This document shows positions 1 through 64,000 of a stretch of 64,000 nt of DNA, in pieces (position 1 is the first letter of the stretch; each line of letters opens with the position of its first letter). The stretch spans positions 211,775 through 275,774 of the forward strand of contig JAVXUO010001871.1 in assembly GCA_033065855.1 (NCBI GenBank), in the 5' to 3' direction. Source of the DNA: Escallonia rubra (taxonomy: Eukaryota > Streptophyta > Magnoliopsida > Escalloniales > Escalloniaceae). The position numbers were made by a program, and so were the translations under genes. The notes beneath the pieces were generated by a model that was not told where the DNA came from, ran no database searches, and saw only the letters and a program-made list of their open reading frames with translations.

Positions 1-39
1 CTATAATATGTATTTTCTTTTACCTAAAGAAAGCAACAA

Positions 40-130
40 TTATGGGTTGGTGTGGTGGCACAAGACTGTTACATCAACCGGAAGTACACGGGTTCGAATC
101 CCACCAAAGAAGTCTTGCTTCTATCCTTTT
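40..130 (+). repeat. tRNA-like segment, possible SINE head
   Basis: The stretch has a good RNA polymerase III B-box (GGTTCGAATCC at about 90-100) preceded by a weak A-box-like TGGTGTGGTGGC. No proper acceptor stem or full cloverleaf can be folded by eye, so it is not called a functional tRNA. Plant SINEs often start with such tRNA-derived heads. No poly(A)/poly(T) tail or target duplication was found, so the SINE reading is an inference. Confidence 0.3.
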
Positions 131-155
131 TCAAGGAAAAAGGGGAGGAATTTTA

Positions 156-320
156 ACTCGCGATATTCGCGAGATATCGCGATAAATTAGTTAATCTCGT
201 GATATACGTGATATATTCGCGTATCCTGCAAATATTCGTGATAAATTCGCGATTAAGACTTTCTAACAATTTATCGCGATAAATTCGCGAATAACGCCAA
301 TATATCGCGATTTTTGTTAC
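156..320. repeat. Cluster of TCGCGA/TATCGCGATA palindromes
   Basis: About ten imperfect copies of short CpG palindromes (ATTCGCGA, TATCGCGATA, CGTGATATACGTGATA) lie within 165 bp, in contrast to the AT-rich, CpG-poor flanks. The spacing is irregular. It may be a transposon terminus or a decayed satellite; no ORF is supported. Confidence 0.55.
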
Positions 321-477
321 TATGCATACAGCAGCATGGCAATACTGGCAAGTTTTATTGGGGCCTTCAAGATTCAATGGTTCATTTATGTAATCTGTAC
401 CGAGCAAACTATATTATAAAAGTGGCGAATATATAATATCTTTTTTGCTTCAAAAGTACTTGGAAAAGCTAAGTACT

Positions 478-1190
478 TACCGTTTTTCACTTGCTTTTGT
501 TTCCTTGGTGCTAGTTTTCCACCTAAAAAACCATTACAATGTCATTGTTAGCATTTCATGAAGCTTATTGAGTAGACATTAGCATCATCAAACCAATTAA
601 AGTTTTAAATACAATAACCAAATTCCATGGTGTTTTTGCTTGAGAAATAGTTGCAAAAATCACATTTTGAATGAAGTGCATATCTTACCATTATCAAAAG
701 CTTTTCCAGTTTAAATCAAGCTTTAGCATAAAGAATTACTCACCATTTTTCATCTGCTTTTGTTTCCTTGGTGTTGGTTTTCCACATAAAAACCATTACA
801 GTGTCATTTTTAACATTGCATGACGCTTATTGAGTAGACGTTAGCATCATCAAAGCAATCAAAACTTTTAATACAATAACTGAATTTCATGGTGTTTTTG
901 CTTGACAAATACTTGCAAAAATCACATTTTGAATGAACTCCATATCTTACCATCATCAAAGCTTTTCCAGTTTAAATCAAGCTTTAACATGAAGAATTAC
1001 TCACCGTTTTTCACCTGCAGCTTTTGTTTCCTTGGTGCTGGTCTTCCACCTAAAAAACCATTACAATGTCACTGTGAGCATTGCATGAAGCTTATTGAGT
1101 AGATGTTAGTATCATCAAAGCAATCAAAGTTTTGAAAACAATAACCAAATTCCACGGTGTTTTCGCTTGAGAAATACTTCCAAAAGCTAT
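478..1190. repeat. Three diverged tandem copies of a 255-270 bp unit
   Basis: Copies start near 478, 749 and 1002. Each carries the same order of blocks: a CTTTTGTTTCCTTGGTG core, then a CCATTACA..GTCA block, GCTTATTGAGTAGA, TTAGCATCATCAAA..AATCAAA, and CTTTTCCAGTTTAAATCAAG. The copies differ by substitutions and small indels, so the array is old. No coding frame is preserved across the copies. Confidence 0.75.
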
Positions 1191-1214
1191 GTACCTTTTC
1201 CTATTGTCAATTAA

Positions 1215-2535
1215 CCTGCTACTTTGTTTTGTTTAAATCCTGAAGAATCATTGTTTAAATTCAATGCATATCTTATCACCATCGAAAGCTTTTATCAGCT
1301 TCAATCAAGCTTTAACATGATATACAAATTTCTACGTTAACTCTAAAAGTTAATAATACCTTTCTTCCAGTTGTCCCTAAGAATATCAAGTCTATTAACA
1401 CAAGCTTCTCTACACTGTTCTCTAGCAGTCAATGAAAGAGCTATTGTATTCAATGTTGGTCGATGTCCCCGACACTGTTCTCTGGCAGTCAATGAAAGAG
1501 TTGTTGGATTCAATGTTGGTTGATGTCGTTGCATTATTGTTTCTACATGTATGTCAGCTGCAGTAGTTCAACATGCTTGACAAATCCTAATTAAGAAGAA
1601 GTAGACGTTATTTACAACTATGGACAATGGGTACGTGCTGTCTAGGAGCAAAAGTCGGGAATGGAGTAAGGAAACACCAAACAGCGTTCGTGCCATCTAC
1701 AGTAGATGTTGTTCGAACTTAGCCAAGTTTTGCCAATTTAGCAAAGAGGACGGAACTAACTAAGTCCCAGTAATTCATTGTAATGGTTTTCAGACAAACT
1801 GAAGCTTGAGTCAAATATTGGATTGTATATTGTCTATTGATTGAGAGATAATCCAGCACCAGGTAATCACTCACTGAGAATGTATAATTTGCAGCAAAAA
1901 GTACCCGTGCACGACTCCTACAGTAGATGATGTTCGAACTTAGCCAAGTCTTGCCAATTTAGCAAAGAGGACGGAACTAACTAAGTCCCAGTAATTCATT
2001 GTAATGGTTTTCGGACAAACTGAAGCATGAGTCAAATATTGGATTGTATATTGTCTATTGATTGAGAAATAATCCAGCACCAGGTAATCACTGAGAATGT
2101 ACAATTTGCAGCAAAAAGTATCCCTGCACGACTCCTAATCAAGAAGAAAAAACAATTGTGCTACTTGTTTTGTTTAATACCTCAAAAATCATAATTTTAA
2201 TGCATTGCATATCTTACCATCATCGAACGCTCTTTCCAGATCGAATCAAGCTTTAACATGAATTATAAATTACTACATTAATTGGTAAAAGGTAATAATA
2301 CATTTCTCTCGATTGCGCCTAATAATATCAAGCCTATGAGCACGAGCTTTCATACACTTCTCTGGAACCCAATGAAGGGGGCATTGGATTCAATGCTGGG
2401 TGATGTCGTTGCATTACTTTTGCTACATTAAAGAAAAAAAGTTGTATATCAGCCGTAGCAGTTCAAAAACTATGACAACTGCTAATCATGAAGAAAAAAT
2501 AGATATTATTTAGAACTATGGACAATGGGGGTTGT
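1215..2535. repeat. Dispersed duplication 1215-1640 / 2160-2535, with inner repeats
   Basis: The block at 1215-1640 recurs at 2160-2535, from TTTTGTTTAA through CAATCAAGCTTTAACATGA to ACTATGGACAATGGG, at perhaps 75-80% similarity by eye. Inside the first copy a segment of about 65 bp (CACTGTTCTCTxGCAGTCAA..) is itself duplicated in tandem at about 1414-1535. On the minus strand both copies show a similar short frame (RLDI.R.N..K). The block may therefore derive from an exon and adjoining intron of a duplicated gene I do not recognise. Confidence 0.6.
1700..2139. repeat. 221-bp tandem duplication
   Basis: Two nearly identical copies lie head to tail, 1700-1920 and 1921-2139, both starting CAGTAGATG and ending in CACGACTCCTA. 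They differ at only a few positions and by a 4-bp CTCA slip. This is younger than the neighbouring repeats. No coding potential is seen. Confidence 0.85.
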
Positions 2536-2555
2536 CTAGATGCAAAACTCAATCA

Positions 2556-2880
2556 TCAAGATTGTAACTCTAGCAAAGCATTATAAAACCAATAGTTACT
2601 ACCTCGAGCAACGCCAACTACTATTTGATCGTTTACACAAGAAGCTTCGTTTATGCAAAGAGGCTCTGCTCGAACTAACCGACGAACATCGTTTACATGC
2701 AGCCTTTTTGGGTGGTTGTTAGTAGGACTAACTATATGCTCTAATGCCCTCTTTCCATCCAGCTGGACACGCCTTTTTTTGGCTGAATTTCCAACATCGT
2801 CTTTAACAAACTTTGGTTCTTCTCTTCCCCTCTTTTGAGCATTCTGATTTCTACAAATATCCATGTCTTTTTCTGCAATA
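2556..2880 (-). pseudogene. Possible exon of an unrecognised gene (basic, NLS-like)
   Basis: On the minus strand an open frame follows an acceptor-like TATTGCAG at about 2875. It encodes a lysine/arginine-rich peptide with SAKKRRVQLDGKR, which looks like a nuclear localisation signal, and a donor-like GT follows the EHI codons. The frame is open down to 2556. I do not recognise the family. It lies among decayed duplications, so it may be a gene fragment rather than a working exon. Confidence 0.25.
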
Positions 2881-4149
2881 ATATGTTACCACATAAAAAA
2901 CACACAAAAAACCAAAGAAAGCAACTTCAAAATTTAATTTATTAGAGTTTTGCTAACATGACTTAATAAAAGTATCATTGGAATAATCATCTAGATTAAT
3001 GGTATTTATCTAGAAGAGGAAATATGACGATTATCATATTCACTTCAAAAACGATAAAGAAAAAACTGTGCTATTTATTTTTCTTCGTTTATATTCAAAT
3101 GTTCTAAGGTGATAATGTATTGAACTTCTATGGCTGTTGAGGTGGGGGAATGGTATTAAAATTTAGAAGGACAATGTCCTGGATAGTTTTTCAACGTTTA
3201 CGGATAACTACCAAAACTAATCTTGGTTTTGGGGATTCAGATGAGAGAGTCTCTCAACATTGGTTTGGCTTTTTCATAGTTGCTTTTGGTGACCTTGTTC
3301 ACTGTATGCATCTTCAGGTTGACAGCACATATGGGTTCTAACATGGATTAGTGTATCAGTGATCTACATGCAAGATGATGGATGAGCGGCGATTGATATT
3401 CCCCTCTCTAAAATGCTGGTAGCTCTTAGGAGGGTGAGGTCACTTAGGGATACAGCCACCAACTCTGTGACCAAATTATCTACTTTCGCTGAAAATTGGA
3501 ATTGGGAAAGAAACTCAACTAATGGAATAGCGCTTGGGTTTGTATCGATCACAACTTCAGGCGACATCAATTTTGTAGTCACAGGCACATAAGAACAAAC
3601 ATTTAATGTTCATGAATATCTTACCACAAAACAAAACAAATTATGATAATTAAACCAAGAAAAAACTGAAGCTACATCAATTTTGTAGTCATAGGAAACT
3701 GGCACAAATTATGATAATTAAACAAAGCAAAAAATGAAGCTACAAAAAGAACCTGAACACGAAGTGCACCTGATAGTCACTGTCTCGATGAGTCAACAAC
3801 ATTGAGGAACGATAGTCATTCTGGAGAAAAACAGAGGGGTGACATAGAGGGAGCAAAACAGAGTATTAGAGAGTGGAAGCAAGGAAAGCACAACGCGCTT
3901 TCTTATAGTTGAGTAGTTGTGTTTTGTGTCTTGAAATCTAATCACGAAGCTGAAAGCACAAAATATTAGGAATAGGGAAAGAAGAAAACCAGAGTATTAG
4001 AGATAGAAAAACAGGGAGTGGGTTTGGAGTAGAAGAAAGGGAGTATTGGCGGAATGATTCTTGAGCAGAACAAAGGGAGGCAGATAGAGACAGGAAAACA
4101 GAAAAACAGAGGAAAGGGAGGGAGATGGAAACTGAAAAACAGAGGACTT
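2881..4149. other. AT-rich flank left of the LINE, no supported gene
   Basis: A short open frame on the minus strand (3364-3588, about 74 codons) matches nothing I recognise. From 3840 to 4140 the strand is purine-rich with repeated AACAGAG..AGAG motifs. No element termini were identified. Confidence 0.4.
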
Positions 4150-4164
4150 AACGTGAGGAAATAC
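4150..4164. repeat. LINE target-site duplication, left copy
   Basis: AACGTGAGGAAATAC here is repeated exactly after the poly(A) tract at 11663-11677. The two leading A bases on the right are ambiguous with the poly(A). A perfect duplication of about 13-15 bp is typical of target-primed reverse transcription. Confidence 0.93.
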
Positions 4165-4450
4165 ATGAGTCTTAGGACAGGCCTCCGCTCGTTTTTCTCT
4201 CTAGCTCTGTTTTTCCTTGGTTAACTGTGACTGTTCCATTCCGGCCAACCCACTTCTGCTTTTTCCAATAGCCTTCATCCCCATGATTCTCAAGCTTAGC
4301 CCATCTACAGATTCATCATCCCACAATACACAAACCCTGACCTGTGCCTGTGACATTAACGTGTCTTGGCCTTAACCTCCTTTGCACCTCAGCAATCCTG
4401 TCCTCCAGTTGACTCTTCCACCAACCTTAGTAGCTCAACCTCTGTCCAAC

Positions 4451-7345
4451 ATGTTTCACCCTGATGGAAATATTAGGGAGGAGCAACCCTTAGATCTCAG
4501 ATCATGCCTGTTACCCCTCAATGAAGGCTTAGTCAGGATCGCACGCGAAGGCAAAGACCACGTACTTCTGGGGAAATTCCAGGACACTAGATTCTTCTCC
4601 CAAAGCAAGATTCAGTCCCGTGTGGATGAATGTTGGGCACTAGATGGCCCCGTCCGTGTCACCAAAGTTCCCAACGTCTTTCTCTTTGAATTTGACTCCG
4701 CCTCGGATGCTTACATTGTTCTCACGCATGGGCCATGGAATTTCTTTGGGGCACTTCTTCTCTTACAACCTTGGTATCCTCATGTGATTTACAAAACTGT
4801 TAAATTCCCAACTGCTGACTTGTGGATGCAAGTCCATAATGTACCAAATGATTGCTATCACTACTACCTTGCGGAGAAAATTGGCCATGCTGCAGGCATC
4901 TTGCTCGCGATCGACTGGTCGGAGCGACGTACCACATTCACAGATTACTTTCGCATCAAGATCCGGACCTACGTTGATGAACCTTTGCTCCCGGCTGTCT
5001 TCCTCCATCTCCTAGATGATATGGGTGTACAGCTGCTCCAATGCTCGTACGAGCGCGTCTTCACAGCATGTTACAGGTGTGGGAAAATAGGACATGAAAA
5101 TACCAATTGTCGTTCATCCATCGCTGATGTTATTGACTCCCTCACCAGGCGCACCGCCCATCTTCCTGGACCAAATCTGTATCCTACTTTCTTTGCGGAA
5201 GGCTATCCGTTATTCGCACGATCTATGAGAGCTTTGCCAAATTCAGATTGGAATCGCACCTCGCGTATTGCTATATACCGCGATCATCTCGGGATACATC
5301 TCAATCAAACTTATGACGCCTTCTCGCCCAACCCAACCCCGCCGACAAGTGACGATGATATATATACAACGGCACCCAACTCTCCAGTTTCTGTCACGGG
5401 CGAAAATGCTGGAGAAAATATGTCCCCAGAACCACATTTTGAAGGGAATGCACATCAACAAGACATGGAGTATGAAGCAGCTTACAATCAAGTTCTGAAT
5501 CAAGCACCTAATGTAGTCATCAATCCGAATAATCACTATGCAGAACTCATGGATGAAGAAATCTTTGCCGAAGATAATCCACATCCTAACGCCATTGAAA
5601 ATCATGCACTAAACATGGCCGAACTAATGGCCAATCTGGAACAAATTGAAGCAAACTTCGACGAAGAAGGTTGGAACGACGACAATATTTGGGAAGATGA
5701 ACATGAAATCATTAACGATTTCGGTGAAGATGCAGACCCAGAAGAAATTAGCGTTATTGGCAGCCACAACAGTGACATACCGCCACCAGATGATTCAGAG
5801 GATGTTGATGTTTTTTTCTCACCGGAATGTTCACCTGTAGCAATCGGGCAGGAAGATGAGATCCACGCGCCGGTAACACAGCCCATATCTGTAATCCTTT
5901 CTCTGACAAATGGGGAGTTGGTAAATTCCATGACGACATGCCAACAACTTCTGAGCCCTTCACCTACCACATCTCCAATCTTACAAGGGGGCGAAATCTC
6001 TGGACCTCCATTTCTTCTACCAAAATCTTCAGATGGGAGGCTGTCAGGAGTAGGAGCCGAAACAGGAAAATCCAATCTTGCTCAGATTTGCACACTTGAG
6101 AGCAATCCAGAGATATTTTCTCTAAATCGTGAACCTGGTCCCTTCTCTTATTCGGGCCCCCCTCTCACCTTGCCAAGCCAGCCTTCCCTCAAATGCAAGC
6201 TGGCCCAGTTGATATTGGGCCTGTCCGAATCTGGACTTAACCTTTTAGCCCACAACATTGGTGCTGAAACAAACCCTCCTTTCTCTTACCCGGGCCAAGA
6301 CAAAATCCCACAGCCCAATACCGACTCTAAAATCACCCCAGACTTGGTCGTGACCCAACAACACTCCTTCAGCCCAATCGTTGCCAGCCCAAGCTCTATT
6401 TCGAGCCTTAACAGAAGCTTAACTCTAAGCTTTCTTCACCCACCAGCAACCTTCTCTAGTAACCATCTTCTCCAGACTGCTGCCCCTCTCCATGTTCCAC
6501 AGGAACCTCTTGCTCCAGAGATACCTCAACTTCATGAACATTATCTCCTTCTAAAACTCAAGCAGGACATTACCCTCAACATACATCAAGCTGCCTTTTC
6601 TTCCCAGAATTATGCAGTGACAATGGAGTATTCAGACCGTTCTTCTGTCACCGCCAATCAAACGGTGACACTCTTCAACCCGCCATCACATCATATGGTA
6701 AACGGAGGCACTATTTTCACCGCTCCTGACTTCGACGACATTTCTGATGGAGATTTGGACACTTATGAAGTTCCTGCACTTCAAGCGTCATGCGACATTT
6801 CTACGCTTCAAACCGGGGTCAAACGGGAAGGCCTGAAGTCTAAGGATAGTCTTGAAGAACCATCTGGAAAAAAGAGGAAACTCGATGGTTTTTGCACTGC
6901 CACTATATCTCCAGGTTCATTACCGTTTTTCAGCCGGTTTACCTTGTCTTTATTTATGTTACTGCATGTCTGTACTAAAAGGCAACACAAAAGGAAACGG
7001 AAGATCTTAGAATCTTGTAGTCTCTTGCTTCCTACCGCTCAAAAAAAACCGTGCCACACTTGGCATTGGGTTCCTCCTTTAACTCCTCCTTATCAACGTG
7101 AACCCTTTATCTCGGTTGTCAAACGTAGATGCACAGATCAACTGGTTTCTAATAGCCTTTTCCACCCCCCTAATATTCGGCTTACTTTAGAAATCATAGG
7201 TTCAGTAGTGACTTCTCTTAAGGGAAAGAAACGGTCACTTGCTCAACGTGATAATCCCTTCTGGTCGATAGACCTTTCATCCTTCAATAATCGCGCTTCT
7301 AGGGTTTCAGGTGTTGCCCCTTCGCAACCCCTTCACCCTCAATGA
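4451..7345 (+). CDS. LINE ORF1: DUF4283 / zinc-knuckle RNA-binding protein
   Basis: First protein of the LINE, expected to coat the element RNA. The first ATG in the long open frame is at 4451 (the frame opens upstream without an ATG), giving 964 aa. Residues roughly 30-180 resemble the plant LINE DUF4283 region (FLFEFDSASDAY..., LWMQVHNVP). A CCHC zinc knuckle follows: C207, C210, H215, C220. The middle is acidic and low-complexity; the C-terminal part is Ser/Pro-rich with basic NLS-like runs (KKRKL, KRQHKRKRK). The length is large for this family, usually about 400-700 aa. The stop TGA overlaps the ORF2 start as ATGA. Confidence 0.9.
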   Translation: MFHPDGNIREEQPLDLRSCLLPLNEGLVRIAREGKDHVLLGKFQDTRFFSQSKIQSRVDECWALDGPVRVTKVPNVFLFEFDSASDAYIVLTHGPWNFFGALLLLQPWYPHVIYKTVKFPTADLWMQVHNVPNDCYHYYLAEKIGHAAGILLAIDWSERRTTFTDYFRIKIRTYVDEPLLPAVFLHLLDDMGVQLLQCSYERVFTACYRCGKIGHENTNCRSSIADVIDSLTRRTAHLPGPNLYPTFFAEGYPLFARSMRALPNSDWNRTSRIAIYRDHLGIHLNQTYDAFSPNPTPPTSDDDIYTTAPNSPVSVTGENAGENMSPEPHFEGNAHQQDMEYEAAYNQVLNQAPNVVINPNNHYAELMDEEIFAEDNPHPNAIENHALNMAELMANLEQIEANFDEEGWNDDNIWEDEHEIINDFGEDADPEEISVIGSHNSDIPPPDDSEDVDVFFSPECSPVAIGQEDEIHAPVTQPISVILSLTNGELVNSMTTCQQLLSPSPTTSPILQGGEISGPPFLLPKSSDGRLSGVGAETGKSNLAQICTLESNPEIFSLNREPGPFSYSGPPLTLPSQPSLKCKLAQLILGLSESGLNLLAHNIGAETNPPFSYPGQDKIPQPNTDSKITPDLVVTQQHSFSPIVASPSSISSLNRSLTLSFLHPPATFSSNHLLQTAAPLHVPQEPLAPEIPQLHEHYLLLKLKQDITLNIHQAAFSSQNYAVTMEYSDRSSVTANQTVTLFNPPSHHMVNGGTIFTAPDFDDISDGDLDTYEVPALQASCDISTLQTGVKREGLKSKDSLEEPSGKKRKLDGFCTATISPGSLPFFSRFTLSLFMLLHVCTKRQHKRKRKILESCSLLLPTAQKKPCHTWHWVPPLTPPYQREPFISVVKRRCTDQLVSNSLFHPPNIRLTLEIIGSVVTSLKGKKRSLAQRDNPFWSIDLSSFNNRASRVSGVAPSQPLHPQ

Positions 7346-10300
7346 AAGTTCTCAGCTGGAACTGTCGCGGGCTTGGCCAAGCACGCACAGTTCACGCAGC
7401 GACCAAAATGGCCCGTGAGCACAAGCCTTCATGTATTTTTCTTAACGAGACAAAAAAACCCGTCTCTTTCGTCAGTTCAAAATTTGCCAACTTAGGTTAC
7501 TCTTCAGTCGCGGGGTTGGACTCCGGCGGAGTACTTGGTTCCAAAGGTGGTCTTTGGGTAGGTTGGACGGATGATGTTTCGGGTAAGGTGTACTGCGACA
7601 AGAATCTCATCCTCGTGGAATTTATTTCAAACTATAACCTTGCTTGGGTTGCCGGCTTCATCTATGGGCATCCTAATCTTTCCAAACGGCAACATACTTG
7701 GACTCATCTCTTATCTATCCTCTCTAGTATTCAGCTTCCCCTTGCGCTTATTGGCGATTTTAACCAAGTTCTGTGCACGGCCGACAAAACCGGGCCCAAT
7801 TTCATGTCTATTCCCGGACATAATCACCTCAACAACTTTATGCAACATCTTGGGCTTATTGACGTTAAGTGGATCGGTCCAGCTTTTACCTGGACCAATA
7901 ACCATGATGGCCACTCTCGCACATATGAATGGCTAGACAGATGTTGCGCTAACTCAAAGTGGTTGTCAACCTTTACTCATGCTTTTGTCAAGAATCTAGG
8001 CATTCAGTCATCAGATCACGCTCCTCTCCTTCTCGACAGTTCACCTGTTAATGCCTTCTACCCGCGTCCTTTTCGCTTTGAAGCAATGTGGCTCAAACAT
8101 CATCAAGGAATGGAGGTGATCAGAAATTCCTGGCAACTAAGAATTGACGGCTCCCCATTGTTTAAAGTGGTTTCTTTGGGCAAAGAAATGCTTAAAGCTT
8201 TAAAGGGTTGGAACAAGCACAGGTTTAGAGGCCTAGACTCTCAGATTAAGGAATCTATCCAACGGTTATCACATTTTCAATCTCTATTACCCAATCCAGA
8301 TGTCCAAGTTTTGGAAAAATTAGAAAGAATGAAGTTGGACTGGCTTTTGGAATGTGAAGAGATATTTTGGGCACAGAAGTCTCGGATTAATTGGTTGAGG
8401 TTGGGAGACAGAAATACTAAGTTTTTTCATGCTTCGACTATGATTCGTAGAAACAAAAATAGAATCATCAGTATTCTAGACTCTGAAGGTGGCAGCCATA
8501 CATCTCATTCGACTATAACTGATTGCTTCCTAAAACACTTTGCCAAGATTTTCAGTACCCAAGCCTCCTTGTCCGGGAGTATTCCTTCATGTACCAACGA
8601 AATCTCCAGACAGCTTGACCTTTCCCAAATCTCTACTTTAGCCCGTCCCTTCTCTGCCTCGGAGATCAAAACCGCCTTATTTCAAATAAAAGGCCTTAAA
8701 GCTCCAGGACCGGATGGTATCCCTGCTATTGTATACCAAAAATGCTGGCACTTTATGGCGAGACCTATCACCGCAGCGGCACTCTCTGTGCTTCGATCTG
8801 GTTTTATGCTGCGTGAAGCTAACAGCTCCTTCATAGTTCTCATCCCCAAATGTGTCAATCCTGTCAAGCCGGATGACTTCCGACCTATCTCTTTATGCAA
8901 CACCATCTACAAGGTCATATCCAAAACCATAGCAAATAGAATCAAACCCCTCTTAACTTCCCTTATCTCTGACTACCAAAATGCGTTTGTCCAAGGACGG
9001 CATATTAGTGACAATGTGCTGATAGCTCAAGAACTAACGAACAAAATCAGGCAACACAAGAAGGGTAAATCTTATTTGGGAGCCATCAAGATGGATATGA
9101 GCAAGGCCTTTGATCGGGTAGAATGGTCATTCCTTGAAGAAGTCCTTAAGAAATTCAAATTTCCTGGCCACTTTATCCGCCTTATTATGCAATGTGTATC
9201 CACTGCCTCTTACCAGGTTCTTATTAATGGATCCCCTTCTAGAAGATTTTACCCATCGTGTGGCCTTAGGCAAGGAGACCCCCTGTCTCCGTATCTGTTC
9301 GTCTTGTGTGCTGAAGCTCTTTCATCCTCCCTCAACAATGCACAAGCTTCTGGACAAATCCCTGGGATACAAGCTGGGAGGAATAGCCCGCCTATCAATC
9401 ATCTTTTCTTCGCTGACGATATTCTTATTTTCACCAAAATGTCAACCAACAGCTGCTCTGCCCTTAAGGCAAAGCTGGACCACTATTGTGAGGCATCAGG
9501 ACAAAAGATTAATTTTTCAAATTCGTCGCTCACGATGAGTCCAAACACTGAAGCAAACAGGGCCACAAATCTGGCGCAAGCGCTGGGATTACAAATCTCA
9601 AACTTGTTTGGCAACTATCTAGGCTGCACTCTTGATATTGTCACTGACAGACACCAATTCTTTCAGAACCTTGTGGGTAAAATTCAGTCGCGTTGTGCTG
9701 GGTGGAAAGGTGTCCTCCTGAATAAAGCAGGGCGCGCTACCCTCATCTCCTCTGTGCTTTCGGCATTACTAAACTACCACTTACAGATCTGTTTATTCCC
9801 CCAAAATATCTGCAACTCCATTAACTCCCTTCTGCGTAAGTTCTGGTGGGCAGGGCCGAACCGCACCTCTTCTATACATTGGATCAACTGGAAGGCCTTA
9901 TGTGCACCCAAAACGTTGGGAGGACTCGGCTTCAAGGACATCCGGTTATCCAATCAAGCTTTGCTTGCCAAAACAAGCTGGAGAATTTTCAAAGCACCCG
10001 AGTGCCTCTTGGCAAAAGTTCTTAAAGGAAAATATTGTACCCGAACAAGTTTTAGTAATAGCCCCTCTTCAGGTAACTTCTCGTGGGGATGGCGAGGTAT
10101 TTTAGCAGGACGTCACGTCATCACATCGGGACTCAGGTGGCAGGTCGGAAATGGTTCAAGTATTTCAATTTGGAACGATGACTGGATCCCTCATAAAGAA
10201 ACCCATCCCCTTACCATCACAAACTCCTCTCATCACCCTGCCTCAGTAGTGAAAGATCTCATTCAGAACAAAATTTGGAACACCTCCTTGATAGATGCCC

Positions 10301-11391
10301 TCTTCCCAGCTGACATTGCAACCAAGATTCAAGCCATTCACCTGTCCCCCCACGAAATTGAGGATACCTTAGTATGGAGGTGTACTAATAATGGTGACTA
10401 TACCGTTGCTTCAGCGTACAATATGCTATACCAACACAGTTCTGCGACTCATATTGTCCAACCATCGAGATCCGTTTCGCATCCTGTACTTTGGAAGAAT
10501 ATTTGGTCACTACCAATCCCTTCTAAACTAATCTTCTTCATATGGCAGCTTTTATGGAATAGGCTCCCCTTATACTTCAACCTACATAAAATTCGAATCT
10601 CACCTTCTGACATGTGCCTTATCTGTCTAGATCAACCGGAAACAGTCGATCACATATTCTTCTCTTGCCAAGCGGTCAGATCCATATGGTTTGGGGGAAT
10701 GACAGGTCTTCATAGTCAAACTGTAGGATCTTCCTTCACCGAATGGCTTTCAAATTGGATTACCAACCCCGCATGTCGCCGGTCTTTATTACCCAAATCC
10801 ATTCAGATTATAGCCACCATTTGGTGCATTTGGATTCATAGAAATCATTTGATCTTCAGACAAACCCCCTTCCAGCCTATTCTTATCATCAATAATATTG
10901 CAACCTTAACCCAGAATATTGGTGCAACGCTTATTCGACGCTGTTCACCCTCTACTCCCGCCATCAATAAAACAGCGCCTCTGATGGTTGCTTCACTCTC
11001 AGCTATCACTCCCGTCATCAACCGGTGCAATTGTGTGACAGTGAAACCTCTTAGAATGGTTATCGATGTCTGTTTCAATAAAGCCACACTGAAATCGGGT
11101 TTGGGGCTTTACTGTCTTACGGAAAATGGCTTTCGATGCGGCTCAACAGCAATTTCTTTTTTAGCATCTGACGATTTGAATGCACTCTCTAAAGGCTTGC
11201 TTACATCTTCTTTATGGGCAAAGAAGCACAATCTCTTACATATTAAAATTCTCACTAACTCAAATTTTTTGCTTACTCAGCTCTCGGATATGGTGGAGAT
11301 CCCTGATACCACCGCTCCTATTATGTATGACTTTTGCTATATGCTATCAGACTTCCATCAGATCAGCTTTGACAGAGCTACGCCGTCTTAG
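7342..11391 (+). CDS. LINE ORF2: endonuclease - reverse transcriptase - zf-RVT - RNase H-like
   Basis: Replication polyprotein of the LINE, 1349 aa, starting at the ATG that overlaps the ORF1 stop. The AP-endonuclease-like domain covers about residues 1-235 (SWNCRGLG start, GDFN at 138-141, SDH at 224-226). Reverse transcriptase covers about 460-760 (MDMSKAFDRVEW from 584, RQGDPLSP, FADD at 690-693). The zf-RVT region lies near 1050-1115 (CLIC...H..FSC). The C-terminal RNase H-like region keeps the first Asp (D1242) but has Asp in place of the usual Glu (near 1278) and Asn (N1306) in place of the next Asp. The frame ends at TAG 11389-11391, yet stays open for 28 more codons to TAA near 11478, so the TAG may be a premature stop. 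Confidence 0.93.
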   Translation: MKVLSWNCRGLGQARTVHAATKMAREHKPSCIFLNETKKPVSFVSSKFANLGYSSVAGLDSGGVLGSKGGLWVGWTDDVSGKVYCDKNLILVEFISNYNLAWVAGFIYGHPNLSKRQHTWTHLLSILSSIQLPLALIGDFNQVLCTADKTGPNFMSIPGHNHLNNFMQHLGLIDVKWIGPAFTWTNNHDGHSRTYEWLDRCCANSKWLSTFTHAFVKNLGIQSSDHAPLLLDSSPVNAFYPRPFRFEAMWLKHHQGMEVIRNSWQLRIDGSPLFKVVSLGKEMLKALKGWNKHRFRGLDSQIKESIQRLSHFQSLLPNPDVQVLEKLERMKLDWLLECEEIFWAQKSRINWLRLGDRNTKFFHASTMIRRNKNRIISILDSEGGSHTSHSTITDCFLKHFAKIFSTQASLSGSIPSCTNEISRQLDLSQISTLARPFSASEIKTALFQIKGLKAPGPDGIPAIVYQKCWHFMARPITAAALSVLRSGFMLREANSSFIVLIPKCVNPVKPDDFRPISLCNTIYKVISKTIANRIKPLLTSLISDYQNAFVQGRHISDNVLIAQELTNKIRQHKKGKSYLGAIKMDMSKAFDRVEWSFLEEVLKKFKFPGHFIRLIMQCVSTASYQVLINGSPSRRFYPSCGLRQGDPLSPYLFVLCAEALSSSLNNAQASGQIPGIQAGRNSPPINHLFFADDILIFTKMSTNSCSALKAKLDHYCEASGQKINFSNSSLTMSPNTEANRATNLAQALGLQISNLFGNYLGCTLDIVTDRHQFFQNLVGKIQSRCAGWKGVLLNKAGRATLISSVLSALLNYHLQICLFPQNICNSINSLLRKFWWAGPNRTSSIHWINWKALCAPKTLGGLGFKDIRLSNQALLAKTSWRIFKAPECLLAKVLKGKYCTRTSFSNSPSSGNFSWGWRGILAGRHVITSGLRWQVGNGSSISIWNDDWIPHKETHPLTITNSSHHPASVVKDLIQNKIWNTSLIDALFPADIATKIQAIHLSPHEIEDTLVWRCTNNGDYTVASAYNMLYQHSSATHIVQPSRSVSHPVLWKNIWSLPIPSKLIFFIWQLLWNRLPLYFNLHKIRISPSDMCLICLDQPETVDHIFFSCQAVRSIWFGGMTGLHSQTVGSSFTEWLSNWITNPACRRSLLPKSIQIIATIWCIWIHRNHLIFRQTPFQPILIINNIATLTQNIGATLIRRCSPSTPAINKTAPLMVASLSAITPVINRCNCVTVKPLRMVIDVCFNKATLKSGLGLYCLTENGFRCGSTAISFLASDDLNALSKGLLTSSLWAKKHNLLHIKILTNSNFLLTQLSDMVEIPDTTAPIMYDFCYMLSDFHQISFDRATPS

Positions 11392-11662
11392 ATTAAGGAA
11401 TCCAGATCTCTAGCTGCTTTTGCCTGCCATGCACGTGTTACCGTCTTCCAAGACTGGGTGCATGATTTTTTGCCGTAACGAGATCTCTATTTCCATTTTG
11501 TGCGCGTGTCTTTTGCTTTATATATTATTCCTAGCTCTGTTTGTAGCCCTTTTAACTTTGATCGAAGTGTAGCTCTATGTTTTCCTTGTCTGTAATCACC
11601 ATGAGGTGCTAAACTCCTTTCATATAATATGACATTCTACTTTATAACAAAAAAAAAAAAAA
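11392..11662 (+). other. LINE 3' UTR and poly(A) tail
   Basis: Non-coding tail of the LINE. The first 28 codons after the ORF2 stop remain in frame. A short AT-rich trailer and a run of about 14-15 A follow, then the right target duplication. Confidence 0.85.
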
Positions 11663-11677
11663 AACGTGAGGAAATAC
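11663..11677. repeat. LINE target-site duplication, right copy
   Basis: Exact repeat of 4150-4164 directly after the poly(A) tract; the first As cannot be told apart from the tail. Confidence 0.93.
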
Positions 11678-12056
11678 TATTGAGAGAATAGTATTCCCAT
11701 TTGAACATTACCACTTAACATGAGGGATGATGTGTCATTTTGTGATTTGTGGTTAAAAAATTTGATGATGTGTCGATGATGTGTTTGCGCTTATGTGTTT
11801 AAAAATGCACTTATGTGTCGCACAAAGAAGCTATCGTTGCAATTTTTGCTTCGCCTATTATATATTATATAGATATGCTTTCTCTCCCTTTCAGAATCTT
11901 ATCTCACATAGTTCGACAATGTTTGCTTGTATTGTGCATTGCAAATCTATTAGCTTGTTCTTCCATCACGGTCAATTTTTTTTAACTGCAACAATGCATT
12001 CTTCTTTTTATGTTTTGATTAAACTATTAGCTGTTGCAAGCCCAATGTGTCGTATT
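11678..12056. other. Spacer between LINE and copia element
   Basis: AT-rich, with short repeats of GATGATGTGTC that also occur in the MACPF intron near 50985 and 53695. The motif TTCGCCTATTATATATT..ATAGAT at about 11851-11878 looks like the reverse complement of a Helitron 5' end (TCTATATAATATATAATAGG), but no matching CTAG/hairpin end was found. No gene is supported. Confidence 0.35.
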
Positions 12057-12530
12057 TGTTTGAAAGTTAATCTAAAAAAAAATAAGATAAAATTCTCACT
12101 CAAATATCTATCTCTAGAATAGTGTAACCCATATCTCCCCACTTCCTTCTATAGAAAACCAACTCCATTCCAGTACAGCACACTTGGGTCGAATTCCCCA
12201 GTTGCAGTCTAATATTCTACAACAATCCTCCAAACCACAACTTATCTTTTACAGCAAGTGTCTTCTTCTTGTCTATAGCAATTGTCTTTCCTTGTCATCC
12301 ACTCCAATTTATCTTGTTCATCGATAATCCTCCAAACCGCCGAGTTCCCTTCACCTAAAGTACTCCACTTGCCCACTTTGTCAACGAACAATCCATCTTC
12401 TTCGTCTAACTCTCTCCAAACAAAGAAACTCTCGAATTCCTCTATTTTGTTTTACATCAAAATCTCCCTAACAGAGAACGATTGCCAAGACCATTTAGCT
12501 ATTTGATCGGCGCAGACAAATATCATTCAG
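12057..12530 (+). repeat. Copia 5' LTR and leader (partial)
   Basis: It starts TGTTTGAAAGTTAATC and matches the 3' LTR start near 39987 for about 70 bp. A short block after 12120 (TGTAACCCATATCTCC) matches the 3' LTR resuming at 45984. The remainder is pyrimidine-rich and diverged. No clear primer-binding site was seen. Confidence 0.55.
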
Positions 12531-12532
12531 CC

Positions 12533-13106
12533 ATGGCCTCCAATAGTCAATTATCATCAAATCTAACCTAATTTAATTACAATCAAGCAGCAGAGAGAAT
12601 CTTTGGGGGAGAGTCATATGATTTTTGGAGTATTCAAATAAAGACTTTGTTCGTCTCAGAAAGCTTACGGAATTTTGCACATAATAGGTGCGAGCAACTC
12701 ACCGATTCCACTATGTGTGCGACATGGAGCAAAAACAAGAAGAAACAATATTACAAAAACCAGATAGAGGATGTGTATGTGTTGCTCAACCTTAGCAAGA
12801 CCACTTTTCCAAGAAAACTAGGGATTTTAGCAAAATAAATTTAAGAGCTCCGACAAGATAATTTCTATGAAACTTCAGTCTTTATTGAATGATTTTGATA
12901 TTCTACTGATGAAGGAAAGTGTATATATTCAAGCATTCTTTTCTCGTGTCTCTAATATAATTACTTAGTTTAGAAGATTGGAGACACAATTGAAGATAAG
13001 AAAATTATTCAAAAATTCTTAAGAAGCCTTCCTATGAAATTTGATCATGTTGTGACTGCTATCGAGGAATTTCAAATTTTGAATAAACTTACTCTAGTAG
13101 AATTAA
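12533..13106 (+). pseudogene. Copia gag fragment
   Basis: An ATG at 12533 opens a typical short copia leader peptide (MASNSQLSS) that stops early. From about 12590 the frame resumes with a gag signature (FGGESYDFWSIQIKTLF), and to 13105 further gag blocks can be followed only by changing frame (FFSRVSNII, then a degenerate MKFDHVVTAIE-like block). Stops and frameshifts show decay. It is cut at 13106 by the Mutator-like element and resumes at 22789. Confidence 0.75.
13098..13106. repeat. 9-bp target duplication of outer MULE (left)
   Basis: TAGAATTAA here is repeated at 22780-22788 on the other side of the element. Confidence 0.93.
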
Positions 13107-13624
13107 GGGTTAATTTTACGCTACACCATGTACTTAGGAATCAGTTGCACCCAGCACCCTAGGGTTTTAAAATTGGCACCCAGCACCAAAATTTTAAAAA
13201 TCTTGGTTTTCGGCACCAAATGACGGTCAATATGACATTTGACCAAACGTCTGTTACTTTTTTAAGGACAAAATTGTCAGTTTGCTTATTGTGTCCAAGG
13301 CATCATCCCTGTGGCATCTACATGGTGTCCATGTGGCATCTATGCGCCATCCAATTCAACCAGAGAAAGCCCAATATAATTCGCAGACCAAAACTCAACC
13401 ACCGCCGGCAGACCAAGATCAACGCCGCAACCCCACCAAACCACTGTCAATGCCACCATTTGTAAACACCACCAAACCACGGTCAACGCAACATCACACT
13501 CATCAACACCATTCCCCAATCACACCCACACTAATACCACCGTTAAACATCAGATCAAACAAATTAGATAGAAAATTCATGATTAAAAACCAAAACTTTC
13601 TGCTGTTGACCCACTACAAGAAAT

Positions 13625-14300
13625 TTGCCATTTAGCGACGAACATGATTCGTCGAGGAAGGTCTCATATTCGTCAAGAAATACATACATTGACGAAAAAA
13701 ATTCGTCACGAAGTTCGTCAAAGACTCGCCGTCAAGAAATGTATTTTTTGACGAATATATGTGTTCGTCAATAAAAAGCATATTTATTGACGATTTTTTA
13801 TTTCGTCAAGGAATGTTTGATATTTAACGACGAACTATTTCGTCGAAATAGCTTGCTCGAATTTGTCTCTAGATGTTCAAGTTCGTCAAGAATGGGTTAC
13901 TTTTTCGACGAACTTGGGTTCGTCAACAAATGATTCATCATCACTATTTTCTCTTGACATCTTGACTTCGTCGATAATGATGGCATTTGTTGACGAACTC
14001 AAATTCGTCACAAAAATCTTGATCCTCACAATTCTTCCTTGACATATTGGCTTCGTCGATAATGGTGACATTTGTTGAGTAAAACCTTACTCGTCACAAT
14101 TTTTTTCTCGACATCTTGGCTTTGTCGTTGAAAACTACATTCAACGACGAAAGAGTTTGTCATTACTTGTTGCCCTTTTAACGACGAATACTTTGGTCTT
14201 TGATGAGCATCCAACTCTAAAGACAAATAATAGAAAGATTTTATTTAACGACAAAGAATAGAAAGATTTTATTTAACGACAAATAATAGAAAGATTTAGC
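13625..14300. repeat. CACTA left subterminal repeat region
   Basis: About 25 copies of the hexamer-octamer family TTGACGAA/TTCGTC(A/G) in both orientations. In En/Spm elements such subterminal arrays are the binding sites of the TnpA-type protein. The matching right array is at about 21765-22020. Confidence 0.85.
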
Positions 14301-15026
14301 GACAAATAATAAAAAAAGTCTTCATCTAATATATAAAACTAATGCTATCCATTACAAAGATTTAGTTGGTTACAACATGAGAACATAAGTACGTAGCAAA
14401 AAAGCTTGACATATATCCTAAGTACAAATTAGCACCATACAAACACAATGCCTATGATGATGCAAATGCAACCATCCTAGTGGTTGGTGACGCAAAATAT
14501 ATCGACCACTTGCTTCATATCATGTCCAGAGATGATCTGTATATCGCATCCGAGAACACCGCAACTAAAAGACCAATATTTGCAAGCCTGCATTAAAAAT
14601 GAAAAGAGGAATAGAAGTATTCATGTTAAGATGTTGCTCAAACCTATCCATACTCCATGCAATCCACCACCATCAATTACATCTTTTTATTTACCACAAA
14701 CGAGCAGTCGTGCACACGCAATGCGTTTGCGTGTCATTCATCGTTAGCTCATAGATATGACATCACAAAAATAAAGGGAGTCTATATAAATTTACATATC
14801 ATACATAATGGCCTTCAACTTAGGAAGTAGAAACATCCTTGCACATATAAACATGCTATCATATATATCACGCGTATTAATATGAAATCACACCTTAAAA
14901 ACCCAATTTTCACAAAAGTTGCGTGTACGACAGTTCGTTATATATGAAATCAACCCCACACACCCCTACACCTTATAATTAAATCAACCACCAGATATCC
15001 AGTTGTACGTGGCATAGTAAGTAAAT
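14301..15026. other. CACTA interior, no supported gene
   Basis: AT-rich sequence without recognisable coding content. The segment at 14945-15008 (CCCCACACAC..ATTAAATCAA..GTTGTA) is similar to 16745-16803 on the other side of the nested MULE, an older duplication inside the CACTA body. Confidence 0.4.
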
Positions 15027-16390
15027 TGGTCAAATACACGTAGGTACCCTGGAACTACCACAAAGTCTCAATTAAGGGTCCCAAAGTTTAATTTTTACAC
15101 ATAAGGGCTTGTAACTCCAAATTTGCAGCAAGTAAATACATCCGTCCAAATTTTTAACGATCTAGATAAACTGTCAGGGGCAATTTCGTCAAGTCAAATT
15201 TGTTTTCTTAAAACCCTAGTTTGAAAACATTCTCAAACCTTCAACTACCCCACTGCCGTCAACTGACAATCACCGTCGGTGCCATCTTATCACAGCACCA
15301 CCGGCGAAGACTACAACCACTGAGTGCACAACCATCGCCGCTCACAAACCATCACCGCTCGCCCCATCTCTACACTCACGGGCACTACACAGCCACCATA
15401 ACACCGGCAAACCACCAAATCCCCTAGCACCGTCAGCCTCATCGCGCGCAGTATCATCGATGGCCAGATCGTCCACCTAAAACCACCATGAGATCAGCCT
15501 CACCACCACATCACCAAATCAGCACAGCCCGCCGGCATCACTGCGCCATCATAGCAGCGCCACCGACACCCAGATCAGTATCGTTGGTGGCCCAATTGAT
15601 CGCAAAACCATTTAATTACCTCAGATCCACCGCTGACCAATACTGTCCAACGACCAACACCGCTCCCCTATCACCACGATCCACTACCGACCAACACCGC
15701 TCCCCCATCACCACAATCTCTCTTCGACCCCTCCTGATCCACCTTAAATCCTTGTTCAACCAACAACTCACACATCAGCAGTGGTGTGCAAGAGCAGATG
15801 ACTTACCGCCACCAACAAACACACACACACACATACATCAGCACAATCACCACTGCAAATCGCACGCCAAGTGCCACCAACGGCCACCAATCGACCACCC
15901 ATGAGACGGCCTCCATTAATCAGCCCACCCACGGCCGCTGTTGGTTAAGTCCTACCATCAGGGCTCCATCCATGCTGCCGTAATAATTCCCAGCACAACC
16001 ACCACTGTCAGAGACCGAGGGCCATCAACGGCCATTAATCAGTCACCCATGAGATGCCGTCGCGCCTCTCACTCTCATCATGTTAAGTTTCTAGTGGAAT
16101 TGAATGAACCGAAAATGCTCTTTGAAAACAAACAAAGAAGTTCTGCTTCGTGATGCTTCTTGAGATGCCAACTTACGAAAAGTGCCCATGACGGAAGCCC
16201 AAAATGAAACCCAAAATATGGAAACCCAAAATTGCCCCTGACGGAAAAGGCTGAATCGTTAGGAATTTGGACAGATGTACTTACTTGGTGCAAATTTGGA
16301 GTTACAGGCCCTTATGTGTAAAAATTAAACTTTGGGACCCTTAATTGAGACTTTGTGGTAGTTCCAGGGTACCTACGTGTATTTGACCCT
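15027..16390. mobile_element. Second non-autonomous Mutator-like element (MULE-2) nested in the CACTA
   Basis: Terminal inverted repeats of about 175 bp: the left begins TGGTCAAATACACGTAGG and the right end is the inverse of GGGTCAAATACACGTAGG. The 9-bp TSD TAAGTAAAT is at 15018-15026 and 16391-16399. The interior (about 15220-16150) is CCACC/ACCAC-rich with long accidental open frames of low complexity. No transposase is present. The layout matches MULE-1 (GGG-start, about 175-bp TIR, CCACC-rich core), although the TIR sequences differ. Confidence 0.93.
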
Positions 16391-16399
16391 AAGTAAATC

Positions 16400-17250
16400 C
16401 TTGTCTTGGCTCATAAGCCTTGCTGTGAATTGTTAACTTTACCAATCTGACTTGTTATTTGTAGTTGTAACCATTGCTATTGTACCTTGAAGAGCATACT
16501 AATATTAGCAACTTTGGTTCTTATTTATTCAGGAAATGTGCATGTCTAGAATAAGTTACACATAAATCCAATCAACATTACACACAACAACAGGTCAAAG
16601 ATCCTACCATCTGAAGTAACAAAAATCCAAGCTTAGTACCTCTCAGAGAATAATGACCATTAGCATCCCTAGGTTGTAAGAAAATGCCGCTCCAATTTAT
16701 TAGCTGTATCATTAGTAAAAGAACCTAGTTAAGTCCCAATTCATGTAGCACCCCCACACACACCCCAAAAACTTAAAATTAAATCAATCATCAATTATGG
16801 TTGTATCAAAATCTGGTTCGTATACCATCCAAGACAGAAGAGACATAGGGTAAGAATGACCAATGGTTCTTGGTTGCCATTTCGCAGTGAACTGAGCCAA
16901 AAGACAAATGGTTCAGAAATGGAGTGTGGAAAGATTAAACGAACAAAAAAAAAATGCAAATCAACAAATATTAAAATAGTGGAAATTGAGAGGTGAAAAA
17001 TAAATGGTACACTACAGCAATGAGTTTGGAATACCGGGGTATAAGACTTACAATCTTACATGATCATGTCACGCATGTTGGAACTGTCCCCCCCCCCCCC
17101 AACCCCCTCTCTTACAATAAGTGGTATACTACAGCAATGAGTCTGGAATACCGGGGTATATCACTTACAATCTTACATGATCATGTCACACATGTTGGAA
17201 CTGTAACCCAACCCCCCCCCCCCCTCGCTTTCTACATCTCTGCAACTCTC
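16400..17250. repeat. CACTA interior with a 125-bp tandem duplication and poly(C) tracts
   Basis: The unit GGTA(C/T)ACTACAGCAATGAGT..GGAATACCGGGGTATA..ACATGATCATGTCACxCATGTTGGAACTGT occurs at about 17005-17087 and 17131-17205, each followed by a C-run. The unit contains a TGATCA-centred palindrome. No gene is supported. Confidence 0.7.
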
Positions 17251-17549
17251 TAGTGAGGAAAACTGATGTTAGTGGGACATAAGGAAAAAAAGGCGTACAT
17301 ATAGAAAAACATATATATATAGAGAGAGAGATAAATAGAGTATACGAAGCAAAGCCTTTTTGTAAATTCTTTCAGAATTTAGTATTTTTTTCCTCTTCTT
17401 TTCAGGTCCTTGTAGTATATGAATTATCTATCATCATCTTGCACTCTCTCAAATGAATCATATTCCCGATACACTTTGAAAGAGATTGTTGCAAAAAAAA
17501 AATCTACGTCATTGACTTCTTTATTAGGTAACGAAGCGTTAGAGATGTC

Positions 17550-18808
17550 CTTTTTCCGAAACAGTTGATGCTATGAAGAAAGTCCTTATATATGCTAAAA
17601 TGGGTTGTATTAGAACTCTTGGGATTGAAGAATCAGTACTGTGATGGGAGAACTGTGACTGACCTGAGTAGGGGTTGTGTTTGAGAGCAATGAATTGGAT
17701 GGTCGGGTTTTCAACTACAGCATTCGATTCCCAGCAGTCATCTGGTGCCTCATGTGATGAATAAGCACTTACATGTATCCCCAATTCCCCACAAAACTGT
17801 CATAGCTTTGTCTGTCTCCACACTGGGTGCAATTCAACCTACCCCAAAATCAACGTTATAAAAAAATAAACACGATAACCAAGCAGGTTAGGCTTATCGC
17901 CAAAAGCTGGACAAATACAACTGGTATGCACCAGGCACCAGCTATGCCAAAAAATACAAAAGCGTACTTGATTAACAGCAGGAGGGACAGAGGCAAAATT
18001 CAAAAGCTTTTGGATCTTTCTGCAAGAGAAATTGCTCACACCAATGCCCCTGCACAAACCCATCTCAAGGCATTTCTCCATCCCAAACCCTGTGGTCTCC
18101 TGGTCCAGAGGTTCAAATTCATCTTCCTTGGGAATAGCACAAGCAACCCATGGCTTCAACTTCACTGGCCAGTGCACCAAGTACACATCAACATACTCCA
18201 TCTCAAGATTCCTACAACATGAGAAGGTAGAAGTTTCATGTAAGAAAACTGGATATATATTATGTTCCCATGGAATTGCATTGCAAGAGCCTGCAAATAT
18301 GATTACTTTAGAGTTTGCTTGAGTGCTGACTGCTGAGACTGGATCATGATGATCACTTCCCCATAACTTAGACGTCACGAAAAAATGTCGCTTCACTCGA
18401 CTCTCCCATCGATAATAACTTCTCTTCGAGCAGTTCCCACAGATGGCTCAGAACCATATATCTCCGCGGTATCAAAATGCATGTAACCCATCTGCACACA
18501 TATAACAGATATTAATCAAACACATTCACAAGGTATATACACCTAATGATGCAGAACAAGCGCGTGAGTTCACGTGCAGGCATGAAAGCACGCAAAACAC
18601 TTCATCTGCAGTTGCCGGATGAGAGGAATGTATGAAAGTAATATGAGAGCAGGCCATATGGCACCTTAAGAGCCATTTGGATGGCTAGTTCAGTGGCGTC
18701 TCTATCATTCCCAAAGGAGTAAGTACCAAAACCAAGGTTGGGAATTGTGATGCCACAGTTCAGTTTTGCCTGATGAGCCCTCATCTCTCCTGTGCAACCA
18801 CCACCCAT
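17550..18808 (-). pseudogene. Captured aldo-keto reductase gene (AKR4-like), broken
   Basis: Four exons of an NADPH-dependent aldo/keto reductase are recognisable on the minus strand. Exon 1 18808-18665 has ITIPNLGFGTYSFGND. Exon 2 18491-18307 has FDTAEIYGSEPSVG and, after a frameshift, FFVTSKLW. Exon 3 18211-17968 has YVDVYLVHWPVKLKPW and LCRGIGVSNFS. Exon 4 from 17838 has ELHPVWRQTKL and LGIHVSAYS. The catalytic Asp/Tyr (FDTAEIY), Lys (TSK) and His (VHWP) are all present, and introns keep GT/AG ends. It is dead: a frameshift with TGA near 18393, another near the end of exon 2, an in-frame TGA at 17802-17800, and a lost C-terminal end. Lying inside a CACTA element, it is best read as transduplicated host DNA. 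Confidence 0.88.
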
Positions 18809-19394
18809 TTCACAAGAACTCAAGATTTGTGAAGAGATTCTGCCTGTGGAGTTGTGCTTGTAGCTACACATATTTATAGTTGTGCACCCACTGAAAGTCA
18901 AACAATATTTTAACATGTTTCCTGAAGACAACAAGAATTGAGTACAAAATTAAGAAGATCACAATCCTCTGTAAATTCTTTATTCTTTCAGAATTTAGGT
19001 CCTCGTCTGAAACAAATTGTTATGCTCAAATAAATCATATTCCCGATACACTTTGAGAAGCCACAACAAGATTGTTGTGTTCAAGGTATTGTTATTGAAA
19101 AGTGTGCATCCTATTGCTCAATCAATCAGAGATTAGCATGAGATTTATCATAATCTCTCAGAAATACCCATCTAAGCTCACAAAATCAAAAGCTTCATCT
19201 GCAAATACGTCTTTTGCCATCTCAGGGCAACTAAGAAACCGGTACTTATGGTCTTTCTTAATTGTATAACAGACTAAATCAAATGCAAGTATGATTACCA
19301 AATGAGCACTTTGCATTCGGTCTCATCCGGAGGTACAATTAAGTCTAAAAAAAAACTACTAAACACTAGCAGAGAAAAATATCCATACCCATCA

Positions 19395-20565
19395 GCATGA
19401 CCGCACTGGCCAGGCCATGATAAAATAGCAGCCAACAGGCGCCCAGTGCTAAAATTACTCTTCAACAAGTGGGTTAAGCGTGCGATCTTCTTTACACTTC
19501 TCTAGTTTCCTCAGGACATGCTTCCTCTTCTTTGTCTCCTCCGGAGCAGCATCAGCCTTATCTGAACTAGTTAATCAGCACACCATAATGTAGCAATCCA
19601 TAGATATATTTGGCACTCGAAGTCACATCTGACAAAAAAAATGCAAAAGTATTGTAGATTGTCAGCCAACCAACAATTAGCTAATGACAGGTCTTACAAT
19701 TCAGGCATGATGGATCAAGATAGGTGTACAAGAAGGAAAGGTTGCAAGACATTTTGCCGTAAATGTACATAAGGAGCACAGAATTGATGCAAGTCAAAAG
19801 AAAATTGTTGCAATTAGAAATGATATATCCCCTCTGGTAAAAATTATACAGTCCATTAAGAAAAGTCACTTTAAGAACTGAAAATAGAATCTTACGGAAG
19901 AATCTAAAAAAAAAAAGAGATGTATATTGTTTATGCACGTACTCTAATGCCAAAGGATAGGGGAGAAATACAAGTATAGCATTTTTATATGACAAATTTT
20001 GTGATTGTATCATGTCTAAACTATTTGGGCATAACATTACAAAATCGAAGTCCTCTTTAGTACTCAAAACCACTAAATAATGCAAAATACTGAAAGCAAT
20101 AGGTGCTGAAGCACACTGAAGCTTGTTTCGATCTAACAATCTTTTTATTGTGCATCATTGTAAGAACTAAAAAGATTAAGTCTAACATCAGTAGACATGT
20201 CCCAAAAAAAATGTTTAACAAAGACTCCAATACCTGCCCTTCTTTTTTTCCAGAACCAGCAGATTCATTTTTTGCAACCAACATCAAGCCATAGTGCTGA
20301 AGATAATACTGCTTAAATGGCGCAACATCGATTTGAGTAATTGCGCCCTTCACTAAGGTCTGGGTCTTAACCAACTCATTGTTCGATGCATTGCATACAA
20401 CATCCAAAAGTGTAGCCTTTCTTGTCACAGCCTCATTGCCCCAAGAGAAGTTCCATGTATCCAACCTCAATGCACGCCACTTCACATCCTCACCATGACC
20501 TCTAATCCTCCGAACTGTCTTCTGGTTTAGTACCAACTGGTAGTTCCTTTTTGTAGATTCTTGTA
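19395..20565 (-). pseudogene. Captured 40S ribosomal protein S8 (eS8) gene fragment
   Basis: Minus strand. The main exon (about 20536-20234) encodes [39 protein letters not shown] and [12 protein letters not shown], the conserved middle of eukaryotic eS8. A second exon (about 19562-19390) encodes KKRKHVLRKLEK...R.L and, in a shifted frame, GRLLAAILSWPGQCGHADGY, the eS8 C-terminal region. An in-frame TAA just before the shift, the altered LDTWN (usually LDTGN), and the missing N-terminal exons and C-terminus show that it is broken. It sits between the AKR copy and the CACTA right end, in the same orientation. Confidence 0.85.
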
Positions 20566-21065
20566 GATCTTACTTTAGTGGTCTGACCAGCCCAATGATA
20601 CCGAGTCAGTCTTCTCTTTAGAAACTTAAAAAAGGGTATGTCATCCCAATAAGTTCATTATGCTATACAATGTCTAAATGACTAGAAATAGCAAGTTTTA
20701 CTTGTTAACCCCTTTGGTCTAATCCCTTAGGCTACAGATTTTCTACTTGTTAGTAACCTTTGGTCTACCAATTTAACATTAAGCATTAAACCAGTAGAGA
20801 ATTGTCTGCTTTTGTCTGTGTAATAGCAACTACACGCCTACAAAGAATGAGGTCAATCAGCCACAAACTCAACCCAATGCAGACATTCACAACCCATTAA
20901 GTAATTTAAGCCAATAAACAATTAAATGAACGTATAGAGATGAATTCACTCAAATTACTAGGCATACCCACATATTCTCTGCTATTCACTGATAACTTTG
21001 AACCCAAACCAGAGCTCATAAAACTGATCAAAATGCAAAATTCAGTCATTGACAAAAAGATGCAA

Positions 21066-21140
21066 CTTACAGTAATCTCAAATTGGTTCTCAATGTAGAT
21101 CAAATTTGGGGCAATTCTCATCGACAATGAACAAAGTGAC
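21066..21140 (-). other. Possible third captured exon
   Basis: On the minus strand a stretch is bounded by an acceptor-like TTTGCAG and a perfect donor GTAAGT. It is open in one frame (SLSMRIAPNLIYIENQFEIT). I do not recognise the protein. It may be a 5' exon of a captured gene or chance. Confidence 0.2.
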
Positions 21141-21199
21141 TGCAAACAAAAAGGGTTTAAATGAGAGAAGAAGAAACAAAGAATTGAGAACAAGAGAAG

Positions 21200-21764
21200 C
21201 GAGAAAGAGAAGATACCAGGGGAACATTTGATGTTGTATGAAGAGAGATGGTGAGATCTGAAACCAATTGACTATAGACGTTATATCTTATGGAGAAGAA
21301 AGAGAATGAGAAGAAGAAGTGAAGTGTGGTTTGGTGGTGTCTGTGATTGACAAAGGAACAGAAAGAAGGATGTCATACCTGATACTGTGGCGGCACCATG
21401 AGATAGAGAGAGAGGTGGTGGCGGCGGAGTGTAGCATAGCGGCATCGGAGCGGCGGAGTGTAGCATAGCGGCATCGGAGGAAAGTAGTGGCAACGGGAAG
21501 AGATCACCGGTAGAGCCTTCGCTGGTCACCCGCCACCGTCGCCGGTCACTCGCTGGTCTTCTCTTGGCATATCTTGATTTGAGGGAGGGCAGGAGGGAGG
21601 GAGAGAGAGAGAGAGAGAGCCCCTGTAGCCTTCGCTCGTCGGCTAGAGAGAGATGCGAGAGTGAGACTGAGAAAGTCGGACACTAGATCGAGCAGAGGCG
21701 CAAGAGAGAGAGAGGGGGGGGAGAAAAAGCAAAAAGCAGAGTATATTTATTTATTTTTGGCTTC
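21200..21764. other. CACTA interior: GC-rich repeats and GA tract
   Basis: Contains a 31-bp direct duplication (GCGGCGGAGTGTAGCATAGC..) at about 21420-21480 and a (GA)n run near 21602-21620 followed by more GA-rich sequence. This resembles the 5' leader of a captured plant gene on the minus strand, but no ORF supports a product. Confidence 0.4.
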
Positions 21765-22034
21765 TCGACGAATTATATTCGTCGCTAAATGTGAAAAGTA
21801 AGTCAAAAGAAGCGCCCAAAATCTTTTTCCTTCCCACTTCTCGTTGAACATATTTTGACAAATTAACAGATTCATCGAAAAAAATAATGATTTATTGACG
21901 AATAAATGCATTCGTCAAGAAATATTGGACTATTATTGACGAACTCGGCATTCGTCAACGTTTATCTACCTTTGTTGACGAACCTAAATTCGTCGAGAAT
22001 TTATTTGTCGCTAAATGCCAAATTTCTTGTAGTG
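21765..22034. repeat. CACTA right subterminal repeats and terminus
   Basis: TTGACGAA/TTCGTC motifs recur every 15-30 bp, mirroring the left end, and run into the terminal TTTGTCGCTAAATG..CTTGTAGTG. Confidence 0.88.
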
Positions 22035-22779
22035 ACCCAAGGAGCAGTAGACGTGGCTTTCTCCGTTCAAGATTCTGGTGCTAGTGTGCTACTGACTCAG
22101 ATCTGGTGCGCAGATGAAGAGAAGCGGATCTGGGACTCAGATCTGTGGTAGCAACTTTGCTGGCGGCAAATTCCGTAGCTGTGGATCTGGATCTGCTAGT
22201 TATTTGTAGGTTTGGTGAGGGGCTTACGAATGGCACCGCAAGGATGGTGGGCGGTGGCTAGTTGGTGGCGCAATTGGAAATGGCTCAATGGTGGATGGTG
22301 GGGTGGTCAGATATGGTGGATGGGTGCGATCGCCGGCGGGTGGGTTGGCAGTGGGTTTTCATGCGGGATGGAGGTGGGAATTGTAGGTTGGTTGCCGTGG
22401 AGGGTTTGCTTGCAAGTCAGGTGGTGACAAGGGTTTGTAAGTTGGTGGTGGTAGTGTGGTCGGTAAGGGTAGTGGTAGAAACAAGTGGGTTGGCGAGGGT
22501 GAGGGTGGGGGAAGAAGATAATCTGATGGGTCCAAATGGAAAGATCGACTGAGGATTTGACTACGTGGAAATGACATGGACACCATGTCATTTATAAAGG
22601 GCAACGAGACTATTTTGCCCCTAAAAAATTAACAGACGTGTGGTCAAAGGCCATATTGACCGTCATTTGGTGCAAAAAATCAAGATTTTTAAAATTTTGG
22701 TGTTGGGTGCCAATTTTAAAACCCTAGGGTGCTGGGTGCAACTGACCCTCAAGTACAGGGTGTAGCGTAAAATTAACCC

Positions 22780-22788
22780 TAGAATTAA
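22780..22788. repeat. 9-bp target duplication of outer MULE (right)
   Basis: TAGAATTAA, identical to 13098-13106. Copia gag sequence resumes directly after it. Confidence 0.93.
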
Positions 22789-24981
22789 TGAGCTTTCCCG
22801 AAGCTTGTGAGGAGAGGATGCAATTGGACCAGCCTATAGAGCAACCCTCCGGTCAAAGTTCAATATATCCAAAAATAACAGAGAATAGAGAAGAACAGAA
22901 AGTCATAAGAAAAAGTTTCAGCATAAAAGACCTTTAATAATCATGTAGATGAGAAAGGAAAACATAAGAATCAGGGGACTAACAGAGAAAATGCTAAATT
23001 TGGCCATTATTGCTATTTGTACAAGACAAATAACCATGGCGTCAGAATTTTTTTTGTATAAATGCACGAGGTACAAATGGCCAGTCATTTTGGAAAGGAC
23101 GACTTCTCTTACTGGCAAAATTAATTAAATTTAAGTGACCAATTGTTCTATTCTTGCTTTAATACTCAACAAGAATCACGTGATATTTCGTATGTCGATA
23201 GTGGTTGCTCAAACGACATGACCAGCAACAAAGGTTGCTTTGTCACTCTAGATGAAAATACATAACCTAAAGTTACGCTTGCTGCTGGTAATAAAAAGCA
23301 AAAAAAAAATGAGGGAAGAGACTTAATTGTTGTATTCAAAAGAACTGATGATTCTAAGTACATTATGATATTGTTTACGTTCTGGGCTTGGTGCATAATC
23401 TACTTAGTGTTGGCTGATTCACTCAAAGAGGCTATAAACTTGACTTGAATTTAATAAAATATGTGTCTTATTCTTGATAAGCAAAAGAGGCGGCTTACTA
23501 CAGTTGTTAATATGTCCGACAATAAAGTCTTTGGCTCTTTTAATACCACTTAAGAAAATAATTGCTTTGAAATATGAAGTTTTGGATGAGTCTAAGTTCT
23601 GGCATTTGAGGTATGGCCATCCGAGTTTTAAAAGCCTTAAAGTTGTTTGAAACAAAAGGATATGGTGCTTGGCCTGCCAAATGTATAAAAAAGAATATAT
23701 ATGAAGGCTACATTTATAGAAAGATGCATAGGCTACCTTTCCCTAAAACATTTTGGAGGGCTAGAGATCCGCTTGAACTTGTGCATGCTGATATTTGGGG
23801 ATCTTTTAGAACTCTCTCTTGTTGGAAAAAAGGTACTTTTTTTTTCATTCATTGATGATTCTAGCAGATGACATGGGTAGAAGTTTGCTCGAAGGTAGAA
23901 GTTTGCCAAAACATTTTTGGGCCAATGCTGTTAATACGGCTGTTTATATCCATAATAGATCCCCCACTAAAGTTGTGCAGACCACTCCTTTTGAAGCTTG
24001 GTTTAAGAGAAAACCAAAAGTAGAGCATTTTAGATTCTTAAAAAGTGTTGCTAGTGCCCACATCCAAAAAGAAAACAAAGAAAATTTTGACGAAAAAGGA
24101 GATAAGTGTAATTTTATTGCATAGAGTGGTGAATCAAACGGCTATCATTTCTACAAGCCCGACTCAAGAGATGTTTATTTTTTATGCAACGGAAAGATGG
24201 AAATGGAGCAACAGTGCACCTCAAGGACAAAAACTATTGGACGAATAATTGTTGCCAACAGGAAGTGACTCGTGCCCAAGGGCAACTTTCAGCGCGAACA
24301 CATCATTTTCTCCACCTCCAGCTTTATCTCATCCTAGAAAGATGCTACTGTTGCAAGAAATCTATGAAAGCTTTGATGTAGCACTCTTTGCATGTGTATC
24401 TCAAAAGTTCGAAGACATTGCAAAGGAGAATGTATGGATCGAAGCTACGAGCAAGGAGATAAAATTGATTGAGAAAAATCAAACTTGAAAATTGGTTGAC
24501 AAGCCCAAGAATAAGAAGATGGACTCAAATGGGTCTAAAAAGTCAAGAATAATGAAGATGGACTGGTGCAAAAATGCCAGGCACGCTTAGTCGCCAAAGG
24601 ATACTCTCAGTAGCCCGTAGACTTTGAAGAAATGTTTGTGCCTGTAATTCGTATGGAGATAATAAGGATGGTCCTTGGTTTTGCAGCCCAACAGAGGTTG
24701 TTTGTTTATCAACTGGATGTCCAATCAACGCTTCTGAATGCTCAAGTTGAGGAAAAGGTTTAGATGGAGCAACCGCAAGGCTATACATCAAGGGAGATGA
24801 AAACAATGTCAATCGGCTACGTAAAGACTTACATGGAATAAAACCAGGTGCCACATGCTTGGAATGGGAAGCTATATAAGTATTTGCTTCAACAAGGATT
24901 TGTCAAAAGCCCAAGTGAACCGTCACTCTACGTGAAAATACAAGGTAATGAAGACTTTCTCATTTTATGCATTTATGTTGA
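22789..24981 (+). pseudogene. Copia polyprotein: gag end, protease, integrase, N-terminal RT
   Basis: Order of recognisable pieces: a decayed gag zinc-knuckle region near 23065 (one Cys replaced by Tyr), protease with DSGCSNDMT near 23193, a GAG-pre-integrase block (FWHLRYGHPSFKSLK, about 23600), integrase (LVHADIWGSFRT near 23777; a decayed FIDDSSR; NTAVYIHNRSPTKVVQTTPFE near 23933), then RT start (ARLVAKGYSQ, VYQLDVQS) from about 24570 to 24981. Frame changes and stops occur throughout. The sequence is cut at 24981 by a Helitron, in the middle of the RT active-site codons. Confidence 0.85.
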
Positions 24982-26779
24982 CTAGTTAGAATCACGTACT
25001 TCGCATGTTACGTAGTGATTTGAAAAACACAATAATGATTATCACAATTAAAATTAAACAAGTAAAATAGTCTCGAAGTATGAAAAGTCCATTGCACAAA
25101 ACATGGTATTATTTTCAAATCTGAATTGCTAATTCTAATTATCACTAATATTTGTCATTGTTATCATACTAATTTCTTTTTTTGCATCAAGTTACCACTA
25201 AAGAGAATTCTAATTGTTCCATATTATATCTTGTTATCCAAGGTACACCGACATTATAATCAGTTACAAACATCTTTTACGAATATTTAATTCTCACTAA
25301 ACAGTACAAGTTTGACATTACAGTAATAAACGTGAAGAAAGTGTTTTAGAGACAACTAATGTCAACTGTATATATTAGAGTTCTTCAATTTCTTGTAATA
25401 TATTTCTATGCATATATATAAGTTTAGGAATTGAAGCTGAGAATAAGTTTGTATTGTAACTATGTGATATTAACGAAAGTTGAAAAATAAAGTGTCTAAC
25501 GGAAATGAGTTATGAATAATAAGTTTATAAAAAAGGTTGTAAAATGAAAGGAGTTCGGAGCTTGAATGTTAAATCTTTGAAACCAAGAATGAAATAAACT
25601 CAAGAAATCTAGCAAGGTCACATATAGAAACTCAATTGTTTTGGTAACAAATCTAATTTCTATAGTTTTGAAGGATCTCTCTAAAGTTTTCTATCTTTCA
25701 CTTTTAGAGTTTTAGCCTTTTTTTTCTTACAAGCATAATAGTAAAGTTAAAAATATCAAGACTTCCGACTTTTAGTATTATATCCATCTTATTTCTTTAT
25801 GTACAGTGATTGCCATTTTTTGTAGTACTAATTGTTGAGAGTCAAAATAGCCCATGTAGTTTATTTTCTTTTTGTAATGATCTAGTTTATTCATATACGT
25901 CTTATTTGAAGATTAAAGTAGAGAGTAAAACCTTTCAATTTTTTCTAATGTAAATTCCAAATTTTGAGTACAATTTCTCTATAACTACGTTTAATCTTAA
26001 TGTTACTTTCTTTTTTTGACGTTCCAGTTGAAAAATATGTAGCCGGTGTACTCTAAATTTGTTTTGATAGTGTATTCTAAAGCTCTTTTTTATTTTTACC
26101 TAGCATGACCTTGTTCATCTTAGTACTACAATAAAGCTACTAATTTAGTTATGCACGTAATCTAGCATATATTTTTCATACGACTTTATTGTTAATATAT
26201 TTATATGATAATACCACACCTACTCATCTAAAATGTTAATAATATGTGTGTTTATGTCTTTTCAAATGAATGTGTGAAGTTAATATGAGATAATTGAACG
26301 AAGTAAGTTCAATAATGTTCACAAACAGAAGTTTTTATAGCTATGTACATTCGCATTATATTTAGATTACACAAACTCATCAAGAGTAATTTCTGACCCA
26401 GATCATTCATTGGATACTATGACCTTTATCATCAAATAAATAGGAAAAAAATATTAACTATGACATAAGGTTTTGAGAGTTAAGAAAATTATAATAACCT
26501 ACTTTTTTTCCAAACACAAAATAAAACCTAAGCTCATCACAAAAGTTGTAAAAAGAAGGTCTAGTCGAACTTGTAGATATTCTAGCTCGGTCCTATATCG
26601 GTAAATTTAAATTTGCAGTCATATGCAAAAGTTAATAGATGCAATAGCCGATCCATCCTAAAAAGAATATTAAAAAATAATATGATAGTACCTGGACTTA
26701 GGAACGATCCTCTTGTAATTCCCAAAATTAAGGTGTTCATTTTATCGATTTTGATGATAGTAAGTTTCAAGGTTAGGTT

Positions 26780-27480
26780 TTGATAGGATTTTCTTTAAAG
26801 GTGAACAGATACTTAGCATCATACTTATACGATTGGGCTAGATCCACTCACGCTTTGGTTGAAGTCAATTCTTTTGTTATAGAAAGATATGTTGATGAAC
26901 TTTTAAACTATTCAACAATCAAATTTATAAATGATTCCCAAAGATGTTATAATTTTGCCTCACCTTTTCAAGAACAAAAAACACCTTTTCTGAATTTATA
27001 AATTTAAAAAAAATAGTTTTTTAAAAAAATTAACCATTTTATCCTTGGGATCATTTTTATAGGTGGGGCAATATCGACATCCGTTTTGGTTAAATTCATA
27101 CATATTTGTCACTTAAAGATGTATTAGTGAACTTTTAACCTCTTTAGCAGCAAATTATTTAAATTTGCTAAAAATATTGTAGGCTAGCCTCAACTTCTTA
27201 AAAGTCAAAAATACCTTAATTTTTTTAAACTTTTTATTTTTAAAAGGGTATTTTTAACGAAAAAATATTTAGTCGTTTAATCCATTGAGATTATATTATA
27301 TGATGGGGTCAGATCCTCACCTAGTTTGGTTATATTCATTGTCTTTTGTCGCTAAAAGATGCATTAGTAAACTTTTATCCTTTTTAGTGGAAAAATATTT
27401 GAAGTTCGCCATAAAGGTTACAATTTAGCCTCACAATTTAAAATTTCTAACCCCTTGCGTATCAAAACTTGAGAGTTTTC
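26780..27480. repeat. Three diverged ~240-bp repeats inside the Helitron
   Basis: Shared order in each copy: TT(G/A)GGxTxxAT..., GGTT(G/A)AA.TCATT..TTGT, AAGATG.ATTAGTGAACTTTTAACC and a TTTAGC/TGCCTCAC block. Copies start at about 26800, 27045 and 27290. They are old and AT-rich, with no coding content. Confidence 0.55.
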
Positions 27481-27839
27481 AAACTAAAAAAAATACTACC
27501 CATTTGAGCTCAAATAAATTGAAGTCTTTATTAATTGTTTTTCACCTATCAATTAAAAGAGAAGCATATGCAAAGACAGTAGTGTTAAAGTGGAACATGT
27601 TATCATGCAGATATATGGTATTACGGGTTACAGTGGATCATATAAAGACAATAACCATATGACAAATATATATGTTGTCATACAAATAAGGGTACAAACA
27701 TCACTTACCTGCCACGAACTCAAATTATAATAAGGAGTAGAATAGTACGATCTAGCAATTCTTATACATTTAAAAAAAAAAAAAAACTTCAGTTTTACAA
27801 AATTAGAAAAGGACTAAGTTTCCGACAAATAATTCAACA

Positions 27840-29250
27840 ATAATTCAAATCTGTAGCATACGCATCAAATACAAAATTAGAAAATGATTGAGTTTCTAAA
27901 AAAAAATCATTTCAGTTTAGATATATTACTTTCGTTTTAAAAGGCTATAGAGAACTCTATTATATGCAAGTTGTATTCTTTGATCGAATTTGATGAAAAA
28001 AATGTAGTGGCTCTACGATACTTTAGTTTTACAATGAACGGAGGTAGTATGTGTTTGATAGGAATTTATTTCAGCAATTAGAGAGCATGCAGGAGTTCAA
28101 GGGTGATTATAGGTTCTTTTTTTTTTTTTTCCTTAGTAAAAGTTAAAACAACCATTAACTCTAACAAACGCATATACTTCAGTAAGGGTATTTTAAGTAA
28201 AGCGACCTGATATCCCAAGAGAAGTCAAAAATATCTTTATTTTTTCAATAACACTCTAATTCAAAATGTATATTTAGTAGAAAAAAACTCTGAAGTAAAA
28301 AATAACCCTAATAACCACTAATCTTTTATGAGGACTTCAATTTAGAAAGGGCAACTTAAGCAAAAAATAAAAAGATTAATTAGTCATTTAATCAAAGTCA
28401 GGATTACATATGCATTCAAAAAGTTCTAAACAACTCCAATTTTACGATAGCTCCCTTACACTAATGTGTCCGAATTCAAATTCCATAAAACTTCAGGTTT
28501 TCCATAGTTTTAATGTACTGTTCGTATTAAAATCTATATACATGTATAATAATTCAAATTTGTAGCATACGCATCAACATACAAATATGAAATACTAAAT
28601 TTAAAAAGATTGAGCTTTTCAAAAAATATTCAATGTAGTTTAGGTATATTACATTTATTCTAAAAGGCCATAGAAAACTCTGTTCTCTGCAAGTTATTCT
28701 TTGTAATCGAATTTGATGGAAAGATGTAATACCTCTGAGATAGTTTAATTTTAATGTGAATAAAGGCATTGGGTTTTGAAAAGATTTTTTTTAGTAATCA
28801 GAGGGCATGCAATAGTTCAAAGGTGATTTTATGGGATTTTCATAGGATTTTTTATCCCTTTTTTTATTAAAAGTCAAAACAACCCTTAAAGCTAACAAAA
28901 GCATATACTCCAACGAGGGTATTTAAAGGAAAGAGGCATGATATCCTATGAGATGTCAAAAATACCATCATTTTTTAAAAATAATCTAATTCAAAAAAGG
29001 TATTTAATGGAAAAAGAAAGTTTTAAGTGAAAAAGTCAAAATAACCCTTAACTGTAAGAAAAGCTTATATTCTTATCAGGGTATTTTAAGGAAATAGGCT
29101 TGATATCCTATGAGAAGTAAAAAATACCCTCATTTTTTAATACCACTCAAATTCAAAAAAGATATTTAATAGAAAAAAATGTTTTAAGTCAAAAACACCA
29201 CTAATCTTTTCGGAAGACTTCAATTTAAAAAGGGCATCTTAAGGGAGAAA
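27840..29250. repeat. ~700-bp duplicated block inside the Helitron
   Basis: The segment 27840-28370 recurs at about 28550-29040, with a further partial copy at 29030-29250. Markers: TGTAGCATACGCATCAA, AGAGGGCATGCA..AGTTCAA, GATATCCTATGAGA(A/T)GT, and CACTAATCTTTT..GGA.GACTTCAATTT. Such duplication is common in large non-autonomous Helitrons. Confidence 0.7.
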
Positions 29251-29295
29251 AAAGATTAGACATTAAATTCATCTGTGCTTTTATATATGTATAGA

Positions 29296-29357
29296 TGACT
29301 TAATATTTATTGGCACCAACACAAAGATTATTAAAGAATTTAAGAAGATTATGATGC

Positions 29358-29358
<1 letters not shown>
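29296..29358 (+). pseudogene. Copia reverse transcriptase fragment
   Basis: This short island continues the copia RT frame from 24981: LIFIGTNTKIIKEFKKIMMQ. It is followed by a (TA)n tract and the next transposon. The RT resumes at about 39142. Confidence 0.88.

Positions 29359-29437
<79 letters not shown>
29359..29437. repeat. (TA)n microsatellite, left of MULE-3
   Basis: About 39 TA units abutting the element start at 29438. A matching tract is at 39102-39141 on the other side. The 9-bp TSD of the element is therefore hidden in TATATATAT. Confidence 0.95.
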
Positions 29438-29439
<2 letters not shown>

Positions 29440-29800
29440 GAGCTGATCCCTTGACAGCGCTGGCAAAATAGGAGATCTTGCCAGCGCGATCTGGCCGTCC
29501 ATCCCTTCGGGATGGACGGCCCATATCACTTTTTTTTTGCGGCGCTGTCAGTCGTCCGCTACACTGTGTAGCGGACGGATCTTTTTACCATCTTGCCCTC
29601 GCTCACCCGTCCGCTAGACTGTGTAGCGGACGACATTCTTGGGCCCACATCGTCCGACAAAAAGTAGTCCGCTACACTGTCCAGCGGATGACTATCACAA
29701 CTATGTAATTCTGACACAATTGTGACTTGTCTGACACAAGTGTGACTTGTTGTCGGCAATTCTGTCCGCTACACAGTATAGCGGACAGTATTGCCCATCC
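29438..29800. repeat. MULE-3 left TIR with palindromes
   Basis: Pairs with 38860-39101 in inverse. It holds a near-perfect hairpin at about 29491-29521 and four GTCCGCTA..TAGCGGAC-type palindromes (first at 29554-29576; then near 29609, 29670 and 29764). After the third palindrome the left and right termini diverge. Confidence 0.9.
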
Positions 29801-29945
29801 CCAAAACCTACTCAATTTTCTTTCAGCACAATTTTCTTCTACTCAATTTTCTTTCAGCACAATTTTCTTCTCCTTCGGACTCACTTCCATTTTCAGCTGC
29901 CTTCAAGCTTCGAGTAACACTTGCTTCAAGCTTCGCTCAAGCAAG

Positions 29946-30315
29946 GTAAGTTTGCTTCAAGTTTTCTTGATGTTCTAGAAATTTGTCACTGTATTCATCA
30001 ATTTGTGATTTTATACTCTAGATTTTTTGTGATGTTCTAGACATGATGTTCATCAAAAAGGTATAATTTGTTAACTTTATATTTAATTCATTATAGTTTA
30101 ATTCGATTTTTTGGCATGATGAATTCGTCTATTTATCTTACTAATTTAAATTTTTTATGTTCAATAAATTAATAATTGTTAATTTGGAGACACTTTTGAG
30201 ATTATGCATACCGTATGTTTGTCATCCTAAATTGGTCTATTCGCCAAGGTAATTTTTAGGTAATATTTTCAGTTAGAAATGCTATTTGATTGTTAAGCGT
30301 AGTCTATTTCTACAC
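29946..30315 (+). other. Likely 5' UTR intron of the MULE-3 transposase gene
   Basis: A strong donor (CAAG/GTAAGTTT at about 29946) and an acceptor (TCTATTTCTACACAG ending near 30316) flank an AT-rich stretch, immediately before the ATG at 30331. This is inferred from splice consensus only. Confidence 0.45.
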
Positions 30316-30330
30316 AGCTCTTGTTTCACA

Positions 30331-32628
30331 ATGTCTGATTTCGTGTCGAGCTCCAACGTCCCCGTAGATGCTAGTGATCCGTATCTAGGACGAACATTTG
30401 CTACGTTGGAAGAAGCTGAAGAATGTTTTCGAGCGTATTCATTGAGGGTTGGTTTTGGCATTAGAATAAAGACTTCAAGAACGAGCACCATAACGAGAAA
30501 GATATGCTCTCGCTTTTACGAGTGCCATAGGAGCAGAAACCCAGTGCAAAATGAGACACGCGTAGGCAATGATGACAGTGATGACGAAATAGGATATCCG
30601 CGTAGAAGACGGGACTGCTTTGAGCGCACAAATTGCCAGGTCAAGATGTTCGTAAGCTACAAACCCAATCAAGACCATTGGCTTATTACCAGCCTAGAAC
30701 TGGCACATAATCACCCGTTAGTAACCCCTTCTAAGGTGAGTCAGATGCATCAACACAAGAAGATGGGTAAGGTCGCAAGGAGCCTGATTCAGACAATGAG
30801 CAATGCGCGACTAGGACCTACCGACATGATTAATGTTCTTGCTGAACAGGCTGGGGGAATTCAAAATTTGACCTTTAACACGACAGACGTTCGTAACGCG
30901 GTCCGAACCCATAGACGAGCCGCGTATGACCTCAATGATGCTCAAGCCACAATGAGCCTATTGAAACGGATGCAGATGGAGGACCCGCAGTTGACCTTCG
31001 ATTATAAACTTGACGACGAGCATCGAGTTAGCACAATTTTTTGGGTCGACGGTCGTTCGAGGCTTGCTTATAAGCATTTTGGGGATGTCGTGACGTTCGA
31101 CACCACATACCGTACCAACAAGTACTCGATGCCGTTCGCCCCTTTCACGGGGGTCAATCATCATTATCACTCCATCCTGTTTGGGTCCGCCTTGTTAAGG
31201 GACGAGACCGAGAGTTCTTTTGAATGGTTGTTTAGGACGTGGCTGGAAGCAATGAACTTCAAAGCACCCAAAGTGATCATCACCGATCAAGATTTGGCAA
31301 TGAAGAAGGCTATTGCGACCGTCTTCCCAGACACTCGGCACAACTTGTGCACCTGGCACATAAGCAACAAATACCCGGAACGGCTGCATCACGTGTACTC
31401 AAAGTATCCAGACTTTAAACAGGATTTTGACAAGTGCGTCCTCAAGTCGTTAACGATTGAGGAATTCGAGGAGAGGTGGGAAAAGCTTGTTCGGGATTAC
31501 TCATTGCAAGACAACGAGTGGCTCCAGCACTTGTACGAGCGCAAAGAGCAATGGATTGGCGTTTACACGAGGAGGTATTTTTCAGCGGGCATGAAAATGA
31601 CGGGCAGGAGTGAATCCATGAATGCCACGTTCGATAGTTATGTGGGTACAGCTACCAATTTGAAGACTTTCGTTGCATCCGCACAAAAAGCGGTAGCTTC
31701 GTTGTTCGTAAAAGAAAGGGCTGCCGACTTTGCAACAACGTACAAACAAAGGAGAACATTGCTCGAGACCCCGCTGGAGTTGAACGGTGCCAAAGTCTAT
31801 ACGAAGGAGATCTTCTTGCTATACCAAGTAGAGCTGCGAAAATTCGGACGATACAGTATAAACAAGGTGGCAGAAATGTCTACGCGTGAGTACAAGGTTT
31901 ATTCGCTCGTGAATGACCTCGTCCTTGAGAAGCTGCGCAGAATGTATACGGTGAGCCACGACACATTGACGGACTCGGTGACATGTGTTTGCAAGAAGTT
32001 TGAGTTCCATGGCATCCTGTGTAGACACGTTCTGCGGTTTTTCACCCAGAAGAATATCAGGACAATCCCCGATAAATACGTCTTGCCACGGTGGACAAAA
32101 GGTGCAAACAGGTTGCACGGTACCATTTCCTTTCCGGAGCACCCGTATACTGACTTTGAAGAATCAGAGACGTTGCGGTATAATCATCTGGTGACGATGT
32201 TCACCCGTTTGTCCGTAAAGGGTGCTGCTACAATGGTCGGTTATAAACATCTCCTCGAGGTAGCTCAGCAACAAGAGCCCATCGTCGACCAGTTGGAAGC
32301 AGCTTCAGTCACCAATGCGATTGACACCGAGCCTACGACGGGGGTATCAGAAGATGACGAGCCGGAGGAGGAAGACGACAATGATATCCGTTTGTTGGAT
32401 CCAATTATATCGCAAACGAAATGCCGCAAGAGATCTATGCGGATGAAAAGCTCTATTGAAACGGCAACTCAACCTAAAAAGCTGCGAAGGTGTGCATTGT
32501 GCAACAAAATGACCGACCACGACAAGTGGAACCATTACAAGGCACTGGGGATAAGTTCAGGGGGTTTGCAAGACGGGGAAGAAGGTGACGCCAAAGATGA
32601 GGACGAACAAGCTGCAGTGGACCTTTAA
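30331..32628 (+). CDS. FAR1-type Mutator transposase, intact ORF
   Basis: 765-aa protein expected to bind MULE-3 ends and cut and rejoin DNA in the nucleus. The first ATG in frame is 30331. Residues about 17-125 form a FAR1-type DNA-binding region (GRTFATLEEAEECFRAYS, then Cys/His-containing segments, AHNHPL). The MULE DDE domain follows: D257 (FDTTYRTNKY), D319 (ITDQDLAMKKAI); the catalytic Glu is probably E396 or E403. A SWIM zinc finger has C552, C554, C564 and H566 (CVCKKFEFHGILCRH). The C-terminus has a CALCNKMTDHDKWNH motif that may bind zinc. No stops or frameshifts: the only MULE-3 gene that is fully open. Confidence 0.93.
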   Translation: MSDFVSSSNVPVDASDPYLGRTFATLEEAEECFRAYSLRVGFGIRIKTSRTSTITRKICSRFYECHRSRNPVQNETRVGNDDSDDEIGYPRRRRDCFERTNCQVKMFVSYKPNQDHWLITSLELAHNHPLVTPSKVSQMHQHKKMGKVARSLIQTMSNARLGPTDMINVLAEQAGGIQNLTFNTTDVRNAVRTHRRAAYDLNDAQATMSLLKRMQMEDPQLTFDYKLDDEHRVSTIFWVDGRSRLAYKHFGDVVTFDTTYRTNKYSMPFAPFTGVNHHYHSILFGSALLRDETESSFEWLFRTWLEAMNFKAPKVIITDQDLAMKKAIATVFPDTRHNLCTWHISNKYPERLHHVYSKYPDFKQDFDKCVLKSLTIEEFEERWEKLVRDYSLQDNEWLQHLYERKEQWIGVYTRRYFSAGMKMTGRSESMNATFDSYVGTATNLKTFVASAQKAVASLFVKERAADFATTYKQRRTLLETPLELNGAKVYTKEIFLLYQVELRKFGRYSINKVAEMSTREYKVYSLVNDLVLEKLRRMYTVSHDTLTDSVTCVCKKFEFHGILCRHVLRFFTQKNIRTIPDKYVLPRWTKGANRLHGTISFPEHPYTDFEESETLRYNHLVTMFTRLSVKGAATMVGYKHLLEVAQQQEPIVDQLEAASVTNAIDTEPTTGVSEDDEPEEEDDNDIRLLDPIISQTKCRKRSMRMKSSIETATQPKKLRRCALCNKMTDHDKWNHYKALGISSGGLQDGEEGDAKDEDEQAAVDL

Positions 32629-32764
32629 TTTTTTGTACAACTTTATGACATTTGTAATAATTTTCGGAGGGATAATTTTTCGACCGAGTACTGGAATTTT
32701 TTAAAAATGGACCTATGAGAGGCCATCGAATCAAATCTAAAGTCTTTATTTCAATTTTTTTTAA

Positions 32765-33010
32765 GCCCCGTCCGCTATACAATGTAGCAGACGTCATCGA
32801 CTTTTGGTCTTTTACGTCCGCTATATTGTATAGCGGAGAGGTGGCATCGAAGTAAAACTTTTGGTCTTTTTACGTCCGCTATACAATGTAGCGGACGTCA
32901 CAGCAGGCAAACTTTTGGTCTTCTTTAATGTCCGCTATATAATATAGCGGACGTCATCGCAGTAAAACTTTTGGTCTTCTTTTACGTCCGCTATACAATG
33001 TAGCGGATAA
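32765..33010. repeat. Five tandem palindromes, 5' array of MULE-3
   Basis: GTCCGCTA..TAGCGGAC-type palindromes near 32768, 32815, 32871, 32930 and 32984, separated by CTTTTGGTCTT(C/T)TTT spacers. They lie between the transposase stop and the B3 gene. Confidence 0.9.
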
Positions 33011-33185
33011 GTCTATATGATATATATTAATCATATCGGGCAATCGGCTGTTATCAGTCCTATCTGGAGGGCATTCTCTCTGTCTCGAACATCTAGCCCA
33101 GGCCACTACTCCATCTCCGGCGACCCACATCTCCGGTGACCCACAACTCCGGCGATAAACCGTCCCCCCCTCAACGCCGACCTCG

Positions 33186-33656
33186 ATGGCTTCTGGATCG
33201 GAGACCACCTACGATTTTATTGGCAACTTGCACCTGGCAGGCAAACACTTTTTCAAAGTCATGATGCCGGGGTTTGAGAATGAACTTGTATGCCATCCCT
33301 CTATCTCTGTATTTTCGTGTGTTAAAGGTTTGATCTTTTGGTTAAAAACTAACCTATTTTTTGTGTATTGTGTTTGTTAGGACATACTGGAAGCCTTGAC
33401 CAATCAATTTACAACAATTCATGACAGTGCAAGATTATATAGCCGCAAGGAGGCATGGTAGGTTGAAATCAAGCTGAAGCCCGGCCGACCCCAAAAAAAG
33501 CAATTCGCAGAGGGTTGGAACGTCTTCGTGCGCCAGCATGGCCTCGAACTCGGGGACTTTGTAGTGTTTGAACACCTTGGGTGGTGGGATTTTCAAGTTG
33601 TAATCTTTGATCGGAGCACTTGTGAAAAAATTTCTTTCCCCCAATGTGAACCCTAA
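33186..33656 (+). pseudogene. B3 DNA-binding domain gene (REM-like), one in-frame stop
   Basis: Small two-exon gene. Exon 1 is 33186-33287 from an ATG (GKHFFKVMMPGFENEL), intron GT..AG 33288-33380, exon 2 33381-33656 (ILEALTNQF, GWNVFVRQHGLELGDFVVFE, VVIFDRSTCEK). Splicing keeps frame and yields a nearly complete single B3 domain of plant transcription-factor type (REM subfamily-like). A TAG at 33459-33461 interrupts the domain after KEAW; the frame otherwise stays open to TAA 33654. It is either a captured host gene that has begun to decay or an element gene now defective. Confidence 0.8.
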
Positions 33657-33794
33657 TTTATTATTAATAAAATAATTTGTGTTCTTGTTGATTGTGTTTC
33701 GAAATTTTTCCTCGCTTAATTGTGCTTAATTGTGTCGTTTAAGATTCCCTCGATATATTGAGATCGTTGATTGTGAATCGTACGTTAATTGCAG

Positions 33795-34996
33795 AAACTG
33801 ATTTTACGTCCGCCATACAATGTAGCGGACGGCATAGCAGAAACTCATTTTACGTCCGCTATACAATGTAGAGGACGGCGCAGCAGAAACTCCACCCATC
33901 AACACTTAGAAAAATTTGGTCTTCATTTTACGTCCGCCATACAATGTAGCGGACGGCGCAGCAGAAACTCCACCCATCAACACTTAGAAAATTTTGGTCT
34001 TCATTTTACGTCCGCCATACAATGTAGCGGACGGCGCAGCAGAAACTCCACCCATCAACACTTAGAAAATTTTGGTCTTCATTTTATGTCCGCTATACAA
34101 TGTAGCGGACGGCATAGCAGAAACTCATTTTACGTCCGCTATACAATGTAGCGGACGGCGCAGCAGAAACTCCACCCATCAACACTTAGAAAAATTTGGT
34201 CTTCATTTTACGTCCGCCATACAATGTAGCGGACGGCGCAGCAGAAACTCCACCCATCAACACTTAGAAAAATTTGGTCTTCATTTTACGTCCGCCATAC
34301 AATGTAGCGGACGGCGCAGCAGAAACTCCACCCATCAACACTTAGAAAAATTTGGTCTTCATTTTATGTCCGCTATACAATGTAGCGGACGGCATAGCAG
34401 AAACTCATTTTACGTCCGCTATGCAATGTAGCGGACGGCGCAGCAGAAACTCCACCCATCAACACTTAGAAAAATTTGGTCTTCATTTTACGTCCGCCAT
34501 ACAATGTAGCGGACGGCGCAGCAGAAACTCTACCCATCAACACTTAGAAAAATTTGGTCTTCATTTTATGTCCGCTATACAATGTAGCGGACGGCATAGC
34601 AGAAACTCATTTTACGTCCGCTATACAATGTAGCGGACGGCGCAGCAGAAACTCCACCCATCAACACTTAGAAAAATTTGGTCTTCATTTTACGTCCGCC
34701 ATACAATGTAGCGGACGGCGCAGCAGAAACTCCACCCATCAACACTTAGAAAAATTTGGTCTTCATTTTATGTCCGCTATACAATGTAGCGGACGGCATA
34801 GCAGAAACTCATTTTACGTCCGCTATACAATGTAGCGGACGGCGCAGCAGAAACTCCACCCATCAACACTTAGAAAAATTTGGTCTTCATTTTACGTCCG
34901 CCATACAATGTAGCGGACGGCACAGCAGAAACTCCACCCATCAACACTTAGAAAAATTCTCTACCTACATTTGTCCGCTACATTGTATAGCGGACG
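33795..34996. repeat. Higher-order palindrome array of MULE-3
   Basis: Two unit types, A = 46 bp and B = 78 bp, each opening with a GTCCGC(T/C)A..TAGCGGAC palindrome. B carries an added CTCCACCCATCAACACTTAG spacer block. From 33805 the order is A-B-B-B, A-B-B-B, A-B-B, A-B-B, A-B-B, giving superperiods of 280 and 202 bp. A last palindrome in the opposite orientation is at about 34973-34995. In B units the left arm is GTCCGCCA, so the palindrome has one mismatch. Units are almost identical, indicating recent amplification. The long open frames here are a repeat artefact. Confidence 0.95.
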
Positions 34997-35192
34997 GCAC
35001 AGCAGAAAGACTAAACTTCACTACTTAGAAATTTTTTGCACCATTTCGTTTTCCACATTTCAATCATTCCCAATGAGGCCAAAAAACCAACAACTTTCAT
35101 CAATCAATCAGTAATCGACAACAGAAATCAACACAAATCAAATCACACCAATGGCGTACGGTTTATGTAAAAAATACTGTTATGATACAATT
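34997..35192. other. MULE-3 spacer between array and Ulp1 gene
   Basis: AT-rich non-coding sequence; likely the 3' end region of the minus-strand PMD-Ulp1 gene. No poly(A) signal is certain. Confidence 0.4.
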
Positions 35193-35985
35193 TCAACTGG
35201 GGTCTGCATGTTGGGGCGGATTCTCGTCATTAGCCGGATTTTTTATAAACCTAACCGCTCTAGGCCGGCCTTTCATAATTTGCCAAGCTATTCTATATCT
35301 ATAGGCTTCAACTTCTGCTTGGCTCCAGACGGCCGCCTTGAGGCTCTCAGAGCGACAAATGAAATCCATGTACATGCAAAGGAAGACGCCGCAGTCCGAA
35401 GTGTTACGTTGCTTGGGCCTTCTCTTCTTCAATCGCCTATCGAGATTTGGCCGCGCCGGTACGGGGACATCACGGACACGATTGACCATTGCACAAAAAA
35501 TATTCTGCGAGAAACAGAAAATGGCGTAAGACACGAGTTAAAATTTATGGCAAGATAGAATCAGAGCATTATACAGCGATCGTAATATTACCAATGAGTC
35601 CAACTGGGCTCTGTACATCTGCAGCACAGGCATCTGATGAGTATCGTCGTGGAGACTGTCGATCACCGATACGACTTTACTTGTTGGGGAGTAGCAAACC
35701 AAGTACCAGTGGCTTTGCCCTAGAAATGGGATTAGAAACACATTGGCAACACTTGCGCTCACCGGACTATCCCTATTAAGATACGCTCGTAGGTTAACGG
35801 ACGGTCTCCACTGGGCCAACTTTTTCTTCCCCCTATTTTCGACCCACTCCTGCCATTCAGACACTAGGATGCCATGAAAAAAGGCATCGAACAAAAAAAC
35901 GGCCGGATAGGTCGGCTGCTGCCGACACCTTTCCTTCAGAATCTCCACGTAGGTGGAGACGACACCGTTGTCTAACCAACTCCCC
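35193..35985 (-). pseudogene. Ulp1-like cysteine protease (C48) part of MULE-3 gene
   Basis: SUMO-protease-like domain on the minus strand. It begins with a typical entry (GSWLDNGVVSTYVEILKER, about 35985-35930). The catalytic His lies in QSHWYLV (near 35710), the Asp in VIDSL (near 35660), and the oxyanion Gln and catalytic Cys in PKQRNTSDCGVFLC (near 35395). An intron 35591-35505 (GTAATA..CGCAG) joins the two halves in frame. The triad is complete. There is no own ATG before the domain; it directly follows a TGA (36011-36009) at the end of the PMD part, which suggests one fused gene interrupted by a stop. Ulp1-like genes are known passengers of plant MULEs. Confidence 0.82.
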
Positions 35986-36008
35986 GGAGCCAGGGAGGCC
36001 AGTTCTCC

Positions 36009-38150
36009 TCACGAGCAACTGTAATCCATGCCCTCCGGATGATCCACACTATACAACGCTTGGTCATGCGGGTAGCCGCTAAAATGACGCTCTCTGATTA
36101 TCTGGCATTTCTGCGGCTTTAGGGGCTTCAACGGATGCCCTTTGCGATATTGCCCTCGGGGGTCGACCGGGGGGTATTGCACTCCTTCGGGGGGGTCGAC
36201 GGGGGGATATTGCACTCCTTCGGGGGGGTCGACGGGGGGATATTGCACTCCTTCAGGGGGGTCAACGGGGGGGTATTGCCTGCCTTCGGCAATAGATGGT
36301 CCTGCCCACGGGACAATGGGCAGACTGATGTTTCCGAAACCCCAGTCTTGCGTGACTTGACTCTGAGATAGGGGTTGGGGTTCCGAATCCAATAGTAAAG
36401 AGAAGGAGGGCGCACTGTAATCTTCCCACGGCGCTTGAGCCTGGCCCATGGTGCTTGGCGGTCCCCAATCACCACCCATCTCCGGTACATAGGGAAAACC
36501 ATATCCCTGGCTCACTCCCGAAGTCTGTCCCGAGGGATCGGTGCATCCCTCGGGAACAAACGGCCGCTGCCACCCCGGATAACCCATTCCCGGGTTTGGC
36601 TGTCCCGATGCTTGCCGTAAAAAATTCCCACAGCCATTAGCCAAAGCTTCAGCCTGTTGGCAAAGCTCCTCGCCCATGGCATCCACCAAATCCTTCCGCT
36701 CGCTCAACTTCTGGAAGAAGGCGAACGAGGCATTAACCTACATCCAGAAAGATAATAAATAAGTAACTTCGTACACACTTAGAATGATCAAGTTCAATTA
36801 GAAGCACTGGTTGGGCAACTTACCAGATTGTATGCCATGTGCTCATCGATCTGACCCCTAGGGTGGTACTTCTCCCCGCGTTCAAACCTTACTGGAGCTA
36901 CTCTCCTCCGGGTGATGCGGTAGTACCACTCATTGTACTGTTCGATGCTGATGACGGGGTCAGGCTCCGACACAATGGCCGCCAGCGTGTCCTGCCAGGA
37001 ATTCCAGACCTCAATTTCACGCGCGCACAACTCGTGCGCATTCGCCCTGCCAAACAGTCCGACACCCGGTGGGTTCCTGTTAAGCCTCATATCTGGCGCG
37101 CCGACTGGCAACCCCTGCAGGCAGTCAAAATGGCGCATAGCGCGATCTGGCAGCTGCCACTCTGCGACCTCGAAGTGGATCAGGGGTGTGCGTTGCAACC
37201 CGGAGAGCGTGAAGACGAACGACTCTCCCACCCGTCGTGCCAAATGTTTGTACGGTGCCCATCGCATCTGGCCAGGAGATAACGAGTCGAGCTCCCCCCG
37301 ATAGTATGAAATGTTGTGATGGGGATCGTCTCTCCTCTCGTAGTGGGTTTCCTTCCGGCTGTACTCCCAGGCGCACAACCGAGGCCACACATTATCTGTT
37401 CCGTCCCTACGCCTGGGTGCGCCGGTAGCAAGGTGTTCATAAGACCACACCTGAGAGCAAAGACATTAAAAAAAGTATCGTCAACATTTATTGTCCATTC
37501 AACAAAAAAAAAACAACAAAGAGCACGTAATGAAGAATTGTATGATATACCTGCAATAGCGAGAGACATGCACATATCGCTTTGGAGTCTGGCCTCGTTG
37601 CCTTGTGCAATGCTCGGTACAGGTATGCAAGAGTTGCTGCACCCCAGGCATAATCCCCAACCTCAGCCAGGTTACGCAAAAACGGTAAATATTTGACGCT
37701 GACCGTGTTCTTCGACGTCGTTGGGAATAATATTGCCCCCATCACCCACCAGAGGAAGGCTTGTGTGTACAGCACAAGGTCATGGCCCGAATAGTTTTCT
37801 GGCAAAACCCCTTAGGTATCTACCAACCACTTCAACTTGATACCACTACTGCTAAATCCATCCTGGGGTATCGAAGTAAAGAAGTTCCTAGCGGTCCTCT
37901 TATTCGTTGCTTCGGACGGATGAGCTATTACCGGCCGCCCCGTCACCGGTAACCCTAAGATGAACCCTACATCTTCTAGGGTAATTGTCATCTCTCCGAG
38001 AGGGAAGTGAAACGTATTCATTTCACTTCTCCACCTTTCAACAAGGGCACCTATTAAGTGCCGGTCAAGTTGTTGAAAGATCTGCCCATGCGTGAAAATC
38101 CCAAACCCAATCCCACGCAGTAATCTTTTCTGGGTTCTGTTCAATTTCTA
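36009..38150 (-). pseudogene. Plant mobile domain (PMD) part of MULE-3 gene
   Basis: Minus strand, PMD of the type found in MAIN proteins and transposons. Exon 38144-37551 has RHLIGALVERW, MTITLEDVGFILGLPVTGRP, YAWGAATLAYLYRAL; exon 37450-about 36824 has VWSYEHLATGAP, DPVISIEQYNEWYYRIT; exon about 36737-36009. Introns at 37550-37451 and 36823-36738 have GT/AG ends and keep phase. The last exon is Pro/Gly-rich and holds four copies of an 11-residue repeat (QYPPVDPPEGV). In-frame TAA at 37814-37812 and TGA at 36011-36009, plus a TAG just upstream of the first exon, show decay while the domain itself is well kept. Confidence 0.82.
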
Positions 38151-38860
38151 GGCGTTGAAATTATCGCTTACTTCTACCGTGTTGACAAGTGCTCTTTCCT
38201 ACGAATTAATAAATATTATTTAAGCAAAATAAACGATATACAACGTTCGCAACTGAAATACGTAAGCAAAATAAACGATATAAACGATAAAATAAGTATC
38301 TTACTCCACCATCCCATATGAGCGTACTGATATGGTTTGCTTGGTCGTATAATACGGACGAATCTTCTGGTCCAGGGTTGAAATCCATTTTTTGCAACTG
38401 AAATAATGGAAAGAGGGCAAGGTTGGAAGCGTAAACATTCTCAAACATACAACGCTAGCATGTGATCAGATAATACGCAATACACATATATAATATATAT
38501 GTATATACATTGACAAACGCTAGCATAGTGCCGATCTACTTGCTAACGCCGCAAGATGAACTCTAGATTATGAACAAAGAAAGGATTAGTTTGTGAACTT
38601 ACGTGATTGATGAGACGATTAAAAGATTTCTTGCAAAGAAATTGCGCCGATCTACTTGCCAACGCCGCTGGTTTGATCGTGAGAAGAAGGAATAGTTTGA
38701 TTGTGAGAAGAAGGAATGAATAGAAGTTTAGAAGGTTTCGAATACTTGCCAACGTCCGCAACACTGTATTGCGGACGCTGGGATAACGACAAAGTAACAG
38801 TCGTGCATCGACTGATGTGACAACTGTCAGGGGGAAGTGGGTGGTTTGACGGAAACAGTC
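38151..38860. other. MULE-3 region upstream of the PMD gene
   Basis: AT-rich; probably holds the 5' part of the minus-strand gene. Weak GT/AG candidates near 38205 and 38305 are compatible with small 5' exons (a frame reading FNPGPEDSSVLYDQANHIS.. at about 38385-38320). One palindrome-like GTCCGCAACACTGTATTGCGGAC variant lies near 38753. No product can be assigned. Confidence 0.35.
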
Positions 38861-39098
38861 GTCCGCTAGACAGTGTAGCGGACTACTTTTTGTTGGCCCA
38901 AGAATGTCGTCCGCTACACAGTCTAGCGGACAGGTGAGCGAGGGCAAGATGGTAAAAAGGTCCGTCCGCTACACTATGTAGCGGACGACTGACAGCGTCG
39001 CAAAAAAAAGTGATCTGGGCCGTCCATCCCGAAGGGATGGACGGCCAGATCGCGCTGGCAAGATCTCCTATTTTGCCAGCGCTGTCAAGGGATCAGCT

Positions 39099-39101
<3 letters not shown>
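38860..39101. repeat. MULE-3 right TIR with palindromes
   Basis: Inverse of the left terminus, with three GTCCGCTA..TAGCGGAC-type palindromes (near 38861, 38910 and 38964) and the same terminal hairpin. It ends ..GATCAGCTCCC at 39101. Confidence 0.9.

Positions 39102-39141
<40 letters not shown>
39102..39141. repeat. (TA)n microsatellite, right of MULE-3
   Basis: About 20 TA units directly after the element end. The copia RT resumes immediately after (MTDLDHLRYFLGMQV). Confidence 0.95.
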
Positions 39142-39143
<2 letters not shown>

Positions 39144-40053
39144 GACTGATCTCGACCATCTGCGGTACTTTCTCGGCATGCAAGTAAAGCAAAAACCTGG
39201 CCAAATTTGCTTTCTCAAGGAAAAAGTGTGGATAAATTGTTAAAGAAATTTAATATGTCTAATTGCAAGCCTTTAGTTACTCCAATTGCACCAAGTGATC
39301 GGCTTTCAAAGAATGATGGAGAAAGAAAAATGAAGATGAGTCTATCTATCCAAAACTTATTAGATCATTGATTTGTCTTGCAAACACAAGGCTGAATATT
39401 GCCCTTTCAGTCGGTGTTGTTTTCAGATTCATGAACGAGCCAAGTATTGTACATTTTGCTGCAGCTAAAAAGATACTAGGGAATGTCAAAAGTACTCATA
39501 ACTTTGGCATCACACACATCTTGTGTGAGACGGAGAAGGACAACGGCATGATTGGATAAGTACAAGTGGGTATGTTTTTTGCATTGGACCCAACGTTATT
39601 TCATTGTCCTTGAAGAACCAGAAAAAGTCACATTATCATGTGCCAAAGCTAAATACATCTCAGCCACCAATGTAGCTGGTGAAGCAGATGGCTTAGGAGA
39701 ATACCGGAGGACATCAAACACGGTCGAGAATTTTCCACAACCATTTATTTTAACAAAATGTTAGCTATATCCTTGGCTAGGTATCCAATATTTTGTAGCC
39801 AGACAAAGCACATTGAATTAGGCCATCATTTCATCCGGGAGCTTGTGGAGAAAGGAAAAATTAAGCTACATTCTTGCAAGACCCTAGATAACCTCGCTGA
39901 CATTTTGATGAAGCCGATTCCGACATAGAAGTTCATGCAGTTTAGAGGCCAGCTTGGAGGTTATGATTTTTCAAGATTAAGTGGGAGTGTTAGAAAATTA
40001 ATCTAGAAAAAATTCAAGATAAAATCTCTCTCAAATATTTATCTCTAGAATTA
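39142..40053 (+). pseudogene. Copia RT C-terminus, RNase H and start of 3' LTR
   Basis: It starts with the copia RT block DLDHLRYFLGMQVKQKPGQ. Then come decayed RNase H pieces (LICLANTRLNIA-type, a TSGYVFxL-like region near 39560, KAKYIS near 39640, and a ..QTKHIEL..HHFIRELV block near 39800). The polypurine-like AAGTGGGAGTG and the LTR start TGTTAGAAAATTAATC are near 39987. Many stops and frameshifts. A Helitron interrupts the LTR at 40053. Confidence 0.82.
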
Positions 40054-40099
40054 TCTCTCTACCTTAAAAGTGTCATGTGTTTAACAATGTTTCTACACA

Positions 40100-41235
40100 T
40101 TTACATGACCAAAATACCCTCAAAGATATTCCATATTACTAATTTTCTGGGCCTTTTTTCAGAACCGATGCAAATACACGTTTGCTCATCACAACTCCTC
40201 GAATCGTCACAATAGTAGGAAAACAGAGATAATTGCACCTTCCCTGCCACAACCGTACCCAATCCCTACAGATTTTTTTTTGGCAGCGCAAGAACTTGAC
40301 GAAGTTTACTCTCCTCACAACAACTTGCAGATGAACTTCAGCCGAATAACAACGCGTCAAGAACCTGGCTCATATGCTACCAAGAACACGCCTCCAATGA
40401 TGAATTCACGATCAACCTTCCGCCGGCCACCAAAACTGCATCTGAAATCTTGTACACACCAAAACCGCATCTGAAATCTTGTACAAAACTAACTTTGGCT
40501 TTCTGGAGAAGCGGAACTTCCTCTCCCATAATACTACCGGTATGCCGACTTTTGATTGAATTAGACCAACTACACCTGCTCTCTTTTCATCTGTTTTCCA
40601 CGATTTTGCTCATCTTACTCATGGGTTCACTGCTTTCATGCTTCCTTTGGCTTTAACATTTCATGCGAGATGTTTAAACGTATGCACGAATGCACACCGT
40701 TACTTTACACTCTTTGCTCACCACATGTTTGATGAATTGTTTCCGTTTTCCGCTTTTGCTTGTTGCTTTTCAAACCAAATAATCAACTGATACTCGAACA
40801 ACTTTGTTTTTGAGCCAACACAACAATACATCAGTTTTACTCCTGAGGATAATGTCTATAATTGGGGTTCATGCATCAAAATCAATAACACAATACGCTA
40901 TTAACAGCCATCTTAGATATGTCAATGCAGGACCTTGTTCCTTGGGGGATTCCCCCAATTACTGCCTTTTTATCCTCAGCCCGTCAGCTAATCAATTTAG
41001 ATACAACCAACCCTTTCTAATCTATAAATAAACTATTGAAGGCGATGGATTTGAACCTGTGTAATGTAGTTCCCCGTCAGATGAATCTTTTTAAATTCTA
41101 GGAAGGTGCTTTCTTGTTCATTCGCATTACCTTGAGTCAGACAACTTATGCACGGATTGATGGCAATCTGAAGAACTCCACATGACTGGAGAAATTGTAC
41201 CTGAATTTGTGTGTAGCACTATTGCTTTCCAATGC
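40100..41235. other. Helitron-2 interior, no supported gene
   Basis: Moderately AT-rich. Short open frames (for example from 40280) lack an ATG or a recognisable domain. It may include a captured gene leader, but nothing can be named. Confidence 0.35.
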
Positions 41236-41576
41236 TTGACCAACCTTAACTTTAATCGTCCATGGCCATTGTAGGCCTGTGCGTACATCTCTATCTCTCT
41301 CTCTCTCACACACACACATATTGATGTTCCGTCACAGTAAACTTCTCTTCTCCTCTTTCACGTCTTTTGCCTCAAAACCGAATTCATATGCACACCCACA
41401 CAAACACACAACGCTGCCCCTAGACAGTTATGATCACTCACACACCCTGGCTGTTCTTATTGATTTGATTTTTGTGGTTTGGTCTACTATTTCTGTACTA
41501 TTTTTTGGGTTAGGATTGATGGCAAATTGAACCATAATCATCCATGGCCATTGTAGGCCTGCGGGTACATAACTAT

Positions 41577-41620
<44 letters not shown>

Positions 41621-41830
41621 CACTGATATTCCTTTACTGTAAACTTCTCTTCTCCTCTTTTACATCTTTCTCCTCAAAACCGAATTTATATGCACCCCCA
41701 CAAGAAAACACAACACTGCCCCTACACATGCATGCTCACTCACAAACTATGGGGGGTTGTTCTTATGGATTTGATTTTGTGGTTTCGGTTACAATTTCCT
41801 TATTATTTTGCGTCTTGGGATTGGGGTCTC
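41236..41830. repeat. ~295-bp tandem duplication with (CT)n tract
   Basis: Copy 1 is about 41236-41525 and copy 2 about 41528-41830. Both run from ATC(G/A)TCCATGGCCATTGTAG through a (CT)n tract (41580-41615 in copy 2), GTAAACTTCTCTTCTCCTCT, AACACTGCCCCTA to GATTTGATTTT.TGTGGTTT. The copies are about 80% similar by eye. Confidence 0.8.
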
Positions 41831-43045
41831 TTTAGTGATTTCTTATACGTTCTTTCTAGCCTCTCAAACAAGCATTTGATAAAAATAGTCAATTACCAGA
41901 TTTATTTATATTTGCTCTCTTTGGTTTGTTTATTGTATATATATGGTTGGGTTGAAGAGAAAGATGGAATAGCAAAAAGATTTGGCACCCTTTTCATGGT
42001 TTTGGCAAGTTAATGCATGGCATCACCAAGAAATCGAGTTGAGCTTTTATCTTGGGCTCGAAAGAAAACCGAGAATAACTGACTTATCCAATAATTTGGT
42101 CCACTACTGTTTGTAAATTTGAAAACGTCAGCTTCGGTTCATAATTTTCAAGAATTTGAGGCCAACTATCTTCAAGGCACTAAATTACTTCTTAAAGCCT
42201 AGATGTTAGATTTTTGTATTTCTTTGGCAACAAAATTCGTGAACATATAATGTTCTCCCTTTTCTTTCCCATCATATGTAGTGTATCTCGAATCTAGAAA
42301 CAATTATGTAATTTTGGAGTCAAGTTATATCTTATAGAGATGGAAATCCATCATGTAGTGGTATGAAAATTTGACGTTAGTTAAGTATTTTCGTATATTT
42401 TGTGACTATATACAAAAACTTTTGTCAACATATATGGATTATAGTAGTTCGTTAGGGATCAATTACTGCCACGGTTGTTTTTCAAGGCTTTTGGGTATTA
42501 GCTCTGTCATGCATTTGATTAAAATCTCATTTTACTGCAGTTTATTCTTGAAGTTAAAGCTTGACATAGTTCTATTTTACAATTGTATTTATGTTTTTAT
42601 ATGTTTTCTCCAAATCTTGATTGTTGGTTTTTGAAGAGCTGCTTAAGTTAATCCCGAGGATTGGACCAAGGTGGACGACAAAGCCCTCTTTCCTTCACTC
42701 ATTGCTAGAGTTGTGAACTTTTGATGAAATTAATTTAAGATGTCTATGAAAAGGTGATGCTATGCATGGCCCTTATTATCTTCTCCTTCTTTTATTTTAT
42801 AGATAATTTACATACACGACACGCCTATGAATGGGTTGGGTTGGTGGCCTAAAAGAAGATAGCTCTATTGTCTTTATTTCCCTTTGCCTTTTGAAATTGG
42901 CCTACAAGAAGACAGCTCTACATGACTGTTCATGGGAAAATATTAATGTATATATTGTTTGACTTTTATGAAATTGCTCTTGCTACAAGTTGGAGGATGC
43001 CTATAACTTCATTGTAGTCCATATAAAGGGTCCTTTGGCATGAAA
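41831..43045. other. Helitron-2 interior, no supported gene
   Basis: AT-rich sequence with only short chance frames. No splice-supported coding exon is recognised. Confidence 0.4.
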
Positions 43046-43400
43046 CAAGTGACTTCTATGTGAGAATAAGGAAGTGTGTTCCGCATGTCATGCTATCTTG
43101 ACAAACTTCAGTTTTCTTGAAGTGTTAAAGTGGAAATCTAATGCATGAATCCTTTTTGTTTTTTTTACAGGTTTTTGTATAGATAATAGGTTCCCACCTT
43201 GCCAAACAAGTAGCAAATTATCAAGTGACTTCTATGTGAGAATAAGGAAGTGTGTTCCGCATGTCATGCTATCTTGACAAACTTCAGTTCTCTTGAAGTG
43301 TTAAAGTGGAAATCTAATGCATGAATCCTTTTTTTTTTTTACAAGTTTTTGTATAGATAATAGGTTCGCACCTTGCCAAACGAGTAGCAGATTATCATAT
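43046..43400. repeat. 176-bp tandem duplication
   Basis: 43046-43221 and 43222-43397 are almost identical (CAAGTGACTTCTATGTGAGA to GTAGCA(A/G)ATTATC). They differ by a handful of substitutions and a T-run length, so the duplication is recent. Confidence 0.9.
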
Positions 43401-44396
43401 GAAAGACTGGAAGTTGTAAAACCAAGAGAAAAATATTGACCTGGTCGTTGCCAAGATAATAGAGCCTTCTTTCTTTTGTACATTCATTAGTGTCCCATCA
43501 TACTTTATGATCTTATTAATCTTAAGACACATAACAACAAAGAATTATGTTGTTGCTGGTGCTGAATTTCAGTAGTTCCATTGGAAATGTTCAAGAATGA
43601 TGGATACTATGATGAAAAGAAATGCTTGCTTACATTAGCCAACTCACAACTTGTGAGGTCCCATAAAGATAGGGGTTTTAATTTTATGATGGGGGCCTGG
43701 TTGGTTTGGCATGAGTGCCATACGAACTCAATTTGGTTTTATCTTAGATCCCAAATAAAAGAAAACGTAGATTTAGGTATTTTCAGGTTAATTTTACTAT
43801 TATTGCTGCAATTTTTATTCTTACAGTCGGACATGATTAACACTCTAATGTAACTTTTACAATAGGTATACTTGAGAACTCAGAGATCAAATGGAAAATT
43901 TTGTGCCGACTTTTATCGATTTAGAGATATGTTTTGAACACCAAGTAATGAGCCTTAAGTCTTACTAATTTAGTTTTGGTAGAACCATGAAAGTTCATCA
44001 TTGGTGTGAATTAGATAACACAGATTAGGATGGAAGAATGTTTTACACCTCGAAAATATGAAGGGGAGCGATATATGAGTGAGTGAGTGAGGGAGGGAGG
44101 GCGGGCAGAATGACGGTTGTAATAGCTATGTCTCTTCATGCAGGGATATTAGTTATGAGCTTGGGAATAGTCTTGTAAATGTGCTGTATCAGCAATGTTG
44201 ACAATGGGTGTTGTTGGCAGTTGTCACCAATGGTTGTTAGCTAAGACAAATGGCACCTCACGATGCGACGGTACATGGTGGTGGTTGGTGGTGGTTTTTA
44301 TTTGTGGAAGTTACTAACATTTAATAAATGAATCTTTATATAAATGGGTTTTAACAGCCCAACTCCACATAACCCACTGTTATCTTGAACCAACCT
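43401..44396. other. Helitron-2 interior left of hAT, no supported gene
   Basis: One frame of about 90 codons from 43581 (GYYDEKKCLLTLANSQLV..) is unlike any family I know and lacks context. A GA/GT-rich stretch is at 44075-44105. Confidence 0.35.
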
Positions 44397-44404
44397 ATCG
44401 TAAC
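44397..44404. repeat. hAT 8-bp target duplication (left)
   Basis: ATCGTAAC, repeated exactly at 45400-45407. Confidence 0.93.
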
Positions 44405-45399
44405 TAGGGATGGCAATTTAAATCCGATCCGGTGGATATCCGCCCCGCCCCGTTAGGAGCGGGTTATTTTGACATTGACCGGGTTACGGGGCGGGTATGG
44501 TAATTGTTTTAAAAATCCGCAACGGGTTAGGATCGGGTATGGTTTTCTGTCTAACCTGCCCATGTATCCGACCCGTACCCGCCCCGGTATACAAACCCTA
44601 AACCATAACTAATCAGCCAATCTCGGCCGTCCATCTAACATATATATATATAGCTTCCCATAAATGAAAAGCAGCCGTTCTTCTCTTCTTCTTCTTTGCG
44701 CCGCTGCTGCTGCTTCCCACCCACAGTCAAGATCGGCCTCCTCACGGCCACAAACTACTCCACCTCGCCACCACCAAACCGTCCACCCACTTCCCCAACC
44801 AAACGGCGCACCAACACCTCCACCGTCTGTCCACATCCAATCTGCCAGTCTGCCATCAACGAATCGAGTAAGATGCCGGCGACGGTGCAGCATCAGAGTC
44901 GTGGTGGTCCAGTTTGCCAAGTGCGAGTGTTGCGGCTACGTCGTGTCCATGAGATCTACATGGGGAGCTTAACCCTACGGCCTCTGCGGCGAGGAGGTGA
45001 AGGACAACGTGGTGCGATCGGAGTGGCGAATCGTCTGTCAGATCTGCATACGGGCTTTTTTTAGTTCTTTCGTTTTTTACTTTTTGTCTTGAATTCTCTC
45101 TTTCCATTTGTTGGTGATGGGTGATAATTGTGTGTGTCGGTTGTGCCGTGGATAGGGGATGCCGGCGGTGCTCAGAGTAATTTTTATGTGTTCTTCTTCT
45201 ATGGCTCAAGCTGTGTGGCCGTGAGTAGGGAAAGAACGGGGCGGGGTTGGGTTTCCTAAACTACCTTAGGATCGGGGATGGTAATTCATTTTTCTAACCC
45301 GGTGCGGGGGGGGGGCGGGGCGGAGTGGGGTTTCTGAATGAGCGGGGCGGGTTCGGATTTAATGAAATCCGCATCCGACCCGCCCCATTGCCATCCCTA
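44405..45399. mobile_element. Non-autonomous hAT element (995 bp)
   Basis: The ends are TAGGGATGGCAA..TTGCCATCCCTA, a common plant hAT terminus. Subterminal GGGGCGGGT/ACCCGCCCC repeats follow on both sides, and a perfect 8-bp TSD ATCGTAAC flanks it. The interior contains a GC-rich gene-like segment instead of a transposase. Confidence 0.95.
44664..45062 (+). pseudogene. Captured gene fragment in hAT, DUF1677-like
   Basis: In one plus-strand frame a Pro/Ser-rich N-terminal part is followed by VQFAKCECCGYVVS, an in-frame TAA near 44970, and PYGLCGEEVKDNVVRSEW. The spacing of CxCCG and (W/Y)GLCxEEVKD resembles the plant DUF1677 family. The central CxP..VRERY-type segment is missing or changed. 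It is probably a captured, broken copy; the family call is tentative. Confidence 0.4.
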
Positions 45400-45407
45400 A
45401 TCGTAAC
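45400..45407. repeat. hAT 8-bp target duplication (right)
   Basis: ATCGTAAC, identical to the left copy. Confidence 0.93.
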
Positions 45408-45954
45408 CCATTTTGTGACTAAGTAGGTTGAGTAAGTTAAAAGCTCACACTTTTCTTGGGTAGGGTAGGGTTGGTTTGGGTAAACCCACAAAAATCCAAC
45501 TCAACTTGCAGCTATAGTGCTATTAGGTCCACATTATCTGTCTCCTTTAGTCTTGGTCATGGTCAGACAATTTGCATATCTTTTTTGTTTTTGGCAAAAC
45601 AAGAGTAATTATTTGAATGCTGAGACTTTTTGCATCTTCAGTGTTCACATGTCATAGACGTTGGAACGCAATGTTAATGAGACTACTATTACCCACGCTC
45701 TTCGCAGCCTCATTGTGGAAAGGCAACTCACTTCTAGATCATTGGGCAAATCTAGAAACAAAGCGAAGTTGTGTGCACAATGTGATCGAGTGTGTGCTAC
45801 TTGCTGACTGCATTAGGGTAATTTTTGAAAGACAAAGAGGTGTTGACATAGTTTGAGAAGCTGAAAAGAGGTGGCGTAAGTGATAATAAGTTTAGAATTC
45901 ATGGGATCCTTAGTTTATGGATGAAAATTGCTCACAAAAAATTTTAAAAATATT
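45408..45954. other. Helitron-2 interior right of hAT, no supported gene
   Basis: A frame of about 79 codons at 45617-45856 does not match a family I know. The remainder is the AT-rich approach to the Helitron hairpin. Confidence 0.35.
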
Positions 45955-45983
45955 CACGTGCAACGCACGTGTAAAACAACTAG
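45955..45983 (+). terminator. Helitron-2 3' hairpin and CTAG terminus
   Basis: A perfect stem CACGTG/CACGTG with loop CAACG, spacer TAAAACAA, then CTAG before T. This is the rolling-circle termination signal of Helitrons. Confidence 0.93.
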
Positions 45984-46170
45984 TGTAAATAAATATCTAC
46001 CTAAAATATAAAAAAAAAACTAGATTGTTGTAGAAAAATAACTATGTATGTAAAAAATGAATCGAGAAAAGTCCTCACTCACTATATAGAGATGTAAAAG
46101 GCTCTACTTGTATCATCCTTTGTGAGTTAAAAAGTCCCTTCACATCAATTAAACAAGAGTATATATGTCC
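45984..46170 (+). repeat. Remainder of copia 3' LTR
   Basis: It resumes with TGTAAATAAATATCTACC, matching TGTAACCCATATCTCCCC in the 5' LTR. LTR-like features follow (CACTATATAGAGATG TATA-like stretch, CTTTGTGAGTTAAAAAGTCCC). The exact end is not certain. Confidence 0.55.
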
Positions 46171-46443
46171 AAGGAATAGGCTTTATCTTTTCTGGCATTG
46201 CATGCGCACACACGTTGACGGGGCAAAAGGAGTTTATATGTACACTTCACTAGAACAGGTAACAACGATGACAAAGTACCTGTGTTAAAAATGTAAAAGA
46301 CTCAAAGAACTAAGGCCGAGTACAAGTATTTTACACTTCCCCTCCCCTATACATAAAGCAAACCCATTTAACAGATATTGTGTGACTAAGAATCTTTTTG
46401 ACTTGTATTGTGTGACTAATATTTCTTTTTCTTTCAAAATCAT
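46171..46443 (-). other. Likely 3' UTR and spacer of the MACPF gene
   Basis: AT-rich, downstream of the MACPF stop at 46446-46444. No unambiguous poly(A) signal was identified. Confidence 0.4.
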
Positions 46444-47684
46444 TTAACAGATATTTAACAATGAGAACTTCACCCGCAGACAGATCTTCCCATTCTCCAA
46501 GTCCAACTTAGCTCCAGTGACAATCCAATGTCCAGGAGTATCCAGTGGCCCCCTACAGATCTGTGACATGTCCACAAACTTCAAAAGCTTTTGTGTTTGC
46601 ACCGGCACAGGCGGCCCTGCCGGATAAACGCTCGAATCCATCACCACCCCAGGGTTTTTCTCTCTCTCCGAAACCCCGGTTATCGATGTACTTATTGCTG
46701 AGAAAAAGTTGGTGGACTTTTGTGAATAATCGGACGCACCTTGCACCCAATTGGACTGCAGGATATATGTATCTGGAACCTTGGAGAATGCGAGGCGGAG
46801 ATGTAAAACACTCTTGGAGCCGTGCTTTTTCACGTGAACTTGAGCGCCTGCAACGATGAAGGTGACATCCTTTTGGGACGACCATTTGGGGTCGTATTTC
46901 ACAGGGGCTGTGCATACGTGGGAAAACTTTTTCCACTCAATTGCTTCGAAGTGTCGTTCGTCAGCAAACTCTTCTGATCCGCGCCAGCTTAGGGCATCTT
47001 CGATCTTGTTTTGGAACAATACCGGAGTGTTTGATAAATGTTGAAGGTGTATGGCTAATCTGATAGATGTTCATCTCTTATCAGTACGTATTATAGTTAT
47101 CAAACATAAGGAGGAGAGGAAAAACATAAATATGCAAATTATGTTTTTTCTTTTAATGTCTCACTGACCCAATAACCCGAGTCAAGCTCGGTATATATAG
47201 TTTATAAAATACAGTACGCCATAAGGTCTTAATGAATGTACCACATATCGTGAGACAAAAAAGACAATAACATTATTTATACATAGCGTCACAGTGGAGC
47301 CGTTAGATGATTGTCTTCTTTAAGCTTTTACTTTAAGTTGTCAATTAATATTTTATATGAATATTGGCTTAACGCTTAAGGCCGTAGATAGTCATGTTGG
47401 TGCCATATATAACTAAATAACGAATACAATTGTGGTTGAAATTAAAAAGTGGTCAATCTATAACGTATCCCTTTTAAAATGTAGATGTTATATATGAGTA
47501 TAATTCTTTAACTTCAAAAGTTTTTGAGGTATTACATGTTTTTCGAAGGTTATTATAATGATTAAGTAGAATTCTATATGGAATAAAGTTGCATTTCAAA
47601 TTTAACAGGACTTATGTATACATCTTATTACTTTCAAATAAGTTATTATTGTCTGCAAAAAAAAATTAACAGAACGATCATGTA

Positions 47685-47720
<36 letters not shown>

Positions 47721-48122
47721 TTCTTTAATTCTTGTAAGATGTTAGTAATGATAAAATTAAATTGATGAATATGGCGTGTCCTTGTTTTGAAGTGTTGGAA
47801 TTATTTTCTACATCTTCAATGACTTGTTGCCAAATTATAGTTTTTATATCTACTAAGGGCACTCATAGTTTTTTTTTAATGAAAATTTAATTAAATATAA
47901 ATAAAAAAAGTCATTTCATTGATCGAAAGCCCTATGCAAAAACGAACTGGTTAATCGTCTGTTTTGTATAATTACATAGATATTTTTTTATATTCTAAAG
48001 GTTTTAAATATTCTCAAATATAGTAATTCCTAATACATACATGATTTGTTTTCAAAATCTCATTCATGCGATGTAATCACTTTGATTATTTTACGGTGTT
48101 ACCAAAGTGAAAAACTATTCTA

Positions 48123-48177
<55 letters not shown>

Positions 48178-51100
48178 CATTAATATTTTTTTGTAATGAT
48201 AATGTTATGCGTAAATATATATACATTTATTACATTAAAATAAACTTAAATTAACTATAACATGAATTTTTTTCTTCTAAATCTCAAATGTGATTTATAT
48301 ATGATTTTTTTATCATCATATGAAAGAGTTAGTTTTAAGGACACAATAGTCAAAATTAAATCCTAACAAATTAGTATACAATTTTTTAGAATTAGTTCTC
48401 AAATTATATAAGGCTTTCTAATATAACCCTCACATACATAGAACTAAATAAACTTAAAAATATGGATCACATCCAAAATAATATTTACATACCTTTAGAT
48501 ACACTAACATGTTTAGTATATAGCCTTAAATCCTTTTCAATTATCAGATTTATGAATAAGCTTTATCATTATTACAATTTTAATTAATAATAATTAGACA
48601 GTCATTTGTTGGTGAATTTTTTATTTTACCAAAAGGATTCGAAAAGCTATATATTATATTTCATAAATCTTTGCATCGATATGGTAAGCATATATTACAA
48701 TAAAATAAAAATGAATCAATTGTTACATTATTTTTATTATTTCAATCTCAATTGTAACATCATTTTTTTCTCTTTAAATCTAATATGTTATTTTCATTTT
48801 TTTAATATATGAATTTTCATATTCATATTAGAAAATGCTTTTAAGTTTACAATAGTTAAAATTAAGTTCTAATCAGTTAGTTCATTAATTAGTTAGAGTT
48901 TTAGAATATTTAGAATTAGTTTTTTCAATTATAAGGCTTACTGACATGCAAATTAACTTATCAAGAAATAAGAACCACATCCAAAATAATATTATTTTCT
49001 TTTTTTAGATATATAAATTTATAAATTCATACTATAGAGTAGTTTTAAGGATAAATAGTCATATCATATTTTTGCATCTTGAAGGTTTTAAATGTTCCCA
49101 AATATAGTAATTAAGAAATATTTAATTTGATTGCACTTTTTTTTCTAATACATATGTGATTTTTTTAAAAAGAAATCTCATATAAGCTTATATAATCATT
49201 TTGTTGATCGTCCTGTCTTATCAAAGAAAAAAATTATCATGTAATTTGATTATTGATTTTCTATGGTATATAAATAATTTTTGCAATGACTATGCTATGT
49301 GTAAATAAACATACTTTTATTACATTACATTAAACTTAAATTAATTGTAACATAATTTTTTTCTTCTAAATACCCATAAGTTATATTTCTTAGGTATATG
49401 GTCTTTTGTCGTTGTATGAAAGAGTTCGTTTTTACAACAAAATAGTCAAAACCATAACCTAAAAAACTTCATATAATTAGCGTTTTAGAATTAGCTTTCA
49501 CATTATATAAGGTTTCCTCATATAGCCCTTATATAGTTCTTGTAAAATTAAATAAACTTAAAAATACGATCACATTGAAAAGTCCTTATACATACATTTA
49601 CATGTTTAGTATATGGCTTTGAGTCCTTTTCAACTATCAAATTATGAATAAGTATTATCATTGTTATAATTTTAATGAAAATAATCGTACATCCATTTAT
49701 TGTTTGTGTGATTCCATCCAAAAATAACATTAATTTTTTTATTTTATCAAAAGGATTATAAAATTCACTATACTATATTAACAAATCATTATATCAATTA
49801 CGGTAAGCAAATTTTAGAATTTTAAAAAAATAAAATAATTATTACATATATTTTTTTCTTTCAATCTCAAATGTAGCATCATTCTTTTTTCTTTTCTAAA
49901 TCTAGTATGTTATTTTCTTTTTTAAGATATATGAATGCTTATATTTAAATTGGAGAGTGATTTTAAGGATAAAATAGTCAAAATTAAGTTCTACTAAGTT
50001 AGTTCATCAATCAAATAGAGTTTTAAAACATTTAGAATTAGTTTTTCAATTATATAAGGCTTAATAATATGAAAATTAACTTATCAAGACATAAGAACCC
50101 CATCCAAGATAGTATTTTCAATTGTAGCATCATTTGTTTTCTCTTCTAAATCTAGTACGGAGTATGTTATTTTGGTTTTTAAGATATTTGAATTTTTATA
50201 TTCATAAAGAGTGATTTTAATGATATAATAGTAAAAATTAAGTCCTAATAAGTTAGTTCATCAATCAGTTAAAGGTTTAGAAAGTTTAGAATTAGTTTTT
50301 TTTAATTATATAAGGCTTAGTAATATGAAAATTAACTTATCAAGACATATGAACTCCATCCAAGATAATATTTTCAATTGTAACATCATTTTTTTTCCTT
50401 CTAAATCTAATATGTTATTTTCGTTTTTAAGATATATATGAATTTTTATATTCATAAAAGAGGGTGGTTTTAAGGATACAATAGTGAAAACTAAGTCATA
50501 ATAAATTAATTCATCAGTCAGTTTGAGCTTTAGAACGTTTAGAATTAGTTTTTCCAATTATATAAGACTTAGTAATATGAAAATTAACTTATCAAGAAAT
50601 AAGAACCACATCCAAAATAATATTCTCAATTGTAGCATCATTTTTTTCTCTTCTAAATTTAGTATGTTATTTTCGTTTTTGAGATATATCAATTTTTATA
50701 TTCATGTTAGAAAGTGATTTTAAGGATACAATAGTTAAAATTAAGTCATAATAACTTAGTTCATCAATCAGTTAGAGTTTTTAAATGTTTAGAGTTAATT
50801 TTTCAATTATATGAAGCTTAGTAATAAGGAAATTAACTTATCAGGAAATAAGAACCCCGTCAAGAAATAAGAACCCCGTCCAAGATAATATTTTAATCCT
50901 TTAGTGACACATATAATAGTTATAATTGTATTTCTCATTGAAAACATAATTTCATGACGTGTCAAGTAAATAAGTCATATTTCTGTGATGATGTGTCACG
51001 CAAAGAATCATATTTTTTTGCGCAACACATCCAAGATAATATTCTCAACTGTAGTACCATTTTTTTTTCTCTTCTAAATCTAGAATATCATTTTCGTTTT

Positions 51101-54100
51101 TAAGATATTAAAAAATTTATATTCATAATAGATAGTGGTTTTAAGGATACAATAGTCAAAATAAAGTCCTAGTAAGTTAGTTCATCAATCAGTAAGAGTT
51201 TTAGAACGTTTAAAATTAATTTTTCAATTATATAAGACTTAGTAATATAGAAATTAACTTATCTAGAAAAAAGAACATCATCTAAGATAATATTCTCAAC
51301 TGTAGCATCATTTTTTTTTCTCTTCTAAATTTAGTATGTTATTTTGATTTTTAAGATATTTGAAATTTTATATTCATAATAGAGAGTGGTTTTAAAGATA
51401 CAATAGTCAAAATTAAGTCCTAAAAAGTTAGTTCATCAATTAGTTAGAGTTTTATAATGTTTATGTAAGACCCCAAATAATATATAATTAATTATTTTAA
51501 TTCTTGGGCTACTTTTAAAGTTTTAATAATATTTTGAAATTCCTTTTGAATAAGTAACATATCTTTAGAGACCTTTGGAGTAATTTACTAAGTTTAGAGA
51601 AATAAAAAGACTGGTTAGTTTGTGTTTTATCGTTAAATTGAGTCTGATCTTTTAGAGAGAGGAGAAGAAAGAGAAAATTAGAGTTTGGGGATTTAAACTT
51701 TCTACTCACAATTGGTAAGTGATCGATCATAAACCTTAATCAAAATATAATTGATTTGAAGATTTTAATCTTAGTGGTTGATTTTATTAATTAGGTTTGA
51801 TACTTTTGGAAGGTTACGCAATTTTACGAATCTTGTAGCGTGAATTGAGGTAAGGATTACATACATAACATCCGCTTCTAAACAACTTGATATTGTTAAA
51901 AGATACGAGATTGATAAACTCTTTGAATTAGAATTGTTTTTGCCAAATCTGTAATACCGATAACTTAAGAATTCGTTGTTTGTGTAAAGTCTTTTCTGCT
52001 GAGTTTATCAGATTTACCAATTCTTGGATCCTTGGCTGAACCGCCATGTTTTAAGAAAATCATGCCATGACCTGTTTGGCCGTAGCTTTTCTTCCTAGTT
52101 ACGGTGACCTACCATTTTTTTGGTTTTGCTTTCGGGGTGTACGATTGATCCCTATTCCCTTATCTTTGCTTATTCAAATTTGCACCCAAGTACAACCAAA
52201 CAATATGGTGGCGTGAAAAGCTTTTGGCTAGATGTTCCATGTGTCACATTGTAAGTAGTTCTTGTACTTTAGTTAATCTTTTTGGCTCGTATCTCGGTTT
52301 TTTAGAATTCATAGCTCATGAGAACTCGGATTCAAGCGTATTTATTTTCGTTGAGCTCGTCTCTTCGTCCTCTTCAATTTCAGTCTAATATTGAGTATTT
52401 TCTGATAATGTTAAGCCCACCTTTTTGAAATTCAAAGTTTTGGTATTCCGTGACTTTTATGTCTTTGAGATATTTTGACGTCCTTTGGACACCCTTTGAA
52501 TTGAACTAATATTAGAACCTTCACGTGCTTAGGTTAACGTGATGCCGTGACATGATATAGCAATTGCTATCGGTATGCAACTTTGAACTTAGAACATCCA
52601 CGTGCTTAAGTTAACGTGCTTTACAGTCACGTGTTACGTGATTGTATTGTTTTGATTATTAGTTCAATTATTTGATGATGACCTTTTGACTTTGATTCGA
52701 CCTTTGATGGATTAATATCCTGTAATGAGATTTGTCGTGCCAAGATTAACTATCATCTTTGTACCTTATTTTCATATGTTTCGTTTTGACTCAGCTACAT
52801 ATTATTGGATATATGCGTTGTACTTTGTGGACGTGTGCGTGTGCGTGTGCGTGTACGTGTGATCTTTACTGGGTTTTGTGCTCACCCCCCTTTCTCCTCC
52901 CATTTCAGGTAATTAAGCTGAGACATCAGTAGATGAGTTATCTATAAGCATGAGTCAGAGTTGTTTTTTAATTGTAGACTCTTTGTAGTGACTTGAAAAT
53001 GAGAACTTGTAATAGTTTGATTAAGTAGCTTTTGGTAACCTCAATGTTTGGGAAGTGACTATTGTTATTAAATTTTCGCTGCATTTATTAAACTTTGAGG
53101 ATAAATACAAATGTTTTTGATTTGGAATACATTTAGAGCTCTGATTATCATTTTGAGGTTATGTTCTTGGTAAAATTTTTTGGGTATTATATTTCTGGTA
53201 AGCAGGAATATTTTGAAATAATATGTGTAGGTCCGCCTCCGGGTTGGAGCGTGACAATTTACAATTAGTTTATCAATTATATACGACTTAGTAATATAGA
53301 AATTAACTTATCAAGAAATAAGAACCACATCCAAGATAATATTCTCAATTGTAACATCATTTTTTTTTCTTTTCTAAATTTAGTATGTTATTTTCGTTTT
53401 TAAAACATATGAATTTTTATATTCATATTAGATAATGGTTTCAATGATACAGTAGTCAAAATTAAGTCATAATAAGTTAGTTCATCAATTAGTTAGAGTT
53501 TTAGAACGTTTAGAGTTAGTTTTTTTTTTATAATATAAGGCTTAGTAATATAAAAATTAACTTATCAAGAAATAAGAATCTCATCCAAGATAATATTTTA
53601 AATCTTTACCGACACTTATAATAGTTACAATTTTATTACACAATAAAACATAATGTGATGACGTGCCAAGTAAAGAAGTCATATTTTTGTGATGATGTGT
53701 CTTGCAAAGAAGCGCTCGCTAGCCCAGTAACTTGAGTCAAGCTCGGGTCTGTTTTAAAATAAAGTATATTATAAAGTTTTAAAATGTGTATTAATGTGTA
53801 CCACATAGACAAAAAAACGTTACAGTATAAAAAATATCTTATTTAGCTAGAATAATAATCTTAATACCTGAATTAATCACGACTAACTTAAGTAAAATAT
53901 AAAAAGATGAATTTACTTGCATTGCTCTTAACTTTCGATTATTAAAGAGCATTGTTTTTTTTTATTAGACTGCATGCAATAATTATGAGATATTTTCATC
54001 TACGTGTGTTTACCTGTAATTTTGTTATATTGTAAGTTAAAAGATAAATAATAGATAGAGACACAATGGAGTTACTGGATACTTGTCTTCTTTGAGCTTT

Positions 54101-55220
54101 TGTTTGAAGTTGTCGAGTAGTATTTCAAATAAATATTGGCTTAGCGCTTAGAGTAGTAGAATAATCATGCTGGTGCCATATAGAGTTCAATAGCGAATAT
54201 GATTTTAATTTAAATTAGAATATGATAACACTATCAAGTATCCCTTACACCGATTTAATTCTTTAACTTAAGAGGGTCTTTAAGGTATTACATATATATG
54301 TTCCTGAGATTATTATAACAATTATAAGTAAAAATTTAAAAGGAATAAAATTGCATCTCAAATTTAACAGGACTTATGTATGCACCTTATCACTTTCAAA
54401 TAAATTATTACTTTTTGCAAAAATAAATTTAATAGAACGACCACATAATATCCAAAATTTTATGTTTATGTTTTTCTTTGTAAGATGCTAGTAATAAGAA
54501 TATTCAATTGATGAACACATGTCCATATTTTGGAGTATTGAAATTATTTTTCACATCTTTTATGATTATTATTTGTCGCGAAATTATAGTTTCTATATCT
54601 ACGAAATGCATCCAATGATATTTTTTCATAAACTACACTTAATTTAGCACAACATAATTTAACATTTATATACCAAAATATGTCAGATTATATCTATAAT
54701 TATAATCAGCTTGTAAAAGATAACAAATATTATTATATTAGGCTAATATTATAAAGCGAGCGCGAAATTAATTATTTGCTATTGAACTCACACAATAGTC
54801 ACCAATCATACTGGTAATCAATTCCATCATAATCAGAATTAAGTTTTAATGCTTATAAGTTGTCTAAAATTTACTAATTAGTCTTACTTTTAATGAAAAT
54901 TTAATTAAGTATTACTAAAAAAAAGCCCTTTTATTGATCGTAAGGGCTCTATATAAAAAATGATTTGGTAAATCATTAGTTTTGTAGAATTAGACAAATA
55001 TATTTTTGCATTATAAAGTTCTCAAAATAAAGTAATTAAAAATTATTTGATTACTTTTTTTTAATGCATATGTGACTTGTTTTCAAATTTTCATATATAT
55101 GATACAGCCACTTGTTGATCGTACGGTCATATCAAAGCAAAACATTATCCTATAAATCGATTATTGGTCTTATACATTATGTAGGTAATGGTTTGCAGTG
55201 ATTATGTTTGTGTGTGTGTG

Positions 55221-55292
<72 letters not shown>

Positions 55293-58200
55293 CTTAAATT
55301 AACTATAATATAATTTTTTCTACTAAATCTCATATGTTATTTTTGTTTTTTAGATACATAATTTTTTATTTTTGTATGAGAGAGTTAGTTTCAAGGACAT
55401 CATTGTCAAAATTAAATCGTAATAAATTAGTACCTTTAGAATTTTAGAATTAATTTTTACATTATATAAGCTTTCCTAATAAAGCCTTCATATAGTGTTT
55501 GGAAAAATAAAGAAACTTAAGAACAATAAAGTTTGCATGCGTTTAGAGACATTGATATGTTTACTATATATCTTTAAATATTTTTTAACTATCAGATTTA
55601 CGAATTAGTTTTATCATTACCACAGTTTTAATTAATAATAATTGTATTGTTATTTGCTGATAATGTGGTCCCACCCAAAAAATACAGTCAATTTTTTATT
55701 TTACCAAAAGATTCTAAAAGCTATACATTATATTGATAAATCTTTACATCTATTACGGTAATCATATACTAAAATAAAATAGTTATGAATCAATATAGAT
55801 ATAGATTTGTTTCTTTTAATGCCTCGTTTGTAATCCAGATACTAATACGGGATATCAACATGTAGTCACTAATTTACGGTTTCCTGTCATTATACGATTT
55901 TAGAGTTTTCTCCAACAATATGAAAGGCATGAGCATGAACAAACACTTCGTTACACTGTTCCTGCTTCCCTATTCTTGATGATAAGTTTGTCCCTGAAGT
56001 AAAGTTGCTTTTCAAAAAAAATATATATATATATACAGTAATGCTGGGCATGTATGTGATTCGGTAACCACAAACTTGAGCTAATAAAATTGTGCAAGAA
56101 TTTGGAAATCAAACAATTAGATCAATGAGCATTACCTGTTGCATTTCATGCCCTCCAGATACAAGCGCATCCCAGTAATCGGTCTCTTACCAACTGTAAC
56201 CTGAAAATGACTTTTGTTACCACCTAAAGTTACAAGAATATGTATATGGAGTTTCATGAATGTCGTGACGACGTAAAATCAAACTTTTTTGACGAATGGT
56301 TGTTACAAGAATATGAATCCGGAGTTTCGAAGGAAAGATTTGCATAAGATGATATCTTCACACGGCCTACATGTAGAGGTGATAATAACTTTCTTTTATT
56401 GTATTTTTTTCCTTGACAGCCTGACTCACGCGTCAAACTTTCTATTAGTCGAAACAAACACACAGATTCTTGTCAATTTTGCTAGGCCTGGATTGAGAGA
56501 GAGAGAGAGGTTACTCCTAATTTTTCTCTAATGAAAGTTTTAGCTTATGTCATAGATTTACAAGTTCTAAACTTCAGGAAATAATTTTGACATCCTGGCC
56601 ACCTTTTAGAAGATTGTAAAGGACATAGTCATTGTATTACCTGAGTGGTGTTCACATATAGTTTGGGTCCAATCAACTTGAACTGTAGGGCAGGGGTTCG
56701 GATGGCCCTATTTGTGGTTGGACCTAGTGAGAGGTCATTGTGAACAGGAGCCCACATCTTGTGCGCTTGGAAGTCCAAGAAGTACTGCAGATCACAAATA
56801 GGAGGCTTGTCTGCACAATCGAAAGAGAACTATTTTTAGTCTTGGTCGTCTTCTTGTATTTTTGCCTTTTCCTTCATCTCTATTATTTTCATGTACTTAC
56901 GCGAGTCTCAGTTAGTTCAGCGTGTTAAAGTTTTTTAGTATCGTACTACGAAGCGTGTAGGAGACAACTTACACCGAAGATAGAGGTTGATGGCATGTGA
57001 TAAGAAGCCCTTGCCCGGAACGCCATTGAGGACAGATGTGATGGGGATAAAACTGAAATGAATTGCATCTGGCATTGATGGAACTGTTAGTAGCCATTCG
57101 CAATGCGAATTCGCCGATAAATCTCCACCCTTCCTGTTACATTTTACGTTTATTCCCTGCAAAAGGTTCAACCGCGCTAGTTAGCAATCGTTCTTTCATG
57201 CATAAATAAACGTTGAATGAAGCTTACGGTAGGATGGCCAAACCTACATCTTTGTCTGTAATGGATGTCAAGCTGTTGAAGATTAAAGGTTGGGGATCAA
57301 AGACATTGAAAGCCTGTGGTACCTGTATTTTATTTTACACAAAATGGTAAATAAAAAATTTAGTACTTTGTTTGGTGCAACGTAAATAAACAAGTTACTT
57401 TCTTGTGTTAAAAAAATTGAAAACGAACAAAAAAACCCCAACAAGTAAGTATCTTTGGAGATTGCCAAGAATTTTTTTTATTTTCACTCCCTCGTATACT
57501 TGTCCGCTCTTCATTTTTGTCGATAAAGGTTAACCTTTTATCCTTAATGCACTTTCTTAGCGACAAAGAAGATTATGAATGTAAAAGAGACGAACTCAAA
57601 GTGAACGAAAATGTGAAAACCTTTTGCTTTTTCTCTTTGGTTTTGAGGTGGTTGGGAGAGAAGTTACAAGTCCCAGTAAAGAATTGATCTCCGAGGTCAT
57701 CCAAGTGGTTTTTGAGCTCTGATGGCCCCAAGTTGGACGACTTGTTTTGTCTTACCAGCAAGACATCTTGCCCTCCCAAGCCCAGCCCCACAATGATGTG
57801 AGTCCCATATTTCTCTATAAATCTGTCAAACATAACCAACAATTAATTTTGTTAGGTTCCAAAATTAAGATGTCCCATTATTGGCATAATAATATTCTAA
57901 TGAGTCAACGTATTCACACCGGGTTCACCCTTAATTGCAAATAGCAACGTTCTTGTTTTATACGATCGCTTCTGCCTCTTTTTTTCTTTAACAAGAACCA
58001 TCGGCATAACGAAGTGAAAATTTTTAGCTGTAACTTGCAACATAATTATGAAAAGATATGGTGCAAAGATTGTAAAGTTTTAGGGGTAGAAGTTAAATAG
58101 TTGAAAGTCTGGGGACAATTTTGTGCTTCCGCTATTAGAAACGGTTGTCCAACATGTGATGAAGTTGCAAGTTGACGATGTACTAGTAATTACGCTGTGG

Positions 58201-61200
58201 ATACCCACCAAAGTTGTTGTGTTTCTTTTTCTTCCTCTTGTTATTATACGTTCGGAATGCTTTATTTTTGTTTTTACTTCTCTGTTATTAAAAAAATAAT
58301 CAGATTTTGACCAAAGTCAATTTTTTACTTGAGGGCTTATCTGAACATCTTCAAGACTGAATTTTTTAAATAACAAAATCTGTTGAAGTTTTATTAAATG
58401 GCCGACCAAAAGTGGAAGACGTTGAGTTTGTATCTCGAGGAGTAAAAAAAAAAAAAACAGAAGCTTAAATTCATCAAAAGGCCAAAGAACGGACAAGAGA
58501 TCGCAGTTGAGAGTGGATTCCGACCACGACAACGGTACACATGCTATCATACCATTTGTCATCCGAAGAATTATGGAAATCTTTTTCTTGAGTGAAAATA
58601 TTAGGCAGCCAAAAAGGAGTTGTTAGCTACTTTTTAATATCTAAATCATAACGGCAAGGCCCATAATTACTAACCAAGCGGTGTGTAGTACTCCCTTCGT
58701 CCCTTTTCAATTGATCGTGTTTGACTTGCACGCTTATTTAGGATATGAGTCACTCCATCTATCCCAAATAATTTAATCAACTCTTTTTTGCACGCAGATT
58801 AAGGATTTAAGTGATATATTGTGTGTTTTTCATTCTACCCTTTAGAGAGAGGATGAGAAGAAAGTGAGGCAGGAGAAAGGAAATTGGTTAATGGAATGTT
58901 AAATGTGGAGAGATGAATGAATAAAAAAGTTTAAGAAAGTAGGTCAGGATAACGAAAAATGAGTTGATAGAGAGTTAAATGTGGGGAGAGAAATAAAATT
59001 AAAAAAAAAAAGTATAAAAAAGGTAACTATGTAAAAACACGTACATAATCTTTCTTAATTTGAAAAGTGAGCAATTTTTGTGGAACGGCTCAAAAAGAAA
59101 ATATGATCGATTTGTGTGAGGACGGAGGGAGTATATTTTGTGACTTTCTCATTCTACTCCGAGAGAGAGAAAAAAGGATTGAAGAAAGTGGGTCAAGACA
59201 AAAAAAAAATTAGGATTAAATTTGGAGAGAGAAATAGAATTAAAAAAAAAATGTAAGAAGGTCAACATGGAAAGTGATAATTACAGTATAAAAAGAAAAT
59301 ACGATAAAATATTTAGGGACTAGGGAGTATTTCATACGGTAGTTGTGACATAAGACTCTTGTTAGCTTTAATAGGATAGGATGATGAATCTGCCATTCAA
59401 GGGACGGGGTGTAGTGCTTGAGCAACTCTTCCGTAGACTTTTAATAGCAGAGAATCGAAATGCAGACTTTAATTATTATGCAACTCATAATGCGTAGAAA
59501 ACGTTCCTGCCACAGAAATCTTTGACCTCAAAATTAACTCGATTCGGACAGCTGGTTGTAATCAGACATAATTACTTGGTCAAACAAGGACAGGAATGTT
59601 CAAGTGTATGCCAAAGGCCAATGATCCAACTCCAAGTTTCTTGTATGGGTATGTATTGAGTTCGTCATCCTCCTGGTAGTTTGGCTATCTATTTCGTGTA
59701 TTTTGTAGGTGACAATGAGCCACGTTTGGATGAGACTAAACACTCTTGGACCCAGTCACCTGCCATAAAATGCCTTGTAATTGTACGTAGGGAACCAGTA
59801 CTGCAATTTCTAAATAGTCAATCCTTGTACTTTGGATTGAAGAGAGTATCGATTCCTCCCCTCCCCTTTAACTGGTTCTTTGTTTTGGTGCTGACATAGA
59901 AAAAAAAACCATCTATCATTACCAAATTATCAGCGTATTTCTCAACTCTTGTGACTAGTAATACGTTCATCTGACTCATTTCGCTAAATATGTACTGTGT
60001 GTTACCATTTACACAATGCTAGCAGTTACTCAATCCTGGCTTTTGTCTATATAAGTGTTGCGAACTTATGCAACAAATTCTGCAACTACTAAGGGGTTGT
60101 TCAAGTTAGTGACATGATAATCAATGATCTAATATGCTGCGCCGCCACGGACAAAGTTTGTTTAAGTGATGAAACCACAAAATAAATTCTCAACAGTGAG
60201 CCACCGGAAATGTTAAATTTCGAAGTACCGAACATGCAAGATTCCTCTAGGCCTTAGCTTTCTAGAAACTGGGACGCTAATAACATGCCACGAACGCAGC
60301 ATACTCGAGTGCATTTTGCTTGCTAAGCAGAAACTATCGGCAAATAATCAACGACGGATCGGAATTGTTAAGGCTGTAGTAGTAGTGTTACCTTGCAAGA
60401 GCAGATGGATCCCATGCTGAAGGGACGGCATTTCGGACTTCATCAGAGAGAACAAGAGGGTACCGATCAATACGAACATCAAAACTTACAATGAAATAGC
60501 CATCAAGACCTAAATATTTCGTGTTCGCTGCGTCGGTCGCCCACGATCCACTTTCAAAACCAAACATGGCATTGAACAAGCCGGATGGAATTTTCCCTGG
60601 TACTGAACATTTTTGGTTGACAAATTCGGACATCTGCACCAAGAACAAAATTTTGAATATCCCAAATATCCTAAAAAGTGACTGCTACTTTTTTTTTTTT
60701 CCCCCCTCGGTCTAAATTTAATGTGTTTTTGGAGACATTTTACTGATAAAATTAATTAAAAACACATAAAAAAATGAGATGCCAAGACAATGTGTTACAA
60801 TCACGAAAGCATATGGAACAATCGCAGACAACTCGTGACAGTGTTTGTGGCTATTTGGATTCTTAAGTTTCAACTCTTGGCAGCAATACTGCCCAAATAG
60901 AACAAAACTACCGCAGCATGGATTAGTTGAAAACTGAAAACAGAAATGAGAATGGTAAGTACAAGAATGCCAAGGCATTTTACCAATCTCAATGTCAGAT
61001 GCACTTACTTTCTGACAAAACCAAGAACAAATTTTGAAGGTAACAGAAGCACTTCAATTAAAGAAGATGCAAACATGGATCGAAGAACGGAAGGAGAATT
61101 CTACTAATGAAATTCTTATGTCAGTCACAAGGAGAAAGCGGGGGAATGTTCAACAAGAGGAGAAATCAATTAAGATGATATATAACCTGATTGAAGTCAA

Positions 61201-61423
61201 GAATATCGGATTGATATCGGGTTCGATCACCTTTGTCACATTTGATATCGGTTGAGACGCCATCGAAGGATCCGAAGCCCGGCACCACGAGCTCTCTCGT
61301 TTCGGTTTCATTAAGCAGAACTAGTCTGTCATGTCCCTTGCAGTACTTCAACCGGAAATCCGAGGTTATATCGAATCCTTTACCGAGGCTGCTAATAGCC
61401 CTCTTCACAACTCCATCATTCAT
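46444..61423 (-). CDS. MACPF domain protein (CAD1/NSL1 family), eight exons
   Basis: Plant MACPF/perforin-like protein; family members (Arabidopsis CAD1, NSL1) restrain cell death and salicylate-linked immune responses. Exons: 61423-61187, 60633-60392, 57822-57621, 57322-57248, 57156-56973, 56810-56641, 56200-56136, 47059-46444. All introns have GT/AG ends, all phases agree, and the total is 1791 nt (596 aa), close to the usual 560-630. Markers: LGKGFDITSDFRLKYCKG and CDKGDRTRYQSDILDFNQ (exon 1), GKIPSGLFNAMFGFESGSW (2), the MACPF signature FIEKYGTHIIVGLGLGGQD (3), FNVFDPQPLIFNSL (4), SHCEWLLTVPSMPDA and GFLSHAINLYLR (5), FSHVCTAPVKYDP and DTPGHWIVTGAKL (8). The ATG at 61423 is chosen because the upstream in-frame path hits stops. 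No disruption is seen. Confidence 0.95.
47160..48700. repeat. Intron repeat block R1, diverged copy at 53715-55770
   Basis: Shared anchors in the same order: CCxA(A/G)TAAC.(C/T)GAGTCAAGCTCGG, GTCTTCTTT(A/G)AGCTTTT, AATATTGGCTTA(A/G)CGCTTA, GTTGGTGCCATAT / CTGGTGCCATAT, CATTTATTG-like GATCG blocks, and TTTTATTTTACCAAAAGGATTC. Part of it (48260-48700) recurs a third time at 49350-49830. Confidence 0.75.
48127..48175. repeat. (TA)n microsatellite
   Basis: Uninterrupted TA run of about 24 units. A smaller (TA)n(GT)n compound lies at 47685-47722. Confidence 0.95.
48755..51463. repeat. ~250-bp AT-rich tandem repeats in the MACPF intron
   Basis: Copies begin with CATCATTTTTTT(C)TCTTCTAAAT near 48760, 49879, 50131, 50386, 50636, 51056 and 51308, with a further copy at 53357 beyond the LTR. 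Each runs through ATGTTATTTTCGTTTTTAAG, GTGGTTTTAAGGATACAATA, TTAGTTCATCAATCAGTTAG and AATTAACTTATCAAGAAATA. The 49870-50890 stretch has four head-to-tail copies. Confidence 0.85.
51464..53256 (+). mobile_element. Probable solo LTR (1.8 kb) of an LTR retrotransposon
   Basis: It interrupts one of the 250-bp repeats exactly. It starts TGTAAGACCCCAAATAAT and ends GGGTTGGAGCGTGACA (TG..CA), with flanks GTTTA / ATTTA, a 5-bp duplication with one mismatch. No internal coding region is present. It contains a (GTGCGT)n stretch near 52830 and GTGCTCACCCCCCTTTC near 52880. The latter is shared in inverse with the block at 62599 onward, so both appear to be the same LTR family. Confidence 0.75.
53257..53714. 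repeat. Continuation of the 250-bp repeats after the solo LTR
   Basis: The interrupted repeat resumes at 53262 and another copy follows from 53357. The tail (GATGACGTGCCAAGTAAAGAAG..GATGATGTGTC) matches 50955-50998. Confidence 0.8.
55216..55292. repeat. Compound microsatellite (GT)n(CT)n(AT)n(GT)n
   Basis: Four dinucleotide runs in succession inside repeat block R1'. Confidence 0.95.
57823..60391 (-). other. MACPF intron 2 (2.6 kb)
   Basis: GT/AG intron. Apart from the MITEs at 58690-59333, only AT-rich sequence with a poly(A) at about 58445-58460 and no coding signal. Confidence 0.85.
58690..59333. mobile_element. Stowaway-like MITEs in MACPF intron 2
   Basis: Ends resembling CTCCCTCCGTCCC occur four times: 58690 (CTCCCTTCGTCCC) and 58752 (CTCCATCTATCCC) facing right, 59133 (GGACGGAGGGAG) and 59331 (GGGACTAGGGAG) facing left. 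TA flanks the outermost left end and both right ends. The pattern suggests two nested or overlapping MITEs of about 0.4-0.6 kb. Interiors are A- and GA-rich without ORFs. Confidence 0.75.
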
Positions 61424-61620
61424 GTCTGTGCAAAGCGTCTCCTCCTCCTACGTGCTGGTGAGCAGAGGGAAAGGGTTGAAGGGAATATAGGTGGTGGAGG
61501 AGGATGTCATGAAGACTAACTATGGTATTTGTTTAGGGTATAAGATGCACTGACGTATCCTGTGTTTGAAGACAGGCAGAGAAAAGGACTGAATGGGTGA
61601 GAGGTATTTAAAGGAAGCTT
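61424..61620 (-). promoter_or_regulatory. MACPF 5' leader and core promoter
   Basis: On the minus strand a TATA-like TTTAAATA lies at about 61614-61607, about 185 bp upstream of the ATG, followed by a CT/CCACC-rich leader. An upstream ATG near 61512 opens a short frame ending in TAG about 60 bp later, a possible uORF. The TATA call rests on position and consensus only. Confidence 0.45.
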
Positions 61621-62598
61621 CATTCCTTTTCCTGTTTCTTTAGTCTGCAGATATGTATGTGAACTTTGAATTTTCTGCATCTCCACTTGGATTCACACGC
61701 GACGTGACGCCAATTATCAACAGGGTGACATGTTTGTCCTTATTGATTATGCGGGTGTACAACCCGGTCACACAAGTTCGCTGGTTTCAGTTGTTATATC
61801 GATACACCATATGAAATTACAGTTCTGACCATATCATATGAAAAAATCCAACAAAACAAATGATTAAAGACATCTTAAAAGGGTATTTTCAGTTTATGCA
61901 AGCCCTAGATAGATTAACATGATGAAAGTGAATTTTACACCGAAAGAATATTACGACTTTGGTTATGTACGCTTTGTTTACCACTTTCTCTGTCTTCAAG
62001 TTCTGTTTTAGATAATTCCTTTGAATTTTTTAGAATACCAAATCAAAACGTACACTATTAACCAACTCTTTGCAAATATGCGATTGAAGTTCATGCCACT
62101 AATTTTGACTTATAATTTTTTTTCGATGCGGTTAATAATCCAAGCAAGGTATTTCAGTTTACAAGGATTTTAACTTTTTAGGAAGATATCTTCTTCGTAT
62201 TTGCAAAAACATGAAAAAGGAAACGGAGAAAATGGCAACCAAATAGGTCGTTAGTCCTTGTATTATCCTCGAGTTTATTTGTTTTGTCAGTTTTATTAAG
62301 TTAGAAAACGTGCAAGCCCCCGATCAATGGTCACTACTGCCAAGTGAACAACTAAATACAAGACATGATGCACTACAAAAGATGAGTGATCTAGTATGTA
62401 AGCAGAGAGAATCAACCCATAACCTTGCATAAACGGAGCTATAGTTCCATGTTTAAGTAAATAATTGCTATGAAAAAATTAAACTTTTAGAGAATGAGTC
62501 CAATTATGCGTAATTCAATTCCTCGAGTTATTTTTTGCGATTCTCCTGTCTCAAAAAAAGTACAGATTAAAGCCATAATTTATTTTTGTAATCCTATC
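61621..62598. other. Upstream flank of the MACPF gene
   Basis: AT-rich intergenic DNA. No gene, element terminus or recognisable regulatory cluster. Confidence 0.5.
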
Positions 62599-63900
62599 TG
62601 TAACGCCCCGAACCCGAGGGTCCGAACACGTTCTTAAACCAAAATCCAAACACATCAATGACATAACTATCTTAAAGGCAGAGCAGAGCATCTAGAATAC
62701 CACAAACACAATTATCTAAATCTCAAAATTTAACTCCAAAAATAATCCAACACTTATATACAATCCCTTCAAAAATTTAATTCCCAAATACTTCAAAACT
62801 TTATTACAAGTCATCTGAATCCAAAAGAATATAAATCAACTAACCAATATTTTGTCTAAAGAATCATAAGCTCTATTCTCAATATCAGACACCAGAGCAA
62901 TTCTCACCGCTACACTAATATCTCTCCATTCGTGCTACTTTTGGCCTGGAAGGGGAAGGAAACGAAAAACAAAAGGGTGAGCACGAATTGCCCAGTAAAA
63001 GATCTTACACACATAGGGCCAAAAACGAATACGAAACTAGAGTTATCAAATAGAGCCAATAAATAAGAATTTAGATAATTCAATCAAATTTCACAAACGA
63101 ATGATTAAGGTGACCAAAAGAGAGTTACAAAAAACGAATAACAAATATGAGTTATCAAATAGAACCAATAAATAGGAATTCAGTTAACTCAATCGAATTT
63201 CACAAGCGAATAACAGAAGCGACCGAAAAAGAGGTTAAATAACCAATAAATCGAATACCGATTCAAACACGAATAACAAATCAACTCAAAAAGGGGTTAC
63301 ATAACCAATAAGTCGAATATCAAAATATTTTTACCAAATCTTGTGGGTGTCACATACACAAATTGCTTATTATTAAGCATCACAAATCATAATTATACCA
63401 TGTCGAATATCGCAGCCGACGCGTCACAAATAAGTCACGATAATTAAAAGTGACTTTCAAACACAAACATCACCCACAAAGTAATTTGATAAATAAAGCG
63501 AATATTTATTCGAAATCCAAAAATAGTCATTGTAGACTCAAATCGAAGAGAACAAAAATACGAATTTAACGGAATAAAAATCAGCTGAATCGGAGATCAG
63601 ATGAGTGAGATATTAGCAAACGAAAATTTTGGGTAAAAATTTAACGGCACGAAAATCGATAAAACTTTTAAAAGAAAAGGGCCATCCAGAAAGTGACACG
63701 GGGCATGTCCTTTATGTTAAACTCTTGAAATCTGAATATATCAAGGACGAAGGACAACTGTCCTTTTGGTTAAGGAAAATTATGGCCATGGAAAAAAAAA
63801 AAAAAAACTCTGACTCTTCTTTTAAAAAAAAAAAAAAAGGACGGTCGACTCTGATTTAAAAGGACGACTACACTGCCGTCTTGTTACTTTGCCGCACAGG
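62599..63900 (-). mobile_element. LTR-like block in reverse orientation
   Basis: On the plus strand it starts TGTAACGCCCCGAACCCG, the inverse of a ..GGGGCGTTACA LTR end. The segment AGGGTGAGCACGAATTGCCC..AGTAAAAG near 62970 is the inverse of GTGCTCACCC.. in the solo LTR at about 52880. Internal AATAAATxGAATT / TAACAAAT repeats occur at 63040-63300. The distal end was not found; poly(A) runs lie at 63793-63838. Confidence 0.5.
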
Positions 63901-64000
63901 TTCTGACACAAGGAAAAAAAATATCGACGGCGTAGCGTGTGTTTTTCTTTAGGTAAAGTAAAATTGTTCAAAATATTTTAAACAATTTAATAACAGAGGT

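Follow-up and report, generated by a model that had tools for sequence, protein, structure and literature searches.

Does a plant DNA transposon mark its own noncoding DNA with a repeated sequence and encode the protein that reads it? This question is raised by a locus in Escallonia rubra (GCA_033065855.1, contig JAVXUO010001871.1, positions 211,775-275,774 of the forward strand; the whole analysed stretch of 64,000 nt is called the window), at which a preliminary description had noticed a Mutator-like element (MULE) carrying transposase, B3, PMD and Ulp1 sequences and a repeated 23-bp palindrome. What that description observed was confirmed in part, with corrections to the length of the terminal inverted repeats (TIRs), to the treatment of PMD and Ulp1 as separate parts and to the B3 gene, which contains a stop codon. 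From the arrangement of sequences reported below, we consider it probable that the element addresses its own DNA with this one palindrome and that an element-encoded protein reads it.

Structure and insertion site of the element

The element is a 9.66-kb TIR-MULE at positions 29438-39101 of the window, sitting in a (TA)n tract:

29361-29437, no strand: (TA)n tract, left flank of the insertion
29438-29649, plus strand: 5' TIR, starting with GGGAGCTGATCC
38891-39101, minus strand: 3' TIR
39102-39141, no strand: (TA)n tract, right flank of the insertion

The inverted termini reported previously were found, but at about 212 bp instead of about 250 bp; the two ends of the window copy match over 100 nt at 99% and over 119 nt at 95%, and beyond this TIR end-to-end matching remains mainly at the palindromes. 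At least 103 matches to positions 29438-29700 were detected in the same genome (the best 40 of 2418 candidates were scored). TA runs of at least 10 nt were present at 25 of 31 distinct element ends, a few of which may be allelic or duplicated pairs, against a background of 69 in 63,940 window positions. The target duplication is unreadable in the window copy because its flanks are (TA)n, and one sister outside (TA)n (C17) shows a duplication of 9 bp, read by eye, which falls within the 8-11 bp range of MULEs. Together with the TIRs and the MULE transposase domain (PF10551), this places the element among the MULEs, and its targeting of (TA)n is the habit of the MuTAnT and SaTar elements. The element is an autonomous-type, high-copy, (TA)n-targeting MULE that has spread recently. 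Its (TA)n setting was absent from the preliminary description. At the loci L002 and L031, elements lie side by side within one (TA)n tract.

The MuTAnT and AutoMuTAnT elements of Medicago, to which we liken the element by description and not by sequence, share with it long TIRs starting in G-runs, insertion into (TA)n, foldback termini and 9-bp duplications in its few copies outside perfect (TA)n; AutoMuTAnT differs in being 4.9 kb long with the transposase as its single ORF, and B3, PMD, Ulp1 and a palindrome array are not reported in the accessible text of that source (PMC4486113). The SaTar MULEs of guayule and rice also target microsatellites and include adjoining elements in one (TA)n, whereas the accessible text describes them as mainly short and non-autonomous, alongside a number of MULEs that are autonomous or defective autonomous, and mentions no accessory genes (PMC5907723).

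Coding capacity

Three genes were recognized in the element:

30331-32628, plus strand: transposase, 765 aa, with FAR1, MULE and SWIM domains (Pfam), open in the window
33186-33287, plus strand: B3 exon 1, 34 codons
33381-33658, plus strand: B3 exon 2, 91 codons and stop, with an in-frame TAG at 33459-33461
38305-38388, minus strand: PMD-Ulp1 exon 1
37551-38198, minus strand: PMD-Ulp1 exon 2 (PMD, Pfam), with window stops at 38150-38148 and 37814-37812
36824-37450, minus strand: PMD-Ulp1 exon 3 (PMD, Pfam)
35592-36737, minus strand: PMD-Ulp1 exon 4, a linker with 11-aa peptide repeats followed by the Ulp1 His and Asp, with a window stop at 36011-36009
35193-35504, minus strand: PMD-Ulp1 exon 5 (Ulp1 Cys), with the stop codon

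The FAR1-type transposase proved to be intact as described, with 765 codons free of stops and Pfam scores of 3.2e-32 for MULE (PF10551), 6.4e-13 for FAR1 and 5.3e-05 for SWIM. Its frame is open in 16 of 20 aligned copies (window counted), and it is present in 19 of 20 sisters, the exception (L029) being truncated where its contig ends. It is the only gene open in the window copy because B3 there has one in-frame stop and PMD-Ulp1 has three.

The PMD and Ulp1 domains were both detected; however, they belong to a single five-exon gene, which encodes 938 aa in intact sisters and has four GT-AG introns in all 21 aligned copies (window and 20 sisters). The complete His-Asp-Cys set noted previously is present in the letters of exons 4 and 5 (SHW, VID and DCG, assigned by eye), but in the window it lies behind three in-frame nonsense codons. 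The intact sister L030 matched the Ulp1/C48 family at 1e-11. A Pfam scan of the intact protein (921-aa model) returned PMD, C48 and a sub-threshold DUF7745 and did not report DUF1985, which appeared at an E value of 0.053, below the cut-off, from one window exon alone. The gene is open in 4 and broken in 17 of 21 copies (window counted), and all three genes are open in L019, L030, L034 and L035, of which the first lacks its initial 528 bp and the other three were read short of their PMD-side ends.

The TAG at 33459-33461 of B3 is confined to the window and occurs in none of the 21 B3-bearing sisters (22 B3-bearing copies read). The spliced protein of sister copies matches the B3 domain (PF02362) at 1.9e-09, above the curated cut-off, which bears out the B3-domain gene described previously. 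B3 is carried by 21 of 22 sister copies and its frame is open in 20 of these 21, or in 20 of 22 when the window is counted; the cassette matched at 97% or more at 40 of 40 scored genome loci (window counted), which is a lower bound on family size. The transposase tail of the one sister without B3 (L028) groups with two B3-bearing copies, and the loss of B3 is therefore the simpler reading. A private capture, which the preliminary description had named as a finding that would refute its proposal, is contradicted by this distribution, and B3 is a stable part of a MULE. Pack-MULEs are captures of gene fragments without a transposase of their own, the fragments being private to copies; this class was ruled out by the occurrence of transposase and B3 in nearly all sisters. 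The closest solved B3 was VRN1 (E 0.029), and a VRN1-like assignment was rejected, the sequence match alone being weak.

A second B3 cassette, with 65% protein identity to that of the window family, was found at no fewer than 40 genome loci; it matches PF02362 at 3.6e-12, above the curated cut-off, and likewise lies among palindromes (one copy read at length). B3 is open in natural copies of both families (L030 and L044). Transposase was not found in the 921 bp upstream of the second-family B3 at one copy (L046), and a comparison by eye of the second TIR family with the second B3 family gave no pair within 10 kb among the 40 scored loci of each.

Sequence and placement of the palindrome

The 23-bp palindrome is GTCCGCTA-N7-TAGCGGAC. 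Its repetition, noted previously, was confirmed: the window contains 31 sites with up to two mismatches, all of them within the element, and 62 two-strand matches against 0.03 expected, while exact sites number 11,428 in the 566 Mb of the genome, with 0 for the reversed-pattern control. The sites in the window are arranged as follows:

29554-29786, no strand: four palindromes, 116, 171, 229 and 326 bp from the 5' end
32770-33008, no strand: five palindromes between transposase and B3, approximately 46-58 bp apart
33808-34995, no strand: tandem array of 18 palindromes with spacings of 46, 77 and 78 bp
38754-38986, no strand: four palindromes, 115, 170, 218 and 325 bp from the 3' end, upstream of PMD-Ulp1

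The end palindromes are mirrored, lying at nearly equal distances from both ends, and when the ends were compared past the TIR, 40 of 46 bases were identical inside palindromes versus 67 of 141 outside. No palindrome was found within the three genes in 21 scanned copies, where the genes lay in the stretch read. Four or five palindromes separate transposase and B3 in all 19 copies in which both genes were read, and the internal array before Ulp1 comprises 8-18 depending on the copy. Related termini approximately 75-85% alike bear the same palindrome, and short elements (L041) contain it as well, with none of the three proteins detected in them by tblastn. These features are consistent with putative sites at which an element-encoded protein would bind as a dimer.

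The palindromes might instead serve the transposase alone, as binding or hairpin sites, the internal ones being by-products of recombination with the ends. The presence of four sites at each end, the retention of such sites in short relatives and the long self-complementary TIRs of such MULEs, as given in the accessible text of PMC4486113, agree with this explanation. It does not account well for the sites between transposase and B3 or for the array before Ulp1, both of which have flanks unlike the element ends, and we regard it as somewhat unlikely.

Selection on the accessory genes

The preliminary description had proposed examining whether B3 and PMD-Ulp1 are conserved and under purifying selection; B3 was present in 21 of the 22 sisters read, selection on it was weakly supported and, within the window family, only the PMD part leaned towards purifying selection. 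Between the two B3 families, dN/dS was 0.72 (bootstrap interval 0.45-1.23), differences were spread almost evenly over the three codon positions (25, 26 and 29), the intron was less divergent than the exons, and divergence was fastest at residues 35-70. On the other side, 79 of 122 residues were conserved against a mean of approximately 68.5 in neutral shuffles (P ~0.001), and a reading frame without stops across 22% nucleotide divergence has a P value of 0.02-0.05.

Within the window family, B3 exon and intron vary about equally little, and single-copy variants of transposase, B3 and PMD-Ulp1 all fit a neutral null based on the mutation spectrum among the copies, and therefore the open B3 frames of the sisters alone are no evidence of selection. 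Shared variants were not telling in transposase (10 nonsynonymous to 5 synonymous) or in B3 (3 to 0), where there are too few changes within the family. The PMD part showed a synonymous lean of 9 to 7 (P(S) 0.024, P(N) 0.05) with two near-duplicates (L024 and L027) dropped, and no departure from the null was found for shared variants of the whole PMD-Ulp1, its linker or its Ulp1 part. Near-duplicates with similar flanks (L023/L024 and L019/L027) were counted separately in the three-gene variant test, and PMD-Ulp1 counts are based on a 921-codon model, 17 exon-2 codons short. Selection inside the window family was set aside, with the PMD part as the sole exception.

These results bear on whether B3 and PMD-Ulp1 are fragments captured from the host that spread as hitch-hikers during a single young burst, with arrays that expand through slippage alone and have no effect. 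The scored sisters are 96-99% alike across PMD-Ulp1, and gene presence in all copies therefore requires no selection; the neutral-like single-copy changes, the many broken PMD-Ulp1 copies and the variation of the B3 intron relative to its exons, both within and between families, point in the same direction. However, two B3 families that have diverged and both sit among the palindromes, a B3 frame open across their divergence, the GT-AG introns of every aligned PMD-Ulp1 copy and the mirrored end palindromes speak against mere passengers, and we consider this explanation unlikely.

Candidate readers of the palindrome

Under the reading that we favor, in which an element protein recognizes the palindrome, the FAR1 domain of the transposase would most likely grip the four palindromes at each end for transposition; this grip is favored because short relatives without these genes retain such sites. 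The internal arrays may attract either that protein or a different one encoded by the element, with B3 as the next candidate, and thereby keep the promoters of the element active, and PMD-Ulp1 may assist as a factor acting on chromatin or SUMO. The net effect would be VANC-like self-recognition built from other domains; the identity of the reader and any anti-silencing are inferred. Several observations were counted against this explanation: the palindrome is common to several families, in contrast to the VANC motifs, each of which is particular to its family; the intact PMD-Ulp1 has no reported DUF1985, unlike VANC proteins; single-copy variants look neutral in all three genes, and shared variants of the whole PMD-Ulp1, its linker and its Ulp1 part fit the null; and the palindrome half-sites in the TIRs are barely less variable among sisters than the rest (0.030 vs 0.042), with 0.057 for the 7-bp cores.

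In its strong form, the earlier proposal holds that B3 reads the palindrome specifically and counters silencing. Palindrome arrays enclose B3 in the window family as well as in one second-family copy, and its frame is open in both families, which at 65% protein identity share more conserved residues than expected from neutral shuffles. However, the dN/dS interval, the even codon positions and the less divergent intron do not favor it, the sister without B3 (L028) retains 4 + 14 palindromes, the short elements possess palindromes and no detected B3, and VRN1 is a distant match; we find this version doubtful. A still more elaborate scheme, that a TIR-MULE lineage arrived independently of VANDAL/VANC at a self-addressed system of anti-silencing and self-regulation in which B3 reads the palindromes multiplied between the genes, PMD-Ulp1 strips SUMO-dependent silencing and short relatives share the service through their end palindromes, appears quite unlikely.

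The reader may also be a host protein, such as an endogenous FAR1/FRS or B3 factor, with the palindrome marking the element for silencing or host expression. C-to-T and G-to-A account for 245 of 465 changes among copies, as expected of methylated DNA, but a motif that attracts silencing should vanish and not multiply, and the palindrome is retained at mirrored positions; we regard a host reader as improbable.

Relation to known systems

PMD-C proteins encoded by MULEs are a precedent for capture of PMD; in the accessible text they are transposase fusions of grasses and Amborella, whereas here PMD and Ulp1 form a fusion encoded apart from the transposase, on the opposite strand, and their anti-silencing use is a speculation of the authors (PMC5418596). 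KIU (Kaonashi) is also a multi-gene MULE bearing a Ulp1 domain, and differs in that Ulp1 is here fused to PMD in an element with TIRs and a B3 gene. KIU elements recognize noncoding motifs of their own and turn hypomethylated, as far as the accessible text of a review describes them (PMC13317346), which makes PMD-Ulp1 a candidate counterpart.

The analogy with VANDAL/VANC drawn in the preliminary description holds for the layout, and its interpretation was partly supported. The targets of VANC21 and VANC6 are a noncoding motif in tandem arrays, the number of which varies between sister copies (PMC5735166, accessible text), as is the case here. VANC proteins carry DUF1985/DUF287 and their motifs are 8-9 bp, non-palindromic and family-specific in the accessible text of PMC5735166 and PMC10398659, and VANDALs are termed non-TIR MULEs in that of PMC13317346; the present element differs in its TIRs of about 212 bp, (TA)n targeting, 23-bp palindrome, and B3 and PMD-Ulp1 genes, the latter with no DUF1985 in the Pfam scan. 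If B3 or the transposase reads the palindrome, plant DNA transposons would have a second way of tagging their noncoding DNA, with a structure different from the first, and the co-evolution of reader and address could be tested directly on the numerous natural copies within a single genome (at least 40 per B3 cassette).

The present results also add a DNA-binding B3 gene to a MULE as one of its stable components. A literature search, with most subscription papers outside its scope, found no B3 gene on a MULE, and the term "B3 domain" turned up only in two unrelated papers, one concerning a wilt map of peanut and the other Gypsy elements of orchids. As in VANDALs, an accessory gene varies more than the transposase (mean pairwise 0.0172 vs 0.0074).

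Structure of the window copy

The element is a Mutator-like element (MULE), to which the preliminary description assigned terminal inverted repeats (TIRs) of approximately 250 bp, an intact 765-aa FAR1-type transposase, and plant mobile domain (PMD) and Ulp1 parts. TIRs are present, but measure ~212 bp; the transposase was confirmed as an open frame of 765 codons on the plus strand with FAR1, MULE, and SWIM domains; and both passenger domains were recovered, not as separate parts, but joined in a single gene.

29438-39101: element (MULE), inside a (TA)n tract
Plus strand, downstream of the transposase: B3 gene, two exons; spliced protein of sister copies contains a B3 domain (1.9e-09)
Minus strand: PMD-Ulp1 gene, five exons; plant mobile domain and Ulp1/C48 protease, 938 aa

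The PMD-Ulp1 introns are GT-AG in 21 of 21 aligned copies, and E-values were 7.8e-73 for PMD and 1e-11 for Ulp1/C48 in a shorter 921-aa model of the sister copy L030. Since the window copy carries one in-frame stop in B3 and three in PMD-Ulp1, transposase is the most that it could supply. The PMD-Ulp1 linker (36158-36289) contains 33-bp coding repeats (11-aa units), which recall the peptide repeats in variable parts of VANC proteins, as excerpted accounts describe them. The presence of TIRs and the lack of DUF1985 among Pfam matches to the intact PMD-Ulp1 protein indicate that the element is not a VANDAL.

Distribution and divergence of the B3 gene

The element is a MULE whose insertion habit and kinds of passengers (Ulp1, PMD) are known; no description of a B3 gene as a family-wide MULE component, or of the 23-bp palindrome as a shared address, was found in the portions of the literature searched. 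In its own genome (566 Mb), the element has many copies, among which possible allelic pairs are counted. The PMD-Ulp1 query matched at least the window and 39 other loci at 96-99%, two of them split in two pieces (40 of 1516 candidates scored), and the B3 cassette matched at least 40 loci, the window included, at 97-99% for the other 39 across at least 745 of 771 bases (40 of 1302 candidates scored). Twenty sisters were read at 5-10 kb each; because they had been picked for their high PMD-Ulp1 similarity, this sample is biased. For two further sisters, reading was confined to the B3 region.

Private capture of B3 by the window copy was not borne out because the gene is present in 21 of these 22 sisters, with an open frame in 20. 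The exception, L028, has 14 palindromes between its transposase and Ulp1. Its transposase tail differs from those of the B3-bearing L039 and L040 at 4/243 and 3/283 positions, respectively, whereas L028, L039, and L040 differ from the window at 18/283, 14/243, and 15/283; these three form one subfamily, and, thus, B3 loss is the simplest reading for L028. The palindrome array may be a site of B3 gain or loss via recombination. All three genes are open in four copies, L019, L030, L034, and L035 (the stretches read of the latter three stop short of the PMD-side ends); L019 and L027 are both missing 528 bp at the start of the element.

A second B3 family was found in a palindrome cluster at C1 (L042), in which a B3 gene lies between palindromes with its intron at the same position. 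The 921 bp read ahead of this copy yielded no transposase. The L042 gene is broken, but another member of this family, L044, has an open B3 gene with 65% protein identity to window-family B3; this second cassette matched at least 40 loci including L042 at 89-100% across at least 571 of 701 bases (40 of 1367 candidates scored). Between L030 and L044, dN was 0.241 and dS 0.332 (ratio 0.72, 0.45-1.23), 79 of 122 residues were identical against a neutral mean of ~68.5 (P ~0.001), and there were no stops against 2.9-3.6 expected (P 0.02-0.05). Residue identity and the lack of stops suggest that B3 has been kept as a protein; the evidence is moderate because the neutral shuffles take no account of clustered changes. 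Counting against retention, the B3 intron differs less than the exons between families (9.9% of 91 vs 80/366, 22%).

PMD-Ulp1 exons also diverge more than introns between copies (0.0172 vs 0.0107), and faster mutation of methylated CG-rich exons is perhaps responsible in both genes. C-to-T and G-to-A changes accounted for 245 of 465 variants counted in the three genes across copies, a pattern as in methylated, decaying elements. Mean pairwise variation was lowest in B3 (0.000-0.006) and the transposase (0.005-0.009), and highest in the linker and Ulp1 (0.015-0.028).

Palindromes and their possible readers

The palindrome, GTCCGCTA-N7-TAGCGGAC, occurs at 31 sites in the window when up to two mismatches are allowed, all of them within the element; exact sites number 11,428 genome-wide, against none for the reversed-pattern control. 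In the stretches scanned of the window copy and 20 sisters, the transposase, B3, and PMD-Ulp1 genes are free of palindromes. Where reading covered the 5' TIR (17 copies), four sites lie upstream of the transposase, or six in L022; the transposase-B3 interval has four or five (19 copies with both genes read), and 8-18 with varying spacings precede Ulp1 in all copies scanned. End sites of the window copy are mirrored (116/171/229/326 bp at one end, 115/170/218/325 bp at the other), and, beyond the TIR, the two ends are identical at 40 of 46 aligned bases inside palindromes vs 67 of 141 outside. Half-sites are only slightly less variable than the remaining TIR in sisters, and the palindrome is also present in related termini ~75-85% alike. 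In one end palindrome (38754-38776), both arms are altered together (GTCCGCAA/TTGCGGAC), with symmetry kept.

This layout, a single motif confined to noncoding sequence with mirrored end sites and fluctuating internal arrays, is consistent with recognition of the motif by a protein that the element encodes. Retention of sites in short relatives points to the transposase as the reader of the end sites. The internal arrays may have a regulatory role, as in VANDAL elements, the VANC proteins of which attach to tandem motifs in noncoding DNA and lift silencing according to excerpts of two reports (PMC5735166, PMC10398659). Excerpts of another assign Arabidopsis PMD proteins a role in gene silencing and speculate that MULEs captured PMD for anti-silencing (PMC5418596). 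Every binding and silencing step for the present element is one that we infer.

Insertion habit and neighboring sequences

Of 31 distinct element ends, 25 directly adjoin an uninterrupted TA run that is 10 nt or longer, against a background of 69 of 63,940 window positions; the flanks of the window copy are 29361-29437 and 39102-39141. One copy outside TA (C17) has ATTAAACAA on either side, by eye a 9-bp duplication. The (TA)n habit is likewise common to the MuTAnT (PMC4486113) and SaTar (PMC5907723) families, as portions of these reports describe. Related elements adjoin in one (TA)n tract at two sister loci (L002 1447, L031 8962), similar to the SaTar clusters in the same excerpts.

At another locus (L041 1-3601), palindromes in groups of four to five, accompanied by TIR-like matches, seem to represent short elements around a coding sequence that by eye resembles a non-specific phospholipase C gene. 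A Copia-like reverse transcriptase remnant, judged from translated letters alone, adjoins the right (TA)n flank (39150-39930), and a LINE-like element at 4376-11391 has a DUF4283 ORF followed by one with reverse transcriptase and zf-RVT, its endonuclease match being sub-threshold.
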